Assembly: GCA_902573905.1 (NCBI GenBank)
Contig: CACGLL010000003.1
Location: forward strand, 1-64,000
Length of the DNA: 64,000 bases
Origin: an uncultured Pelagibacteraceae bacterium
GTDB lineage: Bacteria; Pseudomonadota; Alphaproteobacteria; Pelagibacterales; Pelagibacteraceae
Direction of reading: 5' to 3'
Shown here: positions 1 to 64,000 of the stretch, in pieces
Layout of the letters: the number at the start of each line of letters is the position of its first letter
Position numbering within the stretch: the stretch's first letter is position 1
Made by a program: the position numbers and the translations under genes
Notes under the pieces: model-generated
Databases searched by the model: none
What the model was told of the DNA's origin: nothing
The model's input: only the letters and a program-made list of their open reading frames with translations

Positions 1-33
1 TATATTTAATATTTGGTTTAAATTTTATTATTT

Positions 34-789
34 TCATTCTTTAGTATTAATAATATCAGGTGTTTGCCATGCTAACCTTTGACCACTATCGATATTTATT
101 ATTTCTCCAGTTATATTATCATTCTTAATTAAAAATTTTATTCCATCACATATATTTTCTACATCTACCTTTTTTTTTAATAAAACAGATTTCCATTGTT
201 TTTTAAAATGAGTATCAGATTGTCTTTTATTTTTTAGTGTCGGTCCCGGAGCAATTGCATTCACCCTAATATTTGGTGCTAATTTCATAGCAGAAATTTT
301 AGTCAATGTTGCTAGTGAAGCCTTACTTAATGTGTATGAAAAAAAGAATGGAGTAAGTTTTTCCACTCTTTGATCAATAATATTAATTATACACCCCTCA
401 TTTTGTTTAATATATTTCTTAAAACTTTTTGAAAGTATAGATGGTGCACGTAAGTTAATATTTAAATGTTTTGCAAAAGATTTTTCTGAAAAGTTTAATA
501 AATTATCATTTTCAAACACTGAAGCATTATTAATTAAACAATCTACTCCTTTCATTTTCTGGAAAGCTTGTTTAAATAAGCTTTCTGTTTGTTTTTGATT
601 TTCTAAATTAGCTTTAACAAGAAAAACTTCACTTCCTAAACTCTCTAGTTCACTTTTAATCTTACCTGCATCATTTTTCGATGTATTATAATGGATAGTT
701 ATTTTGGTATCAAAACTTGCAATACTTTTTGCAATTGCAGCACCAATCCTTGTTGCTCCTCCAGTAATTATTATTTTTTTGGCTTCCAT
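34..789 (-). CDS. SDR-family oxidoreductase, FolM/pteridine reductase-like
   Basis: GGATRIG nucleotide-binding motif, NNAS, and the IIDQRV...[12 protein letters not shown] / APGPTL / [11 protein letters not shown] pattern typical of FolM-like SDRs. Confidence 0.8.
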
Positions 790-2942
790 TTTTTTATTGC
801 TTTTTTAGGTTTTGTTCCAGGCATTCCCATTGTAGATCTACCTTTAGGATACACTTTACTCTTTAAATTGTACTGAGAAATTTTTGGATTTAAAGAGATC
901 TCAAGTTCACTAGCCTCTAGTTTTCTTATTTCATCTCTTATTTTAGCCGCTTCCTCAAACTCTAGATTAGACGCCGATTCTTTCATTTTCCGATTTAGAG
1001 CTTTTAGATGTTTTTTTAAATTCCCACCAACATTTGATCCTTCACTAATCTTTACATAATCTTTTTCATAAACAGATTCCAAAATGTCACTTATTTCTTT
1101 TTTAACCGTTTCAGCTGTAATCTTATTTTTTTTATTATATTCGAGTTGTTTACTTCTTCTTCTATCAGTTTCAGCTATAGCGTTCTTAATACTTTTCGTA
1201 ACTTTATCTGCATACAAAATTACTTTTCCATCAACGTTTCTAGCGGCTCTACCTATAGTTTGTATTAGTGAAGTTTCTGATCTTAAAAATCCCTCTTTGT
1301 CCGCATCTAAAATTGCAACTAAAGCACATTCTGGAATGTCTAAACCTTCTCTAAGAAGGTTAATACCAACAAGGATATCGAACACTCCCATTCTTAAATC
1401 TCTAATTATTTCTATTCTCTCAAGTGTATCAATATCTGAGTGCATATATCTTACTTTAAGTCCGTTTTCGTGAAGATACTCTGTTAAGTCTTCTGCCATT
1501 TTTTTTGTGAGTGTAGTTGCCAAAATTCTAAAACCTTTTTTTACAATTTCTTTTGCTTCATGCATTAAATCATCGACTTGAGTTTTAGCTGGCCTGATTT
1601 CAACAGGGGGATCAATTAAACCAGTCGGTCTAATAATTTGATCAATATATTCGTTTTTAGTTTGTTTTAATTCCCATGGCCCAGGAGTTGCTGAAACAAA
1701 TACTGTTTGTGTTCTCATTAGATCCCACTCTTCAAACTTAAGTGGTCTATTGTCCATACAAGATGGAAGTCTGAAACCATACTCAGCCAGAGTACTTTTT
1801 CTTGTTCGGTCTCCTTTATACATTCCATTAAGTTGAGGAACAGTTACATGGCTTTCATCTACAAAAATGATGGCATTATCAGGAAAATATTCAAATAGAG
1901 TAGGAGGCGGTTCACCAGCTTTTCTTCCAGATAAAAATCTGGAATAATTTTCTATGCCAGCACAAGTTCCTGTAGCTTCAATCATCTCTAAATCAAATTT
2001 TGTTCTCTCTCTTAATCTTTGTTCCTCAAGTAGTTTATTATCCGCTCGGTGTTTTTTAAGTGTCTCTGCTAATTCTGATTTTATTTGCCTTATAGCTTGA
2101 TCGATTGTTGGTTTAGGAGTTATGTAATGACTGTTGGCATAAATTTTAATTATGGAATAATCATTAGTCTTGTCGCCTGTAAGCGGGTCGAACTCTTCAA
2201 TTTTTTCTAATTTATTAAAATCAAAACTAATTCTCCAAGCTCTATCTTCTAAATGCGATGGAAATATTTCTAGATTTTCACCTCTTACTCTAAATGTTCC
2301 TCTAAAAAAGTTTTGATCATTTCTTTTGTATTGTAAATTTATAAATGCTCTTATTAATTCATCTCTATTATAATCATAGTTTTTTTTTAGAGTGATTGTC
2401 ATTTTTGAATAAGCTTCGACAGAGCCTAAACCATAAATACAAGAAACACTGGCAACGATGATTACATCATCTCTCTCTAAAAGTGACCGAGTTGCAGAGT
2501 GTCTCATTCTATCAATCTGCTCATTAATAGAAGCCTCTTTCTCTATGTAAGTATCAGATCTTGGTACGTAAGCTTCAGGTGTGTAATAATCATAATACGA
2601 CACAAAATACTCAACCGCATTATCTGGAAAAAAACTTTTAAACTCTCCGTAAAGCTGAGCTGCTAGAGTTTTATTAGGAGCTAGTATTAATGCTGGTCTA
2701 TTTGCTTTCTCTATTACCTTAGCCATAGTAAAAGTTTTTCCCGAACCTGTTACACCAAGCAAAACCTGCTCTTGTTTATTATCTTCTAAATTTTTTAATA
2801 TTTTTTTGATTGCTTCAGGTTGGTCACCGCTAGGTTGAAAATCACTTTTAATTTTAAACTTGATACCGCCTTCAAGCTTCTTATTTCCCTTAGAATTGTT
2901 TATTTCTAAATCAGCTATTTTTTCTTGATAAGTATTTTGCAT
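771..2942 (-). CDS. uvrB: Excinuclease ABC subunit UvrB
   Basis: 723 aa; [12 protein letters not shown] Walker [13 protein letters not shown] beta-hairpin, [10 protein letters not shown]-terminal UVR motif. Confidence 0.97.
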
Positions 2943-2974
2943 TTTATGTTATTAGTATTTAAAAATTATTATAA

Positions 2975-4165
<1,191 letters not shown>

Positions 4166-4184
4166 GTAATAAATATTAATTTTC

Positions 4185-4934
4185 TTATTTTAAGTTTTTA
4201 ACTTTTCCACCATCAATCGATAAATTTTTGAAATTTGAGTTTCTATTTTTTAGTAATTTTAAAACAAGTTTTGCGATTTCATCTGGTTTGGTTGGTCTCT
4301 TAATCTTATCGGCCTTACATCTTTCTTTTAGTAGTCTGTCTATACTTTTTTTAAAAATCTTAGAGTCTGTTTCTAATAATTTTTGCAATCTTCCAGTCAA
4401 GGTCATTCCAGGATGAATTATCGAGACAGAAACTTTATCAATTCTACCCTGCATAGCTAAGGCTTTTGAAAAATTATGTAAAGCAGAATTCACTGCCCCA
4501 CCAATCATAAAAGTGTGTGAAGGGTTTCTGGCTGCACCACCGCCAATGTTAATTACTTTACCTTTATTTTTTTTAAGTACTGGCCATAAAGCTCTGCTTA
4601 ATCTTACAGCTGCTTTAAATTTTAAATTAAAACCATCATCCCAAATATTATCTTTTAAATTTAAAAACTTCCCCCCTTTTGTTGCTCCAGCAACATTAAT
4701 TAAATAATTTAGTCTTTTTATTTTTTTTCCAATATCATTACACGCAGATAAAGATCTTAAATCCTTAGCAATGATGAAAGAATTTTTTGGGTGCCTTAAG
4801 TTATTTTGAATACTTTTTAATTTCTTTTTTGATCTTGATACTAAAATGACTTTAATTTTGTTGTTATTTAGTTCGTAAGCAATTGCTGCACCTATTCCTT
4901 GACTTGCTCCAGTTATTAAAGCTGTTTTCATCAT
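4185..4934 (-). CDS. SDR-family oxidoreductase
   Basis: TGASQGIGAAIA Rossmann motif; NVAGATKGG; lacks an obvious YxxxK at the usual place, so catalysis uncertain. Confidence 0.8.
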   Translation of the reverse strand: MMKTALITGASQGIGAAIAYELNNNKIKVILVSRSKKKLKSIQNNLRHPKNSFIIAKDLRSLSACNDIGKKIKRLNYLINVAGATKGGKFLNLKDNIWDDGFNLKFKAAVRLSRALWPVLKKNKGKVINIGGGAARNPSHTFMIGGAVNSALHNFSKALAMQGRIDKVSVSIIHPGMTLTGRLQKLLETDSKIFKKSIDRLLKERCKADKIKRPTKPDEIAKLVLKLLKNRNSNFKNLSIDGGKVKNLK

Positions 4935-5710
4935 GATACCTTAATTTTAATATTCCCTAAATTTTCATAATTAACAACTATTTTATCATTCATCCTTATA
5001 CTGTAGGGTTGAGTTAAAGAACCACAAAGCAGATAGTCTCCTTTATTAAAAATCATATTTTTTTCTTTGAACTCATCTATAAAAGCTTTTAATGAAACTT
5101 TAGGATCTATTCTTTTTGAACCAGTAAAAAAAGGTTCAGTTAACTGGTCATTTATTTGTAAGGTAATTTTGACATTGTTTATTTCAACATTTTTCCAATT
5201 TTTTATTTCATTACCTATTATTATTTTCCCCCCGTTTCCATGATCAGAGATACCCAAATACATTTGAGTTAATTTACTAAACTTTTCTTTTGAACTTTGT
5301 ACATATCGAGATGAAGTAATATCTATGGCTGTAAATAGGCTTAAGTTATGAAGTTCATCATTTAAATTATCATCAATTTTATAGTCTTTATTAAATTTAA
5401 AAGCATATTCACACTCAAGATTTGATGCAGGAATATCATCAAATTTTATTTCGCAATCAGGTTCTAAAATTGTTTCTTCAAATATTTTTCCAGGAACTGG
5501 ACCGTCAAAGCCTTCTTCTTTTTGCACCTCCTTAGCAACTGCTCCTATTTTCCATCCAACTGTTTTTTTATTTAACTTTTTATAAAAAATGTTCAGGGCT
5601 TTATAAGCTTCTTCACGTGTTTTAGGTATTTCATTATTATTAAATTTATTTAGGTCTACTAACTTCTTGTTCAACCAAGCATCCGCCAAATCGCTTCCTA
5701 ACTTATTCAT
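4931..5710 (-). CDS. 2-keto-4-pentenoate hydratase / fumarylacetoacetate hydrolase-like protein
   Basis: VGWKIGAV, NLECEYAFKF, SLTQPYSI resemble MhpD/HpaH-type hydratases. Confidence 0.75.
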   Translation of the reverse strand: MNKLGSDLADAWLNKKLVDLNKFNNNEIPKTREEAYKALNIFYKKLNKKTVGWKIGAVAKEVQKEEGFDGPVPGKIFEETILEPDCEIKFDDIPASNLECEYAFKFNKDYKIDDNLNDELHNLSLFTAIDITSSRYVQSSKEKFSKLTQMYLGISDHGNGGKIIIGNEIKNWKNVEINNVKITLQINDQLTEPFFTGSKRIDPKVSLKAFIDEFKEKNMIFNKGDYLLCGSLTQPYSIRMNDKIVVNYENLGNIKIKVS

Positions 5711-5774
5711 ATAATAATTATATATAATATTTATATTTAATTTGATTATCTTATTCTTATAGTATTAATACAAT

Positions 5775-6740
5775 ATGGAATTAACAATTGAAAAAGCGCA
5801 ATTTGCCAAAACCTCTTTAGAACAAATTTCAGAAGCTTTAAAAAAAGGGTTACAAAAAAATTACAAATTAGTTGAAATATCAATTGTTGATTGTCCAAAC
5901 TTAAAGCAATGGGATTGTCCAGCTGAGGGGTTAAGCGGTAATCAAAAAATAATTGATGTAGGTGGTGAACCTTACATGCATGATAAAAAATTGATTGGTG
6001 CTGAGTTTGACTATGAAGAAATAGCAAAAAAAATTGGTTCGGAAAAATCTTATGCGCTTGGTGCTGGTTCTGGCGCTATGTCATGTCTAGGTGGTCATTG
6101 TGGTGAATTGGTAATCAATGAAAACCTCATAACGAATGAGTCTAGATCAATTATTGCGCAAGTGGATGAAAATCAAAAATGCAAATCATCAAAATATACT
6201 GCCCGTAAACATGGAGGGTTAGGAAACATTTATTATTCAGATGGAAAGCCTGGGAAGGTTATTAAGATTATGATTAAGGGCAGGTTAGGCAAACAAGGTT
6301 CATTACCTCAAGCAATGAGAACTGCCTTGAAAGAAAATTTATCAACCGAAAATGACAATCACTTTGCTGTAGCAGGTGTTTTCAGAATATTAAAAGGTAA
6401 AATTAAATCTCATGTTCAACCAGACTACGATACAATAAAACATGAATACTACGATCCTAAACAAATGAAATGTGTAAAAGATTTTTTAAAATTTTATGAA
6501 CCAATTGGACCTCATTTTCAATGTTACTCGATACTTTGGACTGGAGATCCAACAGGAGGAAAACTTAACTTAAGAGAATCAGGAGAACATACTCATTTTC
6601 ATTCTTACAAAGGAGCACAAGATGCTGGTCACTATCACTTTGATGTCACTCCAGAAGAAATAGAATATGAATGTTACTTTAATATTCCTGAGGAAGTTCA
6701 TAGAGTAAATAATATATACAAAGAACTAGCCTCTAAATAA
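5775..6740 (+). CDS. DUF1907 / C11orf54-like zinc-binding protein (putative ester hydrolase)
   Basis: Resembles human C11orf54 (PTD012) from memory: VVDCPNL-like start, ALGAGSGAM, EHTHFHSYKGAQDAGHYHFDVTPEEIEY histidine cluster. Confidence 0.85.
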   Translation: MELTIEKAQFAKTSLEQISEALKKGLQKNYKLVEISIVDCPNLKQWDCPAEGLSGNQKIIDVGGEPYMHDKKLIGAEFDYEEIAKKIGSEKSYALGAGSGAMSCLGGHCGELVINENLITNESRSIIAQVDENQKCKSSKYTARKHGGLGNIYYSDGKPGKVIKIMIKGRLGKQGSLPQAMRTALKENLSTENDNHFAVAGVFRILKGKIKSHVQPDYDTIKHEYYDPKQMKCVKDFLKFYEPIGPHFQCYSILWTGDPTGGKLNLRESGEHTHFHSYKGAQDAGHYHFDVTPEEIEYECYFNIPEEVHRVNNIYKELASK

Positions 6741-6762
6741 TCATAAGAAATCATTGATATGA

Positions 6763-6795
6763 ATAAATATTTTAATTAAAATTTAAAATATTTAT
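6763..6795. promoter_or_regulatory. Perfect inverted repeat at the start codon of the MarR-like gene (candidate operator)
   Basis: ATAAATATTTTAA-ttaaaat-TTAAAATATTTAT; 13-bp perfect arms, 7-nt centre. Confidence 0.55.
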
Positions 6796-7180
6796 GATTG
6801 CTAGCTCAAATAAAAGACTAAAAAAAATAACTAAATTATCTGAAATTTCTCTAAAGGATTTTACAGATAAAGCACAAAATGAAGTTTTGAATTGGTTTTC
6901 TATGACCCCAGCACATTGGGTCATGCTTCATAGGGTTATGATTTCTTTTTTTAAAGGTGAGACGGTAACTAAAAATCAGCTCATAAGATTTGTAGAAAAA
7001 TCTTATATGACTTCAAATGCCTATATCGATGCAGCTGTAAAAAAAAATTACTTTAAAACTATTAGAAACACTAATGATAAAAGATCTATATTTATTTTAC
7101 CGACAGAATTGACTGTAAAAGAGTTTGAAAAATATGTTGCTAAAAGAGCTTGGCTTTACAAGGATATTAATTTGAAATGA
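6794..7180 (+). CDS. MarR-like winged-helix regulator
   Basis: 128 aa; wHTH pattern FVEKSYMTSNAYIDAAVKKNYFKTIRNTNDKRSIFILPTELT. Confidence 0.65.
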   Translation: MIASSNKRLKKITKLSEISLKDFTDKAQNEVLNWFSMTPAHWVMLHRVMISFFKGETVTKNQLIRFVEKSYMTSNAYIDAAVKKNYFKTIRNTNDKRSIFILPTELTVKEFEKYVAKRAWLYKDINLK

Positions 7181-7989
7181 AAAATATTTATACATGGGCT
7201 GCTCAACCAGCTCAAAGAAATATCACAGTTGGAGAAATTATTGCCGCAAAGGGGAAAAAAGTTTTAACTCAAGTTACAGCCAACAATGCTTTAGAGGCAA
7301 AAGCTGCAGAAGAAGCAGGTTTTGATATGATTATTGGAAGTGCGTATAATGTAAAAAAGGTTAGAGAGGGATCTAAAAAACTTTTTTATACAGCTGCTTT
7401 AGAATTACATAATTATCAAACAGCTGAAGACGTTTTACGTGGTGCTTTTACTGCATTAGAGAACGGAGCTGACGCGGTAATGACTGCTAGAAGTATGGAT
7501 GTTGTTTCAATGCTAGCAAAAGAGGATGTTCCAGTGATGGGTCATCTAGGCTTGGTCCCAAGAAAATCAACTTGGATTGGAGGATTAAGAGCAGTTGGAA
7601 AAACTGCTGAAGAAGCATACGAATTATATAAAAGATTTAAAAGATTGGAAGAAGCAGGTGCTTTTTCTGCCGAATGTGAAGTTATTCCAGAAAATGTAAT
7701 GGGTGAAATATCGAAAAGAACAAAAATTTCTACTGTTTCTTTAGGATCAGGAAAAAAAGCTGATGTAATGTACTTATTTATGAATGATATTTGCGGTGAA
7801 CAAGAAAAATCTCCACGCCACGCTAAAGCTTATATAAATCTAAAAAAAATGAGAGAAGATATTGAAATTGAAAGAGTTAAAGCGCTTAAAGCATTTATCA
7901 AAGATAGTTTAGAGGGGAAATTTCCTGGACCTGAAAATTCAGTAAATGTTAGTGAAGAAATTCTAGAAAATTTTAAGAAGAAACTTTAA
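7177..7989 (+). CDS. PanB-fold (ketopantoate hydroxymethyltransferase-superfamily) protein, divergent
   Basis: PVMGHLGLVPRKSTWIGGLRAVGKT and ECEVIPENVMGEIS match the PanB pattern; canonical metal-site motifs not found. Confidence 0.7.
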   Translation: MKNIYTWAAQPAQRNITVGEIIAAKGKKVLTQVTANNALEAKAAEEAGFDMIIGSAYNVKKVREGSKKLFYTAALELHNYQTAEDVLRGAFTALENGADAVMTARSMDVVSMLAKEDVPVMGHLGLVPRKSTWIGGLRAVGKTAEEAYELYKRFKRLEEAGAFSAECEVIPENVMGEISKRTKISTVSLGSGKKADVMYLFMNDICGEQEKSPRHAKAYINLKKMREDIEIERVKALKAFIKDSLEGKFPGPENSVNVSEEILENFKKKL

Positions 7990-8909
7990 TCCTTTTTAAT
8001 AGGTATAGTTGGGTGTCTAGTAGTGGATGTAACTATATTTACTCCTAATTTTGCTTCCCTTAATATAATATAAAGACCTGCTCCAATTATTAAAATACTA
8101 CCGATATAAACATTGATTGTTGGTATATCTTTAAATATTAAATAACCTAAAATTCCCCCAGCTAATATTTGAATGTACTGTGCAGATGCAAAAATTGATG
8201 ACGGCAAATGTCTCGCTGAGTTAATTACAAATATAATTCCTATCCCTCTTAAAATGCCAGATCCTAAATTAGTTACTAAATCATTTAAAGGCATGGGTTT
8301 ATAGAAATAAACAGCTATTAATGACGAAAATAATATCATCAATAATTTACCGTAGATTAAAAACGAGTATAACGTTTCTTGGTGCCCATATTTTCTCACA
8401 ATTAAATAACTTGCTGTAGGAAATAAAGGCATAAGAATAGCTATTATCCCTATTTTGGTAAATTCACTACCTAAAGGGTCAATTGCGATAATCGCACCAA
8501 TAAATCCTACACCAGTAGCAAAATATCTTCGCCAGCTTACTTTTTCATTTAAAAAGATTGCTCCTCCAATAGTCAACAATAAAGGAATAGTAAAGATTAT
8601 ACTATAAAGAGTAGTTAGTGGAAGAAAGAAAGTAGAATATATAAAGCAACTCATTGCTAAAAACATAGTTAAAGTCCTAAAGAAATGAACAGTGAAGTTA
8701 GCTTTTCTTATTTTATGCCACGCATTTTTCCATTGAGTATAGATGACCACAGTAATCAATGCAGCAATAGATGCAAATAAAACAATTTGAGTTGCGTGAT
8801 ATCTTGTAATTAAATCTTTATTAACCGTATCTTGGCAGACAAACAAAAAATACCCAAGTAAAGCGAGGGCGAAGTCTTTGTAATAGACTCCTTTAGTAAC
8901 TGATTGCAT
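7986..8909 (-). CDS. DMT/EamA-family transporter
   Basis: About 10 hydrophobic helices; EamA-type repeats (FLNEKVSWRRYFATGVGFIGAI). Confidence 0.85.
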   Translation of the reverse strand: MQSVTKGVYYKDFALALLGYFLFVCQDTVNKDLITRYHATQIVLFASIAALITVVIYTQWKNAWHKIRKANFTVHFFRTLTMFLAMSCFIYSTFFLPLTTLYSIIFTIPLLLTIGGAIFLNEKVSWRRYFATGVGFIGAIIAIDPLGSEFTKIGIIAILMPLFPTASYLIVRKYGHQETLYSFLIYGKLLMILFSSLIAVYFYKPMPLNDLVTNLGSGILRGIGIIFVINSARHLPSSIFASAQYIQILAGGILGYLIFKDIPTINVYIGSILIIGAGLYIILREAKLGVNIVTSTTRHPTIPIKKD

Positions 8910-8912
8910 TAA

Positions 8913-9902
8913 TTAAGAAGATATAATATTTGTTAAATCTCTTCTGTTTCCTTTAAAAGTTGGTAATGGATATTTATAAGACCATTTTCTTGGAATGCAT
9001 TTTACTTTAGCTTCTTCCCATAAAGCAATCCACTGTTTGTAATTTTGTACTTTGATTTTGTTTTTGCTTTTACTTTTGACAATAAAACTAGGTAATGGAT
9101 CTCTTCCAGAAGGCTGGCCTGCTTTATTATATCTTAAGTCCATACTTATTCTAAAATTTTTAGATTTATTTGGAAGCGAACAATGGAGTAGATATTTATT
9201 TAATAATATTATATCTCCAACATCTGCTTCAAGAGCAATTGATGGCAATTTATCAATCATCTCTTTACCTTTTATTTCTACCTGCCCTTTGCTGCCTGTA
9301 ACATGATTAACTAATCCGTATTTATGACTTTCTTTTACAGCAAGCATACAGCCGTTTTCAATTCTTGTTCTAGTAAAAGGTATCCAACAAGTTACTAACT
9401 CAGTACCTTTCTGTCCTTTTTTATTCATTACGCCAGCATCTTGATGCCATGGAGTTCTGCCAACTAATCCATCATGAAGATTTTTACTTAAAATTCTTTT
9501 TTCAGGTTGTTTTATTCTTGAATTCTGACAAGGATTAGAAGCTATCTCGGGTCCTAGAATTTTTTCAATCTTATCTAAAATCTTTTTATTTTTAATTAAA
9601 TTCCATATTGATTGACTTGCAAAAAAATCACTATTAGCATTTATATTGTTCTGAGGAAGTCTTATGTTAAAATATTGATCTAGTTCAGGAATTCTTAACC
9701 CTACTAAGTAAGAATATTTTCTTTTAAAATTATATTTTAAAACTTTAACTTTATCTTTCTTTGGTACAAATCTATGAACAAGTCTGTCCATAATAAATGC
9801 CATATCATTTAAAACTGGTTCTAAATCTTCTTTATAATCTAATACGCCTTTGAGTCTTATAAAACCTTGTTTCTCAAAAACTTTTTTTATGTTCTGGCTC
9901 AT
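8913..9902 (-). CDS. Phytanoyl-CoA dioxygenase (PhyH) family protein
   Basis: PWHQDAGVM (HxD), DIILLNKYLLHCSLPN distal His, FRISMDLRY. Confidence 0.85.
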   Translation of the reverse strand: MSQNIKKVFEKQGFIRLKGVLDYKEDLEPVLNDMAFIMDRLVHRFVPKKDKVKVLKYNFKRKYSYLVGLRIPELDQYFNIRLPQNNINANSDFFASQSIWNLIKNKKILDKIEKILGPEIASNPCQNSRIKQPEKRILSKNLHDGLVGRTPWHQDAGVMNKKGQKGTELVTCWIPFTRTRIENGCMLAVKESHKYGLVNHVTGSKGQVEIKGKEMIDKLPSIALEADVGDIILLNKYLLHCSLPNKSKNFRISMDLRYNKAGQPSGRDPLPSFIVKSKSKNKIKVQNYKQWIALWEEAKVKCIPRKWSYKYPLPTFKGNRRDLTNIISS

Positions 9903-9938
9903 TGAATCAAGTTGAAAATTAATATTACCAAATCGATA

Positions 9939-10736
9939 TTAAACTGCAAGTGCCTTTCTCATTTCTTCATCGTCCATTTTTTTACCCAAATATGCCTCGA
10001 TCACAGCGTTGTCATCTTTAACTTGAGCTGGATTGCCCTCTGCAATTTTCTGGCCGTGGTCAAAAACAGTTACTGAATTACAAGTATCCATTACGACTTT
10101 TAAAATATGCTCTATAATAATAAGAGTAAGGCCATACTTTTCTTTCAGCTGCATGATTATTTTCATTAAATTATCAACATTGACCGGCGATAATCCAGCT
10201 GCTGGTTCATCTAACATTAATAATTTAGGTTTCATAGCAATAGCTCTAGCTAGAACTAAAAGTCTTCTCTGGCCTCCAGAAAGTTCACTTGCATTCAGCT
10301 CTGCATAATCAGCTAAACCAACAAATGATAGCAATTCCATCATTTCTTCTTTAATTGCTCTTTCTTGATCCCAGATTTTTTTTCTTCCTATGACTGCATC
10401 GAAAAACTTATAAGGAACTCTAGTATGATACCCCGACATAACATTATTTATAACTGTCATATCTTGATAAAGTCTAAGTAATTGGAACGTTCTTGATAAA
10501 CCATAACTAGCAATCTCATGTGGAGGAGTAAAAGTAATATCATGACCATCAAATTCAATATAACTGCCAGGATCACTATCATAGATGCCAGAAACCAAAT
10601 TGAAAAATGTACTTTTTCCTGATCCATTAGGACCAATTATTCCTCTGATTTCATTTTTAGGAAGCTCAAAATCAACTTTATTCATGGCTTTAAGACCACC
10701 AAAAGATTTTGAGAGTTGTTTAGTTTTTAAAAGCAT
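9939..10736 (-). CDS. livG: Branched-chain amino acid-type ABC transporter ATP-binding protein (LivG-like)
   Basis: GPNGSGKSTFFN Walker A, LSGGQRRLL signature, LLMLDEPAAGLSP Walker B. Confidence 0.9.
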   Translation of the reverse strand: MLLKTKQLSKSFGGLKAMNKVDFELPKNEIRGIIGPNGSGKSTFFNLVSGIYDSDPGSYIEFDGHDITFTPPHEIASYGLSRTFQLLRLYQDMTVINNVMSGYHTRVPYKFFDAVIGRKKIWDQERAIKEEMMELLSFVGLADYAELNASELSGGQRRLLVLARAIAMKPKLLMLDEPAAGLSPVNVDNLMKIIMQLKEKYGLTLIIIEHILKVVMDTCNSVTVFDHGQKIAEGNPAQVKDDNAVIEAYLGKKMDDEEMRKALAV

Positions 10737-11725
10737 TATGTTTTTTCTGTTCCAGTTTTCTTTTTAAATCTCTTTTCTAAAAAATATCTGTCAATAAAAC
10801 CGCCTAAACCCTTTGGCATAAATAAAATCGTTAATACAATTGTTAAACCAAATATTAAAAGCTGATATTTATATAATGGTCTAGTTAAGTCATAAACAAT
10901 TGTAATTACTATAGCGCCAATAATTCCACCCCAAATATGACCGAGACCTCCTAGGACAACCATGGCCAAGAAGGTTACCATTTCTATAACTGTGTAATTA
11001 TTAGGATGAATGTACCCTGGAGGCATGTGAGCATAAACTGCACCTGCAGCACCAGCGAACATAGCGCTCAGAATAAAAGCTAAGATTTTATATTTTTTTA
11101 CATTAATTCCAGCTGCTGCAGCACAAATTGGATCCTCTCTTATAGACATAAAAGCTCTTCCAACTCCAGATCTTAAAATACTAAATGAAAAATAAACTGC
11201 AATAATCATTACAGTCATCGAAATAAAATAATATCTATCAGGTGAGTCAAAATTAAATCCCATTAAAGATGGAGTGGGGATATCAGAAATTCCAAATGTT
11301 GATCTGAAAAAATTTCCATTCTCAATAAATAATCTTATTGCTTCACCTCCGCCCAGTGTAGCTAAGGCTAAATAAGGCCCTTCCAATCTAAAGGAAGGAA
11401 TTCCCATTGCTACGCCAAAAAACGCAGTAACTATTATTGCGATGGGTAAAGTTACCCAAAAGCCAAGGCCTAAATATAAGAATAATGTACCTGCAGTATA
11501 TGAGCCCACCGCAAACAAACCAACATGACCTACTGTAACCTGACCACAGTAACCCTTAACAATATTAAGTCCTGCAGCAACAACAATGTTTACAAATATT
11601 AATGTTGCAAGGTGGGATTGGTAAACATCTGTGAATACAACTGACGGAACAAAAGCTAAAATTACGAAAGCAATAATAAAAGCTATGAATGGATAATCTC
11701 GTATAATTGATTTAAATTTTTCCAT
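10736..11725 (-). CDS. livM: Branched-chain amino acid-type ABC transporter permease (LivM-like)
   Basis: GYCGQVTVGHVGLFAVGSYTAG, IREDPICAAAAGINV, GGLGHIWGGIIGA. Confidence 0.92.
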   Translation of the reverse strand: MEKFKSIIRDYPFIAFIIAFVILAFVPSVVFTDVYQSHLATLIFVNIVVAAGLNIVKGYCGQVTVGHVGLFAVGSYTAGTLFLYLGLGFWVTLPIAIIVTAFFGVAMGIPSFRLEGPYLALATLGGGEAIRLFIENGNFFRSTFGISDIPTPSLMGFNFDSPDRYYFISMTVMIIAVYFSFSILRSGVGRAFMSIREDPICAAAAGINVKKYKILAFILSAMFAGAAGAVYAHMPPGYIHPNNYTVIEMVTFLAMVVLGGLGHIWGGIIGAIVITIVYDLTRPLYKYQLLIFGLTIVLTILFMPKGLGGFIDRYFLEKRFKKKTGTEKT

Positions 11726-12591
11726 TAGCCAACTTCTCGCATTAAATAATCTGAGTCATGTGATGAAGTAAGCATTCGTTTATTTGTACTTTTAATTTTT
11801 GGTAAGTAACTCACATTTTTATATCTCCAAACCACTGGCTTACTTAAAGCGTAACTTCCATAAATAAAAAATCTTTTTCTGCCATTTGTTTCTTTAAACA
11901 ATGAAACACCATGATAAGAATTTGGAGTGGACTGAAAAAAAATCACACTGCCTTTAGAAGGTGTAAATTCTGTCACTTTAGTTAATTCAGAAATACCTGG
12001 GAATCTTTTAAAACTTTTTCTGTATTTCATATCAGCTTTCTTTTTAAATATTGATAAAGCTCCTCCATTTTTTTTTGGTATATCGTTTAGATAGATTAAA
12101 AAATTGTATAGTCGAGTAACATCATCTCTATGCGGTCTTAATCTATAACCACCTCTAGAAACTGAAAAATCAATATCTAAATTAACGTTTGGATTTTTAT
12201 AAGTTTTACCTAACATCTTTATTAATTCTTTAGAGTTCATGAGTTTTTTATTAGTAAACTTATCTCTTAAAAATCTATTAGGTAAATATGCGTTTGACCA
12301 ACCATAATCTTTAAAAGATTTTTTAAATTTTTTTTCAACTTTTTTATAAAAAGATTGGCTATTAAACTGTTTGTAAAGTTTATGTGAAAGTTTTGAATTT
12401 ATTAAATAATTTTTAAAATTTTTAGAGCCTTTATTTATTCTATTTCTGCCACCCATGATCATATCATCAAAAGATTTTGCATTTTTAATTTCATTAATTA
12501 ATCTCTCGCAATCCTTTGCAGATATTGCTCCTTTTCCAATCATGACTGGAAAGTTGCTTTTTACCTTCTTCAATTTGTTAACGTCAATCAT
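11725..12591 (-). CDS. 2OG-Fe(II) oxygenase family protein
   Basis: RLRPHRDDVTRLYNFLIYLND (HxD) ... NSYHGVSLF distal His ... GRKRFFIYGSY Arg. Confidence 0.75.
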   Translation of the reverse strand: MIDVNKLKKVKSNFPVMIGKGAISAKDCERLINEIKNAKSFDDMIMGGRNRINKGSKNFKNYLINSKLSHKLYKQFNSQSFYKKVEKKFKKSFKDYGWSNAYLPNRFLRDKFTNKKLMNSKELIKMLGKTYKNPNVNLDIDFSVSRGGYRLRPHRDDVTRLYNFLIYLNDIPKKNGGALSIFKKKADMKYRKSFKRFPGISELTKVTEFTPSKGSVIFFQSTPNSYHGVSLFKETNGRKRFFIYGSYALSKPVVWRYKNVSYLPKIKSTNKRMLTSSHDSDYLMREVG

Positions 12592-12610
12592 ATTGTGTTT
12601 TGTTAAAAAA

Positions 12611-12637
12611 ATGAGCGGTAGATAAACTACCGCTCAT
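12611..12637 (-). terminator. Rho-independent terminator after the ABC substrate-binding protein gene
   Basis: Perfect 11-bp stem ATGAGCGGTAG/CTACCGCTCAT with 5-nt loop, followed on the minus strand by TTTTTT. Confidence 0.85.
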
Positions 12638-12649
12638 AAATTTTAGTTT

Positions 12650-13840
12650 TTATAAACCAGCGCTAGCATTGAATGTTACAGTACCAGCAACACTTGTTTT
12701 AAAGTTTTTACCACCTCTTGTGTATTCGATCATAACAGGTGTTCTGTTACCATCTCTACACTCAGGAGTTCCTGATTTACAGAAATTGATTGGACCAGAT
12801 GCTAAACCATTGAAATCAGTAGTAGCCGCAATCGCGTCTCTTACTTTATTTCTGTCAGCAGCTAGATCTCCAGTGAATTTAACTTTTTTAAGAGCTATCT
12901 CTAGAATATCTAGTAAGTCCATCATTTGTGAAAAGTCGTGACCAGGTACAACACCATATTTGTCCTTAACCATTTTCACAAATTTCTTAGCTACAGGTCT
13001 CTTATCAGATGCAGCAAATGCAGCAGCATACGTTACACCTTTAGCAGCAGAACCAGCGTTAATTGGTATCTCTACTTTAGAACCAATAGAAGCTGTTACT
13101 CTGTGAACAGATTTTGGTATTCCAACTTCATACGATTGTACAAGTCCTCGAACTGTTTCATCCAATAGAGCTGAAATTACAAGAACTTCTGGATTAGTAG
13201 CTTTAGCTTTAGTTAAGTAACTTCTAAAGTCAGTTTCTTTTTCTCCAGATTGAACCATATAAGTTGGCTCAACATTGTAGTTCTCTCTCATGTAATCAGC
13301 TAAAGATAATGCAAAATCTTTACCAGCAGCATCTGGACCATAGATATAAGCTATCTTAGTTCCTTGATTTTCTGCAGTAAATTTACCTTGTACGATTTTG
13401 TAAAATCTTGATGATACAGGTACTCTAAAAATGTACTCACTACCTTTTTTAGTAATGTCAGCATTTGTCGAGTGAGGTATTATTTGTGGAACTTTAGCTT
13501 TAGCTGAAACAGGTACCATAGGCAATGTTACAGAACTACAGCTAGATCCAATTATAACGTGAACTTTATCTTGGTAAGCAAGTTTTGTTGCATTTGCTAC
13601 ACCTTTCTCAGATTTACACTCATCGTTATAAAGTGTTAAGTCGATTTTTTGACCGTTGATAGTGCCTTCTTTATTCCACTTTGCAACAGTATCAGTAATT
13701 AACTCACCATGTTTGTAACCCACATCAGAAAGCATTCTGAATGAAACACCAATTTTGATTGTTTCTGCTTGAGCTATCGATGTAGCTACCAAACCAAAGG
13801 TAAAGATAATTGCTGAAAAAACGTTTTTAAGTTTATTCAT
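12650..13840 (-). CDS. ABC transporter substrate-binding protein, Liv/urea family
   Basis: Signal peptide MNKLKNVFSAIIFTFGLVATSIAQA; periplasmic type-1 fold IKIGVSF..., GSSCSSVTLPMVPVS. Confidence 0.9.
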   Translation of the reverse strand: MNKLKNVFSAIIFTFGLVATSIAQAETIKIGVSFRMLSDVGYKHGELITDTVAKWNKEGTINGQKIDLTLYNDECKSEKGVANATKLAYQDKVHVIIGSSCSSVTLPMVPVSAKAKVPQIIPHSTNADITKKGSEYIFRVPVSSRFYKIVQGKFTAENQGTKIAYIYGPDAAGKDFALSLADYMRENYNVEPTYMVQSGEKETDFRSYLTKAKATNPEVLVISALLDETVRGLVQSYEVGIPKSVHRVTASIGSKVEIPINAGSAAKGVTYAAAFAASDKRPVAKKFVKMVKDKYGVVPGHDFSQMMDLLDILEIALKKVKFTGDLAADRNKVRDAIAATTDFNGLASGPINFCKSGTPECRDGNRTPVMIEYTRGGKNFKTSVAGTVTFNASAGL

Positions 13841-13865
13841 ATATCCCCCATTAATTAATTAATTG

Positions 13866-13895
13866 TTGATCAGGCTATAAAATTAAAGTTATAAT
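13866..13895 (+). promoter_or_regulatory. Candidate sigma70 promoter for the livF-livH operon
   Basis: TTGATC - 18 bp - TATAAT in the divergent intergenic region. Confidence 0.4.
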
Positions 13896-13946
13896 GTCTA
13901 TGAAAAATAGATATAATTTTTATACATAACAATTCAGGAGGGGGAA

Positions 13947-14669
13947 TTGCTTAAGATAGACCAGCTTGTCTCAGGCTACGGTACAGTTCAAATTTTAAAT
14001 GGTGCCAACATGAAAGTTGATAATCAATCTATAGTTGCATTATTAGGTGGTAACGGTACAGGCAAATCTACAATCTTAAAAGCAACATCTGGATTAATTA
14101 GAGCTTGGAAAGGATCAATAGAATTTGATGGAGAGCAAATCCACAATTTACCTCCACATGAAATAGTTGGCCGAGGACTTGTTCAAGTTACACAAGGTAA
14201 AGATGTTTTTCCTGCAATGTCAGTGACAGAAAACTTAAGATTAGGCGGGTTCATTCTTAAAACTAAAAAACAATTAAACGATAATTTAGAAAAGGTTTTT
14301 AATTATTTTCCAAGATTAAATGAAAGGAAAGATCAATTAGCAGCAACACTTTCTGGTGGAGAGTTACAAATGCTTTGTATTGGAAGAGGATTAATGTCTA
14401 ACCCTAAAATGATTATGTTAGACGAACCAAGCGCTGCCTTGGCGCCACAAATTGTTTTAGATATTTTCAAGAACATAAATAGAATTAGAAAAGATGGTTT
14501 AACCGTTTTAATAGTAGAGCAAAATGTAAGAATGGCTCTTCTTTTGGCAGACTATGGATATGTAATAAAAGACGGTGTGATTAATGTTGAGGGCGATAGT
14601 AAAAAACTCATGTACGATGAAAGTGTAAAGGAATCTTATTTAGGGGGAACAAAAGTTAATGTTCAATAA
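13947..14669 (+). CDS. livF: Branched-chain amino acid-type ABC transporter ATP-binding protein (LivF-like)
   Basis: GGNGTGKSTILK, LSGGELQMLCIGRG, MLDEPSAALAP; TTG start preceded by aggaggggg RBS. Confidence 0.92.
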   Translation: MLKIDQLVSGYGTVQILNGANMKVDNQSIVALLGGNGTGKSTILKATSGLIRAWKGSIEFDGEQIHNLPPHEIVGRGLVQVTQGKDVFPAMSVTENLRLGGFILKTKKQLNDNLEKVFNYFPRLNERKDQLAATLSGGELQMLCIGRGLMSNPKMIMLDEPSAALAPQIVLDIFKNINRIRKDGLTVLIVEQNVRMALLLADYGYVIKDGVINVEGDSKKLMYDESVKESYLGGTKVNVQ

Positions 14670-15696
14670 GCTTAGAATTGGAAAAAAGGGTGAAAATATA
14701 ATTTTTAGTGTCTTTGTTCTAATTTATATTGCTTGGTGCGTTAACAGTCCTGACATGAATATTGAATCGTTAAAATCAGTTTTAACCATTGGTTTATCTG
14801 TAGGTATAATTTATGGCCTTGTAGCTTTAGGTATTTCATTAATTTACACAGGTTTAGATGTTGTAAACTTTTCTCACGGAGAATTTTTTATGATCGGTGC
14901 GTTTGCTGGTTTAACAATGTTTAACGTTTTAGGAGATCAAGATTGGATTTTTAATGTTTTTCCTGATGCTTATGGCTGGATAATATATGTGGTTTGTTTA
15001 TTTACAGCTTTTGTTTCAATGGGTCTATTTGGTGTTTTTATTGAGAGAGTATTTTTAAGACCATTAACTAAAAAAGGTGGTGGTTATACCGTTGCTGGTA
15101 TGGGAATAATCATTTGCGGATTTGGTTTATCGGTGGTTTTGATTAACGTAGCTTATTTAATTTGGAATCCTGTTGCAAAACCTTTTCCAGCGGAATTAGG
15201 TTTGCCAATGGAAATTGGAGGATTATTTTTACCTATCACTTACATTTGGATGATTATTGTGGGTCTTGGAGTGGCTGCGGGTCTTTGGTTCTTTTTAAAT
15301 AAAACTAAAATGGGACTAGGAATTCGTGCTGTAGCATTTTCTAAAGATGTCTCAAACTTAGTAGGAATAAATGTTCCTTTATATATTTCAATAATTTTTG
15401 GAATAGCATGTGCAATTGCTGGTATTGGAGGGACACTTGTTGGTCCAACTTATCAAGTTGTGGTTTTCATGGGTTACATTATTCTAATGAAGGCTTTCGC
15501 AGCAGCAGTTGTTGGTGGATTTGGAAATCTTCCAGGCGCCATCGTAGGCGGATTTACTGTTGGTATATTTGAAACAGCTTCATCTTTTTATATTTCTGGA
15601 AGCCATAAAGATCTATATGCATTTTTATTAATGATAGTTGTTTTAATGATTAAACCAACTGGTTTCTTTGGAACTCAAGTCAAAATGAAAGCTTAA
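14659..15696 (+). CDS. livH: Branched-chain amino acid-type ABC transporter permease (LivH-like)
   Basis: GLVALGISLIYTGLDVVNFSHGEFFMIGAF, AAAVVGGFGNLPGAIVGG. Confidence 0.92.
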   Translation: MFNKLRIGKKGENIIFSVFVLIYIAWCVNSPDMNIESLKSVLTIGLSVGIIYGLVALGISLIYTGLDVVNFSHGEFFMIGAFAGLTMFNVLGDQDWIFNVFPDAYGWIIYVVCLFTAFVSMGLFGVFIERVFLRPLTKKGGGYTVAGMGIIICGFGLSVVLINVAYLIWNPVAKPFPAELGLPMEIGGLFLPITYIWMIIVGLGVAAGLWFFLNKTKMGLGIRAVAFSKDVSNLVGINVPLYISIIFGIACAIAGIGGTLVGPTYQVVVFMGYIILMKAFAAAVVGGFGNLPGAIVGGFTVGIFETASSFYISGSHKDLYAFLLMIVVLMIKPTGFFGTQVKMKA

Positions 15697-16640
15697 TGAT
15701 AAATAAAGATACAAAAGTCGCTGTATTAGGTGCTGGAGCAATGGGCTGTCTATTTGGAGGTTTATTAGCTGAAAAGGGTTTAAATGTAACTCTTATAGAT
15801 GTTTGGCAAGAACATGTAGATGAAATTAATAAAAAAGGGTTAAAAATGATGGGTTATGGTGGAGATCGAACAATTAAAATTAAAGCTACTACTGAACCTA
15901 AAACATTAGATAAAGTTGATGCAATTATAGTGATGTGCAAAGCAACAGCTTTAAAAACAGCTTTGACAAATTCAAAAAATATCATTGGCGACAAGACAAT
16001 GTTAATGTCTTTTCAAAACGGTATTGGTCATGAGGAAATCATGCAAGAAATTGCTGGTACAGATAAAGTTTTAGGGGGGTCTACTACTCAAGCAGCGAGT
16101 GTTCAAGGTCCAGGAATTATTCAAAATCATGCAAGTCTTCCATCTTGGATTGGTGAATATAATGGTGGAGCAACTGAAAGAGTTAAAGATTTAGCTGAAA
16201 CTTTTACCGCTTTTGGATTAGAAACAAGAACTGAAGAAAATATTAAAAAAAGAAAATGGATGAAGTTATTTGCACTTACTGCAATAGGTCCTCTATCAGC
16301 TATATTTGATCTACATCATACAGATTTATATATCAGCAATAAAAATCAAAACATGTCTAGAAAATTAGGAAAAGATATAATTCTTGAAACTAGAAATGTA
16401 GCTAAAGCAGATGGTGTCGATGTAACAGAAGATGAGTGTTTAGAAATGTTCAATAGAATTGTCGACTCTAGGCAAACAAATAAATCTTCCATGGCGTTTG
16501 ATGTTCTTAAGAAGAGAGCCTCGGAAATTGATTTTATTAGTGGCGCTGTGTCTAGGATAGGAAAAAAACACGGGGTAAAAACCCCATTAAACGATTTAAT
16601 GTATAGTATTATCAAAATCAAAGAGGGTATGTACGTATAA
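15696..16640 (+). CDS. Ketopantoate reductase (PanE/ApbA) family dehydrogenase
   Basis: AVLGAGAMGCLFGGLLAEKG, SFQNGIGHEEI, KKRKWMKLFALTAIGPLSAI. Confidence 0.85.
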   Translation: MINKDTKVAVLGAGAMGCLFGGLLAEKGLNVTLIDVWQEHVDEINKKGLKMMGYGGDRTIKIKATTEPKTLDKVDAIIVMCKATALKTALTNSKNIIGDKTMLMSFQNGIGHEEIMQEIAGTDKVLGGSTTQAASVQGPGIIQNHASLPSWIGEYNGGATERVKDLAETFTAFGLETRTEENIKKRKWMKLFALTAIGPLSAIFDLHHTDLYISNKNQNMSRKLGKDIILETRNVAKADGVDVTEDECLEMFNRIVDSRQTNKSSMAFDVLKKRASEIDFISGAVSRIGKKHGVKTPLNDLMYSIIKIKEGMYV

Positions 16641-16645
16641 GAGTT

Positions 16646-18559
16646 GTGTCTAAAGAAATCATTTGGCATCCATCTAAAAATCAAGTTCAAAATTCAAAAC
16701 TAACTGAATTTATTAAATACTGTAAAACGAAAGATTATGATGAATTAGAAAAGAAAAGTTTTTCAGATCCAGGATGGCTTTGGGACAAAGTAATTAAATT
16801 TAGTGATTTAAAATTTTATAAACCATATACAAAAATATTAGATGAATCCGAGGGGACTCCTTGGACTAAGTGGTGTGTAGGAGGGAAAACTAATATTGTT
16901 CTTAATTGTATAGATCGACATAAGAATCAAGAATTTTTTAAAAAGACTTTTATTTTTGCTGAAAGAGAAGATGGGAAAGAAAGCTCAATTACTTATGAGG
17001 AATTTGATAAGCAAATATCAAAGGTTGGGAATACTTTAAAGACTAATGGTTTTAAAAAAGGTGATGTGATCGCATTATATATGCCTCAATTTATAGAAAC
17101 TTACGTTGCTTACTTTGCTATTTTAAAAGTTGGGTGTGTGGTACTACCTTTATTTTCTGGATATGGATCAAAGGCAGTCATTGAAAGAATGAGCATAGCA
17201 AAAGCAAAAGGAATTTTTACTGTTGAAAAGACATTTAGAAAAGCAAAAGAGATAAGAATGTTTGATCAAATTAAAGATGATTTAGATCAAGTAATTTCTT
17301 TAGAAAAAATATTTTTATTAGGAAAAGAAAAAGGAAAGAAAATTTTTAACTGGGAAAATTTTCAAAATGTTTCCGATAATTTAAAAACAGAGGAAACAAA
17401 TTCAGAAGATCCTGCAATTATTCATTTTACATCAGGCACAACAGGAAAACCCAAAGGATGTGTTTATACTCATATTGGTTTAGTTACCAAGATGTCTTTT
17501 GATGAGGGAGTTTTAGCAGACTTTAAACAAACTGATGTTCATTTGTGTATGGCTGACATGGGATGGATGGTGGGTTCTAAGTCTGCAACAATAGCTTCCG
17601 TACATGGAGCGCAAATGGTAATTGCTGAAGGTGTGCCTGATTTTCCTGATGAAGTTCGTTTCTGGAAACTTATTGAAAAATACAAGGTTTCCTGGACAGA
17701 ACTTTCTCCTGCTCTCATTAGAGCGCAAATGATTAAAGATGAAAATCTTTTTAAAAATTTAGATTTAAGCTCGTTAAGGATGATTTGTACTGGTGGAGAA
17801 CCTTGGACAGAAAAACCTTGGAAATGGTTATTTCAAGTCATTGGCAAATCTAAAGTTCCTATTATGAATTCAGCTGGGGGGACCGAGGTTTCTGGTTCTA
17901 TTTTACATTGTTGTTTACATCGTCCTTTTAAGGTTGGATCTTTTAATGCTCCCATTCCCGGAATGAGTGCGGACATCTTAAATTTAGATGGAAAAAAAGT
18001 TTCTACAAATGAAATGGGTGAATTGGTCATGAGAAAATCATCAATTGGATTAACAAAGAGTTTATGGAATGACGATAAGCGTTACATCGATAATTACTGG
18101 AGTATGATTAAAGATTATTGGGTGCATGGCGATCTTGCAAGTAGGGATGCTGATGGTCATTGGTATTTACATGGAAGATCTGATGATACCATTAAAGTGT
18201 CAGGAAAAAGAATAGGTCCTACCGAGCTTGAGAGTGTTATAGTAAAAAGTGGAAAAGTAAAAGAGGTTGCTGCTGTTGGAATACCTGACGAAAATAAAGG
18301 ATCAAAAATCATTTTATCTATAGTTCCTGCAGAAAACAATGATCAAAAAGAAAGTTTTTTTGAAGATTTAGTTATAAAAGATTTAGGGAAATCATTTAAG
18401 CCTGATAGGGTAATTTTTGTAAAAGATTTGCCTAAAACAAGAAATATGAAAATTATGAGAAGAGTTATAAAATCATGTTTAGCAAACCAAGATCCAGGTG
18501 ATTTAACAACACTATTAAATCCAGAGTCTGTAGATGAAATTAGATCACATGCGATTTAA
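16646..18559 (+). CDS. Acetoacetyl-/acetyl-CoA synthetase-like acyl-CoA ligase
   Basis: HFTSGTTGKPKGCVYTH AMP-binding motif, DYWVHGDLASRDADGHWYLHGRSDDTIKVSGKRIGPTELES. Confidence 0.9.
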   Translation: MSKEIIWHPSKNQVQNSKLTEFIKYCKTKDYDELEKKSFSDPGWLWDKVIKFSDLKFYKPYTKILDESEGTPWTKWCVGGKTNIVLNCIDRHKNQEFFKKTFIFAEREDGKESSITYEEFDKQISKVGNTLKTNGFKKGDVIALYMPQFIETYVAYFAILKVGCVVLPLFSGYGSKAVIERMSIAKAKGIFTVEKTFRKAKEIRMFDQIKDDLDQVISLEKIFLLGKEKGKKIFNWENFQNVSDNLKTEETNSEDPAIIHFTSGTTGKPKGCVYTHIGLVTKMSFDEGVLADFKQTDVHLCMADMGWMVGSKSATIASVHGAQMVIAEGVPDFPDEVRFWKLIEKYKVSWTELSPALIRAQMIKDENLFKNLDLSSLRMICTGGEPWTEKPWKWLFQVIGKSKVPIMNSAGGTEVSGSILHCCLHRPFKVGSFNAPIPGMSADILNLDGKKVSTNEMGELVMRKSSIGLTKSLWNDDKRYIDNYWSMIKDYWVHGDLASRDADGHWYLHGRSDDTIKVSGKRIGPTELESVIVKSGKVKEVAAVGIPDENKGSKIILSIVPAENNDQKESFFEDLVIKDLGKSFKPDRVIFVKDLPKTRNMKIMRRVIKSCLANQDPGDLTTLLNPESVDEIRSHAI

Positions 18560-19319
18560 AGATATATTATATGAAGTTAAAGGTGATTACGCTCATGTCA
18601 CTATAAATAGACCTAAGGTGTTAAATGCTTTTACACCAGTAACTCTTCAAGAACTTAAGGTAGCTCTCCATGACGCAGAAAAAGATAAAGAGGTTGGAGT
18701 AATAGTTTTATCAGGCACTGGAGGTAGAGCATTTTGCTCAGGTGGAGACATGAACTGGGAAAGCTCTAAAGAATTTCAAGATCATGAATACGAATTTCAC
18801 ATTCACTTAACTAAGTGTAGTAAACCTATAATTGCAAAAGTCGATGGTTACGCAATAGGAGGGGGTAATCACATGGCATATTTTTGTGATTTAACTATAG
18901 CAAGTGAGAATTCTATATTTGGACAAAATGGTCCCAGAGTAGGTTCTCCCGCGGGAGGAGCTATCGTTGCCCATTCTGCAAATATTTTAGGACACAAACG
19001 TGCAAGAGAAATGTGGATGACATGTAAAAGATACTCTGCAAAAGAGATGATGAATTGGGGATTGGTAAACTCAGTAGTGAAGAAAGATAAATTAGACGAG
19101 GAAGTTAAAAAGTATGGTGATGAAATTTTAAAAGCCGCACCTACTTGTTTAAAAATATTAAAGGCCAGTTTTAGAAAACAATTTGAAGAAATTTTAAAAA
19201 TTACCCAAAAAGGTATGGTTGAAGAAGTTGCTCCAGGTTATTTTAAAACTGGCGAACAGGCAGAGGGTGCAAAAGCTTTCTTAGAAAAAAGAAAACCTAA
19301 CTTCAAAAAATTCAGGTAA
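18534..19319 (+). CDS. Enoyl-CoA hydratase/isomerase family protein, MenB/BadI-like
   Basis: GRAFCSGGDMNW, GYAIGGGNHMAYFCDLTIASENSIFGQNGPRVGS, GHKRAREMWMTCKRYSAKEMMNWGLVN. Confidence 0.88.
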   Translation: MKLDHMRFKDILYEVKGDYAHVTINRPKVLNAFTPVTLQELKVALHDAEKDKEVGVIVLSGTGGRAFCSGGDMNWESSKEFQDHEYEFHIHLTKCSKPIIAKVDGYAIGGGNHMAYFCDLTIASENSIFGQNGPRVGSPAGGAIVAHSANILGHKRAREMWMTCKRYSAKEMMNWGLVNSVVKKDKLDEEVKKYGDEILKAAPTCLKILKASFRKQFEEILKITQKGMVEEVAPGYFKTGEQAEGAKAFLEKRKPNFKKFR

Positions 19320-20408
19320 ATGAAAATAAAATCTATCAAAGCTATAACTTTGAGTATGCCATTTAGTCATGGAGGTAAAAAAGTAATTTTTCACGGAAAA
19401 GAATGGAAAAGTTTGGAATTTAACCTAGTTAAAATTGAAACAGATAAAGGTATCACTGGTTGGGGTGAAGCCTTTGGTTATACAAGTTGGAAAGCAGTAA
19501 AAATTGCAATCGAAGAAATGGTGGCTCCTTTAATTGTAGGAAAAGATATGAGTAACATACCAGATCTTCTTTTAACCCTTCAAAAATCTTTGCACTTATT
19601 TGGTAGATACGGGATAACAATGTTTGCAATATCTGGTGTTGAAATTGCATTATGGGATGCTTTAGGCAAAGAAAAAAGTAAGCCAATTCATGAATTGTTA
19701 GGAAAAAAAAATAAAGATTTATTTAAAGCCTATTCAAGTCTTTTTAGATATGGAGATCCAAAAATTATAGAACAAAAATGTAAGCAATCTTTAGATGACG
19801 GTTATCAAGCAATTAAACTACATGAAATAGAGAATGATTGTATAGAGGCTGGTAGAAAAGGAACAGGTAATCTTCCTTTAATGTTAGATACTAATTGTCC
19901 TTGGACTTATGAAGAAACACTATCCAAAAAAGATTTTTTAAAAAGCATGAAACTCACTTGGTTAGAAGAACCTATTTACCCACCAGAAGATTATGAAACT
20001 CTCGCAAAATTAAATAAAGAACTAGGGATACCTATAGCTTGTGGAGAGAATGCATGCACAGAATTTGAGTTTAAATCAATGATTAAACAAAAAGCAGCTA
20101 CTTTTGTTCAACCGTCAGTAATAAAAGTTGGTGGTATTTACGAGATGTTCAAAATAATTCAACATGCAGAAAAAAATGATATCTCTGTAATGCCTCATAC
20201 TGCTTATTTTGGGCCAGGTTTTTTAGCCACTCTTCAATTATCTGCATTAATGAAAAAGGACACCTATATTGAAAGATTCTATTTAGATATTGATCAGGAA
20301 TTTTACCCAAATTTCAAGAGAGCACTAAATGGAAAGTATAAATTACCCTCCGGACCAGGTCTTGGTATTGATTTAGACTATAATAAATTAAGTAAATATG
20401 AAATATAG
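19320..20408 (+). CDS. Enolase superfamily (mandelate racemase/muconate lactonizing) protein
   Basis: GWGEAFGYTSW, AIKLHE, LMLDTN, WLEEPIYPPED, ACGENACT, MPHTAYFGPGF. Confidence 0.9.
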   Translation: MKIKSIKAITLSMPFSHGGKKVIFHGKEWKSLEFNLVKIETDKGITGWGEAFGYTSWKAVKIAIEEMVAPLIVGKDMSNIPDLLLTLQKSLHLFGRYGITMFAISGVEIALWDALGKEKSKPIHELLGKKNKDLFKAYSSLFRYGDPKIIEQKCKQSLDDGYQAIKLHEIENDCIEAGRKGTGNLPLMLDTNCPWTYEETLSKKDFLKSMKLTWLEEPIYPPEDYETLAKLNKELGIPIACGENACTEFEFKSMIKQKAATFVQPSVIKVGGIYEMFKIIQHAEKNDISVMPHTAYFGPGFLATLQLSALMKKDTYIERFYLDIDQEFYPNFKRALNGKYKLPSGPGLGIDLDYNKLSKYEI

Positions 20409-21048
20409 ATCTGTTTTATTCGTTCCAGGACACGAAGAAAAAAAAATTAAAAAAGCATATACATTAAATTCAGATTTAATAGTTCTTGACTTAGAATCAA
20501 CCGTTCCTGAAGATCAGAAAGATCAGGCTAAAAAAATAATAAAAGAATGCAATGTTAATAAAAATCAAACATATATAAGAATAAATAAAAATTCTGATTT
20601 AGAATTTGTAACATCAGAAAAATTCCCTGGAATATTCTTACCTTTTACGGAGTCAAAAAAACAGTTAATAGAGATAGATGCATTATTAAAAAAAAACGAG
20701 AAATTGAAGACCGATGTAATCCCTATCTTGGAAAGTATAAACGGTTTAGCTAATCTTCAGGAAATTTGCTCTTTTACAGAAAGAATTCAAATTATATCTT
20801 TTGGTTCTCATGATTTAGCTAAATCAATAAATCTTAAGATTTCAGAAGATGAAAAAGAAATATTGGAATTTAGAAAAAACATAGTAAATAAATCTAAAAA
20901 TATTAAGAGTCCAATAGATACCTCTTATTTGAATTTTAAAGATTTAAATGGATTTGAAAACTCATGTAATATGGTTAAAAAATTAGGTTTTGGTGGTAAA
21001 GCTTGTATTCATCCGGACCAAGTTCAAATCTCGAACAAAATTTTTTAA
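20398..21048 (+). CDS. CitE/HpcH-HpaI aldolase family protein (short form)
   Basis: RSVLFVPGHEEKKI, LDLESTVPEDQKD, ILESINGL, GGKACIHPDQV. Confidence 0.8.
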   Translation: MKYRSVLFVPGHEEKKIKKAYTLNSDLIVLDLESTVPEDQKDQAKKIIKECNVNKNQTYIRINKNSDLEFVTSEKFPGIFLPFTESKKQLIEIDALLKKNEKLKTDVIPILESINGLANLQEICSFTERIQIISFGSHDLAKSINLKISEDEKEILEFRKNIVNKSKNIKSPIDTSYLNFKDLNGFENSCNMVKKLGFGGKACIHPDQVQISNKIF

Positions 21049-21452
21049 TGATGAATACTAAGAAACTTTTGTACTTTGCTTACGGTACAAACCTAAATAA
21101 AAAAATTTTTTTAAAAAAATATAAAAATACCAAATATCTAAGAAAGCATATTTTGCAGGGTTTTGAATTAGTCTTTAGATCAAAATATAGAGTACCAGAT
21201 ATACAAAGAAAAAAGGGTTCAAATGTAAAAGGCATAATTTATGAAATAGATAAAGCAACTGAGAAAAAATTAGATAGATACGAAGACTATCCTAAGTTAT
21301 ATATAAAAAAATTTTTTATTAAAAATAGAAAAAATGTAATGTATTATTTCATGAAAAGAAAAACTCCTATTTTAAAGCCTTCAATTTATTACTTAAAAGT
21401 CATTAAAAGCGGATATCGACAAAATAACTATAAATTCAATTTTAAATATTAA
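21048..21452 (+). CDS. Gamma-glutamylcyclotransferase (AIG2-like) family protein
   Basis: LYFAYGTNLN substrate-loop motif, KGIIYEIDKATEKKLDRYED; ATG at 21048 overlapping the upstream TAA preferred over the ORF-track start at 21003. Confidence 0.75.
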   Translation: MMNTKKLLYFAYGTNLNKKIFLKKYKNTKYLRKHILQGFELVFRSKYRVPDIQRKKGSNVKGIIYEIDKATEKKLDRYEDYPKLYIKKFFIKNRKNVMYYFMKRKTPILKPSIYYLKVIKSGYRQNNYKFNFKY

Positions 21453-21453
21453 A

Positions 21454-22494
21454 GTGAAAAATAAAATAAAGATTGCAGTTGTGGGGATTGGCTTGATGGG
21501 CAGTCAACATTTAAAAGCTTTAAGTGTTTCAAAAAAAGCAAAACTCCATTCAATTGTAGATTTAAATAAAAATTCCATAATTCATGCTAAAAAGTTTAAA
21601 GTTCCATTCTATAGATCATCGACAGAATTACTTAATAGAAATAAACCAGATGCTGTAATTGTAGCTACACCTAATCAATTTCATGAAAAACATACGATAA
21701 GTTTTTTAAATGCAAAAATACCTGTATTATTAGAAAAACCAATTTCAGATAATATTTCAAAAGCAAAAAAAATTATTAAAAGCTCAAATAAAAATAAAAC
21801 TCATCTTCTTATTGGTTATCATAGAAGGCACAACAGTATTGTAAATAAAGTAAAGAAACAGATTGACAGCGGAAATCTTGGAAAAATTGTTGCTGCTAAT
21901 GTTATGTGTTGGTTGTACAAGAATAAAGATTGGTACAAAGAAAAATGGCGTATTAAAAAAGGAGGCGGTCCTTTAGGTATTAATTTAGTCCATGATATTG
22001 ATCTCATTTGTTACTTGCTAGGTCCCGTAACTCATGTTCAAGCAACAACTTCAAATAAAATTAGAAAATATGAAGTTGAGGATACAGCAATTGTTAATTT
22101 TTCCTTCAGATCAGGTGCGTTATGTACATTAAGTGTTTCAGATACAATTGTAGCTCCATATAGTTATGAACTCACAGCTGGAGAAAATCCAGCCTACCCT
22201 ATAACAAATCAATCAGCATATTTTATTGGAGGCACAAAAGGCTCAATACAATTTCCAAACTTAAAACATTGGTACAACAAAGGTGAGAGAAGTTGGTGGA
22301 AACCGATTTATCATAAGGATTTTAATATTCGTTTGAGTAGATTTACTCTAATAAATCAAATTGATCATTTATGTGATGTTGTGTCTAGAAAAGCAAAACC
22401 AAAAGTAAGTGGAAATGATGGCTTACAATCGCTTAAAATATTTGATGCTATATTAAGAAGTACTAAAACTGGAAAAAAAATTAGAGTAAATTAA
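21454..22494 (+). CDS. Gfo/Idh/MocA family oxidoreductase (first of three)
   Basis: AVVGIGLMGSQHLKAL, VLLEKPISDN, GPLGINLVHDIDLICYLLG; GTG start. Confidence 0.9.
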   Translation: MKNKIKIAVVGIGLMGSQHLKALSVSKKAKLHSIVDLNKNSIIHAKKFKVPFYRSSTELLNRNKPDAVIVATPNQFHEKHTISFLNAKIPVLLEKPISDNISKAKKIIKSSNKNKTHLLIGYHRRHNSIVNKVKKQIDSGNLGKIVAANVMCWLYKNKDWYKEKWRIKKGGGPLGINLVHDIDLICYLLGPVTHVQATTSNKIRKYEVEDTAIVNFSFRSGALCTLSVSDTIVAPYSYELTAGENPAYPITNQSAYFIGGTKGSIQFPNLKHWYNKGERSWWKPIYHKDFNIRLSRFTLINQIDHLCDVVSRKAKPKVSGNDGLQSLKIFDAILRSTKTGKKIRVN

Positions 22495-23624
22495 TGAAAA
22501 GACTTAAACTTGGTATCATTGGTGGTGGTCCTGGATCATGGATTGGTCATGTTCATAGGATAGCTTCAAGATTTGATGATAAATATGAAATTGTAGCAGG
22601 TGTTTTTTCAAGAAATTATAAAATCAATCAGTCTTTCGGAACAAGTATAGGAATAAAAAAAGATAGATGTTACAAAAGTTTTAAAGATCTTTGTTATTTT
22701 GAAAAAAAAATTAAAAATGGTATCGATGTGGTGGCAATTATGACACCCCCTGGGAGCCACCAAGAGATTGCAGAATTATTTATTAAAAATAACATTCATG
22801 TAATATCTGATAAACCTTTTGCAGGTTCTCTAACTCAAGCTAAAAAACTTTATAAAACAATTAAAAATAATAAAAAAATTGTTTACGGACTTACACATAA
22901 TTATTCGGCTTACCCAATGGTAAGGTATGCTAAAAAATTAGTAGAAGATAAGAAACTTGGAAGTATTGAATATATTAATGTTGAGTATGTCCAGGACTGG
23001 TCTAATGGTAAAAAAGTTACCGTTAGTTCTGCAAAAAAAATATTCAAATGGAAGTTAAATAAAAAAATAGCCGGAGTTTCTACTGTACTAAATGAAATTG
23101 GATCTCATGCATATCATTTATGTAATTACATTACTGGTCTTAAAGGAAAAAGCTTATTTGCAGATATCAAACAATATTCAAAAAAAATTAGATTTGATAC
23201 AAACGCTCAAGTTTTTATAAATTATGAGAATGGAGCTAAGGGTTTGTTTTGGGCATCGACTACTGCTAAGGGCGGTATTTACGGATTAAAAATAAGAGTA
23301 TTTGGATCAAAAGGTAGTATGGAGTGGGTTCAAAATGATCCAAATTATTTAAAGTTTAGTTCGGCGAATGGTGCAACTAAAATTTTAGAAAGAGGATTTA
23401 ATGAAAGTCATTTCTCAAAAAAATTTTCAAGAATTAAATATGGTCATCCCGAGGGTTACCTAAGTGCTTTTTCAAACTTATATAAAGAAATAGCTTCAAA
23501 AATTAATTCTAATAATAGAAATACAAGATTTTTATTCCCAACAGCTTATGAAGGTTTGCTTACAGCCAAGTTTATTGATGGGTGCGTAAAATCCTCTTCA
23601 AAAAAGAAATGGGTCTCATTTTAA
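22494..23624 (+). CDS. Gfo/Idh/MocA family oxidoreductase (second)
   Basis: GIIGGGPGSWIGHVHR, VISDKPFAGSL, EIGSHAYHLCNYITG. Confidence 0.9.
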   Translation: MKRLKLGIIGGGPGSWIGHVHRIASRFDDKYEIVAGVFSRNYKINQSFGTSIGIKKDRCYKSFKDLCYFEKKIKNGIDVVAIMTPPGSHQEIAELFIKNNIHVISDKPFAGSLTQAKKLYKTIKNNKKIVYGLTHNYSAYPMVRYAKKLVEDKKLGSIEYINVEYVQDWSNGKKVTVSSAKKIFKWKLNKKIAGVSTVLNEIGSHAYHLCNYITGLKGKSLFADIKQYSKKIRFDTNAQVFINYENGAKGLFWASTTAKGGIYGLKIRVFGSKGSMEWVQNDPNYLKFSSANGATKILERGFNESHFSKKFSRIKYGHPEGYLSAFSNLYKEIASKINSNNRNTRFLFPTAYEGLLTAKFIDGCVKSSSKKKWVSF

Positions 23625-24542
23625 ATGATCAAATCCTGTGTGATAGGATTATCAAAAATTGGACAAATTCATTGTAGTAACCTAAAAAAAATAAAAAAAA
23701 CTAAGTTATCTTATGTTTTCGATGTTGATCCTGACCTAAGAAAGAAAATTTCAAAAAAATATAATTGTTTATCTTCAAGTAATTTTAATAGCATCCTAAA
23801 AGATAAAAGCATCAAATTATTCATCATAGCCTCACCCACAACAACTCATGAGTATTATTTGACTAAACTCATAAATCATAAAAAGATGATTTATTGTGAA
23901 AAACCAATCTCTTTAGATTCTAATAAATTAAATTTATTAATAAAAAAAATTGCAGTAAACAAAATTAAAATTTGCATAGGTTTAAATAGGAGATATTCAT
24001 ACCCTTATCTTAAAATGAAAAAAATTCTAAAAAACAGAAAAGTAAAAATAGCTCAAATCATATCTAGATCTTTTAAAGCTAATGTAAATCAATCAGTTCG
24101 AAATGGCGGTTTATTTATGGATAAAGGTTTTCATTTTTTTGATCTTGCAAATTGGTTTGTAAATTCAATGCCAAAAAATATAAAAACTATTACCAAATCC
24201 ATAAGTAGAAAAGAATTTTTGGATAAAAAAGATTTTTCAGATGCTATTATTAATATGAAGTTTAACAATGGAAGTGTAGTAGAGTTTTTATTTAGCAGAA
24301 CAAGCCGACTTGGCCATGAAGAAAGGATTAAACTTTTTGGAAACAATTTTGTAATAGACTCAAATAAATATTTTAGAAAAAATATTTTGTATGAAAACTT
24401 TGATATTAAACATAAGGATAGCTATTTAAAATGCCTCAAAGATTTCATTTATAAAGATAAAACAATTTTGCTTAGTGAAGGAATTCAAACACAAAAAATT
24501 TGTAGCTCAGTTTTAAAATCTACTCAAAAAAATAATTTTTGA
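23625..24542 (+). CDS. Gfo/Idh/MocA family oxidoreductase (third)
   Basis: CVIGLSKIGQIHCSNL, IYCEKPISLDS, GLFMDKGFHFFDLANWF. Confidence 0.88.
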   Translation: MIKSCVIGLSKIGQIHCSNLKKIKKTKLSYVFDVDPDLRKKISKKYNCLSSSNFNSILKDKSIKLFIIASPTTTHEYYLTKLINHKKMIYCEKPISLDSNKLNLLIKKIAVNKIKICIGLNRRYSYPYLKMKKILKNRKVKIAQIISRSFKANVNQSVRNGGLFMDKGFHFFDLANWFVNSMPKNIKTITKSISRKEFLDKKDFSDAIINMKFNNGSVVEFLFSRTSRLGHEERIKLFGNNFVIDSNKYFRKNILYENFDIKHKDSYLKCLKDFIYKDKTILLSEGIQTQKICSSVLKSTQKNNF

Positions 24543-24554
24543 GTTGCCATTTTT

Positions 24555-25505
24555 TTAAGCTTTAGAAGTTAAATATTTTTCAGCTTCTAAAGCAGACATA
24601 CAACCCATACCTGCTGCAGTTACCGCTTGTCTAAATATTTTATCTTTCACATCACCTGCAGCAAAAACTCCAGGTACATTTGTTTCAGTTGAGTCTGGCT
24701 TAGTAATTAAATACCCTTCTTTATCCATCTTTAACTGATCTTTAAATAAAGAAGTAGCTGGGTCATGCCCTATAGCAATAAATAAACCGTGAACTTTTAA
24801 TTCTGAGATTTTATTATCTTTTACATTTTTGATTTTAATTGCAGTTACACCTTTAGGCTCATTATCACCCAATACTTCGTCAACAACACTATCCCAAATA
24901 ATTTCAATTTTTTTATTTGCCTTTAATTTTTCTTGAAGCATTTTCTCTGCTCTAAGCTCATTTCTTCTGTGTATTAATTTAACTTTTGATGCAAACTTTG
25001 TTAAAAAAATTGCTTCCTCTACTGCAGCATTTCCACCACCAACTACAGCAACCTCTTTATCTTTAAAAAAGAAACCGTCACAAGTAGCGCAGGCTGAAAC
25101 TCCAAATCCTCGAAACTTCTGCTCAGATTTTAAATTTAGCCATCTTGCTTGAGCACCTGTAGATATTATAAAACTATCCGCAGTGTAAACTTGACCGCTA
25201 TCTCCAACAGCTTCAAAAGGTTGTTTAGATAGGTCTACTTTATTTATGTGATCTTGTATCATTTCTGTGCCAACTGCCTCTGCTTGGCCTTTCATTTCTT
25301 CCATAAGCCATGGCCCTTGAATCACCTTTGAGTAACCTGGATAATTTTCCACATCTGTTGTAGTAGTTAACTGACCACCAGGCTGAGATCCATGAACAAG
25401 TATAGGTTTTAACATTGCTCTAGCTGCATAAATCGCAGCTGTATAACCTGCAGGACCTGATCCAAGTATTAACACTTTTGTATGTTTAGGTGTTTTAATA
25501 TTCAT
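24555..25505 (-). CDS. trxB: Thioredoxin reductase
   Basis: GSGPAGYTAAIYAARA, SACATCDGFFF (CATC redox centre), AAGDVKDKIFRQAVTAAGMGC. Confidence 0.97.
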   Translation of the reverse strand: MNIKTPKHTKVLILGSGPAGYTAAIYAARAMLKPILVHGSQPGGQLTTTTDVENYPGYSKVIQGPWLMEEMKGQAEAVGTEMIQDHINKVDLSKQPFEAVGDSGQVYTADSFIISTGAQARWLNLKSEQKFRGFGVSACATCDGFFFKDKEVAVVGGGNAAVEEAIFLTKFASKVKLIHRRNELRAEKMLQEKLKANKKIEIIWDSVVDEVLGDNEPKGVTAIKIKNVKDNKISELKVHGLFIAIGHDPATSLFKDQLKMDKEGYLITKPDSTETNVPGVFAAGDVKDKIFRQAVTAAGMGCMSALEAEKYLTSKA

Positions 25506-25531
25506 TACGATAAGATTATATATAGTAACTA

Positions 25532-26485
25532 ATGTTAGAATTAAAAGCTATTCTTTTGACACAAGGTATGCACGGTATGGTTAGCCAGGTTGAAGGATTG
25601 GCTAAAGCATTAAATCTAAACTTTAAACATCAGAATATAAAACTTAAAACATTCTGGAATTATATACCTCCAAAGTTTTCCCCAATTTCTGAAAATTTAG
25701 TAAAAGAAAAATTTGTTTGTGACAGCAAAGTAATTATTTCTTGTGGAAGAAAGAGTGTTATTCCTTCGATAGCCTTAAAAAAAAGATTAGGTAATGAGAT
25801 ATTTACTATTCATATTCAAGATCCAAAAGTTTCATTCAAACATTTCGATTTAATTATAAGCCCAGAGCACGATAATATAAAAGGAGATAACGTAATTAAT
25901 ACGAAAGGGGCAATTCATTATCTTACAAAAAAGGAAATTAAAGAAAATTCAAACTATTTAGATATAAATCCCGATAAAAAAAAGCAAATTGTAAGCTTTA
26001 TAATCGGAGGTCCAAATAAGTATTATGATTATTCTGATAAAGAGTTACATAAACTTTTCACAAAAATTAAAACATTATTCACACCAGATAAATTTAAAAT
26101 AGTAATTATTCCATCTTATAGGACTCCAGAAGAAGTTATCAAAAAAGCATATGATGCATTCAGTTCTAATCATCATGTAGTTAAAACAGTTGATAAAAAA
26201 GCTTATCTTTCCTCTCTTGCTATTGCAGACTTTATAATTGTTACCTGCGACTCCACATCAATGATTTCAGAAGCTGCTGTTACAGGAAAACCAGTATATA
26301 TAGCAATGATGAAGCCTAAAAAAAGGAACGTCAGGTTCAAAAAATTCTATTCCAAGCTAAGTAATTTAGGTATAACAAAAGAATTAAATAACGTAGTTGA
26401 AAATTGGAGCTATGAAAGTTTAAATGAAGTAATTAGAATTGCTCCATTAATAAAATCGAGAATGAAACAGAATGGAATTATTTAA
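25532..26485 (+). CDS. ELM1/DUF1022-family glycosyltransferase-like protein
   Basis: LTQGMHGMVSQVEGLAKAL, SCGRKSVIPSIALKK, IQDPKVSFKHFDLIISPEHD, VTCDSTSMISEAAVTGKPVYI. Confidence 0.85.
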   Translation: MLELKAILLTQGMHGMVSQVEGLAKALNLNFKHQNIKLKTFWNYIPPKFSPISENLVKEKFVCDSKVIISCGRKSVIPSIALKKRLGNEIFTIHIQDPKVSFKHFDLIISPEHDNIKGDNVINTKGAIHYLTKKEIKENSNYLDINPDKKKQIVSFIIGGPNKYYDYSDKELHKLFTKIKTLFTPDKFKIVIIPSYRTPEEVIKKAYDAFSSNHHVVKTVDKKAYLSSLAIADFIIVTCDSTSMISEAAVTGKPVYIAMMKPKKRNVRFKKFYSKLSNLGITKELNNVVENWSYESLNEVIRIAPLIKSRMKQNGII

Positions 26486-27134
26486 ATCTCTAGAAACAAA
26501 AACAAAAAATTTTAACGATCCTTTTCAACACTTTGAAATCAACGAGCCTCTTACTGAAGAAGCAATCAAAGAAATCAGTAATGCAGAAATAGCAGATCCT
26601 AGAAACGAAAATCTAAAATATGATGGAACTAGAGCTCTGGACGGAGGTGATGGTGCTTTTAGATCTGGAATAAAAGATGGAGGAAAAGCAAAAAAACTAA
26701 GATGTTATGTTACTAAAGAAAACTCAAATCAATTTCCAAATTTAACAAAACTGATTGAAGAATTAAGATCAGAAAAAGTTCATAAAAAAATTGGCTCACT
26801 TATTAGAAAAGATTTAAGCAATTCTTATGTAAGATTGGAAGTAATTTGTGACAGAGAAGGATTTTGGCTTAAACCACACTGCGATATTAAAGAAAAATTA
26901 ATGTCATCTATTATTTTTATAAATTTACACGACGAGTCTGAAAATTTAGGTACAGATTTTTATGATAAGAATTTAAAACTTGTAAAGACTGTTCCTTATA
27001 AAAATAACTATGGATACTTTTTTACTAGCGGTCCGGACTCTTGGCATGGCATGGAAAAAAAAGAGATAAAAAAAGAGCGAAGATGCATCCAGGTAAATTA
27101 CGTTACATTTCCAACAGACTGGAAAGTTTATTAG
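26472..27134 (+). CDS. 2OG-Fe(II) oxygenase family protein
   Basis: [20 protein letters not shown] (HxD), GPDSWHGME distal His, RRCIQVNYV Arg. Confidence 0.75.
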
Positions 27135-30100
27135 CTTTTAATTTCCTGCAGAGACGCTACAGTTAGTTTTTTATTTTTAAGAGATTTTATCCCTTCAATA
27201 CAAACTTGTGCTGTAGACATATTGGTACAATATGGAACTTTATTAACTAATGTTGCTCTTCTTAAAGCTTTTGCATCAGTTAATTGTTTTTCACTATTTC
27301 CGCCACCAGTATTAATTACCAATGCAATTTTTTTAGCATTTAAAATATCCACTATATGCGGAGATCCCTGGTTTACCTTATTGATCTTTTTACATTTTAT
27401 TCCATGGCTATTAATATATTTTGCTGTTCCACCAGTCCCACATAGTTGAAAATTCAATCTTACTAACTGTTTCGCTAGCCCCACACCTTCATCTTTATGA
27501 CTATTTTTTAATGAAATGAACGCTAGTCCTTTTGTAGGCAAAGAGTTTGATGCAGCGATCTGACTTTTAGCAAATGCCATACCAAAATCTTCATCAAAGC
27601 CCATTACTTCTCCAGTTGATTTCATTTCTGGTCCTAGTAATAAGTCACTATTAGGAAATTTATTAAATGGGAAGACTGCTTCTTTTACAGCAAACATTTT
27701 TTTAGTTTTTTTCTTTAAATTAAATTTACTAAGTTTTTCTCCAGCCATTACTCTAGATGCAATTTTAGCTAGTGGAATACTTTTAGCTTTAGACACAAAT
27801 GGAACTGTTCTACTAGCTCTTGGGTTTACTTCTATAACAAAAATTTCATCGTCTTTAATAGCAAATTGAATATTCATAAAACCTTTTACTTTCAAAGCTA
27901 TTGCCAATTTTTTTGTTTGATTTTCTATTTCTTTAATTAAAAAAGGTTTGATTGAAACAGGGGGCAAACTACAAGCCGAGTCCCCTGAATGAATGCCAGC
28001 TTCTTCAATATGCTGCATTATCCCGGCAACAAAAACATCTTTACCGTCCGAAATGGCGTCGACATCTACTTCCATTGCATGATCGATAAATTTGTCAATT
28101 AGTATTGGATTTTTTTCTGCAGCTTTAAAGGCTTCTTGCACAAAGTTTTTTAGTTGACTTCTTTCGTGTACAATTTCCATCGCTCTTCCCCCTAAAACGT
28201 AAGAAGGTCTTACCATTAATGGAAGTCCAATTTTATCGGCTATCTTAATTGCTTGAGGGAAAGTTTTTGCTATTCCACTCTCAGCTTGTTTTAATTTTAA
28301 TTTTTTAAGAAGATTTCTAAATCTGTCTCTATCTTCTGCCAAATCTATCGAGGAATATTGAGTTCCTAAAATTGGTAATTTATTTTCGTGTAAAAATTTT
28401 GCTAATTTGATCGGTGTCTGACCTCCAAATTGAGCTATAACTCCTAAAAGGTTTCCTTTAGATTTTTCTTTATTAATAATGTTAAAGACGTATTCTTCTT
28501 TTAGTGGTTCGAAATACAATCTGTCACTGGTGTCATAATCAGTTGAAACAGTTTCGGGATTACAATTAACCATAATTGTTTCAAACCCAGCTTCCTTTAA
28601 AGCAAAGCTTGCCTGACAGCAGCAGTAATCAAACTCAATACCTTGACCAATTCTATTAGGTCCACCACCTAATATAATAATTTTTTTTCTACTAGAAGGC
28701 TCTGCTTCACATTCACTATTTATCGAAAAATTTCTTTGATAGGTAGAATACATATAAGGTGTGAATGATTTGAATTCAGCAGCACAAGTGTCAACTTTTT
28801 TGTAAACTGGAAAAATTTTGAGAGCTTGTCTTCTACTTCTTATAATATTTTCTTTTATGTTTGTGAGTTCTGATAGTCTTCTGTCAGAAAAACCAATTGA
28901 TTTTATAAAGTTAAATTCATTGAAGTTTTTCGGTAATCCTTTTCTCTTAATTTCATTTTCAATATCAACAATCTCTTTAATTTGACTTAAAAACCAAGGA
29001 TCAATTTTTGAGAGTTTATGAATTTTACTTATATTTATTTTTTTTCTAAACGCTTCTCCTACTAACAATATCTTATTAGGTATGTTTTCTTTAAGTTTTT
29101 TTTCTATTTGCTTTTTATTAAAGTTAAATATTTGATCTAATCCTGAAAAACCTATTTCAAGTGATATCAAAGCTTTTTGAAGAGACTCTTTAAAATTTCT
29201 TCCTATTGACATTGCTTCACCCACAGACTTCATCGATGTCCCTAATTCTGCTTTAGATGATGAAAACTTTTCGAAAGTGAATCTTGGAATTTTAGTTACC
29301 ACATAATCTACCGCAGGCTCAAATGAAGCTGGCGTAGTTTTTGTAATTTCATTTTTAAGCTCATCTAAAGTGTAACCAACTGCTAGTTTGGCCGCTACTT
29401 TTGCTATAGGAAAACCTGTAGCTTTGGATGCCAAAGCTGATGACCTTGACACTCTTGGGTTCATTTCAATCACAACCATTCTTCCATTTTTTGGATTAAT
29501 TGCGAACTGAACATTTGAGCCACCGGTCTCGACGCCAATCTTTCTCAGGCAAGCAATCGATGCATTTCTCATGACTTGATACTCTTTATCTGTGAGAGTT
29601 AAAGCTGGAGCAATAGTAACAGAGTCCCCAGTATGTATACCCATTGGATCAACATTTTCAATTGAGCAAACAATTATACAATTATCTTTTTTATCTCTTA
29701 CTACCTCCATCTCAAATTCTTTCCAGCCTTCTAAACACTCTTCGACTAAGACTTGGGATACCGGAGATTCTTGTAGTCCACTTTTGATAATTTTTTGATA
29801 TTCTTTTTTGTTTTTAGCAATACCTCCGCCAAGACCACCAAGTGTGAAAGCAGGTCTAATGATTGCAGGCAGTCCAATTTGTTTTAGTGCTTTAGATGCT
29901 TGATTAAGATTGTTAACTATTTGTGATTTTGGTAAATCTAAACCAATCTCAATCATGTTTTTTCTAAATTTTTTTCTATCCTCTGCATTAGCTATAGCTT
30001 TTGAATTTGCACCTATAAGTTCAATTTTATATTTTTTAAGCACACCTTTTTTCTCAGCTTCCATCGCAAGATTAAGAGCTGTCTGACCCCCCATAGTTGG

Positions 30101-30361
30101 TAAAATTGCATCTGGTTTTTCTTTAATTATAATTTTCTCTAAAATCTCTAGAGTAATAGGCTCTATATAAGTTTTATCTGCAACATTAGGATCTGTCATT
30201 ATTGTTGCTGGATTTGAGTTTATTAAAATAACTTTATAACCTTCGTCTCTTAATGCTTTACACGCTTGAGTTCCCGAATAATCAAACTCACATGCTTGAC
30301 CGATGATTATTGGTCCAGCACCTACAACTAGAATTTTTTTAATATCTTTTCTTTTTGGCAT
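27131..30361 (-). CDS. carB: Carbamoyl-phosphate synthase large subunit
   Basis: 1076 aa; duplicated ATP-grasp halves ([39 protein letters not shown]). Confidence 0.98.
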
Positions 30362-31547
30362 ATTTTTTCATACTTTCTACAAACTGTTCAAAAAGATAAA
30401 CACTATCTTGTGGACCCGGGTTTGACTCTGGATGATATTGAACTGAGTAAACCGGTTTATTTTTTAATTTTATTCCTTCAATACTATTATCAAAAAGTGA
30501 TTGATGAGTAATTTGAACATTTCTAGCTAAACTACTTTTTATAACTTCAAACCCATGATTTTGACTTGTGATCTCAACATTTCCCTTTAACAAATTTTTA
30601 ACAGGATGATTAGCTCCTCTATGACCTAAGCTCATTTTTTTTGTTTTTGCACCTAAAGCTAACGCAAGAATTTGATGTCCAAGACAAATACCAAAAATAG
30701 GTAAATTTTTTTTTATCAAATTTTGAATGATTGGAATTGCATATTTTCCAGTAGCTGCTGGATCACCAGGCCCATTAGATAAAAAGATACCGTTTGGTTT
30801 TAATTTTAATATGTCCTCAGCGGTTGTTTTGCATGGAACAACAGTGACTTTGCAATTAAAATCTGAAAAATATCTCAGTATATTTTTTTTTACCCCGTAA
30901 TCTATTGCTACGACATGAAAAATTTTTTTTATATTTTTTTCAAAACCTTTACTTTTTTTCCAAGTCTTCAAATCTTTCCAATTATAGTTTTTTTTGGTGG
31001 ACACTACTTTCGCTAAATCTAAATTTTTTAATCCACTCCATTTTTGAGTTTGTCTTAATAGTTTATTGATATTGAATTTACTCTTTTTAGAAAAAGAAAT
31101 TGTACCTTTTGGTGCACCCTTATCTCTTATAAAGTTAGTAAGATTTCTAGTATCAATTCCAGTTATTCCTACTATTTTATTTTTCTTTAGCCATTCATTT
31201 AAATCTTTTAAAGATCTATAATTGGAAGGACTAGTAATTTCAGAATTAACAATTACACCTTTCGTCCATATTTTATCTGACTCATGGTCTTCTCTGTTAG
31301 TTCCTACATTTCCCACATGAGGAAAAGTGAAATTTATTATTTGTTCAGCATAAGAGGGATCAGAAATAATTTCTTGATAACCCGATATTGATGTATTGAA
31401 ACATACTTCACCTGTGGCGGTACCTTGATAACCTAAACCTATACCTCTAAAAAATTTTCCGTTCTGAAGAACTAAAATAGCAGTTGAATCGATCTTTTTA
31501 AGATTTTTAATTGAGTTTATATTTTGAATAGAAGGTTTCAAATACAA
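30339..31547 (-). CDS. carA: Carbamoyl-phosphate synthase small subunit
   Basis: [17 protein letters not shown] glutaminase Cys, [15 protein letters not shown] start at 31547 uncertain. Confidence 0.96.
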
Positions 31548-31669
31548 CTCATGAGTTAAAGTAAAAAACTTATGAACATGATTTTGCGGAACATATGAAA
31601 TAGTAATAAAATCGTCAAGAAAGTTCTTTTTATTTTAGATAAGAATTGTGATTAAAATATTTTTTAAAC

Positions 31670-32125
31670 ATGTCATTAAAAAAGCAAATTGAAGAAAAAC
31701 TTAACACAGCGCTAAAGGCAAAGGATAAAAACACCTATCCAACTCTAAGATTAGTGGTATCAGCTATAAAAGACGCCGAGATTGCAAGCCGAACAAAAGG
31801 CCAAAAGGAAATGTCAGATAGCGAAGTGACTTCTATTTTAAAAAAAATGATTAAACAGAGAAATGAATCATGTGAGGTATACAAAAAAGCTGGACGAAAT
31901 GAACTTTTAGAAAATGAAATCAAGGAAATCGAGGTGATAAGTGTTTTTTTACCTAAACAGCTTAGTGATGAAGAAACAAAAAAAATATGTGAAGCGGCAA
32001 TAAAATCATCTGGCGCATCCTCAATGAAAGATATGGGAAAAGTCATGGGTATCCTAAAGTCAAAAAATGCGGACACTCTTGATTTCTCGAAAGTTAGTTT
32101 AATTATAAAAGATCTTTTAAAATAA
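31670..32125 (+). CDS. yqeY: GatB/YqeY domain protein
   Basis: TLRLVVSAIKDAEIA, MGKVMGILKSK; upstream of dnaG. Confidence 0.9.
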   Translation: MSLKKQIEEKLNTALKAKDKNTYPTLRLVVSAIKDAEIASRTKGQKEMSDSEVTSILKKMIKQRNESCEVYKKAGRNELLENEIKEIEVISVFLPKQLSDEETKKICEAAIKSSGASSMKDMGKVMGILKSKNADTLDFSKVSLIIKDLLK

Positions 32126-33913
32126 ATGAAATATCCAAAAGAATATCTTGATGAAATTAAGTTAAGATTAAAAGTATCTCAAGTTGTAGGAAAGACAGTC
32201 CAACTAAAAAAACGGGGAAAGGAGTTTATTGGCCTGTCACCGTTTAAGAATGAAAAAAGCCCATCCTTTACAGTAAATGATGAAAAAGAATTTTATCACT
32301 GCTTTAGTAGTGGTGAGCACGGAAATATTTTTGATTTTTTGATGAAAACAAAATCAATTGGATTTGGAGAAGCTGTAAGATCTTTAGCAGCTGATGCAGG
32401 AATGCAACCCTATAGGTTCTCTAATTTTGACCAAAAAAAAGATAAAAGGTTTCAAACTTATAAAAGTATTTTCAAGGATTATTCAAATTATTTTCATCAG
32501 CAATTATTTAATTCAAATAATAAAGAATCACTAGAATATCTTTTAAAAAGAGGTGTAGAGAAAAATATAATCGAAGAATTTAAATTAGGATTTGTGCCTT
32601 GGCAAAATAATTTTTATGAGGAGCTTTTAAAAAAATATTCCGAAGAAGAAATTAATTTTACTGGTCTATATTATAAAAATGATAAAACTGGAAAATTCAT
32701 AGACAGATTCAATTCAAGAGTAATATTTCCTGTTAATAACTTATTAGGTGATACAATTGCCTTTGGTGGAAGAATCATTCGTGAGACTAAATTAGCTAAA
32801 TATATAAATTCACCGGAAACAGAATTTTATAAAAAAGGAAATATAATTTTTAATTTAGATAAAGCAAAAGAAGCAAGATCAGAAACAAATGAAGTTTTGA
32901 TTGTAGAAGGTTATATGGATGTTGTTAGTGTTTACTCCTCTGGAGTGAAAAATGTGATTGCAAACTCAGGCACCGCTCTTACAGAAAGACAAATAAGCTT
33001 GATATGGAAATTTTTTTCAAACCCTATTATTTGTTTAGATGGTGATGAAAGCGGGCAAAAAGCTTCTTTAAGAATTGCAGAAAAATTATTTCCATTAATA
33101 AACGAAAAAAATAAAATTTTCTTTTCTATTTTGCCTGATGGAACTGATCCAGACGATTATATTAAACAAAAAGGCAAGGATGGATTATTAAATTTATTAA
33201 AAGAGAAAGAAGTAATCCAATCTTTTATTTGGAATTACTACTTAAATAAAATAGATCAGAACAATCCTTATGAAATTTCAAAATTTGAAAAAGAAATCAA
33301 AAATTTGTCATATTCCATAAAAGACGAAATACTTAAAAAATATGTTTTAGAAGATTTTCTAGAAAAAATAAAAAAATTAACTCCAATACAATCATCAAGG
33401 AAAGATTATAAATTTTCTCTGTATAAAAAGAAAAAAGATTATCAAGTTCTGAAAGAAACAAAACTTTTGCATCAAAAAAGAAAAGATTTATCAAGAATTC
33501 AAATAATTGAATTTTCCATTCTTTTCATAATTTTAAATTATTTAGATATAGCTTCAAAAAAATTAGAAGATTTATCTGAAATAAAATTTTTATCAGAAAA
33601 AAACGAAAGTTTAAAAAAAGAGATTTCCACCAATATAATTGAGGGAAATGATAAAGAGGCTATTAACAAAAAAATAAATAATATTTATAATAAAATAATT
33701 GAGGAAATAAATGAAAATTCAAATATTCAAATAATTGCAAAAAACAAAAATGATGATGAGGTATTAAATTTGCTCGATGAATTGCTTAAAGACCATAAAG
33801 AGCAAAGTAATTTAAGAAAAATAGAATCTTTAGAGCAAAAATTAATAAATAACTTAGATGAAAACTCATATTCTGAACTAATTAAGCTCAAAAGTCAGTT
33901 AAATAGGGATTAA
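32126..33913 (+). CDS. dnaG: DNA primase
   Basis: GLSPFKNEKSPSFTVNDEKEFYHCFSSGEHGNIFDF zinc-binding region, VEGYMDVVSVYSSGVKNVIANSGTALT TOPRIM. Confidence 0.96.
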   Translation: MKYPKEYLDEIKLRLKVSQVVGKTVQLKKRGKEFIGLSPFKNEKSPSFTVNDEKEFYHCFSSGEHGNIFDFLMKTKSIGFGEAVRSLAADAGMQPYRFSNFDQKKDKRFQTYKSIFKDYSNYFHQQLFNSNNKESLEYLLKRGVEKNIIEEFKLGFVPWQNNFYEELLKKYSEEEINFTGLYYKNDKTGKFIDRFNSRVIFPVNNLLGDTIAFGGRIIRETKLAKYINSPETEFYKKGNIIFNLDKAKEARSETNEVLIVEGYMDVVSVYSSGVKNVIANSGTALTERQISLIWKFFSNPIICLDGDESGQKASLRIAEKLFPLINEKNKIFFSILPDGTDPDDYIKQKGKDGLLNLLKEKEVIQSFIWNYYLNKIDQNNPYEISKFEKEIKNLSYSIKDEILKKYVLEDFLEKIKKLTPIQSSRKDYKFSLYKKKKDYQVLKETKLLHQKRKDLSRIQIIEFSILFIILNYLDIASKKLEDLSEIKFLSEKNESLKKEISTNIIEGNDKEAINKKINNIYNKIIEEINENSNIQIIAKNKNDDEVLNLLDELLKDHKEQSNLRKIESLEQKLINNLDENSYSELIKLKSQLNRD

Positions 33914-33965
33914 AAAGGTATAGATTTTTTGGACTTAGTCATTATATATATCCCACTATTCTAAT

Positions 33966-35831
33966 ATGGCTGAAAAACTCATAACAAAATCTTTTGAAAG
34001 ACTTCTTGATAAAGGAAAGCATAGAGGTTTTATAACTTATGATGAGCTTGGAAAATCTTTAGGAAAAAGAAACAGCACCTACGAAAATATTGAGCAAGCA
34101 TTTATAATAATTGTTGATGAAAAAATTACATTAGTAGAAAAAAAATCTGAATATCAATCTAATAAGAAAAAAGAAGCCATCACTCAAACTGAAGAAAAAA
34201 GTACTGAGAAAAGTGACGACCCAATAAGAATGTACTTACGTGAAATGGGTGGTGTTGAATTGCTATCTAGAGAAGGTGAAATTGCGATAGCAAAAAGAAT
34301 AGAAGCAGGGAAAGATGTGATGATTAACGCTTTAACACAAAGTCCTCTAGTGGGAAAAAAAATATATGAATGGAAAGAACAAATTGAAAATCAACAAATT
34401 TTAGTAAGGGATATTATAGATATCGACTCGACATATGAAGATTTTGAGTCATCTGATGAAGACGGCAACAATAAATTAGATAAAAAATTAAAATTAAAAA
34501 AAGATAGTGAGAACTCTAAAGAACAAGAAAAAAAAGATGAAAGTGAAAGTAACGACGATGATGAATTCAATGTTTCTCTTGCTAAAATGGAGGAAGAAAT
34601 TAAACCTAAAATAATTAATATTTTAGATTCTTTAAATAAAAATTACAATAAACTTAAGAAGTATCAAATTGAAAAACTCAATTGTATACTAGAGTCAAAA
34701 GAATTATCTGTTTCCAAAAATAAAAATTTTAAAAAAATTCAAGAGACTCTGGTTGATAATTTCAAAAATTTACAATTAGCGCCGCACGTTGTCGAAGAAC
34801 TTGTGCAGTCTCATTACAAAGAAAACAAAAAAATAGTTTCTCTTGAAGGTGTACTTTTAAGATTGGCTATGGATAATAAAATAAGTAGGGAAGAGTTTTT
34901 AAAGTACTATATTGGAAATGAAATTAATCCTAAATTTGAGTCATTTTTAAAAGAAAATTTAACATGGAAAAATTTTTTCAAAAAATATAAAAAAGATTTT
35001 ACAGAAATAAGAGATAGATTAGTAGAATTTAGTAAAAAAATTGGGCTTTCAGTAGGAGAGTTTAAAAGATTAGTAAATAGAATCCAAAAAGGAGAGAGAG
35101 AGTCAAGAGTTGCTAAAAAGGAAATGGTTGAGGCAAATTTAAGACTAGTTATTTCTATTGCAAAAAAATATACAAACAGAGGCCTTCAATTTTTAGATTT
35201 AATACAAGAAGGAAACATTGGTTTAATGAAAGCAGTAGACAAATTTGAGTATAGAAGAGGATATAAATTTTCTACTTATGCAACTTGGTGGATTAGACAA
35301 GCAATTACTAGATCAATAGCAGATCAAGCTAGAACAATCAGAATACCAGTACATATGATTGAAACGATTAACAAAATTGTTCGAACACAAAGGCAAATTA
35401 TGAGTGAATTTGGACGCGAACCGACACCAGAAGAGTTAGCAAAAAAATTAGCGATGCCCTTAGAGAAGGTAAGAAAAGTATTAAAGATTGCTAAAGAACC
35501 TGTATCCTTAGAAACACCAGTCGGCGATGAAGAGGACAGTAGTCTAGGAGATTTTATTGAAGATAAAAATGCTTTACAACCTTTAGACACTGCAATCCAA
35601 TCTAACCTAAGTGAGTCAACAACAAAAATTTTAGCCTCCCTTACTCCAAGGGAAGAGCGAGTTTTAAGAATGAGATTTGGAATTGGAATGAACACTGACC
35701 ACACACTTGAAGAAGTAGGTCTACAATTTTCAGTAACTAGGGAAAGAATTAGACAAATTGAGGCAAAAGCATTAAGAAAACTCAAACATCCAAGTAGATC
35801 TAAACAACTAAAAAGTTTCTTAGAAAAATAA
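33966..35831 (+). CDS. rpoD: RNA polymerase sigma factor RpoD (sigma70)
   Basis: [63 protein letters not shown], region 4 HTH. Confidence 0.98.
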
Positions 35832-35858
35832 TTAATTGTGATATAAAGTTTTAATTGA

Positions 35859-35935
35859 GGGCCTGTAGCTCAGTTGGTTAGAGCAGTACACTCATAATGT
35901 ATTGGTCCCAGGTTCGAGTCCTGGCGGGCCCACCA
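35859..35935 (+). tRNA. tRNA-Ile2 (anticodon CAU, expected lysidine-modified)
   Basis: 77-nt cloverleaf GGGCCTG...CTCATAA...GGTTCGAGTCC...CGGGCCCACCA with encoded CCA; CAT anticodon; body resembles tRNA-Ile(CAU) rather than tRNA-Met. Confidence 0.9.
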
Positions 35936-35937
35936 GT

Positions 35938-36534
35938 TTATTTATTTATAAACTCCTCTAACTTTAAAATAAGCTTCTTTATTTCATTGTCATTAGAATT
36001 CAAGATTGAGGCAAATTCCTCTTTTTGTGTTCTTGCAAGGCTTAAGCCTTCTACAATTAAATCTCTTATTAACGGTTTATCTGGATTTTTTGTATAAATT
36101 CGCCAATCAACCTTTATCTCAGGGCTTCCATCACCTGGAGTAATTTTTGAGTTTACAATTGTGTAGTTCGAACTTTTTTTATCTTCACCTATTACTTGGA
36201 ATTTTCCAGAAGAATAATCGTTTAATCTCGAAGTAAGACTTTTTAAAAAATATTTTTCAAAAGATTTTTGATAATTAGAAATATCTTCCTGGCTAGCAGA
36301 TTTTCTAAGTTCACCAAGCGTGTATAGACCTAAAGCATTTATATCAACATTTTCTAAAGCGATTTCTTCAATAAAATTTGTTTTTTTTTCATCAGTTAAG
36401 CTTTTATCAGATAATTTTTCTATAGCTTCGTTAACCAATTCATTTACAAAATCTCTTGGATTTGAGCTGTAAGAGAATAGATGATTTTGAATAATAAAAA
36501 AAAATGATAACAGGTAAATTATTTTTCTTATCAT
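35938..36534 (-). CDS. mlaC: MlaC/Ttg2D-family phospholipid-binding protein
   Basis: DFVNELVNEAIEKLSD, FEKYFLKSLTSRLNDYS, VDWRIYTKNPDKPLIRDLIVEGLSLARTQKEEFASIL. Confidence 0.88.
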   Translation of the reverse strand: MIRKIIYLLSFFFIIQNHLFSYSSNPRDFVNELVNEAIEKLSDKSLTDEKKTNFIEEIALENVDINALGLYTLGELRKSASQEDISNYQKSFEKYFLKSLTSRLNDYSSGKFQVIGEDKKSSNYTIVNSKITPGDGSPEIKVDWRIYTKNPDKPLIRDLIVEGLSLARTQKEEFASILNSNDNEIKKLILKLEEFINK

Positions 36535-36541
36535 TTTAATT

Positions 36542-37276
36542 CTAGTTATCTAAATTCCCCCACTCATCTTGATCACCAGAGGAATTTGAAATTTTATTTT
36601 CTCTGTCTTGGAGATAGATACTTTTCAGTGATGAGTAAAAATCAATTGAATTTTTTTCTAAATTCTCAATATTTTTATCATTTTCTGCTCTAAAATCCAC
36701 TACTCCAACACCTTTAACTGAATAGTAATCTAAAGTATTTCCAGAAGACCCTAGTAGCTCTTTTTCTCTGATTGTAATATGAGCAAAAGGATCAACAAAA
36801 GTATCAGCTATCATTCCTAAAGAGTCTCTTAATGTAGTTGGACCTAATACAGGTAAAACAAAATAACAACCTGGACCAAAGCCGTATGTGCCTAAAGTTT
36901 GACCAACATCTTCCTTATGAGGCTTAAGTCCAATTTTTTCAGCAGGATTTAAAAACCCGAAAATTCCTATTGAAGTATTTATAGCAAAACTTCCTATAGA
37001 GTGACCTAATTGTTTGAAGTTACCTTGCAAAACATTATTTGGGATTGAAAGTAATGTGCTTATGTTAGATGTAAAATTGCTTGTGCCAGTTTTTATTGGC
37101 TTAGGAAGCTTGTTATATCCTTTAGCAATCGGTTCTATTATCGCTTCATCTAACGCCATGTTCATTTTAAATATTGCTCTACTTGTTCTCTCAAAACATT
37201 CTTCTGCTGCTCTAGAAGTAGTTGAAGCTAAAGCCATAATTAATATTAATTTAGATATGAGTAGAGTTTTCTTCAT
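36542..37276 (-). CDS. mlaA: MlaA/VacJ family lipoprotein
   Basis: FKMNMALDEAIIEPIAKGYNKLP, GFGPGCYFVLPVLGPTTLRDSLG, DPF. Confidence 0.92.
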   Translation of the reverse strand: MKKTLLISKLILIMALASTTSRAAEECFERTSRAIFKMNMALDEAIIEPIAKGYNKLPKPIKTGTSNFTSNISTLLSIPNNVLQGNFKQLGHSIGSFAINTSIGIFGFLNPAEKIGLKPHKEDVGQTLGTYGFGPGCYFVLPVLGPTTLRDSLGMIADTFVDPFAHITIREKELLGSSGNTLDYYSVKGVGVVDFRAENDKNIENLEKNSIDFYSSLKSIYLQDRENKISNSSGDQDEWGNLDN

Positions 37277-37375
37277 TTTGTATATTGGCTATATATATAA
37301 ATATAATCTATATTCTATAAAAAATTTAGCTAAAATAAGCTTTAAAGTGCTAAGAATAAGCAAAATTAAGAAATT

Positions 37376-38083
37376 ATGATTATAAAGTCCGATTATTCGC
37401 CAAATTTTTCAAAAAAAAAGAGACTAGAAAAAGATATTAAATTTGTAATCATTCACTACACAGGAATGCAATCACAAATTGAATCTATTAAAAGACTTAA
37501 AAACCCGAAATTTAAAGTTAGTTGTCATTATTTGATTAATAGAAAAGGACGCATTGTTCAAATGGTTGAGGAAAAAAAAATTGCCTGGCATGCTGGAAAA
37601 TCTAAATGGAAAAAATTGAAAAATTTAAACAAAAACTCTTTGGGGATTGAGTTAGTTAATAAAGGCCATCAATTTGGATATCAAAGTTACTCAAAAGAAC
37701 AAATAAATAGACTTATAATTTTATGTAAATATTTAAAGAAAAAATATTTGATTAAAAAAGATAATTTTTTAGGACACTCTGATATTGCGCCTTTAAGAAA
37801 AATAGACCCAGGAGAAAAGTTTCCATGGAAAAAACTTAGCAAGCATAAAATTGGGAAGTGGTACCATGAGAGAAGGGTAAACTTTACTATTGATAAAAGA
37901 AAAATTAGGAAGCTATTTTTTAGAAATCTTAAAAAATTGGGCTACAGGTATTTTAATACAAATAAGGCAAGTTTCTCAGATAAAAAAATAATTTTATCTT
38001 TTCAGAGGCATTTTTTGCCTCAAAACTTAACTGGTAAAATAGATAAAAAGACCTTTGAAATAAGCCATTTTTTGACTCATTAA
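37376..38083 (+). CDS. N-acetylmuramoyl-L-alanine amidase (AmiD-like)
   Basis: VIIHYTGMQ, CHYLINRKGRIVQMV, IAWHAGKS, GHSDIAPLRKIDPGEKFPW; C-terminal PG-binding-like segment. Confidence 0.92.
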   Translation: MIIKSDYSPNFSKKKRLEKDIKFVIIHYTGMQSQIESIKRLKNPKFKVSCHYLINRKGRIVQMVEEKKIAWHAGKSKWKKLKNLNKNSLGIELVNKGHQFGYQSYSKEQINRLIILCKYLKKKYLIKKDNFLGHSDIAPLRKIDPGEKFPWKKLSKHKIGKWYHERRVNFTIDKRKIRKLFFRNLKKLGYRYFNTNKASFSDKKIILSFQRHFLPQNLTGKIDKKTFEISHFLTH

Positions 38084-38085
38084 AC

Positions 38086-38128
38086 AAAGATCCTTGCCTA
38101 ATGAGATGAAATTCATTAGAAGATCTTT
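38086..38128. repeat. Compound inverted and direct repeat abutting the rnpB 5' end
   Basis: Inverted AAAGATC...CTAATGA-N8-TCATTAG...GATCTTT; direct AAGATCCTTGCC (38087) and AAGATCTTTGCC (38120), 11/12. Confidence 0.6.
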
Positions 38129-38486
38129 GCCAGATAGTTGGATTGTCGCTGTCAGATTTCTGATAGAGGAAAGTCCGGGCTCCGTAAAGACACAGTGCCA
38201 GTTAATGGCTGGCGAGGGTGACTTCAGGGATAGTGCCACAGAAAATAAACCGCCTTATCAAGGCAAGGGTGAAACGGCGAGGTAAGAGCTCACCGGTTTT
38301 TTGGTAACAAAAAACGCACGGCAAACCCCACTGGGAGCAAGGTTAAATAGAGAAGACGTAGTGGAAACACGAAAAACAGTCTTTAGTTGGTCTTCTGGGT
38401 TAACCGCTTGAGCTTAAATGTGAATTTAAGCCTAGAGAAATGACATCTTCAATGACAGAACCCGGCTTACAGATTATCTGGCAACC
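38127..38486 (+). ncRNA. rnpB: RNase P RNA (bacterial type A)
   Basis: Conserved GAGGAAAGTCCGGGCTCC ... GGGTGAAACGGCG ... AGAACCCGGCTTACAGATT; terminal P1 pairing TTGCCAGATA/TATCTGGCAA. Confidence 0.95.
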
Positions 38487-38533
38487 TCAAATTTTAATGT
38501 TCCACCTTTGTACTATTTTATTTTACAAACTTA

Positions 38534-38561
38534 TTGACTAATTCATAAAAACCCATACTAT
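38534..38561 (+). promoter_or_regulatory. Predicted sigma70 promoter of mraZ/dcw cluster
   Basis: TTGACT - 16 bp - TACTAT upstream of mraZ. Confidence 0.65.
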
Positions 38562-38575
38562 CCCAAATAATCCCA
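38551..38575 (-). promoter_or_regulatory. MraZ operator: three TGGGN boxes at 10-bp period
   Basis: Plus strand ACCCA-TACTA-TCCCA-AATAA-TCCCA = minus strand TGGGA-N5-TGGGA-N5-TGGGT. Confidence 0.75.
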
Positions 38576-38626
38576 TTATGGAGAGTATATTTAAATATTT
38601 AATTTATAGAGGTTTTTTAAATAAAA

Positions 38627-39088
38627 ATGTTTTTATCAAGTTACGAAAACAGAATAGACAAGAAAGGACGTGTTTCAGTGCCTGCAACTTTTAGATCACA
38701 TTTAAACTCTATGGGATACAATGGATTTATTAGTTATCCTTCCTTTAATCACGCTGCACTAGAAGCTTGTTCACAAGACAGAATTGAAAAACTTTCTAAC
38801 ACTATCGACTCATTGAATCCTTTTGAAGAAAAAAGAGATTTTTTTGCCACTTCAATTTTGTCTGAAAGTGAAAATTTACAGTTTGATACTGAAGGTAGAA
38901 TTTCATTGCCTTTAAAACTACTCAATCATGCAAAAATAAAAAACAATATTTTATTTGTTGGTTTGGGAAAAACATTTCAAATTTGGGAGCCAAGCAATTT
39001 TGAAAAATTTAAAATAGTTGCAAGAAAAAAAGCTTTTCAAAATAGATCTAATTTAAAATGGGAAAACAAACAGAAGGGAGAACTGTAA
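38627..39088 (+). CDS. mraZ: Transcriptional regulator MraZ
   Basis: SSYENRIDKKGRVSVPATFRSHL, DTEGRISLPLKLLNHAKI; start of dcw cluster. Confidence 0.95.
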   Translation: MFLSSYENRIDKKGRVSVPATFRSHLNSMGYNGFISYPSFNHAALEACSQDRIEKLSNTIDSLNPFEEKRDFFATSILSESENLQFDTEGRISLPLKLLNHAKIKNNILFVGLGKTFQIWEPSNFEKFKIVARKKAFQNRSNLKWENKQKGEL

Positions 39089-40581
39089 TGAGTATAAATA
39101 TTGGTGGCGGGGAACTTAAAGAATTAAAACCAAGAATTTTAGTATTAGGAGTAGGTGGTGCTGGAGGAAATGCAATAAATGCAATGATTGACTCTGGTAT
39201 GAAGGGTGTTGAATTTGTTGCAGTTAATACAGACGCACAAGATTTGAAAATGAGTAAAGCCGATGCAAAAATTCAAATTGGAATGAATTTAACTAAAGGC
39301 TTAGGTGCAGGTGCTAAACATGATATTGGCCAAGCTGCAGCAGACGAGTCATTAAACGAAATAACAAATTACATACAAGGTTCTAACATGGTTTTTATAA
39401 CTTCAGGGATGGGAGGAGGCACTGGTACTGGAGCTTCACATGTAATAGCTAAAGCTGCGAGAGAACTCAATATTTTAACAGTTGGTGTTACAACACTCCC
39501 TTTTGCTTATGAAGGTCCAAAAAGAATGAGAAGAGCAATTCAAGGCTTAGAGGAATTTAAAAAACATTTGGATACGGTTATAGTAGTACCAAACCAAAAT
39601 CTTTTTAAAATTGCTAGTGAAACGACAACTTTTAAAAATGCTTTTATATTATCAAATAATGTTCTTAAACACGGAGTTCAAAGTGTAACAGACCTCATGG
39701 TAAGACCTGGAATGATTAACCTTGATTTTGCAGATGTAGAAACTGTAATGAGTTCAATGGGTAAAGCTATGATGGGTACAGGTGAAGCTGAAGGAGAAAA
39801 CAGAGGTAAAGTGGCAACTGAAATGGCATTAAATAATCCTCTAATTGATGAGTATTCTTTAAAAGGAGCAAAAGGATTATTAGTTAATATAACTGGAGGA
39901 GATGATCTAACTTTATTTGAGGTAGAAGAGTCTGTTAACAGAATTAGAGCCGAAGTTGATCCTGAAGCAGAGTTAATTTTTGGAGCAATTGAAGACACAG
40001 AACTTAATGGAAAAATTAGAGTTTCAATTGTTGCAACTGCATTAGATGGCCACAAAACAGAAAATAAAACAGTCTTAAATATGGTATCAAGAATTCAGAA
40101 TAGAAATACTGGTTACTCTGAAAATTTATTTTCTCATAATCCTATAATGGATAATAGTACATTGGGTGCAATTGAAGGAGCAACAGCGTTAAAACTTGAC
40201 GAAAGTTTTGAAATTAAAGATGAAACTCAAAACAATATAATTAATGATGCTTCAACTAGTTTAAATGAAGAGGCACCAAACAATATTAGTACTGAAAATA
40301 ATTTTAATGATCTTCCGACCGGAGTATCAATTGAAAGCGCCTCTTATATTGAGAACTCCAGTTTAGATAACAATGAAGAAATTACAAAGCAGGCAGATAG
40401 TATAAATAATGAGGAAGAATATACGCCTAAACTTTTTTCTGAAGAAAATAACACGTCTGAAGAAATTAATGATGAGAATAACGATCAATCTCACCGAGAT
40501 TCAGATGAATTATTTGATCAAGATCTAAATGAAGAAGAAGATTTTGAAATTCCTGCCTTCTTAAGGAAACAAAAATTTTAA
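39088..40581 (+). CDS. ftsZ: Cell division protein FtsZ
   Basis: VLGVGGAGGNAINAMI, SGMGGGTGTGASHVIAKAA, NLDFADVETVMSSMGKAMMGTGEA, C-terminal EIPAFLRKQ; ATG at 39088 (ATG overlaps mraZ TAA) preferred to 39058. Confidence 0.95.
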   Translation: MSINIGGGELKELKPRILVLGVGGAGGNAINAMIDSGMKGVEFVAVNTDAQDLKMSKADAKIQIGMNLTKGLGAGAKHDIGQAAADESLNEITNYIQGSNMVFITSGMGGGTGTGASHVIAKAARELNILTVGVTTLPFAYEGPKRMRRAIQGLEEFKKHLDTVIVVPNQNLFKIASETTTFKNAFILSNNVLKHGVQSVTDLMVRPGMINLDFADVETVMSSMGKAMMGTGEAEGENRGKVATEMALNNPLIDEYSLKGAKGLLVNITGGDDLTLFEVEESVNRIRAEVDPEAELIFGAIEDTELNGKIRVSIVATALDGHKTENKTVLNMVSRIQNRNTGYSENLFSHNPIMDNSTLGAIEGATALKLDESFEIKDETQNNIINDASTSLNEEAPNNISTENNFNDLPTGVSIESASYIENSSLDNNEEITKQADSINNEEEYTPKLFSEENNTSEEINDENNDQSHRDSDELFDQDLNEEEDFEIPAFLRKQKF

Positions 40582-40599
40582 TGAAAAAATCATTAAGCA

Positions 40600-41610
40600 A
40601 TGAACAATCATACATCATCACTGGAATTCTCGCATTTTCCAGTGATGTTGAATGAGGTTCTAAAAATAACCTCTCCATTCAATGGAGGCAAATATATTGA
40701 CTGTACATTTGGTGGAGGTGGATATTCTAAAGAAATTTTAAAAATTCCTAAAACTGAAATAGCAGCAATAGATAGAGATAATAATATTAAATCAATTGCA
40801 GAAGAACTAGAAAGAAAATTTCCGAAACGATTTAAATTTTATCAAATAAAATTTAGTCAGCTAGATACTATTATCGAGAATCGTGTTGATGCAATAATAT
40901 TTGATTTAGGTCTATCTTCTATTCAATTAGATAACCTTGAAAGAGGTTTTTCATTCAAATCAGATAAACAATTAGACATGGCAATGGGCCTTAATAATAT
41001 TTCTGCTTTGGATGCTGTAAATAATCTTAGTGAACCAGATTTAAAATCGATAATTAAATTTCTTGGTGACGAAAAAGAAGCCACAAGAATTGCAAGAAAC
41101 ATTGTTAATTCTAGAAAGAAAAAAAGAATAACTAAAACTAATCAACTAGTAAAAATTATTGAAGAAAGTAAAAAAAAAAATTTTTCAAAAAAAATAAATC
41201 CTTGCACTAAAACATTTCAGGCTCTTAGAATTTTTGTAAATAAAGAAATAAGTGAGTTAATAAATGGAATTATTAATGCTACCAAAAAATTAAAACCAGG
41301 TGGGAAAATTTTAGTTGTAACCTTTCATTCTATTGAGGATAAAATAGTAAAATTTTTTTTTAATAATTATTCAAAAAACAAATCTAGATCGTCAAGATAT
41401 CTTCCTGAAGATAAGATTAAACAAGCATATTTGTTTGAGGCATACAAAAATAAAGTTCTTAAACCTTCTAAAAAAGAATTGGAAATAAACAATAGAGCAA
41501 GATCTGCAAAATTAAGGTTTGCAATTAGAAGCAATACTGATTTTCAATATCCTCACGAGTTAATTGATAAGTTTAAAAATTATTTAGAACTGGAGTCAGC
41601 AAATGTTTAA
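40600..41610 (+). CDS. rsmH: 16S rRNA m4C1402 methyltransferase RsmH (MraW)
   Basis: FPVMLNEVL, YIDCTFGGGGYSKEIL, DLGLSSIQLDNLERGFSF, TFHSIEDKIVK. Confidence 0.97.
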   Translation: MNNHTSSLEFSHFPVMLNEVLKITSPFNGGKYIDCTFGGGGYSKEILKIPKTEIAAIDRDNNIKSIAEELERKFPKRFKFYQIKFSQLDTIIENRVDAIIFDLGLSSIQLDNLERGFSFKSDKQLDMAMGLNNISALDAVNNLSEPDLKSIIKFLGDEKEATRIARNIVNSRKKKRITKTNQLVKIIEESKKKNFSKKINPCTKTFQALRIFVNKEISELINGIINATKKLKPGGKILVVTFHSIEDKIVKFFFNNYSKNKSRSSRYLPEDKIKQAYLFEAYKNKVLKPSKKELEINNRARSAKLRFAIRSNTDFQYPHELIDKFKNYLELESANV

Positions 41611-41941
41611 TTCAAAATTATTTTTTTCATTAGCTGTATTTACATTTTTCTTAATAATAACTTCTTTAGTTAAAAATCAGTCAAGAATAATAGAAAAACA
41701 AATAAAAGGTTTAAATATTAATATTATAGCTAAAGAAAAAAACATTAGTGAAGCTGAAATGGAATTTTCATACTTATCTTCACCAAATGAAATTGAGAAA
41801 AAATTTAATAGCGGAGATCTAGAAAAATTTGAACCAATTAAACAATCAAAGATATTTTACGATGTACACGATTTTAATACACTTGAAAAGAAGTTATCCA
41901 ATTTAATTATTATAGATGAAAAAAAAATCAGGAAAAAATAA
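41603..41941 (+). CDS. ftsL: FtsL-like cell division protein
   Basis: Short bitopic protein with N-terminal TM, between rsmH and ftsI. Confidence 0.65.
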   Translation: MFNSKLFFSLAVFTFFLIITSLVKNQSRIIEKQIKGLNINIIAKEKNISEAEMEFSYLSSPNEIEKKFNSGDLEKFEPIKQSKIFYDVHDFNTLEKKLSNLIIIDEKKIRKK

Positions 41942-43637
41942 AACAACTAATCAAAGAAGTTTTTATTTTGAAGATTATCTAGAAACAAATAAAAAATCAA
42001 AAAATTTTAAAAAATATAATAATTTTGAGGATAGAAATTATCTATTATTCTTTTTCTTTTTTTCTCTAATTACAATTTTCTCAATAAAAATAGCATTTAT
42101 TTCATTAAGCCAAAAAGAGATATTGGGCTTTAATAATCAAAATTCCAAATTTAACTTACTAAGGAGAGATATAGTTGACAGAAATGGTATAATAATTTCT
42201 AGAAATATAAACGCATATCATGCTGCGGTTAATCCAAAATTAGTTAAAGATAAAAAAAATTTTTTAATAAAATTAAGATTAATTTTCCCCAATCTTCCGA
42301 TTGATGAGATTAGACAAAAACTTAATGGGAAAAAATATTTTCGTATTAAAACAAGGATAACTCAAAATGAAAAACAAAAACTTTGGTCATTAGGAGAAAA
42401 AGCAATAAAATTTGAACCATTTCAAGCCAGAATGTACACACATGGAGATCTATTTAGCCATGTTATAGGCCAAGTCGATTATGATAATTTTGGAATTTCA
42501 GGACTTGAAAAATATTTTGATAAAGAATTAAAAAGTAAAAATTTAAAAGATACTCCATTAGAGTTAACTTTAGATAGCAACATTCAATATATAATTAACA
42601 AAGAATTAAGCGAAGCTGTAAAAACTTTTGATGCTTCAGGTGCTGCAGCTTTATTAATGAACGTAAATAATGGTGATATATTATCTTTAGTTTCTTTACC
42701 TAATTTCAATATAAATCAACGTAAAACCATTACAGACAAAAATTATATTAATAAAATTACAAAAGGTGTTTATGAATTAGGATCCATTTTTAAAACCTTT
42801 ACTGTAGCATTAGCTCTTGAAAGAAATATTGTTAAAAAGGATACAGTTATTGAAAACATTCCCAGAAAATTGAAATGCTCTATTCATGAAATTACTGATA
42901 TGAAAGAACATCCAAGCAACCTTTCAACAGAGGAAATTTTAGTAAGATCTTCAAATGTTGGATCAGTTATTTTAGCTCAAAAAATAGGTGAGGATGTTTT
43001 CAAAAAATTTATAAAAAATACTAATTTAACAAAAGTTCCAGACATTGAACTTGAAGAAGTTGGGGCTCCTCATGAGATAAAATGGAATAAATGCAAGATC
43101 GAAACGGTTTCTTTTGGCCATGGAATAACAACCACCCCTCTTCAAGCCACAACGTTATATGCCAGTCTCACTAATGGAGGAAATTTAGTCACTCCTAGTT
43201 TAATAAAAGAGAGAAATAAAATTGAAACAAAAAAAATTATATCTAATGAAACAAGTAAAGAAATATCAAGTATTCTGAGGCAAGTTGTTAGTAGCGAAAA
43301 TGGAACAGCAAGTTTAGCAGATATAGATGGGTATTATGTAGGAGGAAAAACAGGGACTGCAGAAAGCTACGGAAACAATAAACAAAGAATAAATTCATTT
43401 ATTTCTGTTTTTCCCACAAAAAAACCAAACTATTCATTATTTGTTATGTTAGAAAATCCAAAACTAAATAAAGATCTAATTTATAATTATCGTGGAATAA
43501 AAACTAAAGCACCATATAATACCTCTGGTTGGAATTCTGTTTATGTTGCTGGCAAAATAATAGAAAAAATTGGACCAATTTTAGCCATAAATAATAAGGA
43601 TTTTTTAAACCAATATGTTGTTGAAAAATTTAATTAA
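41916..43637 (+). CDS. ftsI: Peptidoglycan transpeptidase FtsI (PBP3)
   Basis: RRDIVDRNGIIISRN, YELGSIFKTFTVALALE (SxxK), SSNVGS (SxN), GGKTGTAE (KTG). Confidence 0.95.
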   Translation: MKKKSGKNKTTNQRSFYFEDYLETNKKSKNFKKYNNFEDRNYLLFFFFFSLITIFSIKIAFISLSQKEILGFNNQNSKFNLLRRDIVDRNGIIISRNINAYHAAVNPKLVKDKKNFLIKLRLIFPNLPIDEIRQKLNGKKYFRIKTRITQNEKQKLWSLGEKAIKFEPFQARMYTHGDLFSHVIGQVDYDNFGISGLEKYFDKELKSKNLKDTPLELTLDSNIQYIINKELSEAVKTFDASGAAALLMNVNNGDILSLVSLPNFNINQRKTITDKNYINKITKGVYELGSIFKTFTVALALERNIVKKDTVIENIPRKLKCSIHEITDMKEHPSNLSTEEILVRSSNVGSVILAQKIGEDVFKKFIKNTNLTKVPDIELEEVGAPHEIKWNKCKIETVSFGHGITTTPLQATTLYASLTNGGNLVTPSLIKERNKIETKKIISNETSKEISSILRQVVSSENGTASLADIDGYYVGGKTGTAESYGNNKQRINSFISVFPTKKPNYSLFVMLENPKLNKDLIYNYRGIKTKAPYNTSGWNSVYVAGKIIEKIGPILAINNKDFLNQYVVEKFN

Positions 43638-46371
43638 AGAAATCCCTTTTAATACAAGAAATATTTCAATTAATGGAATTTCATCAAATAGTAATAGCAC
43701 AAAAAAAAATTATATCTTTTTTGCCATCAAAGGAAAAAAGGAGAATGGTGAAAATTTTATCAAACAAGCAATTAAAAAAGGAGCCTCCGTCATAATTTGT
43801 TCAAATAAATGTAAATTCAAAGATAAAAATATACTAGTAATTAAAAAGAAAAATGTAAGAAACTTTTTGAGCGAAATTGCCTCTAGGTTTTATAACTTAA
43901 AACCGAAAAACATAATTGCTGTTACCGGCACTAATGGAAAAACATCTGTTGCTGATATGTTTTATCAATTATTTAGGTTAAACAATAAATCTGTTGCTTC
44001 AATTGGAACGTTGGGAATTAAATATAATAATAAATTTTTAAAAACAAGTCTGACATCACCTGACACGATATCATTACATAAGACTCTTAACTTTCTTAAA
44101 AAAAAAAAAATTGAAAATGTAATTATCGAAGCTTCAAGTCATGGTTTGCATCAAGAGAGACTTCATCATATAGATTTTAAATCAGCTGTTTTTACTAACT
44201 TTAGTCAAGACCATTTGGACTATCATAAGAATATGAAAGCATATTTGAATGCTAAGCTTATTTTATTTAGAAAAATTTTGAGAAAAAAAACTAAAATAAT
44301 TTCAGATAAGGATATTTTACCATTTAAAATCTTAAAAAAAATATCCAAAAAAAGAGGATTAAAATTAGTTGATATAAATAATGAGTTTTTAAAAGTTAAA
44401 AACCAATTACCTGCTTTTCCAGATTTTAAGAAAAAGAATTTAGCGATGGCAATTTTAGCTGCGAAAATATGTAGACTAAAAGATCATTTAATTTACGGAA
44501 AAATAAAAAAAATCAATGATGTAAATGGAAGATTGGAATTAGTAAAAAGATTTCCAAATAAAGTAAAAGTTTTTTTAGATTATGCTCACACCCCAGATGC
44601 CCTTTTAAAAACTTTAGAGTGTTTTAAAAATGAAAATAAAAAAAATATATCTATTGTTTTTGGCTGTGGAGGAGATAGAGATAAAAAAAAAAGACCATTA
44701 ATGGCTAGGATAGCAAATAAATATTGCAGTAAAATTTATATAACAGATGACAATCCAAGGAATGAAGACCCTCAAAAAATTAGAAAAGAACTCTTGAAAT
44801 ATATTCCAAGAAAAAAAAGTTTTAATATTGGAAATAGACGTTCCGCTATTGAAGAATCTATTAAAAAGGCAATTCCTGGAGAAATAATATTAGTAGCAGG
44901 AAAAGGACATGAAGAAATTCAAATTTATAAAAATAAAATTTATAAAATATCTGATAAAAAAATTATAAAAGGAACCATTATAAAATCAAAAAAATTCTCT
45001 AAAAAAAAATTTAATTATTTTGAAAACAATTCAATTCTACAAAAAATTACGGGTTATAAAAAATTTATCAATTTTGACGGATTATCCACTGATACTAGAT
45101 TAATAAAAAAGGGTAATTTATTTTTAACACTCAAAGGCAAAAAAAATAATGGAAATAAATTTGTTAAAGACGCTTTAAAAAAAGGTGCAAGCTGTGTTGT
45201 ATCTGAATCTCCAAAAAAAATTGGAAATAACATAATCAAGGTAAAAAATGCTATCTCATTTTTAAATTCCTTTGCAAAACTAAAACGTGAAAAATCTTCT
45301 GCAAATATAATTGCTATTACTGGAAGTGCTGGAAAAACATCTCTAAAAAATTTGCTAGGTCAGTTACTAAAAAAATTTGGTGAAACGTATTTTTCACCAA
45401 AATCTTTTAACAATCACTTAGGCGTTCCTATAAGTTTATCTAATTTAAGCTCATTCGATAAATACGGTGTTTTCGAAGTTGGAATGAGTAAGGCCGGAGA
45501 AATTAAACACTTGTCAAAATTAATAAGACCTCATTTAGGTATAATTACCAATATTGGTGAAGCACATTTAGAAAATTTTAAAAATGTAAAAGGAATAGCT
45601 AAAGCGAAATCTGAAATAATAGAAAGCATCAAAAGAGGTGGAAAAATTATTTTGAATAGAGATGATAAATTTTTCAATTTTCTATACCAAAAAGCAAAAT
45701 CCTTTAATCTTGAAATAATTACTTTTGGCAAACATAGAGAGTCAAATATCTTATTGAAAAAGATTAATGAAAAAAATGGAAATTCAAAAATTTTTGTAAA
45801 TATAGATAATCATAGTTTAATTTATGAATTTAGAGATATTAATATTTATAATATTCTGGCAAGCTTAGCTGCACTGCATGCATTAAAAATTGATATCAAA
45901 AAGATAAAATCACTAATAAAGAATTTACAACCATCGTCTGGAAGAGGAAAAAAATATAATATTTTAAGATATAAGAAAAAATTTAGATTTATCGATGAAA
46001 GTTATAATGCAAACCCATTATCAGTAAAAAATGCCATTTTAAGATTTAAATCATTTAAAAAAGAAAAATTTAAAAAATATTTAGTATTGGGCGACATGTT
46101 GGAATTAGGCCAAAAATCGAGAAAATATCATGAAGAAATTTCAAAAGTTATTAACAATTCTGATATCGACAAAGTATTCGTTAAGGGAAAACAAACTATA
46201 TTCACCTATAAGAATCTAAATAAAAATAAAAGAGGAAATATTTTGCAAAACACAGAGGATATAGACTTAAACTTGAGAAACATAATTTCTAATAATGATT
46301 ATTTAATGATTAAAGGATCTAATGCTACAGGTTTAAACAACTATAGTAAAAATATTATAAAAGGAATTTAA
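43615..46371 (+). CDS. murEF: MurE-MurF fusion
   Basis: 918 aa with two Mur ligase units: AVTGTNGKTSVADMF...DDNPRNEDP (MurE, meso-DAP type) then AITGSAGKTSLKNLL...FEVGMSKAGEI...DESYNANPLSVK (MurF). Confidence 0.93.
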   Translation: MLLKNLIKEIPFNTRNISINGISSNSNSTKKNYIFFAIKGKKENGENFIKQAIKKGASVIICSNKCKFKDKNILVIKKKNVRNFLSEIASRFYNLKPKNIIAVTGTNGKTSVADMFYQLFRLNNKSVASIGTLGIKYNNKFLKTSLTSPDTISLHKTLNFLKKKKIENVIIEASSHGLHQERLHHIDFKSAVFTNFSQDHLDYHKNMKAYLNAKLILFRKILRKKTKIISDKDILPFKILKKISKKRGLKLVDINNEFLKVKNQLPAFPDFKKKNLAMAILAAKICRLKDHLIYGKIKKINDVNGRLELVKRFPNKVKVFLDYAHTPDALLKTLECFKNENKKNISIVFGCGGDRDKKKRPLMARIANKYCSKIYITDDNPRNEDPQKIRKELLKYIPRKKSFNIGNRRSAIEESIKKAIPGEIILVAGKGHEEIQIYKNKIYKISDKKIIKGTIIKSKKFSKKKFNYFENNSILQKITGYKKFINFDGLSTDTRLIKKGNLFLTLKGKKNNGNKFVKDALKKGASCVVSESPKKIGNNIIKVKNAISFLNSFAKLKREKSSANIIAITGSAGKTSLKNLLGQLLKKFGETYFSPKSFNNHLGVPISLSNLSSFDKYGVFEVGMSKAGEIKHLSKLIRPHLGIITNIGEAHLENFKNVKGIAKAKSEIIESIKRGGKIILNRDDKFFNFLYQKAKSFNLEIITFGKHRESNILLKKINEKNGNSKIFVNIDNHSLIYEFRDINIYNILASLAALHALKIDIKKIKSLIKNLQPSSGRGKKYNILRYKKKFRFIDESYNANPLSVKNAILRFKSFKKEKFKKYLVLGDMLELGQKSRKYHEEISKVINNSDIDKVFVKGKQTIFTYKNLNKNKRGNILQNTEDIDLNLRNIISNNDYLMIKGSNATGLNNYSKNIIKGI

Positions 46372-47457
46372 ATGCTTTTCAGTCTTTTAACATCTTTAGT
46401 TGATCAATACTCATTTTTAAATGTTTTTAAATATCTGACATTTAGGACCGGATTATCTGTTGTAACTTCTTTGTTAGTTGTTTTTATTATTGGAGGACCA
46501 CTTATCAAGTTATTTTCAGAAAAAATGATTACTGGCCCTATCAGACAGGATGGTCCAATTGATCATATTATAAAAAAGTCTGGTACACCCACAATGGGAG
46601 GAGTGATAATTATTATTGGAATTATTTCTGGTACGTTGTTATGGGCTGATTTAACAAATATATATGTTTGGGTACTAATATTTGTGTCTTTATCTTTAGG
46701 AGGTTTAGGACTGGCAGATGATATTCTAAAGATAAAATACAAGAATTCTAGAGGACTTAAATCAAGTTTAAAATTTCTTGGTCAATTAATTATAGGTATT
46801 ATAACTTTAACATTATTAATTAAATTTTCCAATCACGAATATCTATACAATCTTTATTTTCCATTTTTTAAAAATTTAATTTGGCAAATGGGTCTATTTT
46901 TTATTCCATTCGGATTATTTGTGATAATTGGAGCATCTAACGCAGTAAATTTGACTGATGGTTTAGATGGACTTGCTACTGTACCTGTAATGTTAGTAGC
47001 ACTTTCTTTTACATTAATTTCCTATGTCGTAGGAAACACAATTTTCTCTGAATATTTGCAAATACAATATATTCCGGATGTTGGAGAATTGTCTATTTTT
47101 TGTGGTTCAGTTGTGGGAGCATGTTTAGGTTTTCTTTGGTATAATGCTCCTCCTGCAAAAATTTTCATGGGTGACACTGGCTCACTTTCATTAGGAGGGT
47201 CATTAGCGGCTATCGCAATTATTGTAAAACATGAAATAGTTTTAGCTATTATAGGCGGTTTATTTGTTTTAGAAACAGTTTCTGTAATCATCCAAGTACT
47301 ATCATTTAAATTAACTGGAAAAAGAATATTTAAGATGGCCCCAATTCACCACCATTTCGAAAAAAAAGGTTGGGCAGAGTCTACAATTGTAATTAGATTT
47401 TGGATTATTGCCATAATCTTAGCATTGATTGGACTAGCAACATTAAAATTAAGGTAA
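46372..47457 (+). CDS. mraY: Phospho-MurNAc-pentapeptide transferase
   Basis: GTPTMGGVIIIIG, NLTDGLDGLATVPVM, FMGDTGSLSLGGSLAAIAI, APIHHHFEKKGWAE. Confidence 0.97.
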   Translation: MLFSLLTSLVDQYSFLNVFKYLTFRTGLSVVTSLLVVFIIGGPLIKLFSEKMITGPIRQDGPIDHIIKKSGTPTMGGVIIIIGIISGTLLWADLTNIYVWVLIFVSLSLGGLGLADDILKIKYKNSRGLKSSLKFLGQLIIGIITLTLLIKFSNHEYLYNLYFPFFKNLIWQMGLFFIPFGLFVIIGASNAVNLTDGLDGLATVPVMLVALSFTLISYVVGNTIFSEYLQIQYIPDVGELSIFCGSVVGACLGFLWYNAPPAKIFMGDTGSLSLGGSLAAIAIIVKHEIVLAIIGGLFVLETVSVIIQVLSFKLTGKRIFKMAPIHHHFEKKGWAESTIVIRFWIIAIILALIGLATLKLR

Positions 47458-47458
47458 G

Positions 47459-48736
47459 ATGTTCAAAACTCCTAAACTCAAAGAACATTCGTTCCTTGTT
47501 TATGGGCTTGGAATAACCGGTAGTTCTGTAATTAATTTTTTTAAAAAGAAAAAAATTTCAAATTTCAAGGTTTACGATGACAAACATAAAAACCTTTTTA
47601 AAAGTTATAGGACAAAAAATCTTAATAAAACATTAAAGCAAGTAGACTATATTGTATTGTCTCCAGGAATTAGCTTAAATAAAAACAAATATCTCCAGAA
47701 ATATAAAAAAAAAATTATAACTGATTTAGATTTATTTTATTTAGATAGAGAAAAATTTAAAAGCATTGTTGTAACAGGAACAAATGGAAAATCAACCACG
47801 TGTAAATTACTTGACCACGTCTTAAAAAAAAATAAATTTAAATGTTTATTGGGAGGGAATATAGGTAAGCCTTTACTAAGTTTAAACAAAGTAAATAATA
47901 GTTTTGTAATAATAGAAGCCTCATCTTTTCAACTTTCACATTCAAAATTTATTTGTCCAGACTTTGCTCTTTTTCTAAATTTTACTAACGATCATTTAGA
48001 TTGGCATGGAAGCACAAAAGAATATTTAAATGCAAAACTTAAAATATTTAAAAATCAAAATAAAAATCAATATGCTTTTATAAACAAAAAATTGAAGATA
48101 GCTTTTAAAAAGAAAAATTTTAAAAGTAAATTAATTACTTCAAAAATAAGGGATTATAAAAAAATAAAGTATAAAATTAAAAATAGTTATTTAGCTTCTA
48201 ATATTAACGATGAAAATGTAAGCTTTGTTTTTGAATTTTCTAAAATAATTAATATAAGCCAAAAATCATTTGTTAAATCTATTCAATCTTTTAAAGGTTT
48301 AGAGCACAGATTTGAAATTTTTATGAAAAAAAAAAATGTTACTTTTATTAACGACTCTAAGGCGACAACTTGTGAGTCTGCTATTACCGCTATATCTGGC
48401 TTAAAAAATGTTTTTTGGATATTGGGGGGTCTTCCAAAAAAAGGAGATAAAATTAATTTATTTAATTACAAAGAAAATATTATAAAATGTTATTTAATTG
48501 GAAAAAACATAAATTTTTTCAAAAAACAGATACAAGGAAAGGTTTCTTTCTCAATTTCAAAAACCCTTAAGAACGCAATCAATCAAATAGTAAAAGATTA
48601 TACATTTTATAAGAGAAAAAAGTGCTTAATTTTATTAAGTCCAGCAGCAGCATCATTTGATCAATTTAAAAATTTTGAAACAAGAGGAACTGAGTTTAAA
48701 AAATTATGTAGAAAATATGCAAGAAAATTCATTTAA
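47459..48736 (+). CDS. murD: UDP-MurNAc-L-alanine-D-glutamate ligase
   Basis: YGLGITGSSVINFF, VTGTNGKSTTCKLL, FINDSKATT, SPAAASFDQFKNFETRG. Confidence 0.96.
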   Translation: MFKTPKLKEHSFLVYGLGITGSSVINFFKKKKISNFKVYDDKHKNLFKSYRTKNLNKTLKQVDYIVLSPGISLNKNKYLQKYKKKIITDLDLFYLDREKFKSIVVTGTNGKSTTCKLLDHVLKKNKFKCLLGGNIGKPLLSLNKVNNSFVIIEASSFQLSHSKFICPDFALFLNFTNDHLDWHGSTKEYLNAKLKIFKNQNKNQYAFINKKLKIAFKKKNFKSKLITSKIRDYKKIKYKIKNSYLASNINDENVSFVFEFSKIINISQKSFVKSIQSFKGLEHRFEIFMKKKNVTFINDSKATTCESAITAISGLKNVFWILGGLPKKGDKINLFNYKENIIKCYLIGKNINFFKKQIQGKVSFSISKTLKNAINQIVKDYTFYKRKKCLILLSPAAASFDQFKNFETRGTEFKKLCRKYARKFI

Positions 48737-49844
48737 ATTTTTCATACTAAATTATTGGAGAAGTATTGATAAAAAAATCTTATTTTGTTTTTTGATACTG
48801 TTTTTTTTAGGATTATTTTTCTCATTTTCATCAACATCATCGCTTGCTGGAGAAAGATTAAACAAAGATTATTATTTCTTTTTTACTAAACATTTAATTT
48901 TTACAGTTTTAGCAATATCAGTCATGATGTTAATTTCATTTATTAGAACAGAAGTATTGATTAAACTTGTTATTCCAGCTTTTGTAGTTTCCTTTATTTT
49001 TTTGGTGATGGTTCCAATACTTGGGATAGAGGCAAAAGGAGCTAAAAGATGGTTAAATCTGTATTTTTTTAATTTACAGCCTATAGAAATATTAAAACCA
49101 TTATTCATTTTGATAACAGTAAAGATACTTACTTATAAAAATTTTCAAAACTCTCACATAAAATATCTTTTAAGTTTCATACTTTTAAGTTGTATTATCA
49201 TTTTATTAATCGATCAGCCTGATTTAGGACAGTCAATATTATTAACTAGTAGCTGGATCGCAACTGTTTTTGTATCTGGAGTTAGCTTAATATATATTGG
49301 AATTTTTCTTGCAATTTTTTTAATACTATTTAGCTCACTTTTATTCTTCTTACCCGAAAAGTTTGGATATATTACTAGTCGTTTAATTTCATTTTTTGAT
49401 CCTAGCCAAGGTGATAAATTTCAATCATTTTCAGCACTTGATGCAATTAAACTTGGAGGTTTAACTGGTCAAGGAATGGGTGAAGGTATTTTAAAAGAGA
49501 GCGTTCCAGAAGCTCATACCGATTACGTAATCGCTGTAATTTCTGAAGAATTCGGTTCTTTAGCTTCAATTATTATAATTATAATTTTTTTATATATATC
49601 ATTTAGGATTATAAAAAGTTGCTTTAATCAGGATAATGAATTTATTAAGATTTCTTTAAGTGGCTTAGCATCTTTATTAATCTTTCAAACTTTTATACAT
49701 GCAGGGGTAAATACTAATTTATTGCCGACAACTGGAATGACTTTACCTTTTTTGAGTTATGGTGGATCTTCTTTGATGAGTAACGCGATTTTAGCTGGCC
49801 TAGTTTTAAATTATACTAAAAATAAAACTTATTTATATGACTAA
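48717..49844 (+). CDS. ftsW: Lipid II polymerase FtsW (SEDS family)
   Basis: GAKRWLNLYFFNLQPIEILKP, QPDLGQSIL, GVNTNLLPTTGMTLPFLSYGGSSLMSN; internal ATG at 48717 preferred to ORF start 48657. Confidence 0.95.
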   Translation: MQENSFKFFILNYWRSIDKKILFCFLILFFLGLFFSFSSTSSLAGERLNKDYYFFFTKHLIFTVLAISVMMLISFIRTEVLIKLVIPAFVVSFIFLVMVPILGIEAKGAKRWLNLYFFNLQPIEILKPLFILITVKILTYKNFQNSHIKYLLSFILLSCIIILLIDQPDLGQSILLTSSWIATVFVSGVSLIYIGIFLAIFLILFSSLLFFLPEKFGYITSRLISFFDPSQGDKFQSFSALDAIKLGGLTGQGMGEGILKESVPEAHTDYVIAVISEEFGSLASIIIIIIFLYISFRIIKSCFNQDNEFIKISLSGLASLLIFQTFIHAGVNTNLLPTTGMTLPFLSYGGSSLMSNAILAGLVLNYTKNKTYLYD

Positions 49845-50931
49845 AAAAAAAATATTGATTGCAACAGGAGGCACTGGAGGACATATTTTTCCTGCATTAA
49901 GTTTAGCAAAAAATCTAATTAAAAAAAATTATGATATTACACTTACTTCTGACAAAAGAGGTTTAAAATACCTTAGGGATACAAATGGGATAAATTTAAA
50001 AAAAATAACTTCATCTCCCTTGCTAAAAAAAAATATCTTTATATTAATATATTCTGTATTGTTGATTTGTTACTCAACAGTGAAATCCCTTTTTTTACTT
50101 TCATTAAGTAGACCTCACTTAATTATAGGGATGGGGGGATACTCTTCATTTCCTGTTTGTACTGCTGCAACAATTTTAAGAATAAAATTTATCATTTATG
50201 AAAATAATTTAATTATAGGAAAAGCTAATAAATATTTGCTCGATTTTGCAGAAAAGGTTTTTGTTTCGTACAAAGATCTTAAGGGAATAAAAGAAAAAAA
50301 TAAAAAAAAGGTAATTCAAGTTGGCAATATAATTAGACAGGAAATAATTGAATTTAATAATTATGAGGATTTGAAAAATGAATTTGATATTATAAATATT
50401 CTAGTTCTTGGAGGCAGCCAGGGGGCCAAAATTTTTGCAGAAAAGTTACCACAAGTTTTTAAAGACCTAAAAGAAAGCGGAATACCTTTAACAGTTTATC
50501 AACAGTGTCAAACAAATCAGGAAGATGTGTTATCCAAATTTTATAAAAATCATAATATAAAATTTGAAATATTTAATTTTACAAATAAAATTTCTGATTA
50601 TTATAGTAAATCAAATCTGGTAATTACAAGATCCGGAGCTTCGGCTTTAGGAGAATTAATAAATGTTAAAATTCCATTAATCGCTATTCCACTACCAACC
50701 TCTGCTGATAATCATCAATACATAAATGCAAAATTTTACGAAACAAAAGGAATGTGTTTTCTTTTAGAAGAAAAAAATATTTCTAAAGATTTATATAAGC
50801 TTATTTCCTCTAATTTTAAAGATAACACAAAGTTTAATAGTATTATATTAAATCAAAGACAATATTCTGACAAAGATATTTTCAATAAATTAAATTTTAA
50901 TATAGAAAAAATTATTAATGAAAAAAATTAA
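49837..50931 (+). CDS. murG: Lipid II synthase MurG
   Basis: ATGGTGGHIFPALSLA, GMGGYSSFPVCTAA, VLGGSQGAKIFAE, ITRSGASALGELI. Confidence 0.96.
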   Translation: MTKKKILIATGGTGGHIFPALSLAKNLIKKNYDITLTSDKRGLKYLRDTNGINLKKITSSPLLKKNIFILIYSVLLICYSTVKSLFLLSLSRPHLIIGMGGYSSFPVCTAATILRIKFIIYENNLIIGKANKYLLDFAEKVFVSYKDLKGIKEKNKKKVIQVGNIIRQEIIEFNNYEDLKNEFDIINILVLGGSQGAKIFAEKLPQVFKDLKESGIPLTVYQQCQTNQEDVLSKFYKNHNIKFEIFNFTNKISDYYSKSNLVITRSGASALGELINVKIPLIAIPLPTSADNHQYINAKFYETKGMCFLLEEKNISKDLYKLISSNFKDNTKFNSIILNQRQYSDKDIFNKLNFNIEKIINEKN

Positions 50932-52315
50932 TTTAGGCCAAAAAGACATAATTCATTTTATAGGTATTGGCGGTATCGGCATGAGTGGGCTAGCTCAAAT
51001 AATGAAAAATATGGGATTTAGAGTTCAAGGAAGTGATCAAACAAAAAATAAAAATATAATTTCCTGTATTAAAAATGGAATTAAAACTTTTATAGGTCAC
51101 TCATCTAAAAATCTAATAGGAGCAACTATAGTAGTCAAATCTACAGCAATAAAAAAAAATAATATTGAAATTAAGTTTGCTAAAAAAAATAAAATTCCAA
51201 TTTATAACAGAGCTGAAGTTTTGGCAGATGCAGTATCATTGAAGAAAAATATAATTATTACAGGCTCTCATGGAAAAACCACCACAACATCTTTAGTTGG
51301 AAAAATATTAACTGATCAAAAATTAGATCCTACAATAATTAATGGTGGAGTAATTAATTCTTTTAAAAGTAACGCAAAATTAGGGAAAGGAGATTGGGCA
51401 ATTCTTGAAGCTGATGAGTCTGATGGAAGTTTTTTAAAATTACCAATTAACTATTCTATTGTTACTAATATTGATTATGAGCACTTAGATTACTACAAAA
51501 ATTATTCAAATTTGGAAAAATCTTTTATAGAGTTTATAAATAAAACTCCACCTACAGGTAAATCTGTTATTTGTACCGACAATCATAATATTAATAAGAT
51601 TTTAAAAAGAATAAAAAATAAAAATATAGTTACTTATGGAGAAAATAGTCTAGCAAACTATCAAGTATCAAAAATTAAATATCACTACGAAAGTACAAAA
51701 TTTAATTTAAGCTTTAAAGATAAGAGCAAAAGTTTAAAAACAATTAAAAATATAAATGTTAAGTTATTAGGAAAACATAATGTATTGAATGCTGTAGCAG
51801 CACTGATAGTTTGTTTAAATTTAGGTGTAAACCAAAATACAATAAAAAAATCGCTTAAAAATTTTTCTGGTGTCCAAAGAAGAATGACTAAAGTATTTTC
51901 AAAGAATAAAAATGATTTTTACGATGATTATGCTCATCATCCCACAGAAATAAGCTCAATATTAGATGGAGTAAGGAATGTAAATCAAAAAAGAAAAATT
52001 ATAAGTGTTTTTGAACCTCATAGATACTCCAGAGTTATCTCATTAAAAAATGAATTTTCGAAATGTTTCAAAAAATCTAATTTGGTAGTCGTTTGTCCCC
52101 TATATGCTGCTGGTGAAAAAAGAGACCCAAAATTTAATATCAATAACTTTTCTGCTTTAATCGCTAAAAATTCTTCGACTCAAGTAGTAATGGTCAAAAA
52201 CGAAATAGAACTTCGTAATTTTTTTAAAAAAAACTTAATTAGCAATGAAATAATTATTGGGATGGGTGCAGGACTAATTTCTAAATGGATTTACAGACTT
52301 AAAATTTCTTTATGA
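50918..52315 (+). CDS. murC: UDP-MurNAc-L-alanine ligase
   Basis: HFIGIGGIGMSGLAQIM, ITGSHGKTTTTSLV, EADESDGSFLKL, DDYAHHPTEI. Confidence 0.97.
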   Translation: MKKINLGQKDIIHFIGIGGIGMSGLAQIMKNMGFRVQGSDQTKNKNIISCIKNGIKTFIGHSSKNLIGATIVVKSTAIKKNNIEIKFAKKNKIPIYNRAEVLADAVSLKKNIIITGSHGKTTTTSLVGKILTDQKLDPTIINGGVINSFKSNAKLGKGDWAILEADESDGSFLKLPINYSIVTNIDYEHLDYYKNYSNLEKSFIEFINKTPPTGKSVICTDNHNINKILKRIKNKNIVTYGENSLANYQVSKIKYHYESTKFNLSFKDKSKSLKTIKNINVKLLGKHNVLNAVAALIVCLNLGVNQNTIKKSLKNFSGVQRRMTKVFSKNKNDFYDDYAHHPTEISSILDGVRNVNQKRKIISVFEPHRYSRVISLKNEFSKCFKKSNLVVVCPLYAAGEKRDPKFNINNFSALIAKNSSTQVVMVKNEIELRNFFKKNLISNEIIIGMGAGLISKWIYRLKISL

Positions 52316-53217
52316 ATAATTTGATTGATTTTACCAAGAAGTTTGGCGAGAATTTAAGTCAAAAAGTTAAACTATCGAACTATAGCTGGTTTAATCTAGG
52401 AGGAAACGCTGAATTCTTTTTTAAACCAAAAGATAAAACAGAATTATTAGAATTTTTTAAAGAAGCAAAAAAAAATGATATTAAAACTACTTTTCTAGGG
52501 GCAGGATCAAATACTTTATTCAGAGACAATGGTGTTAAGGGAGCTGTAATAAAGCTTGGTAAAAATTTTTCATTCACTAGATTAATTGGAAAAGACATTA
52601 TTGAAGTTGGTGCTGCTACATTAGATCGTAAAGTAGCAGATTTTGCTAAAGAAAATAATCTTACAAACCTTGAATTTTTATCATGTATTCCTGGTTCTAT
52701 AGGAGGAGCAATTATAATGAATAGCGGATGCTACGATCAGGATATTTCTCAAGTATTAATATCAATCCGAGTAATAGATAAGAGAAAATGTAAAGAAATT
52801 GAAATTAAAAAAGAAGATATAAATTTTGTATACAGGGGTAATGATTTATCTGAAGATTTAATTATTATTTCAGCTAAATTAAAAGGATCTTTAGATACAA
52901 AAGAAAAAATTGAAAAAAAACAAAGTGATTTAGTGCAGAGAAAAAAATTGTCACAACCTAGTCAAATCAAAACTTGTGGAAGCACATTTAAAAATATAAG
53001 CAAAGAAAAAAAAGCTTGGATGTTAATTAAAGAGTCTGGATGTGAAAATTACGAAGAAGGAGATGCTGTTATCTCAAAAAAACATTGTAATTTTTTTATT
53101 AATAAAGGAAAGGCAAAATCATCAGACATTGAAAATTTAATAAAAAAGGTAAAGAGTAAAGTTTATGAAAAAACTAAAATCAATTTAGAACTAGAAATTA
53201 AGATAGTAGGTGAATAA
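52312..53217 (+). CDS. murB: UDP-N-acetylenolpyruvoylglucosamine reductase
   Basis: YSWFNLGGNAEFFFKPKD, LGAGSNTLFRD, CIPGSIGGAIIMNSGCY, CGSTFKN. Confidence 0.96.
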   Translation: MNNLIDFTKKFGENLSQKVKLSNYSWFNLGGNAEFFFKPKDKTELLEFFKEAKKNDIKTTFLGAGSNTLFRDNGVKGAVIKLGKNFSFTRLIGKDIIEVGAATLDRKVADFAKENNLTNLEFLSCIPGSIGGAIIMNSGCYDQDISQVLISIRVIDKRKCKEIEIKKEDINFVYRGNDLSEDLIIISAKLKGSLDTKEKIEKKQSDLVQRKKLSQPSQIKTCGSTFKNISKEKKAWMLIKESGCENYEEGDAVISKKHCNFFINKGKAKSSDIENLIKKVKSKVYEKTKINLELEIKIVGE

Positions 53218-54145
53218 AAAAAAATTTAAAAATATTCTAGTAGTTTTAGGTGGAAATTCAGGTGAGAGAGCTGTTAGTTTGGAAAGTGGCAAGGCTTGTA
53301 TTAAAGCACTTAAAAAAATTAAATACAAAGTATCCTCCTTTGATCCCCAAAAAAAAAATTTTAACTTAATAAATAAAAGTAAAACTGACGCTATTTTTAA
53401 TGCCTTACATGGAAAGGATGGCGAAGATGGTATTGCTCAAAGTTATTTTGAATATCTTAAAATTCCCTATACTCATTCTGGAGTAATAAGTTCATTTAAT
53501 GCAATGGATAAATTAATTTCTAAAAAAATATTTTTTAAACATAAAATAAAAACACCAAAATATTTTTCAATAAGTAAAAATTATAAGATTTCATTGATAG
53601 ATAAAAAGTTAAAATTAAAAAGAATTATTTATCCAGTTATTGTTAAACCAATAAATGAGGGATCAAGCCTAGGCGTAGAGTTATGTAAAAATAAAAAAAA
53701 ATTAACAAATTCAATTAAGAAATTAGTAAAAAAGTATGGTCGAGCAATGATAGAACAATATATCCCAGGACAAGAAATCCAAGTAGCTATAATTAATGGA
53801 AAACCACTCGGCGCTATTGAACTTATACCTAGGCGTCAATTTTATGACTATAAAGCTAAATATACTAAATCTGCAAAAACAAAACACATCATGCCTGCAA
53901 GGTTATCTAAGTTGAAGTATTTAGAAGTTTTAAATATTGCTAAAAAAATACATGATGCTTTTAAATGTAGAGGAGTCACAAGAACAGATTTTAAGTTTTA
54001 TAAAGATAATTTTTATTCACTAGAAATTAATACCCAACCAGGTATGACAAGTCTTTCTTTAGTGCCTGAAATAGCAAATTATAGAGGTATAAATTTTGAA
54101 CAATTAGTTGAAAAGATTTTGTTGGATGCAAGTATTAATAAATGA
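53210..54145 (+). CDS. ddl: D-alanine-D-alanine ligase
   Basis: VVLGGNSGERAVSLESG, ALHGKDGEDGIAQ, VKPINEGSSLGV, EINTQPGMTSLSLVP; GTG start. Confidence 0.95.
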   Translation: MNKKKFKNILVVLGGNSGERAVSLESGKACIKALKKIKYKVSSFDPQKKNFNLINKSKTDAIFNALHGKDGEDGIAQSYFEYLKIPYTHSGVISSFNAMDKLISKKIFFKHKIKTPKYFSISKNYKISLIDKKLKLKRIIYPVIVKPINEGSSLGVELCKNKKKLTNSIKKLVKKYGRAMIEQYIPGQEIQVAIINGKPLGAIELIPRRQFYDYKAKYTKSAKTKHIMPARLSKLKYLEVLNIAKKIHDAFKCRGVTRTDFKFYKDNFYSLEINTQPGMTSLSLVPEIANYRGINFEQLVEKILLDASINK

Positions 54146-54801
54146 GAAATAAACCCATTTTCGGCATTGCATTATTTATTCTATTTTCAACTTTCATTTC
54201 ACAAAATAAATTCACAATTAACAAATTTGAAATTAAAGAAATAGAAATAGAAAATAATGAAATTTTAGAAGATCAAGAATTGATTAAAATTTTTTCTTTT
54301 CTATACAACAAAAATATAATTTTTCTTAATTCTTATAAATTAAAAAAAAATATAGATCAAAACAGCTTTATAGAAAAAATTGAAATAAAAAAAATTTTTC
54401 CAGATAAACTAGTAATTAAAGTTTTTGAAAAAAAACCAATAGCAATATTGATAGATAAGTATCAAAAAAAATATTATTTAGGAAAAAAAAATGATTTAAT
54501 TGAGTATAGATATATACTGAAATTTGACAACTTACCGATCGTCGAGGGTGAACTTAAGAGTTTTAAAAAACTATTTAATAACTTAATTAAAACAAATTTT
54601 CCTACAGAAGAAGTTCTAAGTTATAGACTTTTTAAGCTTGATCGATGGAATATTGAAATGATTGACAAAAAAATTTTAAAATTACCCACAAAAAATTACA
54701 CTGAAAGTTTGATCAATTTTATAAATATTAAAGATAAAACTAATTTTGAAAAGTATAAAATTTTTGATTATAGATTAAATAATCAACTAATTTTGAAATA
54801 A
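54142..54801 (+). CDS. ftsQ: FtsQ/DivIB-like cell division protein
   Basis: Bitopic, POTRA-like FEIKEIEIENNEILEDQELIKIF...IEKIEIKKIFPDKLVIKVFEKKPIAI; between ddl and ftsA. Confidence 0.82.
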   Translation: MRNKPIFGIALFILFSTFISQNKFTINKFEIKEIEIENNEILEDQELIKIFSFLYNKNIIFLNSYKLKKNIDQNSFIEKIEIKKIFPDKLVIKVFEKKPIAILIDKYQKKYYLGKKNDLIEYRYILKFDNLPIVEGELKSFKKLFNNLIKTNFPTEEVLSYRLFKLDRWNIEMIDKKILKLPTKNYTESLINFINIKDKTNFEKYKIFDYRLNNQLILK

Positions 54802-54805
54802 ATTT

Positions 54806-55999
54806 ATGAAAATTTTACCTAAACTTTTTATAAGCATTAGTAACAATGAAATCATTATAATTACAGGAAGCACAGATGATCAAAATAGTTTTGAGTTATT
54901 AGAAAAATTGATTTTACCGACTGATAGTATAAGCCAAAATAGGATTTTAGACTTAGAAAAGATTACCAATCTTATTAAAAGAAATATCTTATTAATAGAA
55001 CAGAAACTTAATTATACTTTTAAAGATATAATTTTAATTTTAGATAATCTTGAAACTTCTTTTTTAAGTTTATCTGGTTTTAAAAAACTTAATGGAACGC
55101 AAATTTCTAAAGAAAACATTACTTATATTTTAAATTCATTGAAATCATGTGTTGAAGAATTTGAAAAAAATAAGAAAATTTTACACATTTTTAATTCAGA
55201 ATATTGTTTAGATAAAAAAAAATTAGATAATTTACCTATAGGTTTATTTGGTAATTTTTACTCTCACGAATTATCCTTTAATTTAATTGATAAAAATAAT
55301 TACAAAAATTTAAAAAATATTTTTAAACAATGCAATTTAAAAGTAAAAAAAATATTACTAAAGAGTTTTGTAAAAGGATCTTTAATTATCGATGACAATC
55401 CAAATATTGATACTTTTTTTTATATTGAAATTAATGATATAAATTCAAAAATATTTTATGTTGAAAATAACGCTATTAAATTTGAGCAAAAATTTAATTT
55501 CGGAACAAAAATAATAATAAGTGATATTTGCAAAATCACATCTTTGACGAGTGACACAGTAGAAAATATAATTTCAGAAAATGAAAATATAAACAAAATT
55601 CCAGATAAAGAGTTATTAGAAGAAAAATATTTCAATAATCAGCAATATAGGAAAATAAAAAAAAATCTAATTGCAAAAATTGCAGAGGCAAGGATCAATG
55701 AATTATCTGAGAAGCTTCATTCTAAAAATATTAATCTTAAAAAACTAATAGGAAAAACTAATCTAATTTTTTTAGAAATAAATGCCCCGTATCATTTGAA
55801 TTGTTTTAAATATGAGTATGAAAAAAGTTTTGCCTTTAATAATCAATACGAGGTTAAAATAAAGAAGAAGCCGGATATTGAGCAAATTATAAATAAAGCT
55901 GATAATATTGTTCAATTTGGTTGGAAAAAGGAGGCCATTCCTGTCACAAAATCAAAAAAAACCTTCCTGACACGAATTTTTCAAGAAATTTTTCGGTAA
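54806..55999 (+). CDS. ftsA: Highly divergent FtsA-like protein
   Basis: Position between ftsQ and lpxC, about 400 aa, C-terminal amphipathic KKTFLTRIFQEIFR; canonical phosphate-binding motifs not recognisable. Confidence 0.65.
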   Translation: MKILPKLFISISNNEIIIITGSTDDQNSFELLEKLILPTDSISQNRILDLEKITNLIKRNILLIEQKLNYTFKDIILILDNLETSFLSLSGFKKLNGTQISKENITYILNSLKSCVEEFEKNKKILHIFNSEYCLDKKKLDNLPIGLFGNFYSHELSFNLIDKNNYKNLKNIFKQCNLKVKKILLKSFVKGSLIIDDNPNIDTFFYIEINDINSKIFYVENNAIKFEQKFNFGTKIIISDICKITSLTSDTVENIISENENINKIPDKELLEEKYFNNQQYRKIKKNLIAKIAEARINELSEKLHSKNINLKKLIGKTNLIFLEINAPYHLNCFKYEYEKSFAFNNQYEVKIKKKPDIEQIINKADNIVQFGWKKEAIPVTKSKKTFLTRIFQEIFR

Positions 56000-56061
56000 A
56001 GTTGTTATTTTTAGAAACATTAGTTGTTTTTTTTTAAAGTCAACCCTCAAGTATAACCTTT

Positions 56062-56991
56062 GTGATGTACGATATTTACCAAAAAACTCTAGCTTCTGAA
56101 ATTATATTTAAAGGCATAGGTCTTCATTCTGGCAAGCCTTCAACTTTGAAGTTAATACCTTCTGAAGAAAACAGCGGTATTGTTTTCAAAAGGGTAGATC
56201 TTGAGGAAAATAACTTAATAAACGCAAGTTACACTAATGTAACATCAACTAAATTATGCACAACATTAGAAAATAGTTTTGGCACAAAAGTATCAACTGT
56301 AGAGCACCTACTAGCAGCTATTTATATATATGGAATAGATAATTTAATAGTCGAAATAGATAATGAGGAAGTTCCGATTATGGATGGCTCAGCTAAAATT
56401 TTTTTAGAAAATTTGAGCAAGGTAGAGCTTATAAATCAATCAAAAAAAAGAAAATATTTAAAAGTTATTGATAAAGTTGAACTTGTAGATGGAGAAAGAA
56501 AAATTTCTATTGAACCTAGCCATGAATCATTCGAGATAGACTTTCAATTGAATTATGAAAATAAAGTTATTGGAAAGCAAAGAAATAAATTTAATTTTTT
56601 AACAGATAATATTAAAGACATATCAGACTCAAGAACATTTTGTTTATACACCGATATAAAAAAAATAAAAAATTTGGGCCTAGCAAAAGGAGGGTCTTTA
56701 GATAATGCGATAGTCGTTGATAATAATAAAGTTTTAAATGAAGACGGATTAAGAAATAAAAAAGAGTTCGTCAATCATAAAATTTTAGATTTAATTGGCG
56801 ACTTTTTATTATCTGGATACAGATTAATTGGAAAGATAAAATGTTACCAAGGTGGACACGAGTTAAGCAACATGTTTTTAAAAAAATTATTTCAAAATAA
56901 GCTTTCAACAAATTTAATTGAATTACAAACCATAGATATTTCAAACAAAAATAATTCTCAACAAGTTAGCAAAATTGCTGTAAACGCATAA
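56062..56991 (+). CDS. lpxC: UDP-3-O-acyl-N-acetylglucosamine deacetylase
   Basis: GIGLHSGKPSTLKL, STVEHLLAAIYIYGIDN, PIMDGSAKIF, FVNHKILDLIGD, GGHELSNMF. Confidence 0.97.
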   Translation: MMYDIYQKTLASEIIFKGIGLHSGKPSTLKLIPSEENSGIVFKRVDLEENNLINASYTNVTSTKLCTTLENSFGTKVSTVEHLLAAIYIYGIDNLIVEIDNEEVPIMDGSAKIFLENLSKVELINQSKKRKYLKVIDKVELVDGERKISIEPSHESFEIDFQLNYENKVIGKQRNKFNFLTDNIKDISDSRTFCLYTDIKKIKNLGLAKGGSLDNAIVVDNNKVLNEDGLRNKKEFVNHKILDLIGDFLLSGYRLIGKIKCYQGGHELSNMFLKKLFQNKLSTNLIELQTIDISNKNNSQQVSKIAVNA

Positions 56992-56999
56992 AAAAAATT

Positions 57000-57026
57000 A
57001 ACATATTATTTTATTATTAATATGTT
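57000..57026. repeat. AT-only inverted repeat between lpxC and bamD
   Basis: AACATATTA-N9-TAATATGTT, 9-bp perfect arms. Confidence 0.4.
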
Positions 57027-57038
57027 ATTAATTTAATA

Positions 57039-57869
57039 ATGCTTTCTCGATTTTTAGTGGCTTTAGCCATAACAATAATTTTAAACTCATGTGCAAAAAA
57101 AAATAATGAGTTTGAATATGAAAATTCAAAAAAAAAAGATCCTTATGAAATTTACAAGGAGGGTTTAGAGGCTTTCAATATCAACGACTTCTTTTTTGCA
57201 AGTGAAAAATTTTCTGAAGCAGAACTCAATTTTAGTTCTCCCGACGATGCTGCGAAAGCTGCGATAATGTCCTCTTATTGTCTTTATGCAATTAATTTTT
57301 ATAATGAAGCAGAAGAAAATTTAAAAAGATACTTAAAAAATTATCCTGGAGACGATAAAGTTATTTATGCACATTATCTTTTAGCAATTATTCAATTTGA
57401 ACAGATAAGTAATGAGGAATATGACTTAGCTCCATTACTTGAGTCAAAAAAAAGAATAGACTTTTTCTTAGAAAAATTTCCGAATACAGAGTATGCAATT
57501 GATTTAAAATTTAAGAGAGGTTTGATAAGAAATCAGTTTGCAGCTAAAGAATTATTTATTGCAAAATATTACATCTCAGTACAAAAATGGGTTCCAGCAA
57601 TCAAAAGATTAAAAATAATTTTTAATGAATATGACGATACAATCTTTATAGAGGAAGCATTGCATAGATTAGTTGAAATTAATTATCATATTGGTTTACA
57701 GGATGAAGCAAAAAAATATGCAAGTATTCTCGGATATAATTATAATTCAAGTGAGTGGTTTGAAAAATCTTATCAAGTATTTAATAAAGATTATAAAAAG
57801 ATTTTAAACAAAGCTAAGCAAGCAGACAAAGAGGGTCTTTTCAAAAAAGTTATAGAAATGATTAAATAA
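57039..57869 (+). CDS. bamD: Outer membrane assembly lipoprotein BamD
   Basis: Lipobox LNSCAKK, TPR repeats, YDLAPLLESKKRIDFFLEKFPNTEYA. Confidence 0.9.
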   Translation: MLSRFLVALAITIILNSCAKKNNEFEYENSKKKDPYEIYKEGLEAFNINDFFFASEKFSEAELNFSSPDDAAKAAIMSSYCLYAINFYNEAEENLKRYLKNYPGDDKVIYAHYLLAIIQFEQISNEEYDLAPLLESKKRIDFFLEKFPNTEYAIDLKFKRGLIRNQFAAKELFIAKYYISVQKWVPAIKRLKIIFNEYDDTIFIEEALHRLVEINYHIGLQDEAKKYASILGYNYNSSEWFEKSYQVFNKDYKKILNKAKQADKEGLFKKVIEMIK

Positions 57870-57872
57870 TAA

Positions 57873-61600
<3,728 letters not shown>

Positions 61601-61613
<13 letters not shown>

Positions 61614-63646
61614 TTAAGTATTTTATTTTTTTTATACCGATCCCATCCAGGACTTCTATACTCTTCATCAAATTCAATAGAATTATCTTGATTGAACTCA
61701 AAGTCATCATTGTTGTTTAAACTTATTTCATTTTTTTCTACACTTTCGTCAGGTATTTCATTTATAAATCTTGATGGCAAAGCATCCATCCAATCACCGT
61801 GGTAAGCCCTTTTCATTGCGAATGATAAGTATGCCTCTTTTTTTGCTCTAGTGATGCCAACGTAAGCAAGCCGTCTTTCTTCCTCTAAGGCAAAATCTCC
61901 TTTTTCTTCTAGAGATTTTTGATGAGGAAATAAACCCTCTTCCCATCCTGGTAGAAATACAACGTCAAATTCTAAACCTTTGGCGGCATGCATTGTCATC
62001 AAATTAATTTTTGCTCCCTCCCATTCCTGATCAATTGATGTGGCTAAAGCTACATGTTCTAAAAAACTCTGTAAGCTGTCATAATCCTGCATTGCTCTGA
62101 GTAATTCTTTTAAGTTTTCTAATCGATTTTCATTTTCTAAATCTTTTTTATTTTTTAACATTGAGGAGTAACCTGATTCATCTAATACTAATTTTAATAA
62201 ATCAAAATGTTTCATTTTAAGTGAGTCATTTCGCCATTTATGTATAAAATTTATTAATTGGCCAAGAGCCGTCTTTATTTTAGGTTTAAGTTCACCTCTT
62301 TCTATTAATTTAATAATCGAGTCCTCAAGACATAATTTATTTGATTTTCCAAACATATAAATTTGGTTTATTGTACTTTCACCAACTCCTTTTTTAGGCA
62401 CACCAATTATTCTTTCTAAAGCCAAGTCATCAAATTTTTGATTAATAATTCTTAGATAAGACACGGCATCTTTAATTTCAGCTCTTTCATAAAATTTTAT
62501 TCCACCTAACACACGATACCCTATTCCAACCTGAAGAAATCTTTCTTCAAACTCTCGAGTCTGGTAGATAGCTCTAACTAAAATTGATACATCGTTTAAA
62601 GAATATTTTTTTTTAAGCTTTTGTTCTATAATATCGCTAATTCCTTGAGCCTCTTCTTTGCCAGTTCGGTAACAATTCAATTTTACAAGATCACCTTGTT
62701 TAGCCGAAGACCATAATTTTTTTCCTACTCTATTTGAATTATTAGAAATTAAGTTGGATGCAGTATCTAAAATATTTTTTGTAGATCGATAGTTTTGTTC
62801 TAATTTAAATACTTTACAATTTTTATAAATTTGATCAAAAGTAAGAAAGTTTTTTATTTCTGCACCTCTCCAACTATAAATTGACTGATCATCATCTCCA
62901 ACACAGCAAATATTTTCATTTTCATTTACTAGAAGATTTAACCATTTATTTTGAATAAAATTTGTGTCTTGGAATTCATCAACTAAAATATATTTAAAAT
63001 TTTTTTGATATATTTGTCTGATATCTCTATGTTCCTCAAAAAGTTTTACACAAAATAAAATTAAATCTCCAAAATCAAATGCATTTAAATCTTTAGCCTT
63101 GTCTTGATAAATTTTGTATACCTTTAATATTGATTTTAGTATTGAACCTGATTTTTCAATTTTCACATCTTTTGGTAACAAACCCTTATTTTTCCACTGG
63201 TCGATATGATACATGATTAACTGAGGAGAAAATTTTTTTGCATCTAAATCTTCACCTTTTACAATATTTCGGATCAGTTTTTTTTGATCATCAGTGTCAA
63301 GAATTGTAAAATTACTTTTGTAATCTAATGCCTCAGCATGTCTTCTTAGAAATTTTACACTAATTGAGTGAAAAGTACCTAACCAAGGGACTGCATTAGA
63401 ATTTCCTTTTATACATTGCATAACCCTATTTTGCATTTCTTTTGCAGCTTTATTAGTAAAAGTCACACACAAGATTTGGTTAGGCCATGCTTTTTTTTCA
63501 TTAATTATATGAATAAGTCTCGTTGTTAAAACTCTGGTTTTGCCAGAACCTGCGCCTGCAACAATTAAGTTAGGACCTTCAGTGCTTAGAACTGCTTCTT
63601 TTTGTTCTTTGTTAAGGTTTTTTATTAAGTTATCTATGTTATTCAT
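61601..63646 (-). CDS. uvrD: UvrD/PcrA-family DNA helicase
   Basis: VAGAGSGKTRVLTTRL, VDEFQDTN, GDDDQSIYSWRGA, LMTMHAAKGLEFD, YVGITRAKK. Confidence 0.95.
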
Positions 63647-63690
63647 AAAAGAGAAATTTCATTTATATACCAGTTGTAAAAATAAAAAAA

Positions 63691-64000
63691 ATGTTAAATA
63701 AATTTTTAAGAACTATTCACAATAAATATTCAAGATTTTTTAAGTTTATTTTTTTCTTAAGATATTTATTTGTGGTTTTCTTCGTATCAATTTTCTTATT
63801 TGTGAAAATTCCAATATTTTTTAATTATGAAAAAAAAGTAGAAATTATAAAAAATTATTTTCTAAAAAATTATGATTTTGAAATTAATGAGTACGAAAAT
63901 ATTGAATATAAAGCTTTTCCTCTTCCTAGCTTAGAATTTAAAAAAATTCAAATAAAATTTTTGGAGTCAAAAACAAATTTTAAAATAAATAATCTTAAAG
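63691..64000 (+). CDS. AsmA-like family protein, partial (runs off window)
   Basis: Open frame from ATG at 63691: N-terminal TM then FPLPSLEFKKIQIKFLES, AsmA-like start. Confidence 0.55.
   Translation, partial: MLNKFLRTIHNKYSRFFKFIFFLRYLFVVFFVSIFLFVKIPIFFNYEKKVEIIKNYFLKNYDFEINEYENIEYKAFPLPSLEFKKIQIKFLESKTNFKINNLK

Follow-up and report, generated by a model that had tools for sequence, protein, structure and literature searches.

The window, a 64-kb stretch of DNA assigned to SAR11 (Pelagibacteraceae), holds about a dozen linked genes whose products appear to import and break down a ring hydroxy-acid of the quinate/shikimate kind. All ORFs named in a preliminary description of this DNA were recovered where it had placed them, and our domain calls concur with it. 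The cassette does not end at position 21048, as was assumed there: a PhyH gene (8913-9902) and the Gfo/Idh/MocA genes at 21454-24542 also belong to it. The genes of the cassette, with two accessory candidates, are:

4185..4934, minus strand: SDR dehydrogenase, probable accessory (36-43% homolog beside PanE in non-SAR11 clusters)
4931..5710, minus strand: HpaH/MhpD-like hydratase, possible accessory (25-28% homologs adjoin non-SAR11 transporter clusters)
8913..9902, minus strand: PhyH-type 2OG-Fe(II) dioxygenase, closing the conserved part of the minus operon (PF05721, E=1.2e-18)
9939..10736, minus strand: livG-type ATPase (ABC_tran with BCA_ABC_TP_C tail)
10736..11725, minus strand: livM-type permease (PF02653)
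11725..12591, minus strand: 2OG-Fe(II) oxygenase, optional (PF13640, E=5e-10)
12650..13840, minus strand: HAAT/Liv-type SBP (PF13458, Peripla_BP_6, E=1e-34)
13947..14669, plus strand: livF-type ATPase, TTG start (domain call)
14659..15696, plus strand: livH-type permease (domain call)
15696..16640, plus strand: PanE/ApbA-family 2-hydroxyacid dehydrogenase (TIGR00745, above cut-off)
16646..18559, plus strand: AcsL, acyl-CoA synthetase of the acetyl/acetoacetyl-CoA synthetase type (AMP-binding and ACAS_N)
18534..19319, plus strand: ECH, MenB/BadI-clade crotonase with a GSPA motif (domain and motif)
19320..20408, plus strand: ENO, enolase superfamily (MR subgroup), acid-sugar dehydratase-like, KLHE motif (MR_MLE)
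20398..21048, plus strand: CitE-like lyase (HpcH/CitE), 216 aa, without C-terminal lid (PF03328)
21051..21452, plus strand: GGACT-like ORF, optional, between CitE and Gfo1 (PF06094, E=2e-13)
21454..22494, plus strand: Gfo1, Gfo/Idh/MocA dehydrogenase, core (41/41 loci)
22494..23624, plus strand: Gfo2, Gfo/Idh/MocA dehydrogenase, optional (27/41 loci)
23625..24542, plus strand: Gfo3, Gfo/Idh/MocA dehydrogenase, optional (26/41 loci)

The transporter genes are indeed split over two divergent operons, with SBP, livM and livG on the minus strand and livF and livH on the plus strand, an old architecture common to the non-SAR11 relatives (L145, L146, L148). Plus-strand neighbours overlap by at most 26 nt or are spaced by 0-5 nt. 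The 405-bp gap between CitE and Gfo1 seen here is due to the strain-variable GGACT-like ORF, which is present in ∼41 of 90 SAR11 loci scanned; many strains have CitE and Gfo1 directly abutting or overlapping.

Ten core genes occur together in all SAR11 contigs long enough to judge (41/41), with Gfo1 following CitE in every one of the 41 fully covered loci and PhyH following livG in 38 of 41. The SBP and the enolase are both present in 27 of 151 relatives, the SBP alone in 2, the enolase alone in 4 and neither in 118 (Fisher p ∼2e-23, a value that ignores kinship among these genomes), and a substantial share of one SAR11 genus carries the cassette. Strain RIS_SAG_62 (L018/L091) has a rearranged gene order, the SBP gene heading AcsL-ECH-ENO-CitE-Gfo1 and PanE lying beside livHF, and the genes still form one set. 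As the genes are co-conserved, the proposal of a single transporter-coupled catabolic set, which had been made dependent on their co-conservation among other things, is supported in this respect. The 2OG oxygenase that had been counted in this set is in its place here but proves optional (26 of 41 loci), as do Gfo2 (27), Gfo3 (26) and EamA (14). The computed gene set and its co-inheritance also bear on another reading, two or three independent functions brought together in one SAR11 hypervariable island (transporter-PanE, AcsL-ECH and an acid-sugar module ENO-CitE-Gfo1). Inserts do mark such module edges: a TRAP/uronate block between ECH and CitE in L094, L096 and L100, a 384-aa ORF between ECH and ENO, and the GGACT-like ORF between CitE and Gfo1; moreover, the modules are found apart outside SAR11. 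We regard this reading as improbable, given that the core genes stay together in every long locus and that even the shuffled RIS_SAG_62 regroups the SBP with AcsL-ECH-ENO-CitE.

The transporter has the composition of a HAAT/Liv ABC importer (a Peripla_BP_6 SBP, two BPD_transp_2 permeases and two LivG/LivF-type ATPases). This family-level annotation and the LivJ-like domain would suit an ordinary branched-chain amino-acid transporter beside short-chain acyl-CoA catabolism, but such an assignment is hardly credible. The NCBIfam equivalogs for the branched-chain LivJ/LivK system are missed widely by the SBP (76 vs 477 bits), livG (233 vs 362), livF (223 vs 441) and livM (210 vs 366); there are no amino-acid genes among the neighbours. 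In sequence alignment (the SBP model has a pLDDT of 45), the Asp of amino-acid-binding 3td9 and 4gnr falls on I252 or T249 of the SBP, and the facing segment contains no acidic residue in 8 SBP orthologs, while R247, S251 and S254 are invariant across orthologs. The earlier view that this is not a standard branched-chain amino-acid system is supported. SBP orthologs (44-51% identity) were found in 6 of 386 genomes of the class and in 12 of 136 genomes of a SAR116-like order. LivF/LivG orthologs from SAR116 and from two further alphaproteobacterial families are 59-66% identical and the SBP ∼50%, with livG at ∼60-62% in the non-SAR11 clusters.

Outside SAR11, a PanE homolog (34-43% identity) accompanies the orthologous transporter almost everywhere that the flanks are long enough. 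Also found with it are SDR, hydratase, acyl-CoA dehydrogenase, CoA-transferase, Gfo1, MaoC and a xylose-isomerase-like TIM protein. Identity is low for the Gfo1 and hydratase homologs (25-33%), with the hydratase matching L163, L145, L146 and L148 at E 5e-29 to 8e-42, and a single SAR116 locus, L161, has a PhyH homolog (34%) after livG. QuiC (3-dehydroshikimate dehydratase, NF042435) is encoded in 9 of 14 non-SAR11 carriers, partial matches included, scoring 845 bits in L145. Of the 8 non-SAR11 transporter genomes with full-length or partial QuiC, 5 have it at a distance of 2-9 kb from the SBP, four of these five close pairs coming from a single order. Genes for protocatechuate cleavage (LigA, LigB and 4-oxalomesaconate tautomerase) flank the transporter in G357 and L155, and in Shinella Gfo1 orthologs (41-42%) adjoin shikimate dehydrogenase and aroQ. 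Neither QuiC (NF042435) nor any other quinate-specific gene was detected in the 10 SAR11 carriers. Genes, co-inheritance, protein families and ortholog neighbourhoods are computed results; from homology and from gene neighbourhoods of this kind we infer the substrate class, each reaction and the reaction order. The reading we prefer, at somewhat less than an even chance, is that the cassette imports and degrades a hydroxylated cyclohexane- or cyclohexene-carboxylate akin to quinate or shikimate. No AcsL, ECH, ENO or CitE gene turned up beside the non-SAR11 transporter, whose clusters carry CoA-transferase, acyl-CoA dehydrogenase and MaoC in their place; therefore, the two halves of the argument rest on different relatives.

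Among the enzymes, PanE belongs to its family (TIGR00745, 246.5 bits against a cut-off of 141.4) and has 3wfi/3wfj/5x20 as best solved relatives, while the hydratase at 4931..5710 scores 64 bits with TIGR02312, under the cut-off. AcsL falls short of the cut-offs for acetyl-CoA and acetoacetyl-CoA synthetase (TIGR02188 471 vs 725 bits, TIGR01217 251 vs 521), and in L118/L119 its 42% homologs immediately follow a BadI gene (456 bits). The crotonase, which had been likened to BadI, reaches only 245 bits with TIGR03210 (cut-off 467.6) and misses the MenB cut-offs too (PRK07396 249 vs 380, TIGR01929 233 vs 343). The Asp of the GS(F/V)D motif is replaced by Ala (GSPAGG), as in each of the six non-SAR11 orthologs examined (G372, G361, G171, G504, G331 and Leisingera), whereas the BadI-like L118 protein retains GSVDPG. 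With the motif Asp absent, ring cleavage by ECH is doubtful. Orthologs with the GSPA motif adjoin genes for a BadH-like SDR (274 and 251 bits) and for an AliB-like dehydrogenase (514 bits). The earlier hint at an alicyclic substrate pointed in the right direction.

The same neighbours could speak for an aromatic or non-hydroxylated alicyclic carboxylate (e.g. hydroxybenzoate or cyclohexanecarboxylate) degraded by Bad/Ali-like CoA-linked ring cleavage, as could the protocatechuate genes beside transporter orthologs and the nearest solved SBP relatives, which include 4ey3, 3sg0 and 4dqd, with aromatic ligands. However, the SAR11 cassette contains no ring reductase, ring epoxidase, ring dioxygenase or acyl-CoA dehydrogenase, and ENO, a sugar-acid dehydratase by family, and the inositol-dehydrogenase-like Gfo1 would be left without an obvious role; we judge this alternative to be rather improbable.

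ENO has both MR_MLE domains, N and C, and belongs to the MR subgroup, its metal ligands D190, E216/E217 and E243 being invariant. K166-x-H168 and H293 are also invariant, and the dyad Asp position is S266 in 9/9 sequences, so that KxH and Ser stand in place of the canonical KxK base motif and His-Asp dyad. Of 20 further class members, at least 17 retain the KLHE motif; the closest solved relatives carry KLR or K-x-K where ENO has KLH. Solved relatives include 4ggb/4hpn and a 3,6-anhydro-galactonate cycloisomerase. ENO does not qualify as a galactarolactone cycloisomerase or as an acid-sugar dehydratase of known function (best equivalog 167 vs 650 bits). Gene contexts of the family vary, and its 'KxHE' subfamily is linked with uronate dehydrogenase and HpaI/GarL-type aldolases, as in Mesorhizobium, where dehydrogenase, ENO and HpaI stand in one row. 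The SAR11 uronate dehydrogenase blocks contain ENO', 60% identical to ENO and followed by an HpaI/GarL-type aldolase (best score to HpaI) in L098 and by the cassette's CitE in L094, L096 and L100. Because either enzyme can follow ENO', the CitE-like lyase occupies the slot of a 2-keto-3-deoxy-acid aldolase.

CitE-family folds usually work on CoA esters, which, like the varied gene contexts of the ENO family, speaks against the quinate/shikimate reading. The predicted fold of the lyase matches CitE/malyl-CoA lyase (TMq ∼0.81), with the lyase barrel and the LFVPG, E112, D139 and IHPxQ motifs present and the CoA lid absent; SAR11 copies checked are 213-217 aa long, full-length CitE/RipC ∼270-290 aa. 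Assignment as citrate lyase beta or RipC fails (TIGR01588 106 vs 443 bits, NF038242 99 vs 375).

This part of the cassette invites an explanation by hexuronate/aldarate degradation, in which the Liv system would import, Gfo1 oxidise, ENO act as aldarolactone cycloisomerase/dehydratase and CitE as keto-deoxyglucarate aldolase, leaving AcsL and ECH to a side product. It is favoured by the recurrence of the ENO family beside uronate dehydrogenase outside SAR11, by the solved relatives named above and by ENO' itself, which belongs to the TRAP and uronate dehydrogenase block and takes the place of ENO in L094, L096 and L100. Yet that block has a TRAP transporter of its own and the core cassette lacks uronate dehydrogenase, a gene never found with the Liv transporter outside SAR11, where orthologs of the latter sit with QuiC and protocatechuate genes. 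Moreover, the CoA ligase and crotonase would be superfluous despite their presence in all 41 loci. We consider hexuronate degradation unlikely, if the least so of the alternatives.

For a quinate/shikimate-class substrate, the acid would be taken up by SBP and LivFGHM, and Gfo1, PanE and SDR would set the oxidation state at ring or 2-hydroxy positions, while PhyH (and the 2OG enzyme where present) may hydroxylate or admit related substrates. AcsL would then form the CoA thioester, and ECH, in the fashion of BadI, might cut the ring at the bond joining the carbon that bears CoA to an adjacent keto carbon, leaving a chain that ends in a free HOOC-CHOH-CHOH- group. Dehydration of this aldonic-acid-like end by ENO would give a 2-keto-3-deoxy acid, which the CitE-like lyase could split by retro-aldol reaction to pyruvate plus an aldehyde; with a shikimate-type skeleton, the aldehyde would be a succinate-semialdehyde equivalent. 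The order uptake, CoA activation and ring or C-C cleavage suggested previously fits the neighbourhood evidence; naming the crotonase after BadI is not supported, however, and the operon list was incomplete. That the route as a whole circumvents protocatechuate through CoA activation, ring cleavage by GSPA crotonases as a new branch of the MenB/BadI group, a KxHE enolase and a lidless CitE-like aldolase is a more speculative proposition, possible rather than probable.

SAR11 bacteria are among the most abundant marine heterotrophs and have few transporters, so that linking one of these to an orphan pathway tells which dissolved organic matter is used. If the proposed reading is true, cyclic hydroxy-acids, which are related to the shikimate pathway that all algae possess, would be a SAR11 substrate, and three uncharacterised enzyme groups (GSPA crotonases, KxHE enolases and lidless CitE-like lyases) would gain named candidate reactions. 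A quinic-acid-like metabolite was reported in Phaeocystis (PMC7686483). Our literature search found no paper tying SAR11 to quinate or shikimate.

Compared with known systems, the cassette would share with BadK-BadH-BadI/Ali (cyclohexanecarboxylate in Rhodopseudomonas palustris) the activation with CoA and, as the next step, the action of a MenB/BadI-clade crotonase on the cyclic thioester. It differs in lacking acyl-CoA dehydrogenase and BadH, in an ECH below the BadI cut-off and without the motif Asp, and in that an enolase and a CitE-like lyase come next rather than beta-oxidation. With quinate/shikimate catabolism via QuiC to protocatechuate it has in common the orthologous transporter and the PanE and SDR families, which outside SAR11 stand beside QuiC or lig genes; SAR11 carriers lack QuiC (0/10) and the cassette an aromatic ring dioxygenase, so that protocatechuate would be bypassed. 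The oxidative hexuronate pathway likewise has an enolase followed by a 2-keto-3-deoxy-acid aldolase, and SAR11 has such a block with ENO', but the core cassette combines the Liv transporter, CoA ligase and crotonase with no uronate dehydrogenase, and has KxH for KxK. Relative to CitE/(S)-citramalyl-CoA lyase/CLYBL, the 216-aa lyase is missing the C-terminal stretch found after IHPxQ in full-length members, while the predicted fold and the four motifs are alike. Finally, the cassette is without the ring-cleavage enzymes of the 4-hydroxyphenylacetate pathway and all matches to that pathway are under equivalog cut-offs; on the other hand, the lower part of the pathway (HpaH, HpaI) is echoed by the HpaH-like accessory hydratase and the L098 aldolase closest to HpaI, and the predicted open-chain intermediate would equal 4-hydroxy-2-oxoheptanedioate or its CoA ester.

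The set of genes around ENO, the enolase-superfamily member of the cassette, was compared over more than 80 SAR11 contigs. The 41 longest were picked for containing the SBP of the transporter, livG and CitE (the CitE-like lyase), and only the counts for the remaining genes are informative. livM, livF, livH, PanE, AcsL (the CoA ligase), ECH (the crotonase), ENO and the dehydrogenase Gfo1 are each present in all 41, while PhyH (38), Gfo2 (27), the 2OG-Fe(II) oxygenase (26), Gfo3 (26) and EamA (14) are less constant. When SBP and ENO were searched independently in 151 relatives, 27 had both, 2 only SBP and 4 only ENO, several of these unpaired genes lying near contig ends; all carriers are confined to one genus of 11. 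The neighbourhood analysis proposed in the preliminary description, which had coupled the enzymes to a divergent Liv-type transporter, thus found the genes co-conserved by locus and by genome. All ORFs of that description were recovered at their coordinates and with their domains in the window, which belongs to a partial SAR11 assembly (620,759 bases, 20 contigs) whose nearest named relatives are single cells of uncultured Pelagibacteraceae. The plus-strand genes overlap or almost touch, and SBP and livF diverge from a gap of 106 bp that has one sigma-70-like match, not above chance expectation. RIS_SAG_62 has a reshuffled gene order with the set intact, one strand carrying SBP-AcsL-ECH-ENO-CitE-Gfo1 and the opposite strand PanE-livH-livF. 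In the single-cell genome SAG-MED41 (L025/L090) stops or frameshifts break SBP (in-frame TGA and TAA) and livG (split) and leave the enzyme genes intact; this is either decay, which would mean that the cassette is lost in some strains as well, or an assembly error. Overall, we are confident that the cassette is one unit coupled to its transporter.

Both flanks vary by strain, which fits a hypervariable island: past Gfo3 the right flank (L036-L061 and similar loci) alternates between a trxB/ELM1-like region, as in the window, and an lpxB-like/lipid A region, and the left flank is variable too. A GGACT/AIG2-like ORF of gamma-glutamylcyclotransferase fold (21051-21452), between CitE and Gfo1, occurs in about half of the SAR11 loci and is cleanly missing elsewhere. 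Some strains carry a 384-aa ORF between ECH and ENO (L033 6949-8103; also L034, L072, L076, L084 and L092), whose start resembles a signal peptide; initially taken for a possible acyl-CoA dehydrogenase, the ORF matched no Pfam family, and from its sequence we suspect a serine-hydrolase/beta-lactamase-like fold. Beside the cassette, a DUF1907 protein (5775-6740) and a PanB-like protein (7177-7989) accompany the SDR/hydratase genes (4185-5710) in L026, L034, L096 and L105. The PanB-like protein belongs to the ketopantoate hydroxymethyltransferase family, scoring under the panB cut-off; its presence in just 1 of the 41 long loci led us to reject pantoate degradation via this protein and PanE.

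The first scan of genome contigs returned SAR11 only, so that the evidence from outside this group comes from class-wide genome searches and from plasmids. Members of this SBP family are uncommon: 6 of the 386 alphaproteobacterial genomes have one (E<=1e-60, that of the window included), as do 12 of the 136 from the order to which G357, a SAR116-like genome, belongs. Neither SBP nor PanE nor CitE had plasmid relatives at the limits used. An AlphaFold model of the SBP, built from a SAR11-only alignment, came out unreliable (pLDDT 45). The genes of the transporter cluster in G357 stand in the following order:

hydratase - PanE - SDR - acyl-CoA dehydrogenase - CoA-transferase - Gfo1-like - MaoC - SDR - TIM - livF - livH - SBP - livM - livG

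Its hydratase is 25% identical to the product of window 4931-5710, and the SDR next to PanE 41% to that of 4185-4934; after livG come MFS and LysR genes and then a protocatechuate 4,5-cleavage operon. L153-L161 have the same set of genes, and so do L145, L146 and L148, which represent two further families; since the latter three keep the split known from SAR11, with livF-livH facing SBP-livM-livG, the divergent arrangement is no oddity of SAR11. The gene for 3-dehydroshikimate dehydratase (QuiC) lies 2.1-9.0 kb from SBP in five genomes (G344, G598, G601, G604, G645), out of the eight non-SAR11 transporter-carrying genomes where QuiC is full-length or a long partial copy. Such closeness would be rare by chance (binomial about 1e-8, relatedness ignored); as four of the five come from one order, the independent count is nearer two. 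None of 10 SAR11 carriers had QuiC, and the 44% SBP ortholog of G511 has neither PanE nor QuiC close by.

Some relatives of the enzymes around CoA activation also lie beside genes of ring chemistry. AcsL is of the acetyl/acetoacetyl-CoA synthetase type, far under every equivalog cut-off. The neighbourhoods of its distant homologs (L117-L130) are mostly varied, and the informative case is that of two genomes of one family (L118/L119), where a 42% homolog lies immediately downstream of a near-equivalog BadI (456/468 bits) and adjoins an old-yellow-enzyme reductase. A Leisingera pair of CoA ligase and ECH ortholog was left uncounted, the ligase being an acetoacetate-CoA ligase just 24% identical to AcsL. 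The crotonase does fall in the MenB/BadI clade to which it had been assigned, but its motif departs from both namesakes (GSPAGG vs GSFDGG in MenB and GSVDPG in BadI), and GSPA is found in all six ECH orthologs outside SAR11 (54-60% identical). The neighbours of some of these orthologs are BadH-like SDRs (in L112 and L113) or, in L116, a cyclohexanecarboxyl-CoA-dehydrogenase-like enzyme, and therefore ECH likely acts in ring-acyl-CoA chemistry. Actual ring cleavage by ECH is a guess, since its motif has lost the residue thought to act in MenB. Gfo1 orthologs (41-42% identical) are found on rhizobial plasmids; an operon of Shinella combines one with shikimate dehydrogenase, type II dehydroquinate dehydratase and a xylose-isomerase-like protein. 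PanE is an ApbA/PanE-subfamily protein whose best solved relatives (3wfi/3wfj/5x20) are D-mandelate-type 2-hydroxyacid dehydrogenases. The substrate is probably a cyclic carboxylate, either alicyclic or aromatic-derived.

The main competing reading, on account of the enolase, is a uronate or aldarate as substrate. By its two domains and its metal ligands ENO is of the mandelate racemase type, with K-x-H instead of K-x-K and Ser at the Asp position of the His-Asp dyad. Nine relatives, the most distant 39% identical, show these features unchanged, and at least 17 of 20 family members from the class retain KLHE; K-x-H is absent at that site from all five of the nearest solved structures, and no relatives were found in viral contigs. 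Outside SAR11 the family repeatedly accompanies uronate-dehydrogenase-like enzymes, in Mesorhizobium an HpaI/GarL-type aldolase, and in G347 (L183) uronate dehydrogenase with DctP/DctM. Within SAR11 there is a block DctP-M24 / DctM-uronate dehydrogenase-ENO', where ENO' is 60% identical to ENO and the dehydrogenase matches 3rft at E=1.5e-51; the M24 peptidase-like protein accompanies every such block and has no obvious role. This block occurs on contigs without Liv/AcsL genes (L095, L097, L098) and also within the cassette, between ECH and CitE, with ENO' instead of ENO (L094, L096, L100). Standing alone in L098, it has an HpaI/GarL-type aldolase after ENO', but within the cassette this aldolase is missing and CitE follows, which suggests that the CitE-like protein fills the position of a 2-keto-3-deoxy-acid aldolase. 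The protein is predicted to fold as a CitE/malyl-CoA-lyase barrel (pLDDT 84); the chain stops just past IHPxQ, and the missing C-terminal lid would fit a non-CoA or end-of-chain substrate.

Two other substrates were dismissed: homarine or another betaine, which papers merely co-mention and no gene supports, and a DMSP-type acyl-CoA route, for which there are no matching enzymes. For the cyclic carboxylate, BadI-type cleavage of 2-keto-3,4,5-trihydroxycyclohexanecarboxyl-CoA would yield HOOC-CHOH-CHOH-CHOH-CH2-CH2-CO-SCoA, an open chain with the kind of HOOC-CHOH-CHOH end that enolase-superfamily dehydratases of acid sugars attack. Loss of water would then give HOOC-CO-CH2-CHOH-CH2-CH2-CO-SCoA (4-hydroxy-2-oxoheptanedioate as its CoA ester), from which a retro-aldol split would release pyruvate and succinyl-semialdehyde-CoA (or succinate semialdehyde after hydrolysis). 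This tentative scheme, which may well prove wrong, would assign every core enzyme a role in one order, by analogy with the pathway chemistry of BadI, the acid-sugar dehydratases and HpaI.

Follow-up and report, generated by a model that had tools for sequence, protein, structure and literature searches.

A SAR11 FtsA orthologue with predicted loss of the ATP site, a probable nucleotide-independent FtsZ anchor and divisome adaptor

The 397-aa gene in the ftsA slot of the window (the whole 64,000-nucleotide stretch of Pelagibacteraceae DNA that was analysed; source genome 59% complete) is a SAR11 ftsA orthologue by descent. It was filed as such, and not as a canonical ATP-binding FtsA, because the three ATP motifs are absent. 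FtsA normally uses ATP while tethering the division ring to the membrane; the window protein has probably dispensed with ATP and would, independently of nucleotide, anchor FtsZ and serve as divisome adaptor. The gene and its neighbours are as follows:

54142..54801, + strand: ftsQ, upstream neighbour (Pfam POTRA_1, 4.7e-11)
54806..55999, + strand: ftsA orthologue, 397 aa, ATP motifs predicted lost (HMM, AlphaFold, Foldseek and hhalign matches)
56062..56991, + strand: lpxC, downstream neighbour (TIGR00325, 1e-86)

The open reading frame was confirmed at these coordinates, with the length and the C-terminal end (KKTFLTRIFQEIFR) given in the initial annotation. It was matched by TIGR01174, the NCBIfam ftsA model, over residues 11–313 (E=1.2e-26) with 93.7 bits, which is below the equivalog cut-off of 175.85 bits; this cut-off was reached in just 13 of the 298 genomes of the order. 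Pfam SHS2_FTSA scored 25.8 bits (cut-off 25.4) over residues 89–150, phmmer against solved FtsA gave 7.5e-9, and hhalign against alphaproteobacterial FtsA gave a probability of 97 (E=1e-10, 366 columns). The AlphaFold model, calculated from 80 sequences (the window protein and 79 relatives), had a pLDDT of 89.7 and a pTM of 0.86. When this predicted model was used in Foldseek, the top 19 PDB chains were all FtsA, followed by PilM, with MreB-type actins lower; the TM-scores were moderate (0.55–0.66), as is to be expected when the domains of a protein move. The predicted actin-like fold has 1C in place of 1B (Pfam, AlphaFold, Foldseek). The profile and fold comparisons with FtsA that had been proposed as a check thus both returned FtsA. 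Named relatives among the 80 loci all belonged to Pelagibacterales/Pelagibacteraceae (SAR11), among them HIMB058 (74% identical) and the single cell AG-907-B17 (78%).

The window protein resembles canonical FtsA (E. coli, T. maritima and alphaproteobacteria) in the ftsQ-ftsA-(ftsZ)-lpxC gene order, the 1C fold, the Arg/Glu pair in 2B and the C-terminal helix. It differs in lacking the phosphate-1, phosphate-2 and adenosine motifs, in remaining under the NCBIfam equivalog cut-off, and in that ftsZ has moved between mraZ and mraW in the SAR11 window. The degenerate sites were located by aligning the protein with FtsA of E. coli and of alphaproteobacteria:

54833..54850, + strand: phosphate-1 site, residues 10–15, SISNNE vs. 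DIGTTK
55427..55444, + strand: phosphate-2 site, residues 208–213, EINDIN vs. DIGGGT
55775..55789, + strand: adenosine motif site, residues 324–328, EINAP vs. TGGAA

The degeneration of the phosphate-2 and adenosine motifs had been noticed previously and held up in the alignment: FYIEINDINSKIFY (residues 205–218) aligns with the E. coli phosphate-2 segment VVDIGGGTMDIAVY, the change being genus-wide, and FLEINAPYHLN (residues 322–332) lies opposite the E. coli adenosine motif LTGGAAQ. The loss of phosphate-1 is an addition to the motifs listed in the initial annotation; here E14, G16, T17 and K19 of E. coli correspond to S10, S12, N13 and E15, and most genus members have EINxxx. All three actin-type ATP motifs were likewise missing in the 32 aligned genus members (30–58% identity to the window FtsA), which rules out sequencing error. 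By alignment, the ATP site is lost throughout the genus, with all three motifs replaced.

For ten ATP-pocket columns conserved at ≥85% in alphaproteobacteria, none was kept in the window genus and one in the sister genus (g9), vs. five to six in Pelagibacter (our reading of genus g6; full-length proteins), in genera g7 and g8, and in the sister family f2. The window genus also kept just 19 of 103 other alphaproteobacteria-conserved columns, and the complete absence of pocket columns did not differ significantly from this general divergence (estimated chance about 0.13); the case for pocket loss is therefore based on the contrast with related genera, the 2B site and the tail, not on this count alone. 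The glycine run of phosphate-2 was altered in every aligned genus of the order (DIQKNKT in f2, DFGKDKT in g7, DIGFERT in Pelagibacter), suggesting that the change began early and was completed in the window genus. In the sister family (e.g. locus L035), phosphate-1 reads DIRADK, with Arg in place of the first glycine in 28 of 30 aligned sequences.

E. coli FtsA is non-functional with E14R or D210A, changes that fall on two of the pocket positions replaced in the window protein (PMC10213515), so that pocket loss should be costly. The FtsA of Deinococcus radiodurans is similar to the window FtsA in that it reportedly functions with no ATPase activity, but it binds ATP and needs ATP for polymerisation (PMC4281207), whereas the binding motifs are missing from the window FtsA. 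The segments retained in the window protein are:

55052..55291, + strand: 1C (SHS2) subdomain, residues 83–162, boundaries approximate (Pfam SHS2_FTSA, conservation, dN/dS)
55493..55540, + strand: block FNFGTKIIISDICKIT, equivalent to GGxxVTNDIA of FtsA (G233 nearly invariant, D240 invariant)
55661..55723, + strand: 2B helix, residues 286–306, with R296 and E299 (alignment; helix in the model)
55919..55942, + strand: segment GWKKEAIP, preceding the membrane helix (G372, W373, E376, A377 and P379 invariant in 80 sequences)
55955..55996, + strand: C-terminal amphipathic helix KKTFLTRIFQEIFR, predicted to be membrane-targeting (hydrophobic moment; similar tails across the order)

Subdomain 1C was the best-conserved domain in the genus (mean majority fraction 0.71 vs. 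0.38–0.62 elsewhere). Its dN/dS in comparisons with five relatives was also the lowest, at about 0.07–0.15. In E. coli, 1C of FtsA contacts FtsN/FtsQ and FtsA itself. FtsN has been found to bind FtsA in the 1A–1C cleft (PMC7613929), and recruitment of FtsQ/FtsN has been reported for 1C (PMC4281207). In 2B, R296 and E299 were invariant in all full-length groups aligned (32/32 in the window genus, 6/6 in the sister genus, 10/10 in full-length Pelagibacter, 30/30 in the sister family and 29/29 in alphaproteobacteria). They align with R300 and E303 of E. coli FtsA, which we take from E. coli and T. maritima work to be the FtsZ-contact pair; our literature search found no paper naming these two residues as FtsZ contacts. 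In T. maritima, an Arg in the FtsZ tail forms a salt bridge with FtsA 2B (PMC5256927). FtsZ binding is lost when 2B is deleted (PMC4281207). The last 11 residues of the window protein had a hydrophobic moment of 0.90, the highest of all its 11-mers (shuffle p=0.003), so the suggested amphipathic membrane helix is plausible by sequence.

The partner of this putative binding site is encoded upstream in the same window:

39058..40581, + strand: ftsZ, between mraZ and mraW and not after ftsA (TIGR00065, E=1.3e-113; Pfam tubulin/FtsZ)
40543..40572, + strand: FtsZ C-terminal peptide FEIPAFLRKQ, near identical to E. coli DIPAFLRKQ

The FtsZ end, EEDFEIPAFLRKQKF in the window vs. PDYLDIPAFLRKQAD in E. 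coli, was conserved in the genus. The displacement of ftsZ had been offered in the initial annotation as support for a functional change of FtsA, and this argument was dropped: in both families of the order, ftsA follows about 15–16 kb downstream of ftsZ, also in genera with a better-kept FtsA, and the offset thus has no bearing on ATP-site loss. The surrounding cluster of division and cell-wall genes runs mraZ, ftsZ, mraW, a 112-aa ORF, ftsI, an apparent murE-murF fusion, mraY, murD, ftsW, murG, murC, murB, ddl, ftsQ, ftsA, lpxC and bamD (murG, murC and murB were named by eye from their sequences). The longest ftsZ ORF and the end of mraZ share about 30 bases. The apparent fusion (43615–46371) is a 918-aa ORF with two sets of Mur-ligase middle and C-terminal domains, the 112-aa ORF (41603–41941; no Pfam match at 1e-5) is a candidate ftsL by position, and an RNase P class A RNA lies just upstream of mraZ (38130–38485).

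In Pelagibacter, the slot between ftsQ and lpxC was occupied by one of two forms: a 368–391-aa FtsA with part of the pocket kept, or a protein of 220–244 aa (~234) that matches FtsA residues 1–186 followed by a C-terminal membrane helix. The short form keeps 1A, 1C and the amphipathic helix and lacks all of domain 2 (2A and 2B), and with it phosphate-2, the adenosine motif and the site at which FtsZ is known to bind. It was present in 33 Pelagibacter genomes, including the single-contig genomes G062, G063, G067 and G070; these were most of the Pelagibacter genomes surveyed, in a survey that favoured genomes without an FtsA model match, so that this share is not unbiased. An ftsQ-sized ORF lay directly upstream and lpxC downstream:

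L262–L319, e.g. L310:2933-3631:+ and L293:960-1658:-: short-form slots of Pelagibacter, between ftsQ and lpxC

A profile of the short form matched full-length Pelagibacter FtsA at E=1e-35, FtsA of the window genus at 4e-19 and, weakly, alphaproteobacterial FtsA at 7e-5. Candidates for further shrinkage to 73–133 aa (G075, G102, G144, G168, G214 and G234) were rejected because the genes run off contig ends, as was a 174-aa slot ORF in the single-contig G073 (L281), the N-terminal part of which lies in another frame (frameshift or sequence error). The gene tree preferred at least two changes for the domain-2 deletions, with a single clade not rejected (AU p=0.26), and the lpxC tree was weak at several deep nodes. 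Judged from the sequences compared, erosion of FtsA is SAR11-wide. A nucleotide-free FtsA seems to have been reached in two ways: in one the ATP motifs eroded, in the other domain 2 was deleted. The short form is without half of the ATP cleft; this speaks for members of the family being able to do without ATP binding by FtsA, and makes it more likely that the window FtsA can do without it too. No paper on SAR11 FtsA, motif-eroded or domain-deleted, was found in the literature search; most subscription papers were outside its reach, so an earlier description is possible.

SepF and ZipA are nucleotide-free membrane anchors that bind the FtsZ tail. The window FtsA would work like these anchors, although their folds are unrelated to FtsA, and Pfam searches detected SepF (PF04472) and ZipA (PF04354) in 0 of 23 SAR11 genomes with positive control genomes. 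This absence excludes those two known anchors only. ZapA was detected in 20 of 20 SAR11 genomes.

Homology to a different family was named in the initial annotation as an objection to its reading; insertion of, for example, a PilM-like or MreB-like protein in the ftsA slot is scarcely credible. PilM shares the fold with a 1C domain and gives weak matches, but FtsA outranks it in NCBIfam (1e-26 vs. 0.0075) as well as in Foldseek, a distinct MreB-type gene (assigned from its match pattern) is found at G000:C3:79980, and graded relatives bridge the window protein and canonical FtsA. In PilM, the 1A–1C cleft binds the cytoplasmic tail of its bitopic partner PilN; PilM is not from a cell-division locus. 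That the gene is a decaying pseudogene has an equally negligible probability: a weak HMM score and extreme AT-richness would fit decay, but the genus copies compared have no internal stops, 18 columns are invariant in the alignment of 80 sequences, and the overall dN/dS of about 0.2–0.3 in the five comparisons, a check in relatives that had been suggested at the outset, indicated purifying selection.

Degenerate actin folds sometimes still bind nucleotide, and the window FtsA could do so via a pocket rewired with different residues. The predicted two-domain fold is intact, the G233/D240 block is retained, 27 of 32 genus members have an acidic residue at the position of E14, and half of the pocket survives in other SAR11 genera; there is no ligand in the AlphaFold model. 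We consider such rewiring improbable, since the glycines of all phosphate and adenosine loops and the phosphate-1 Lys are replaced genus-wide, and nearly so in the sister genus, and since no part of the protein is less conserved than the adenosine-motif segment (mean majority fraction 0.38), which has the highest dN/dS (0.5–0.84) in three of five comparisons. Somewhat less improbable, though still unlikely, is that FtsZ anchoring has been lost too, FtsA being a 1C-based scaffold that links FtsN/FtsQ to the membrane while some other protein anchors FtsZ. The conservation of 1C, the deletion of domain 2 with its 2B site by relatives that kept 1A/1C and the membrane helix, and the modest conservation of 2B as a whole in the genus (0.55) agree with this scaffold. 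Moreover, FtsZ in short-form genomes still ends in (D/E)(L/F)EIPAFLRRQ, so that the tail may bind to something else; this makes the case for FtsZ binding by 2B in the window FtsA weaker. Against the scaffold, the window genus keeps domain 2, R296/E299 are invariant there and in every full-length group, and neither SepF nor ZipA was found.

The reading that we prefer for the window FtsA is, with good probability, that of an ATP-independent FtsZ anchor and divisome adaptor. The nucleotide-independent membrane anchor of the initial annotation stands insofar as the pocket residues are gone and the FtsZ contacts, FtsZ tail and helix are conserved; "anchor" alone proved too narrow, because the strongest selection is on 1C. 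The C-terminal helix would sit in the inner membrane, 2B would bind the FtsZ tail, and further divisome proteins (FtsN/FtsQ) would be contacted by the 1A–1C side. In this way the Z-ring would be tethered and the signal relayed to the septal wall machinery, with no polymerisation or release from the membrane under ATP control. In short-form species, the FtsA remnant would act only via 1A–1C and the helix, and FtsZ would have to attach to these parts or rely on a different anchor. We lean, a little less firmly, towards dismantling of SAR11 FtsA along two routes: in the window genus and in g9, its sister, erasure of the ATP site would have left the fold in place, and in most Pelagibacter surveyed domain 2 would have been deleted, leaving a 1A–1C "half-actin" with its helix. 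The essential function would then be that of an adaptor/anchor only, the FtsZ tail in half-actin species using a new site or an anchor still to be discovered.

Whether and why FtsA needs ATP binding is an open question of divisome biology, and several E. coli FtsA pocket mutants fail to support division. In a lineage as abundant as SAR11, an FtsA without its ATP site, or without half of the protein, constitutes a natural experiment that would separate the anchoring and adaptor roles of FtsA from actin-like polymerisation. It would also set out what a minimal FtsA consists of and supply a simple component for cell division in reconstituted or minimal systems, and cultured SAR11 strains should make these ideas testable.
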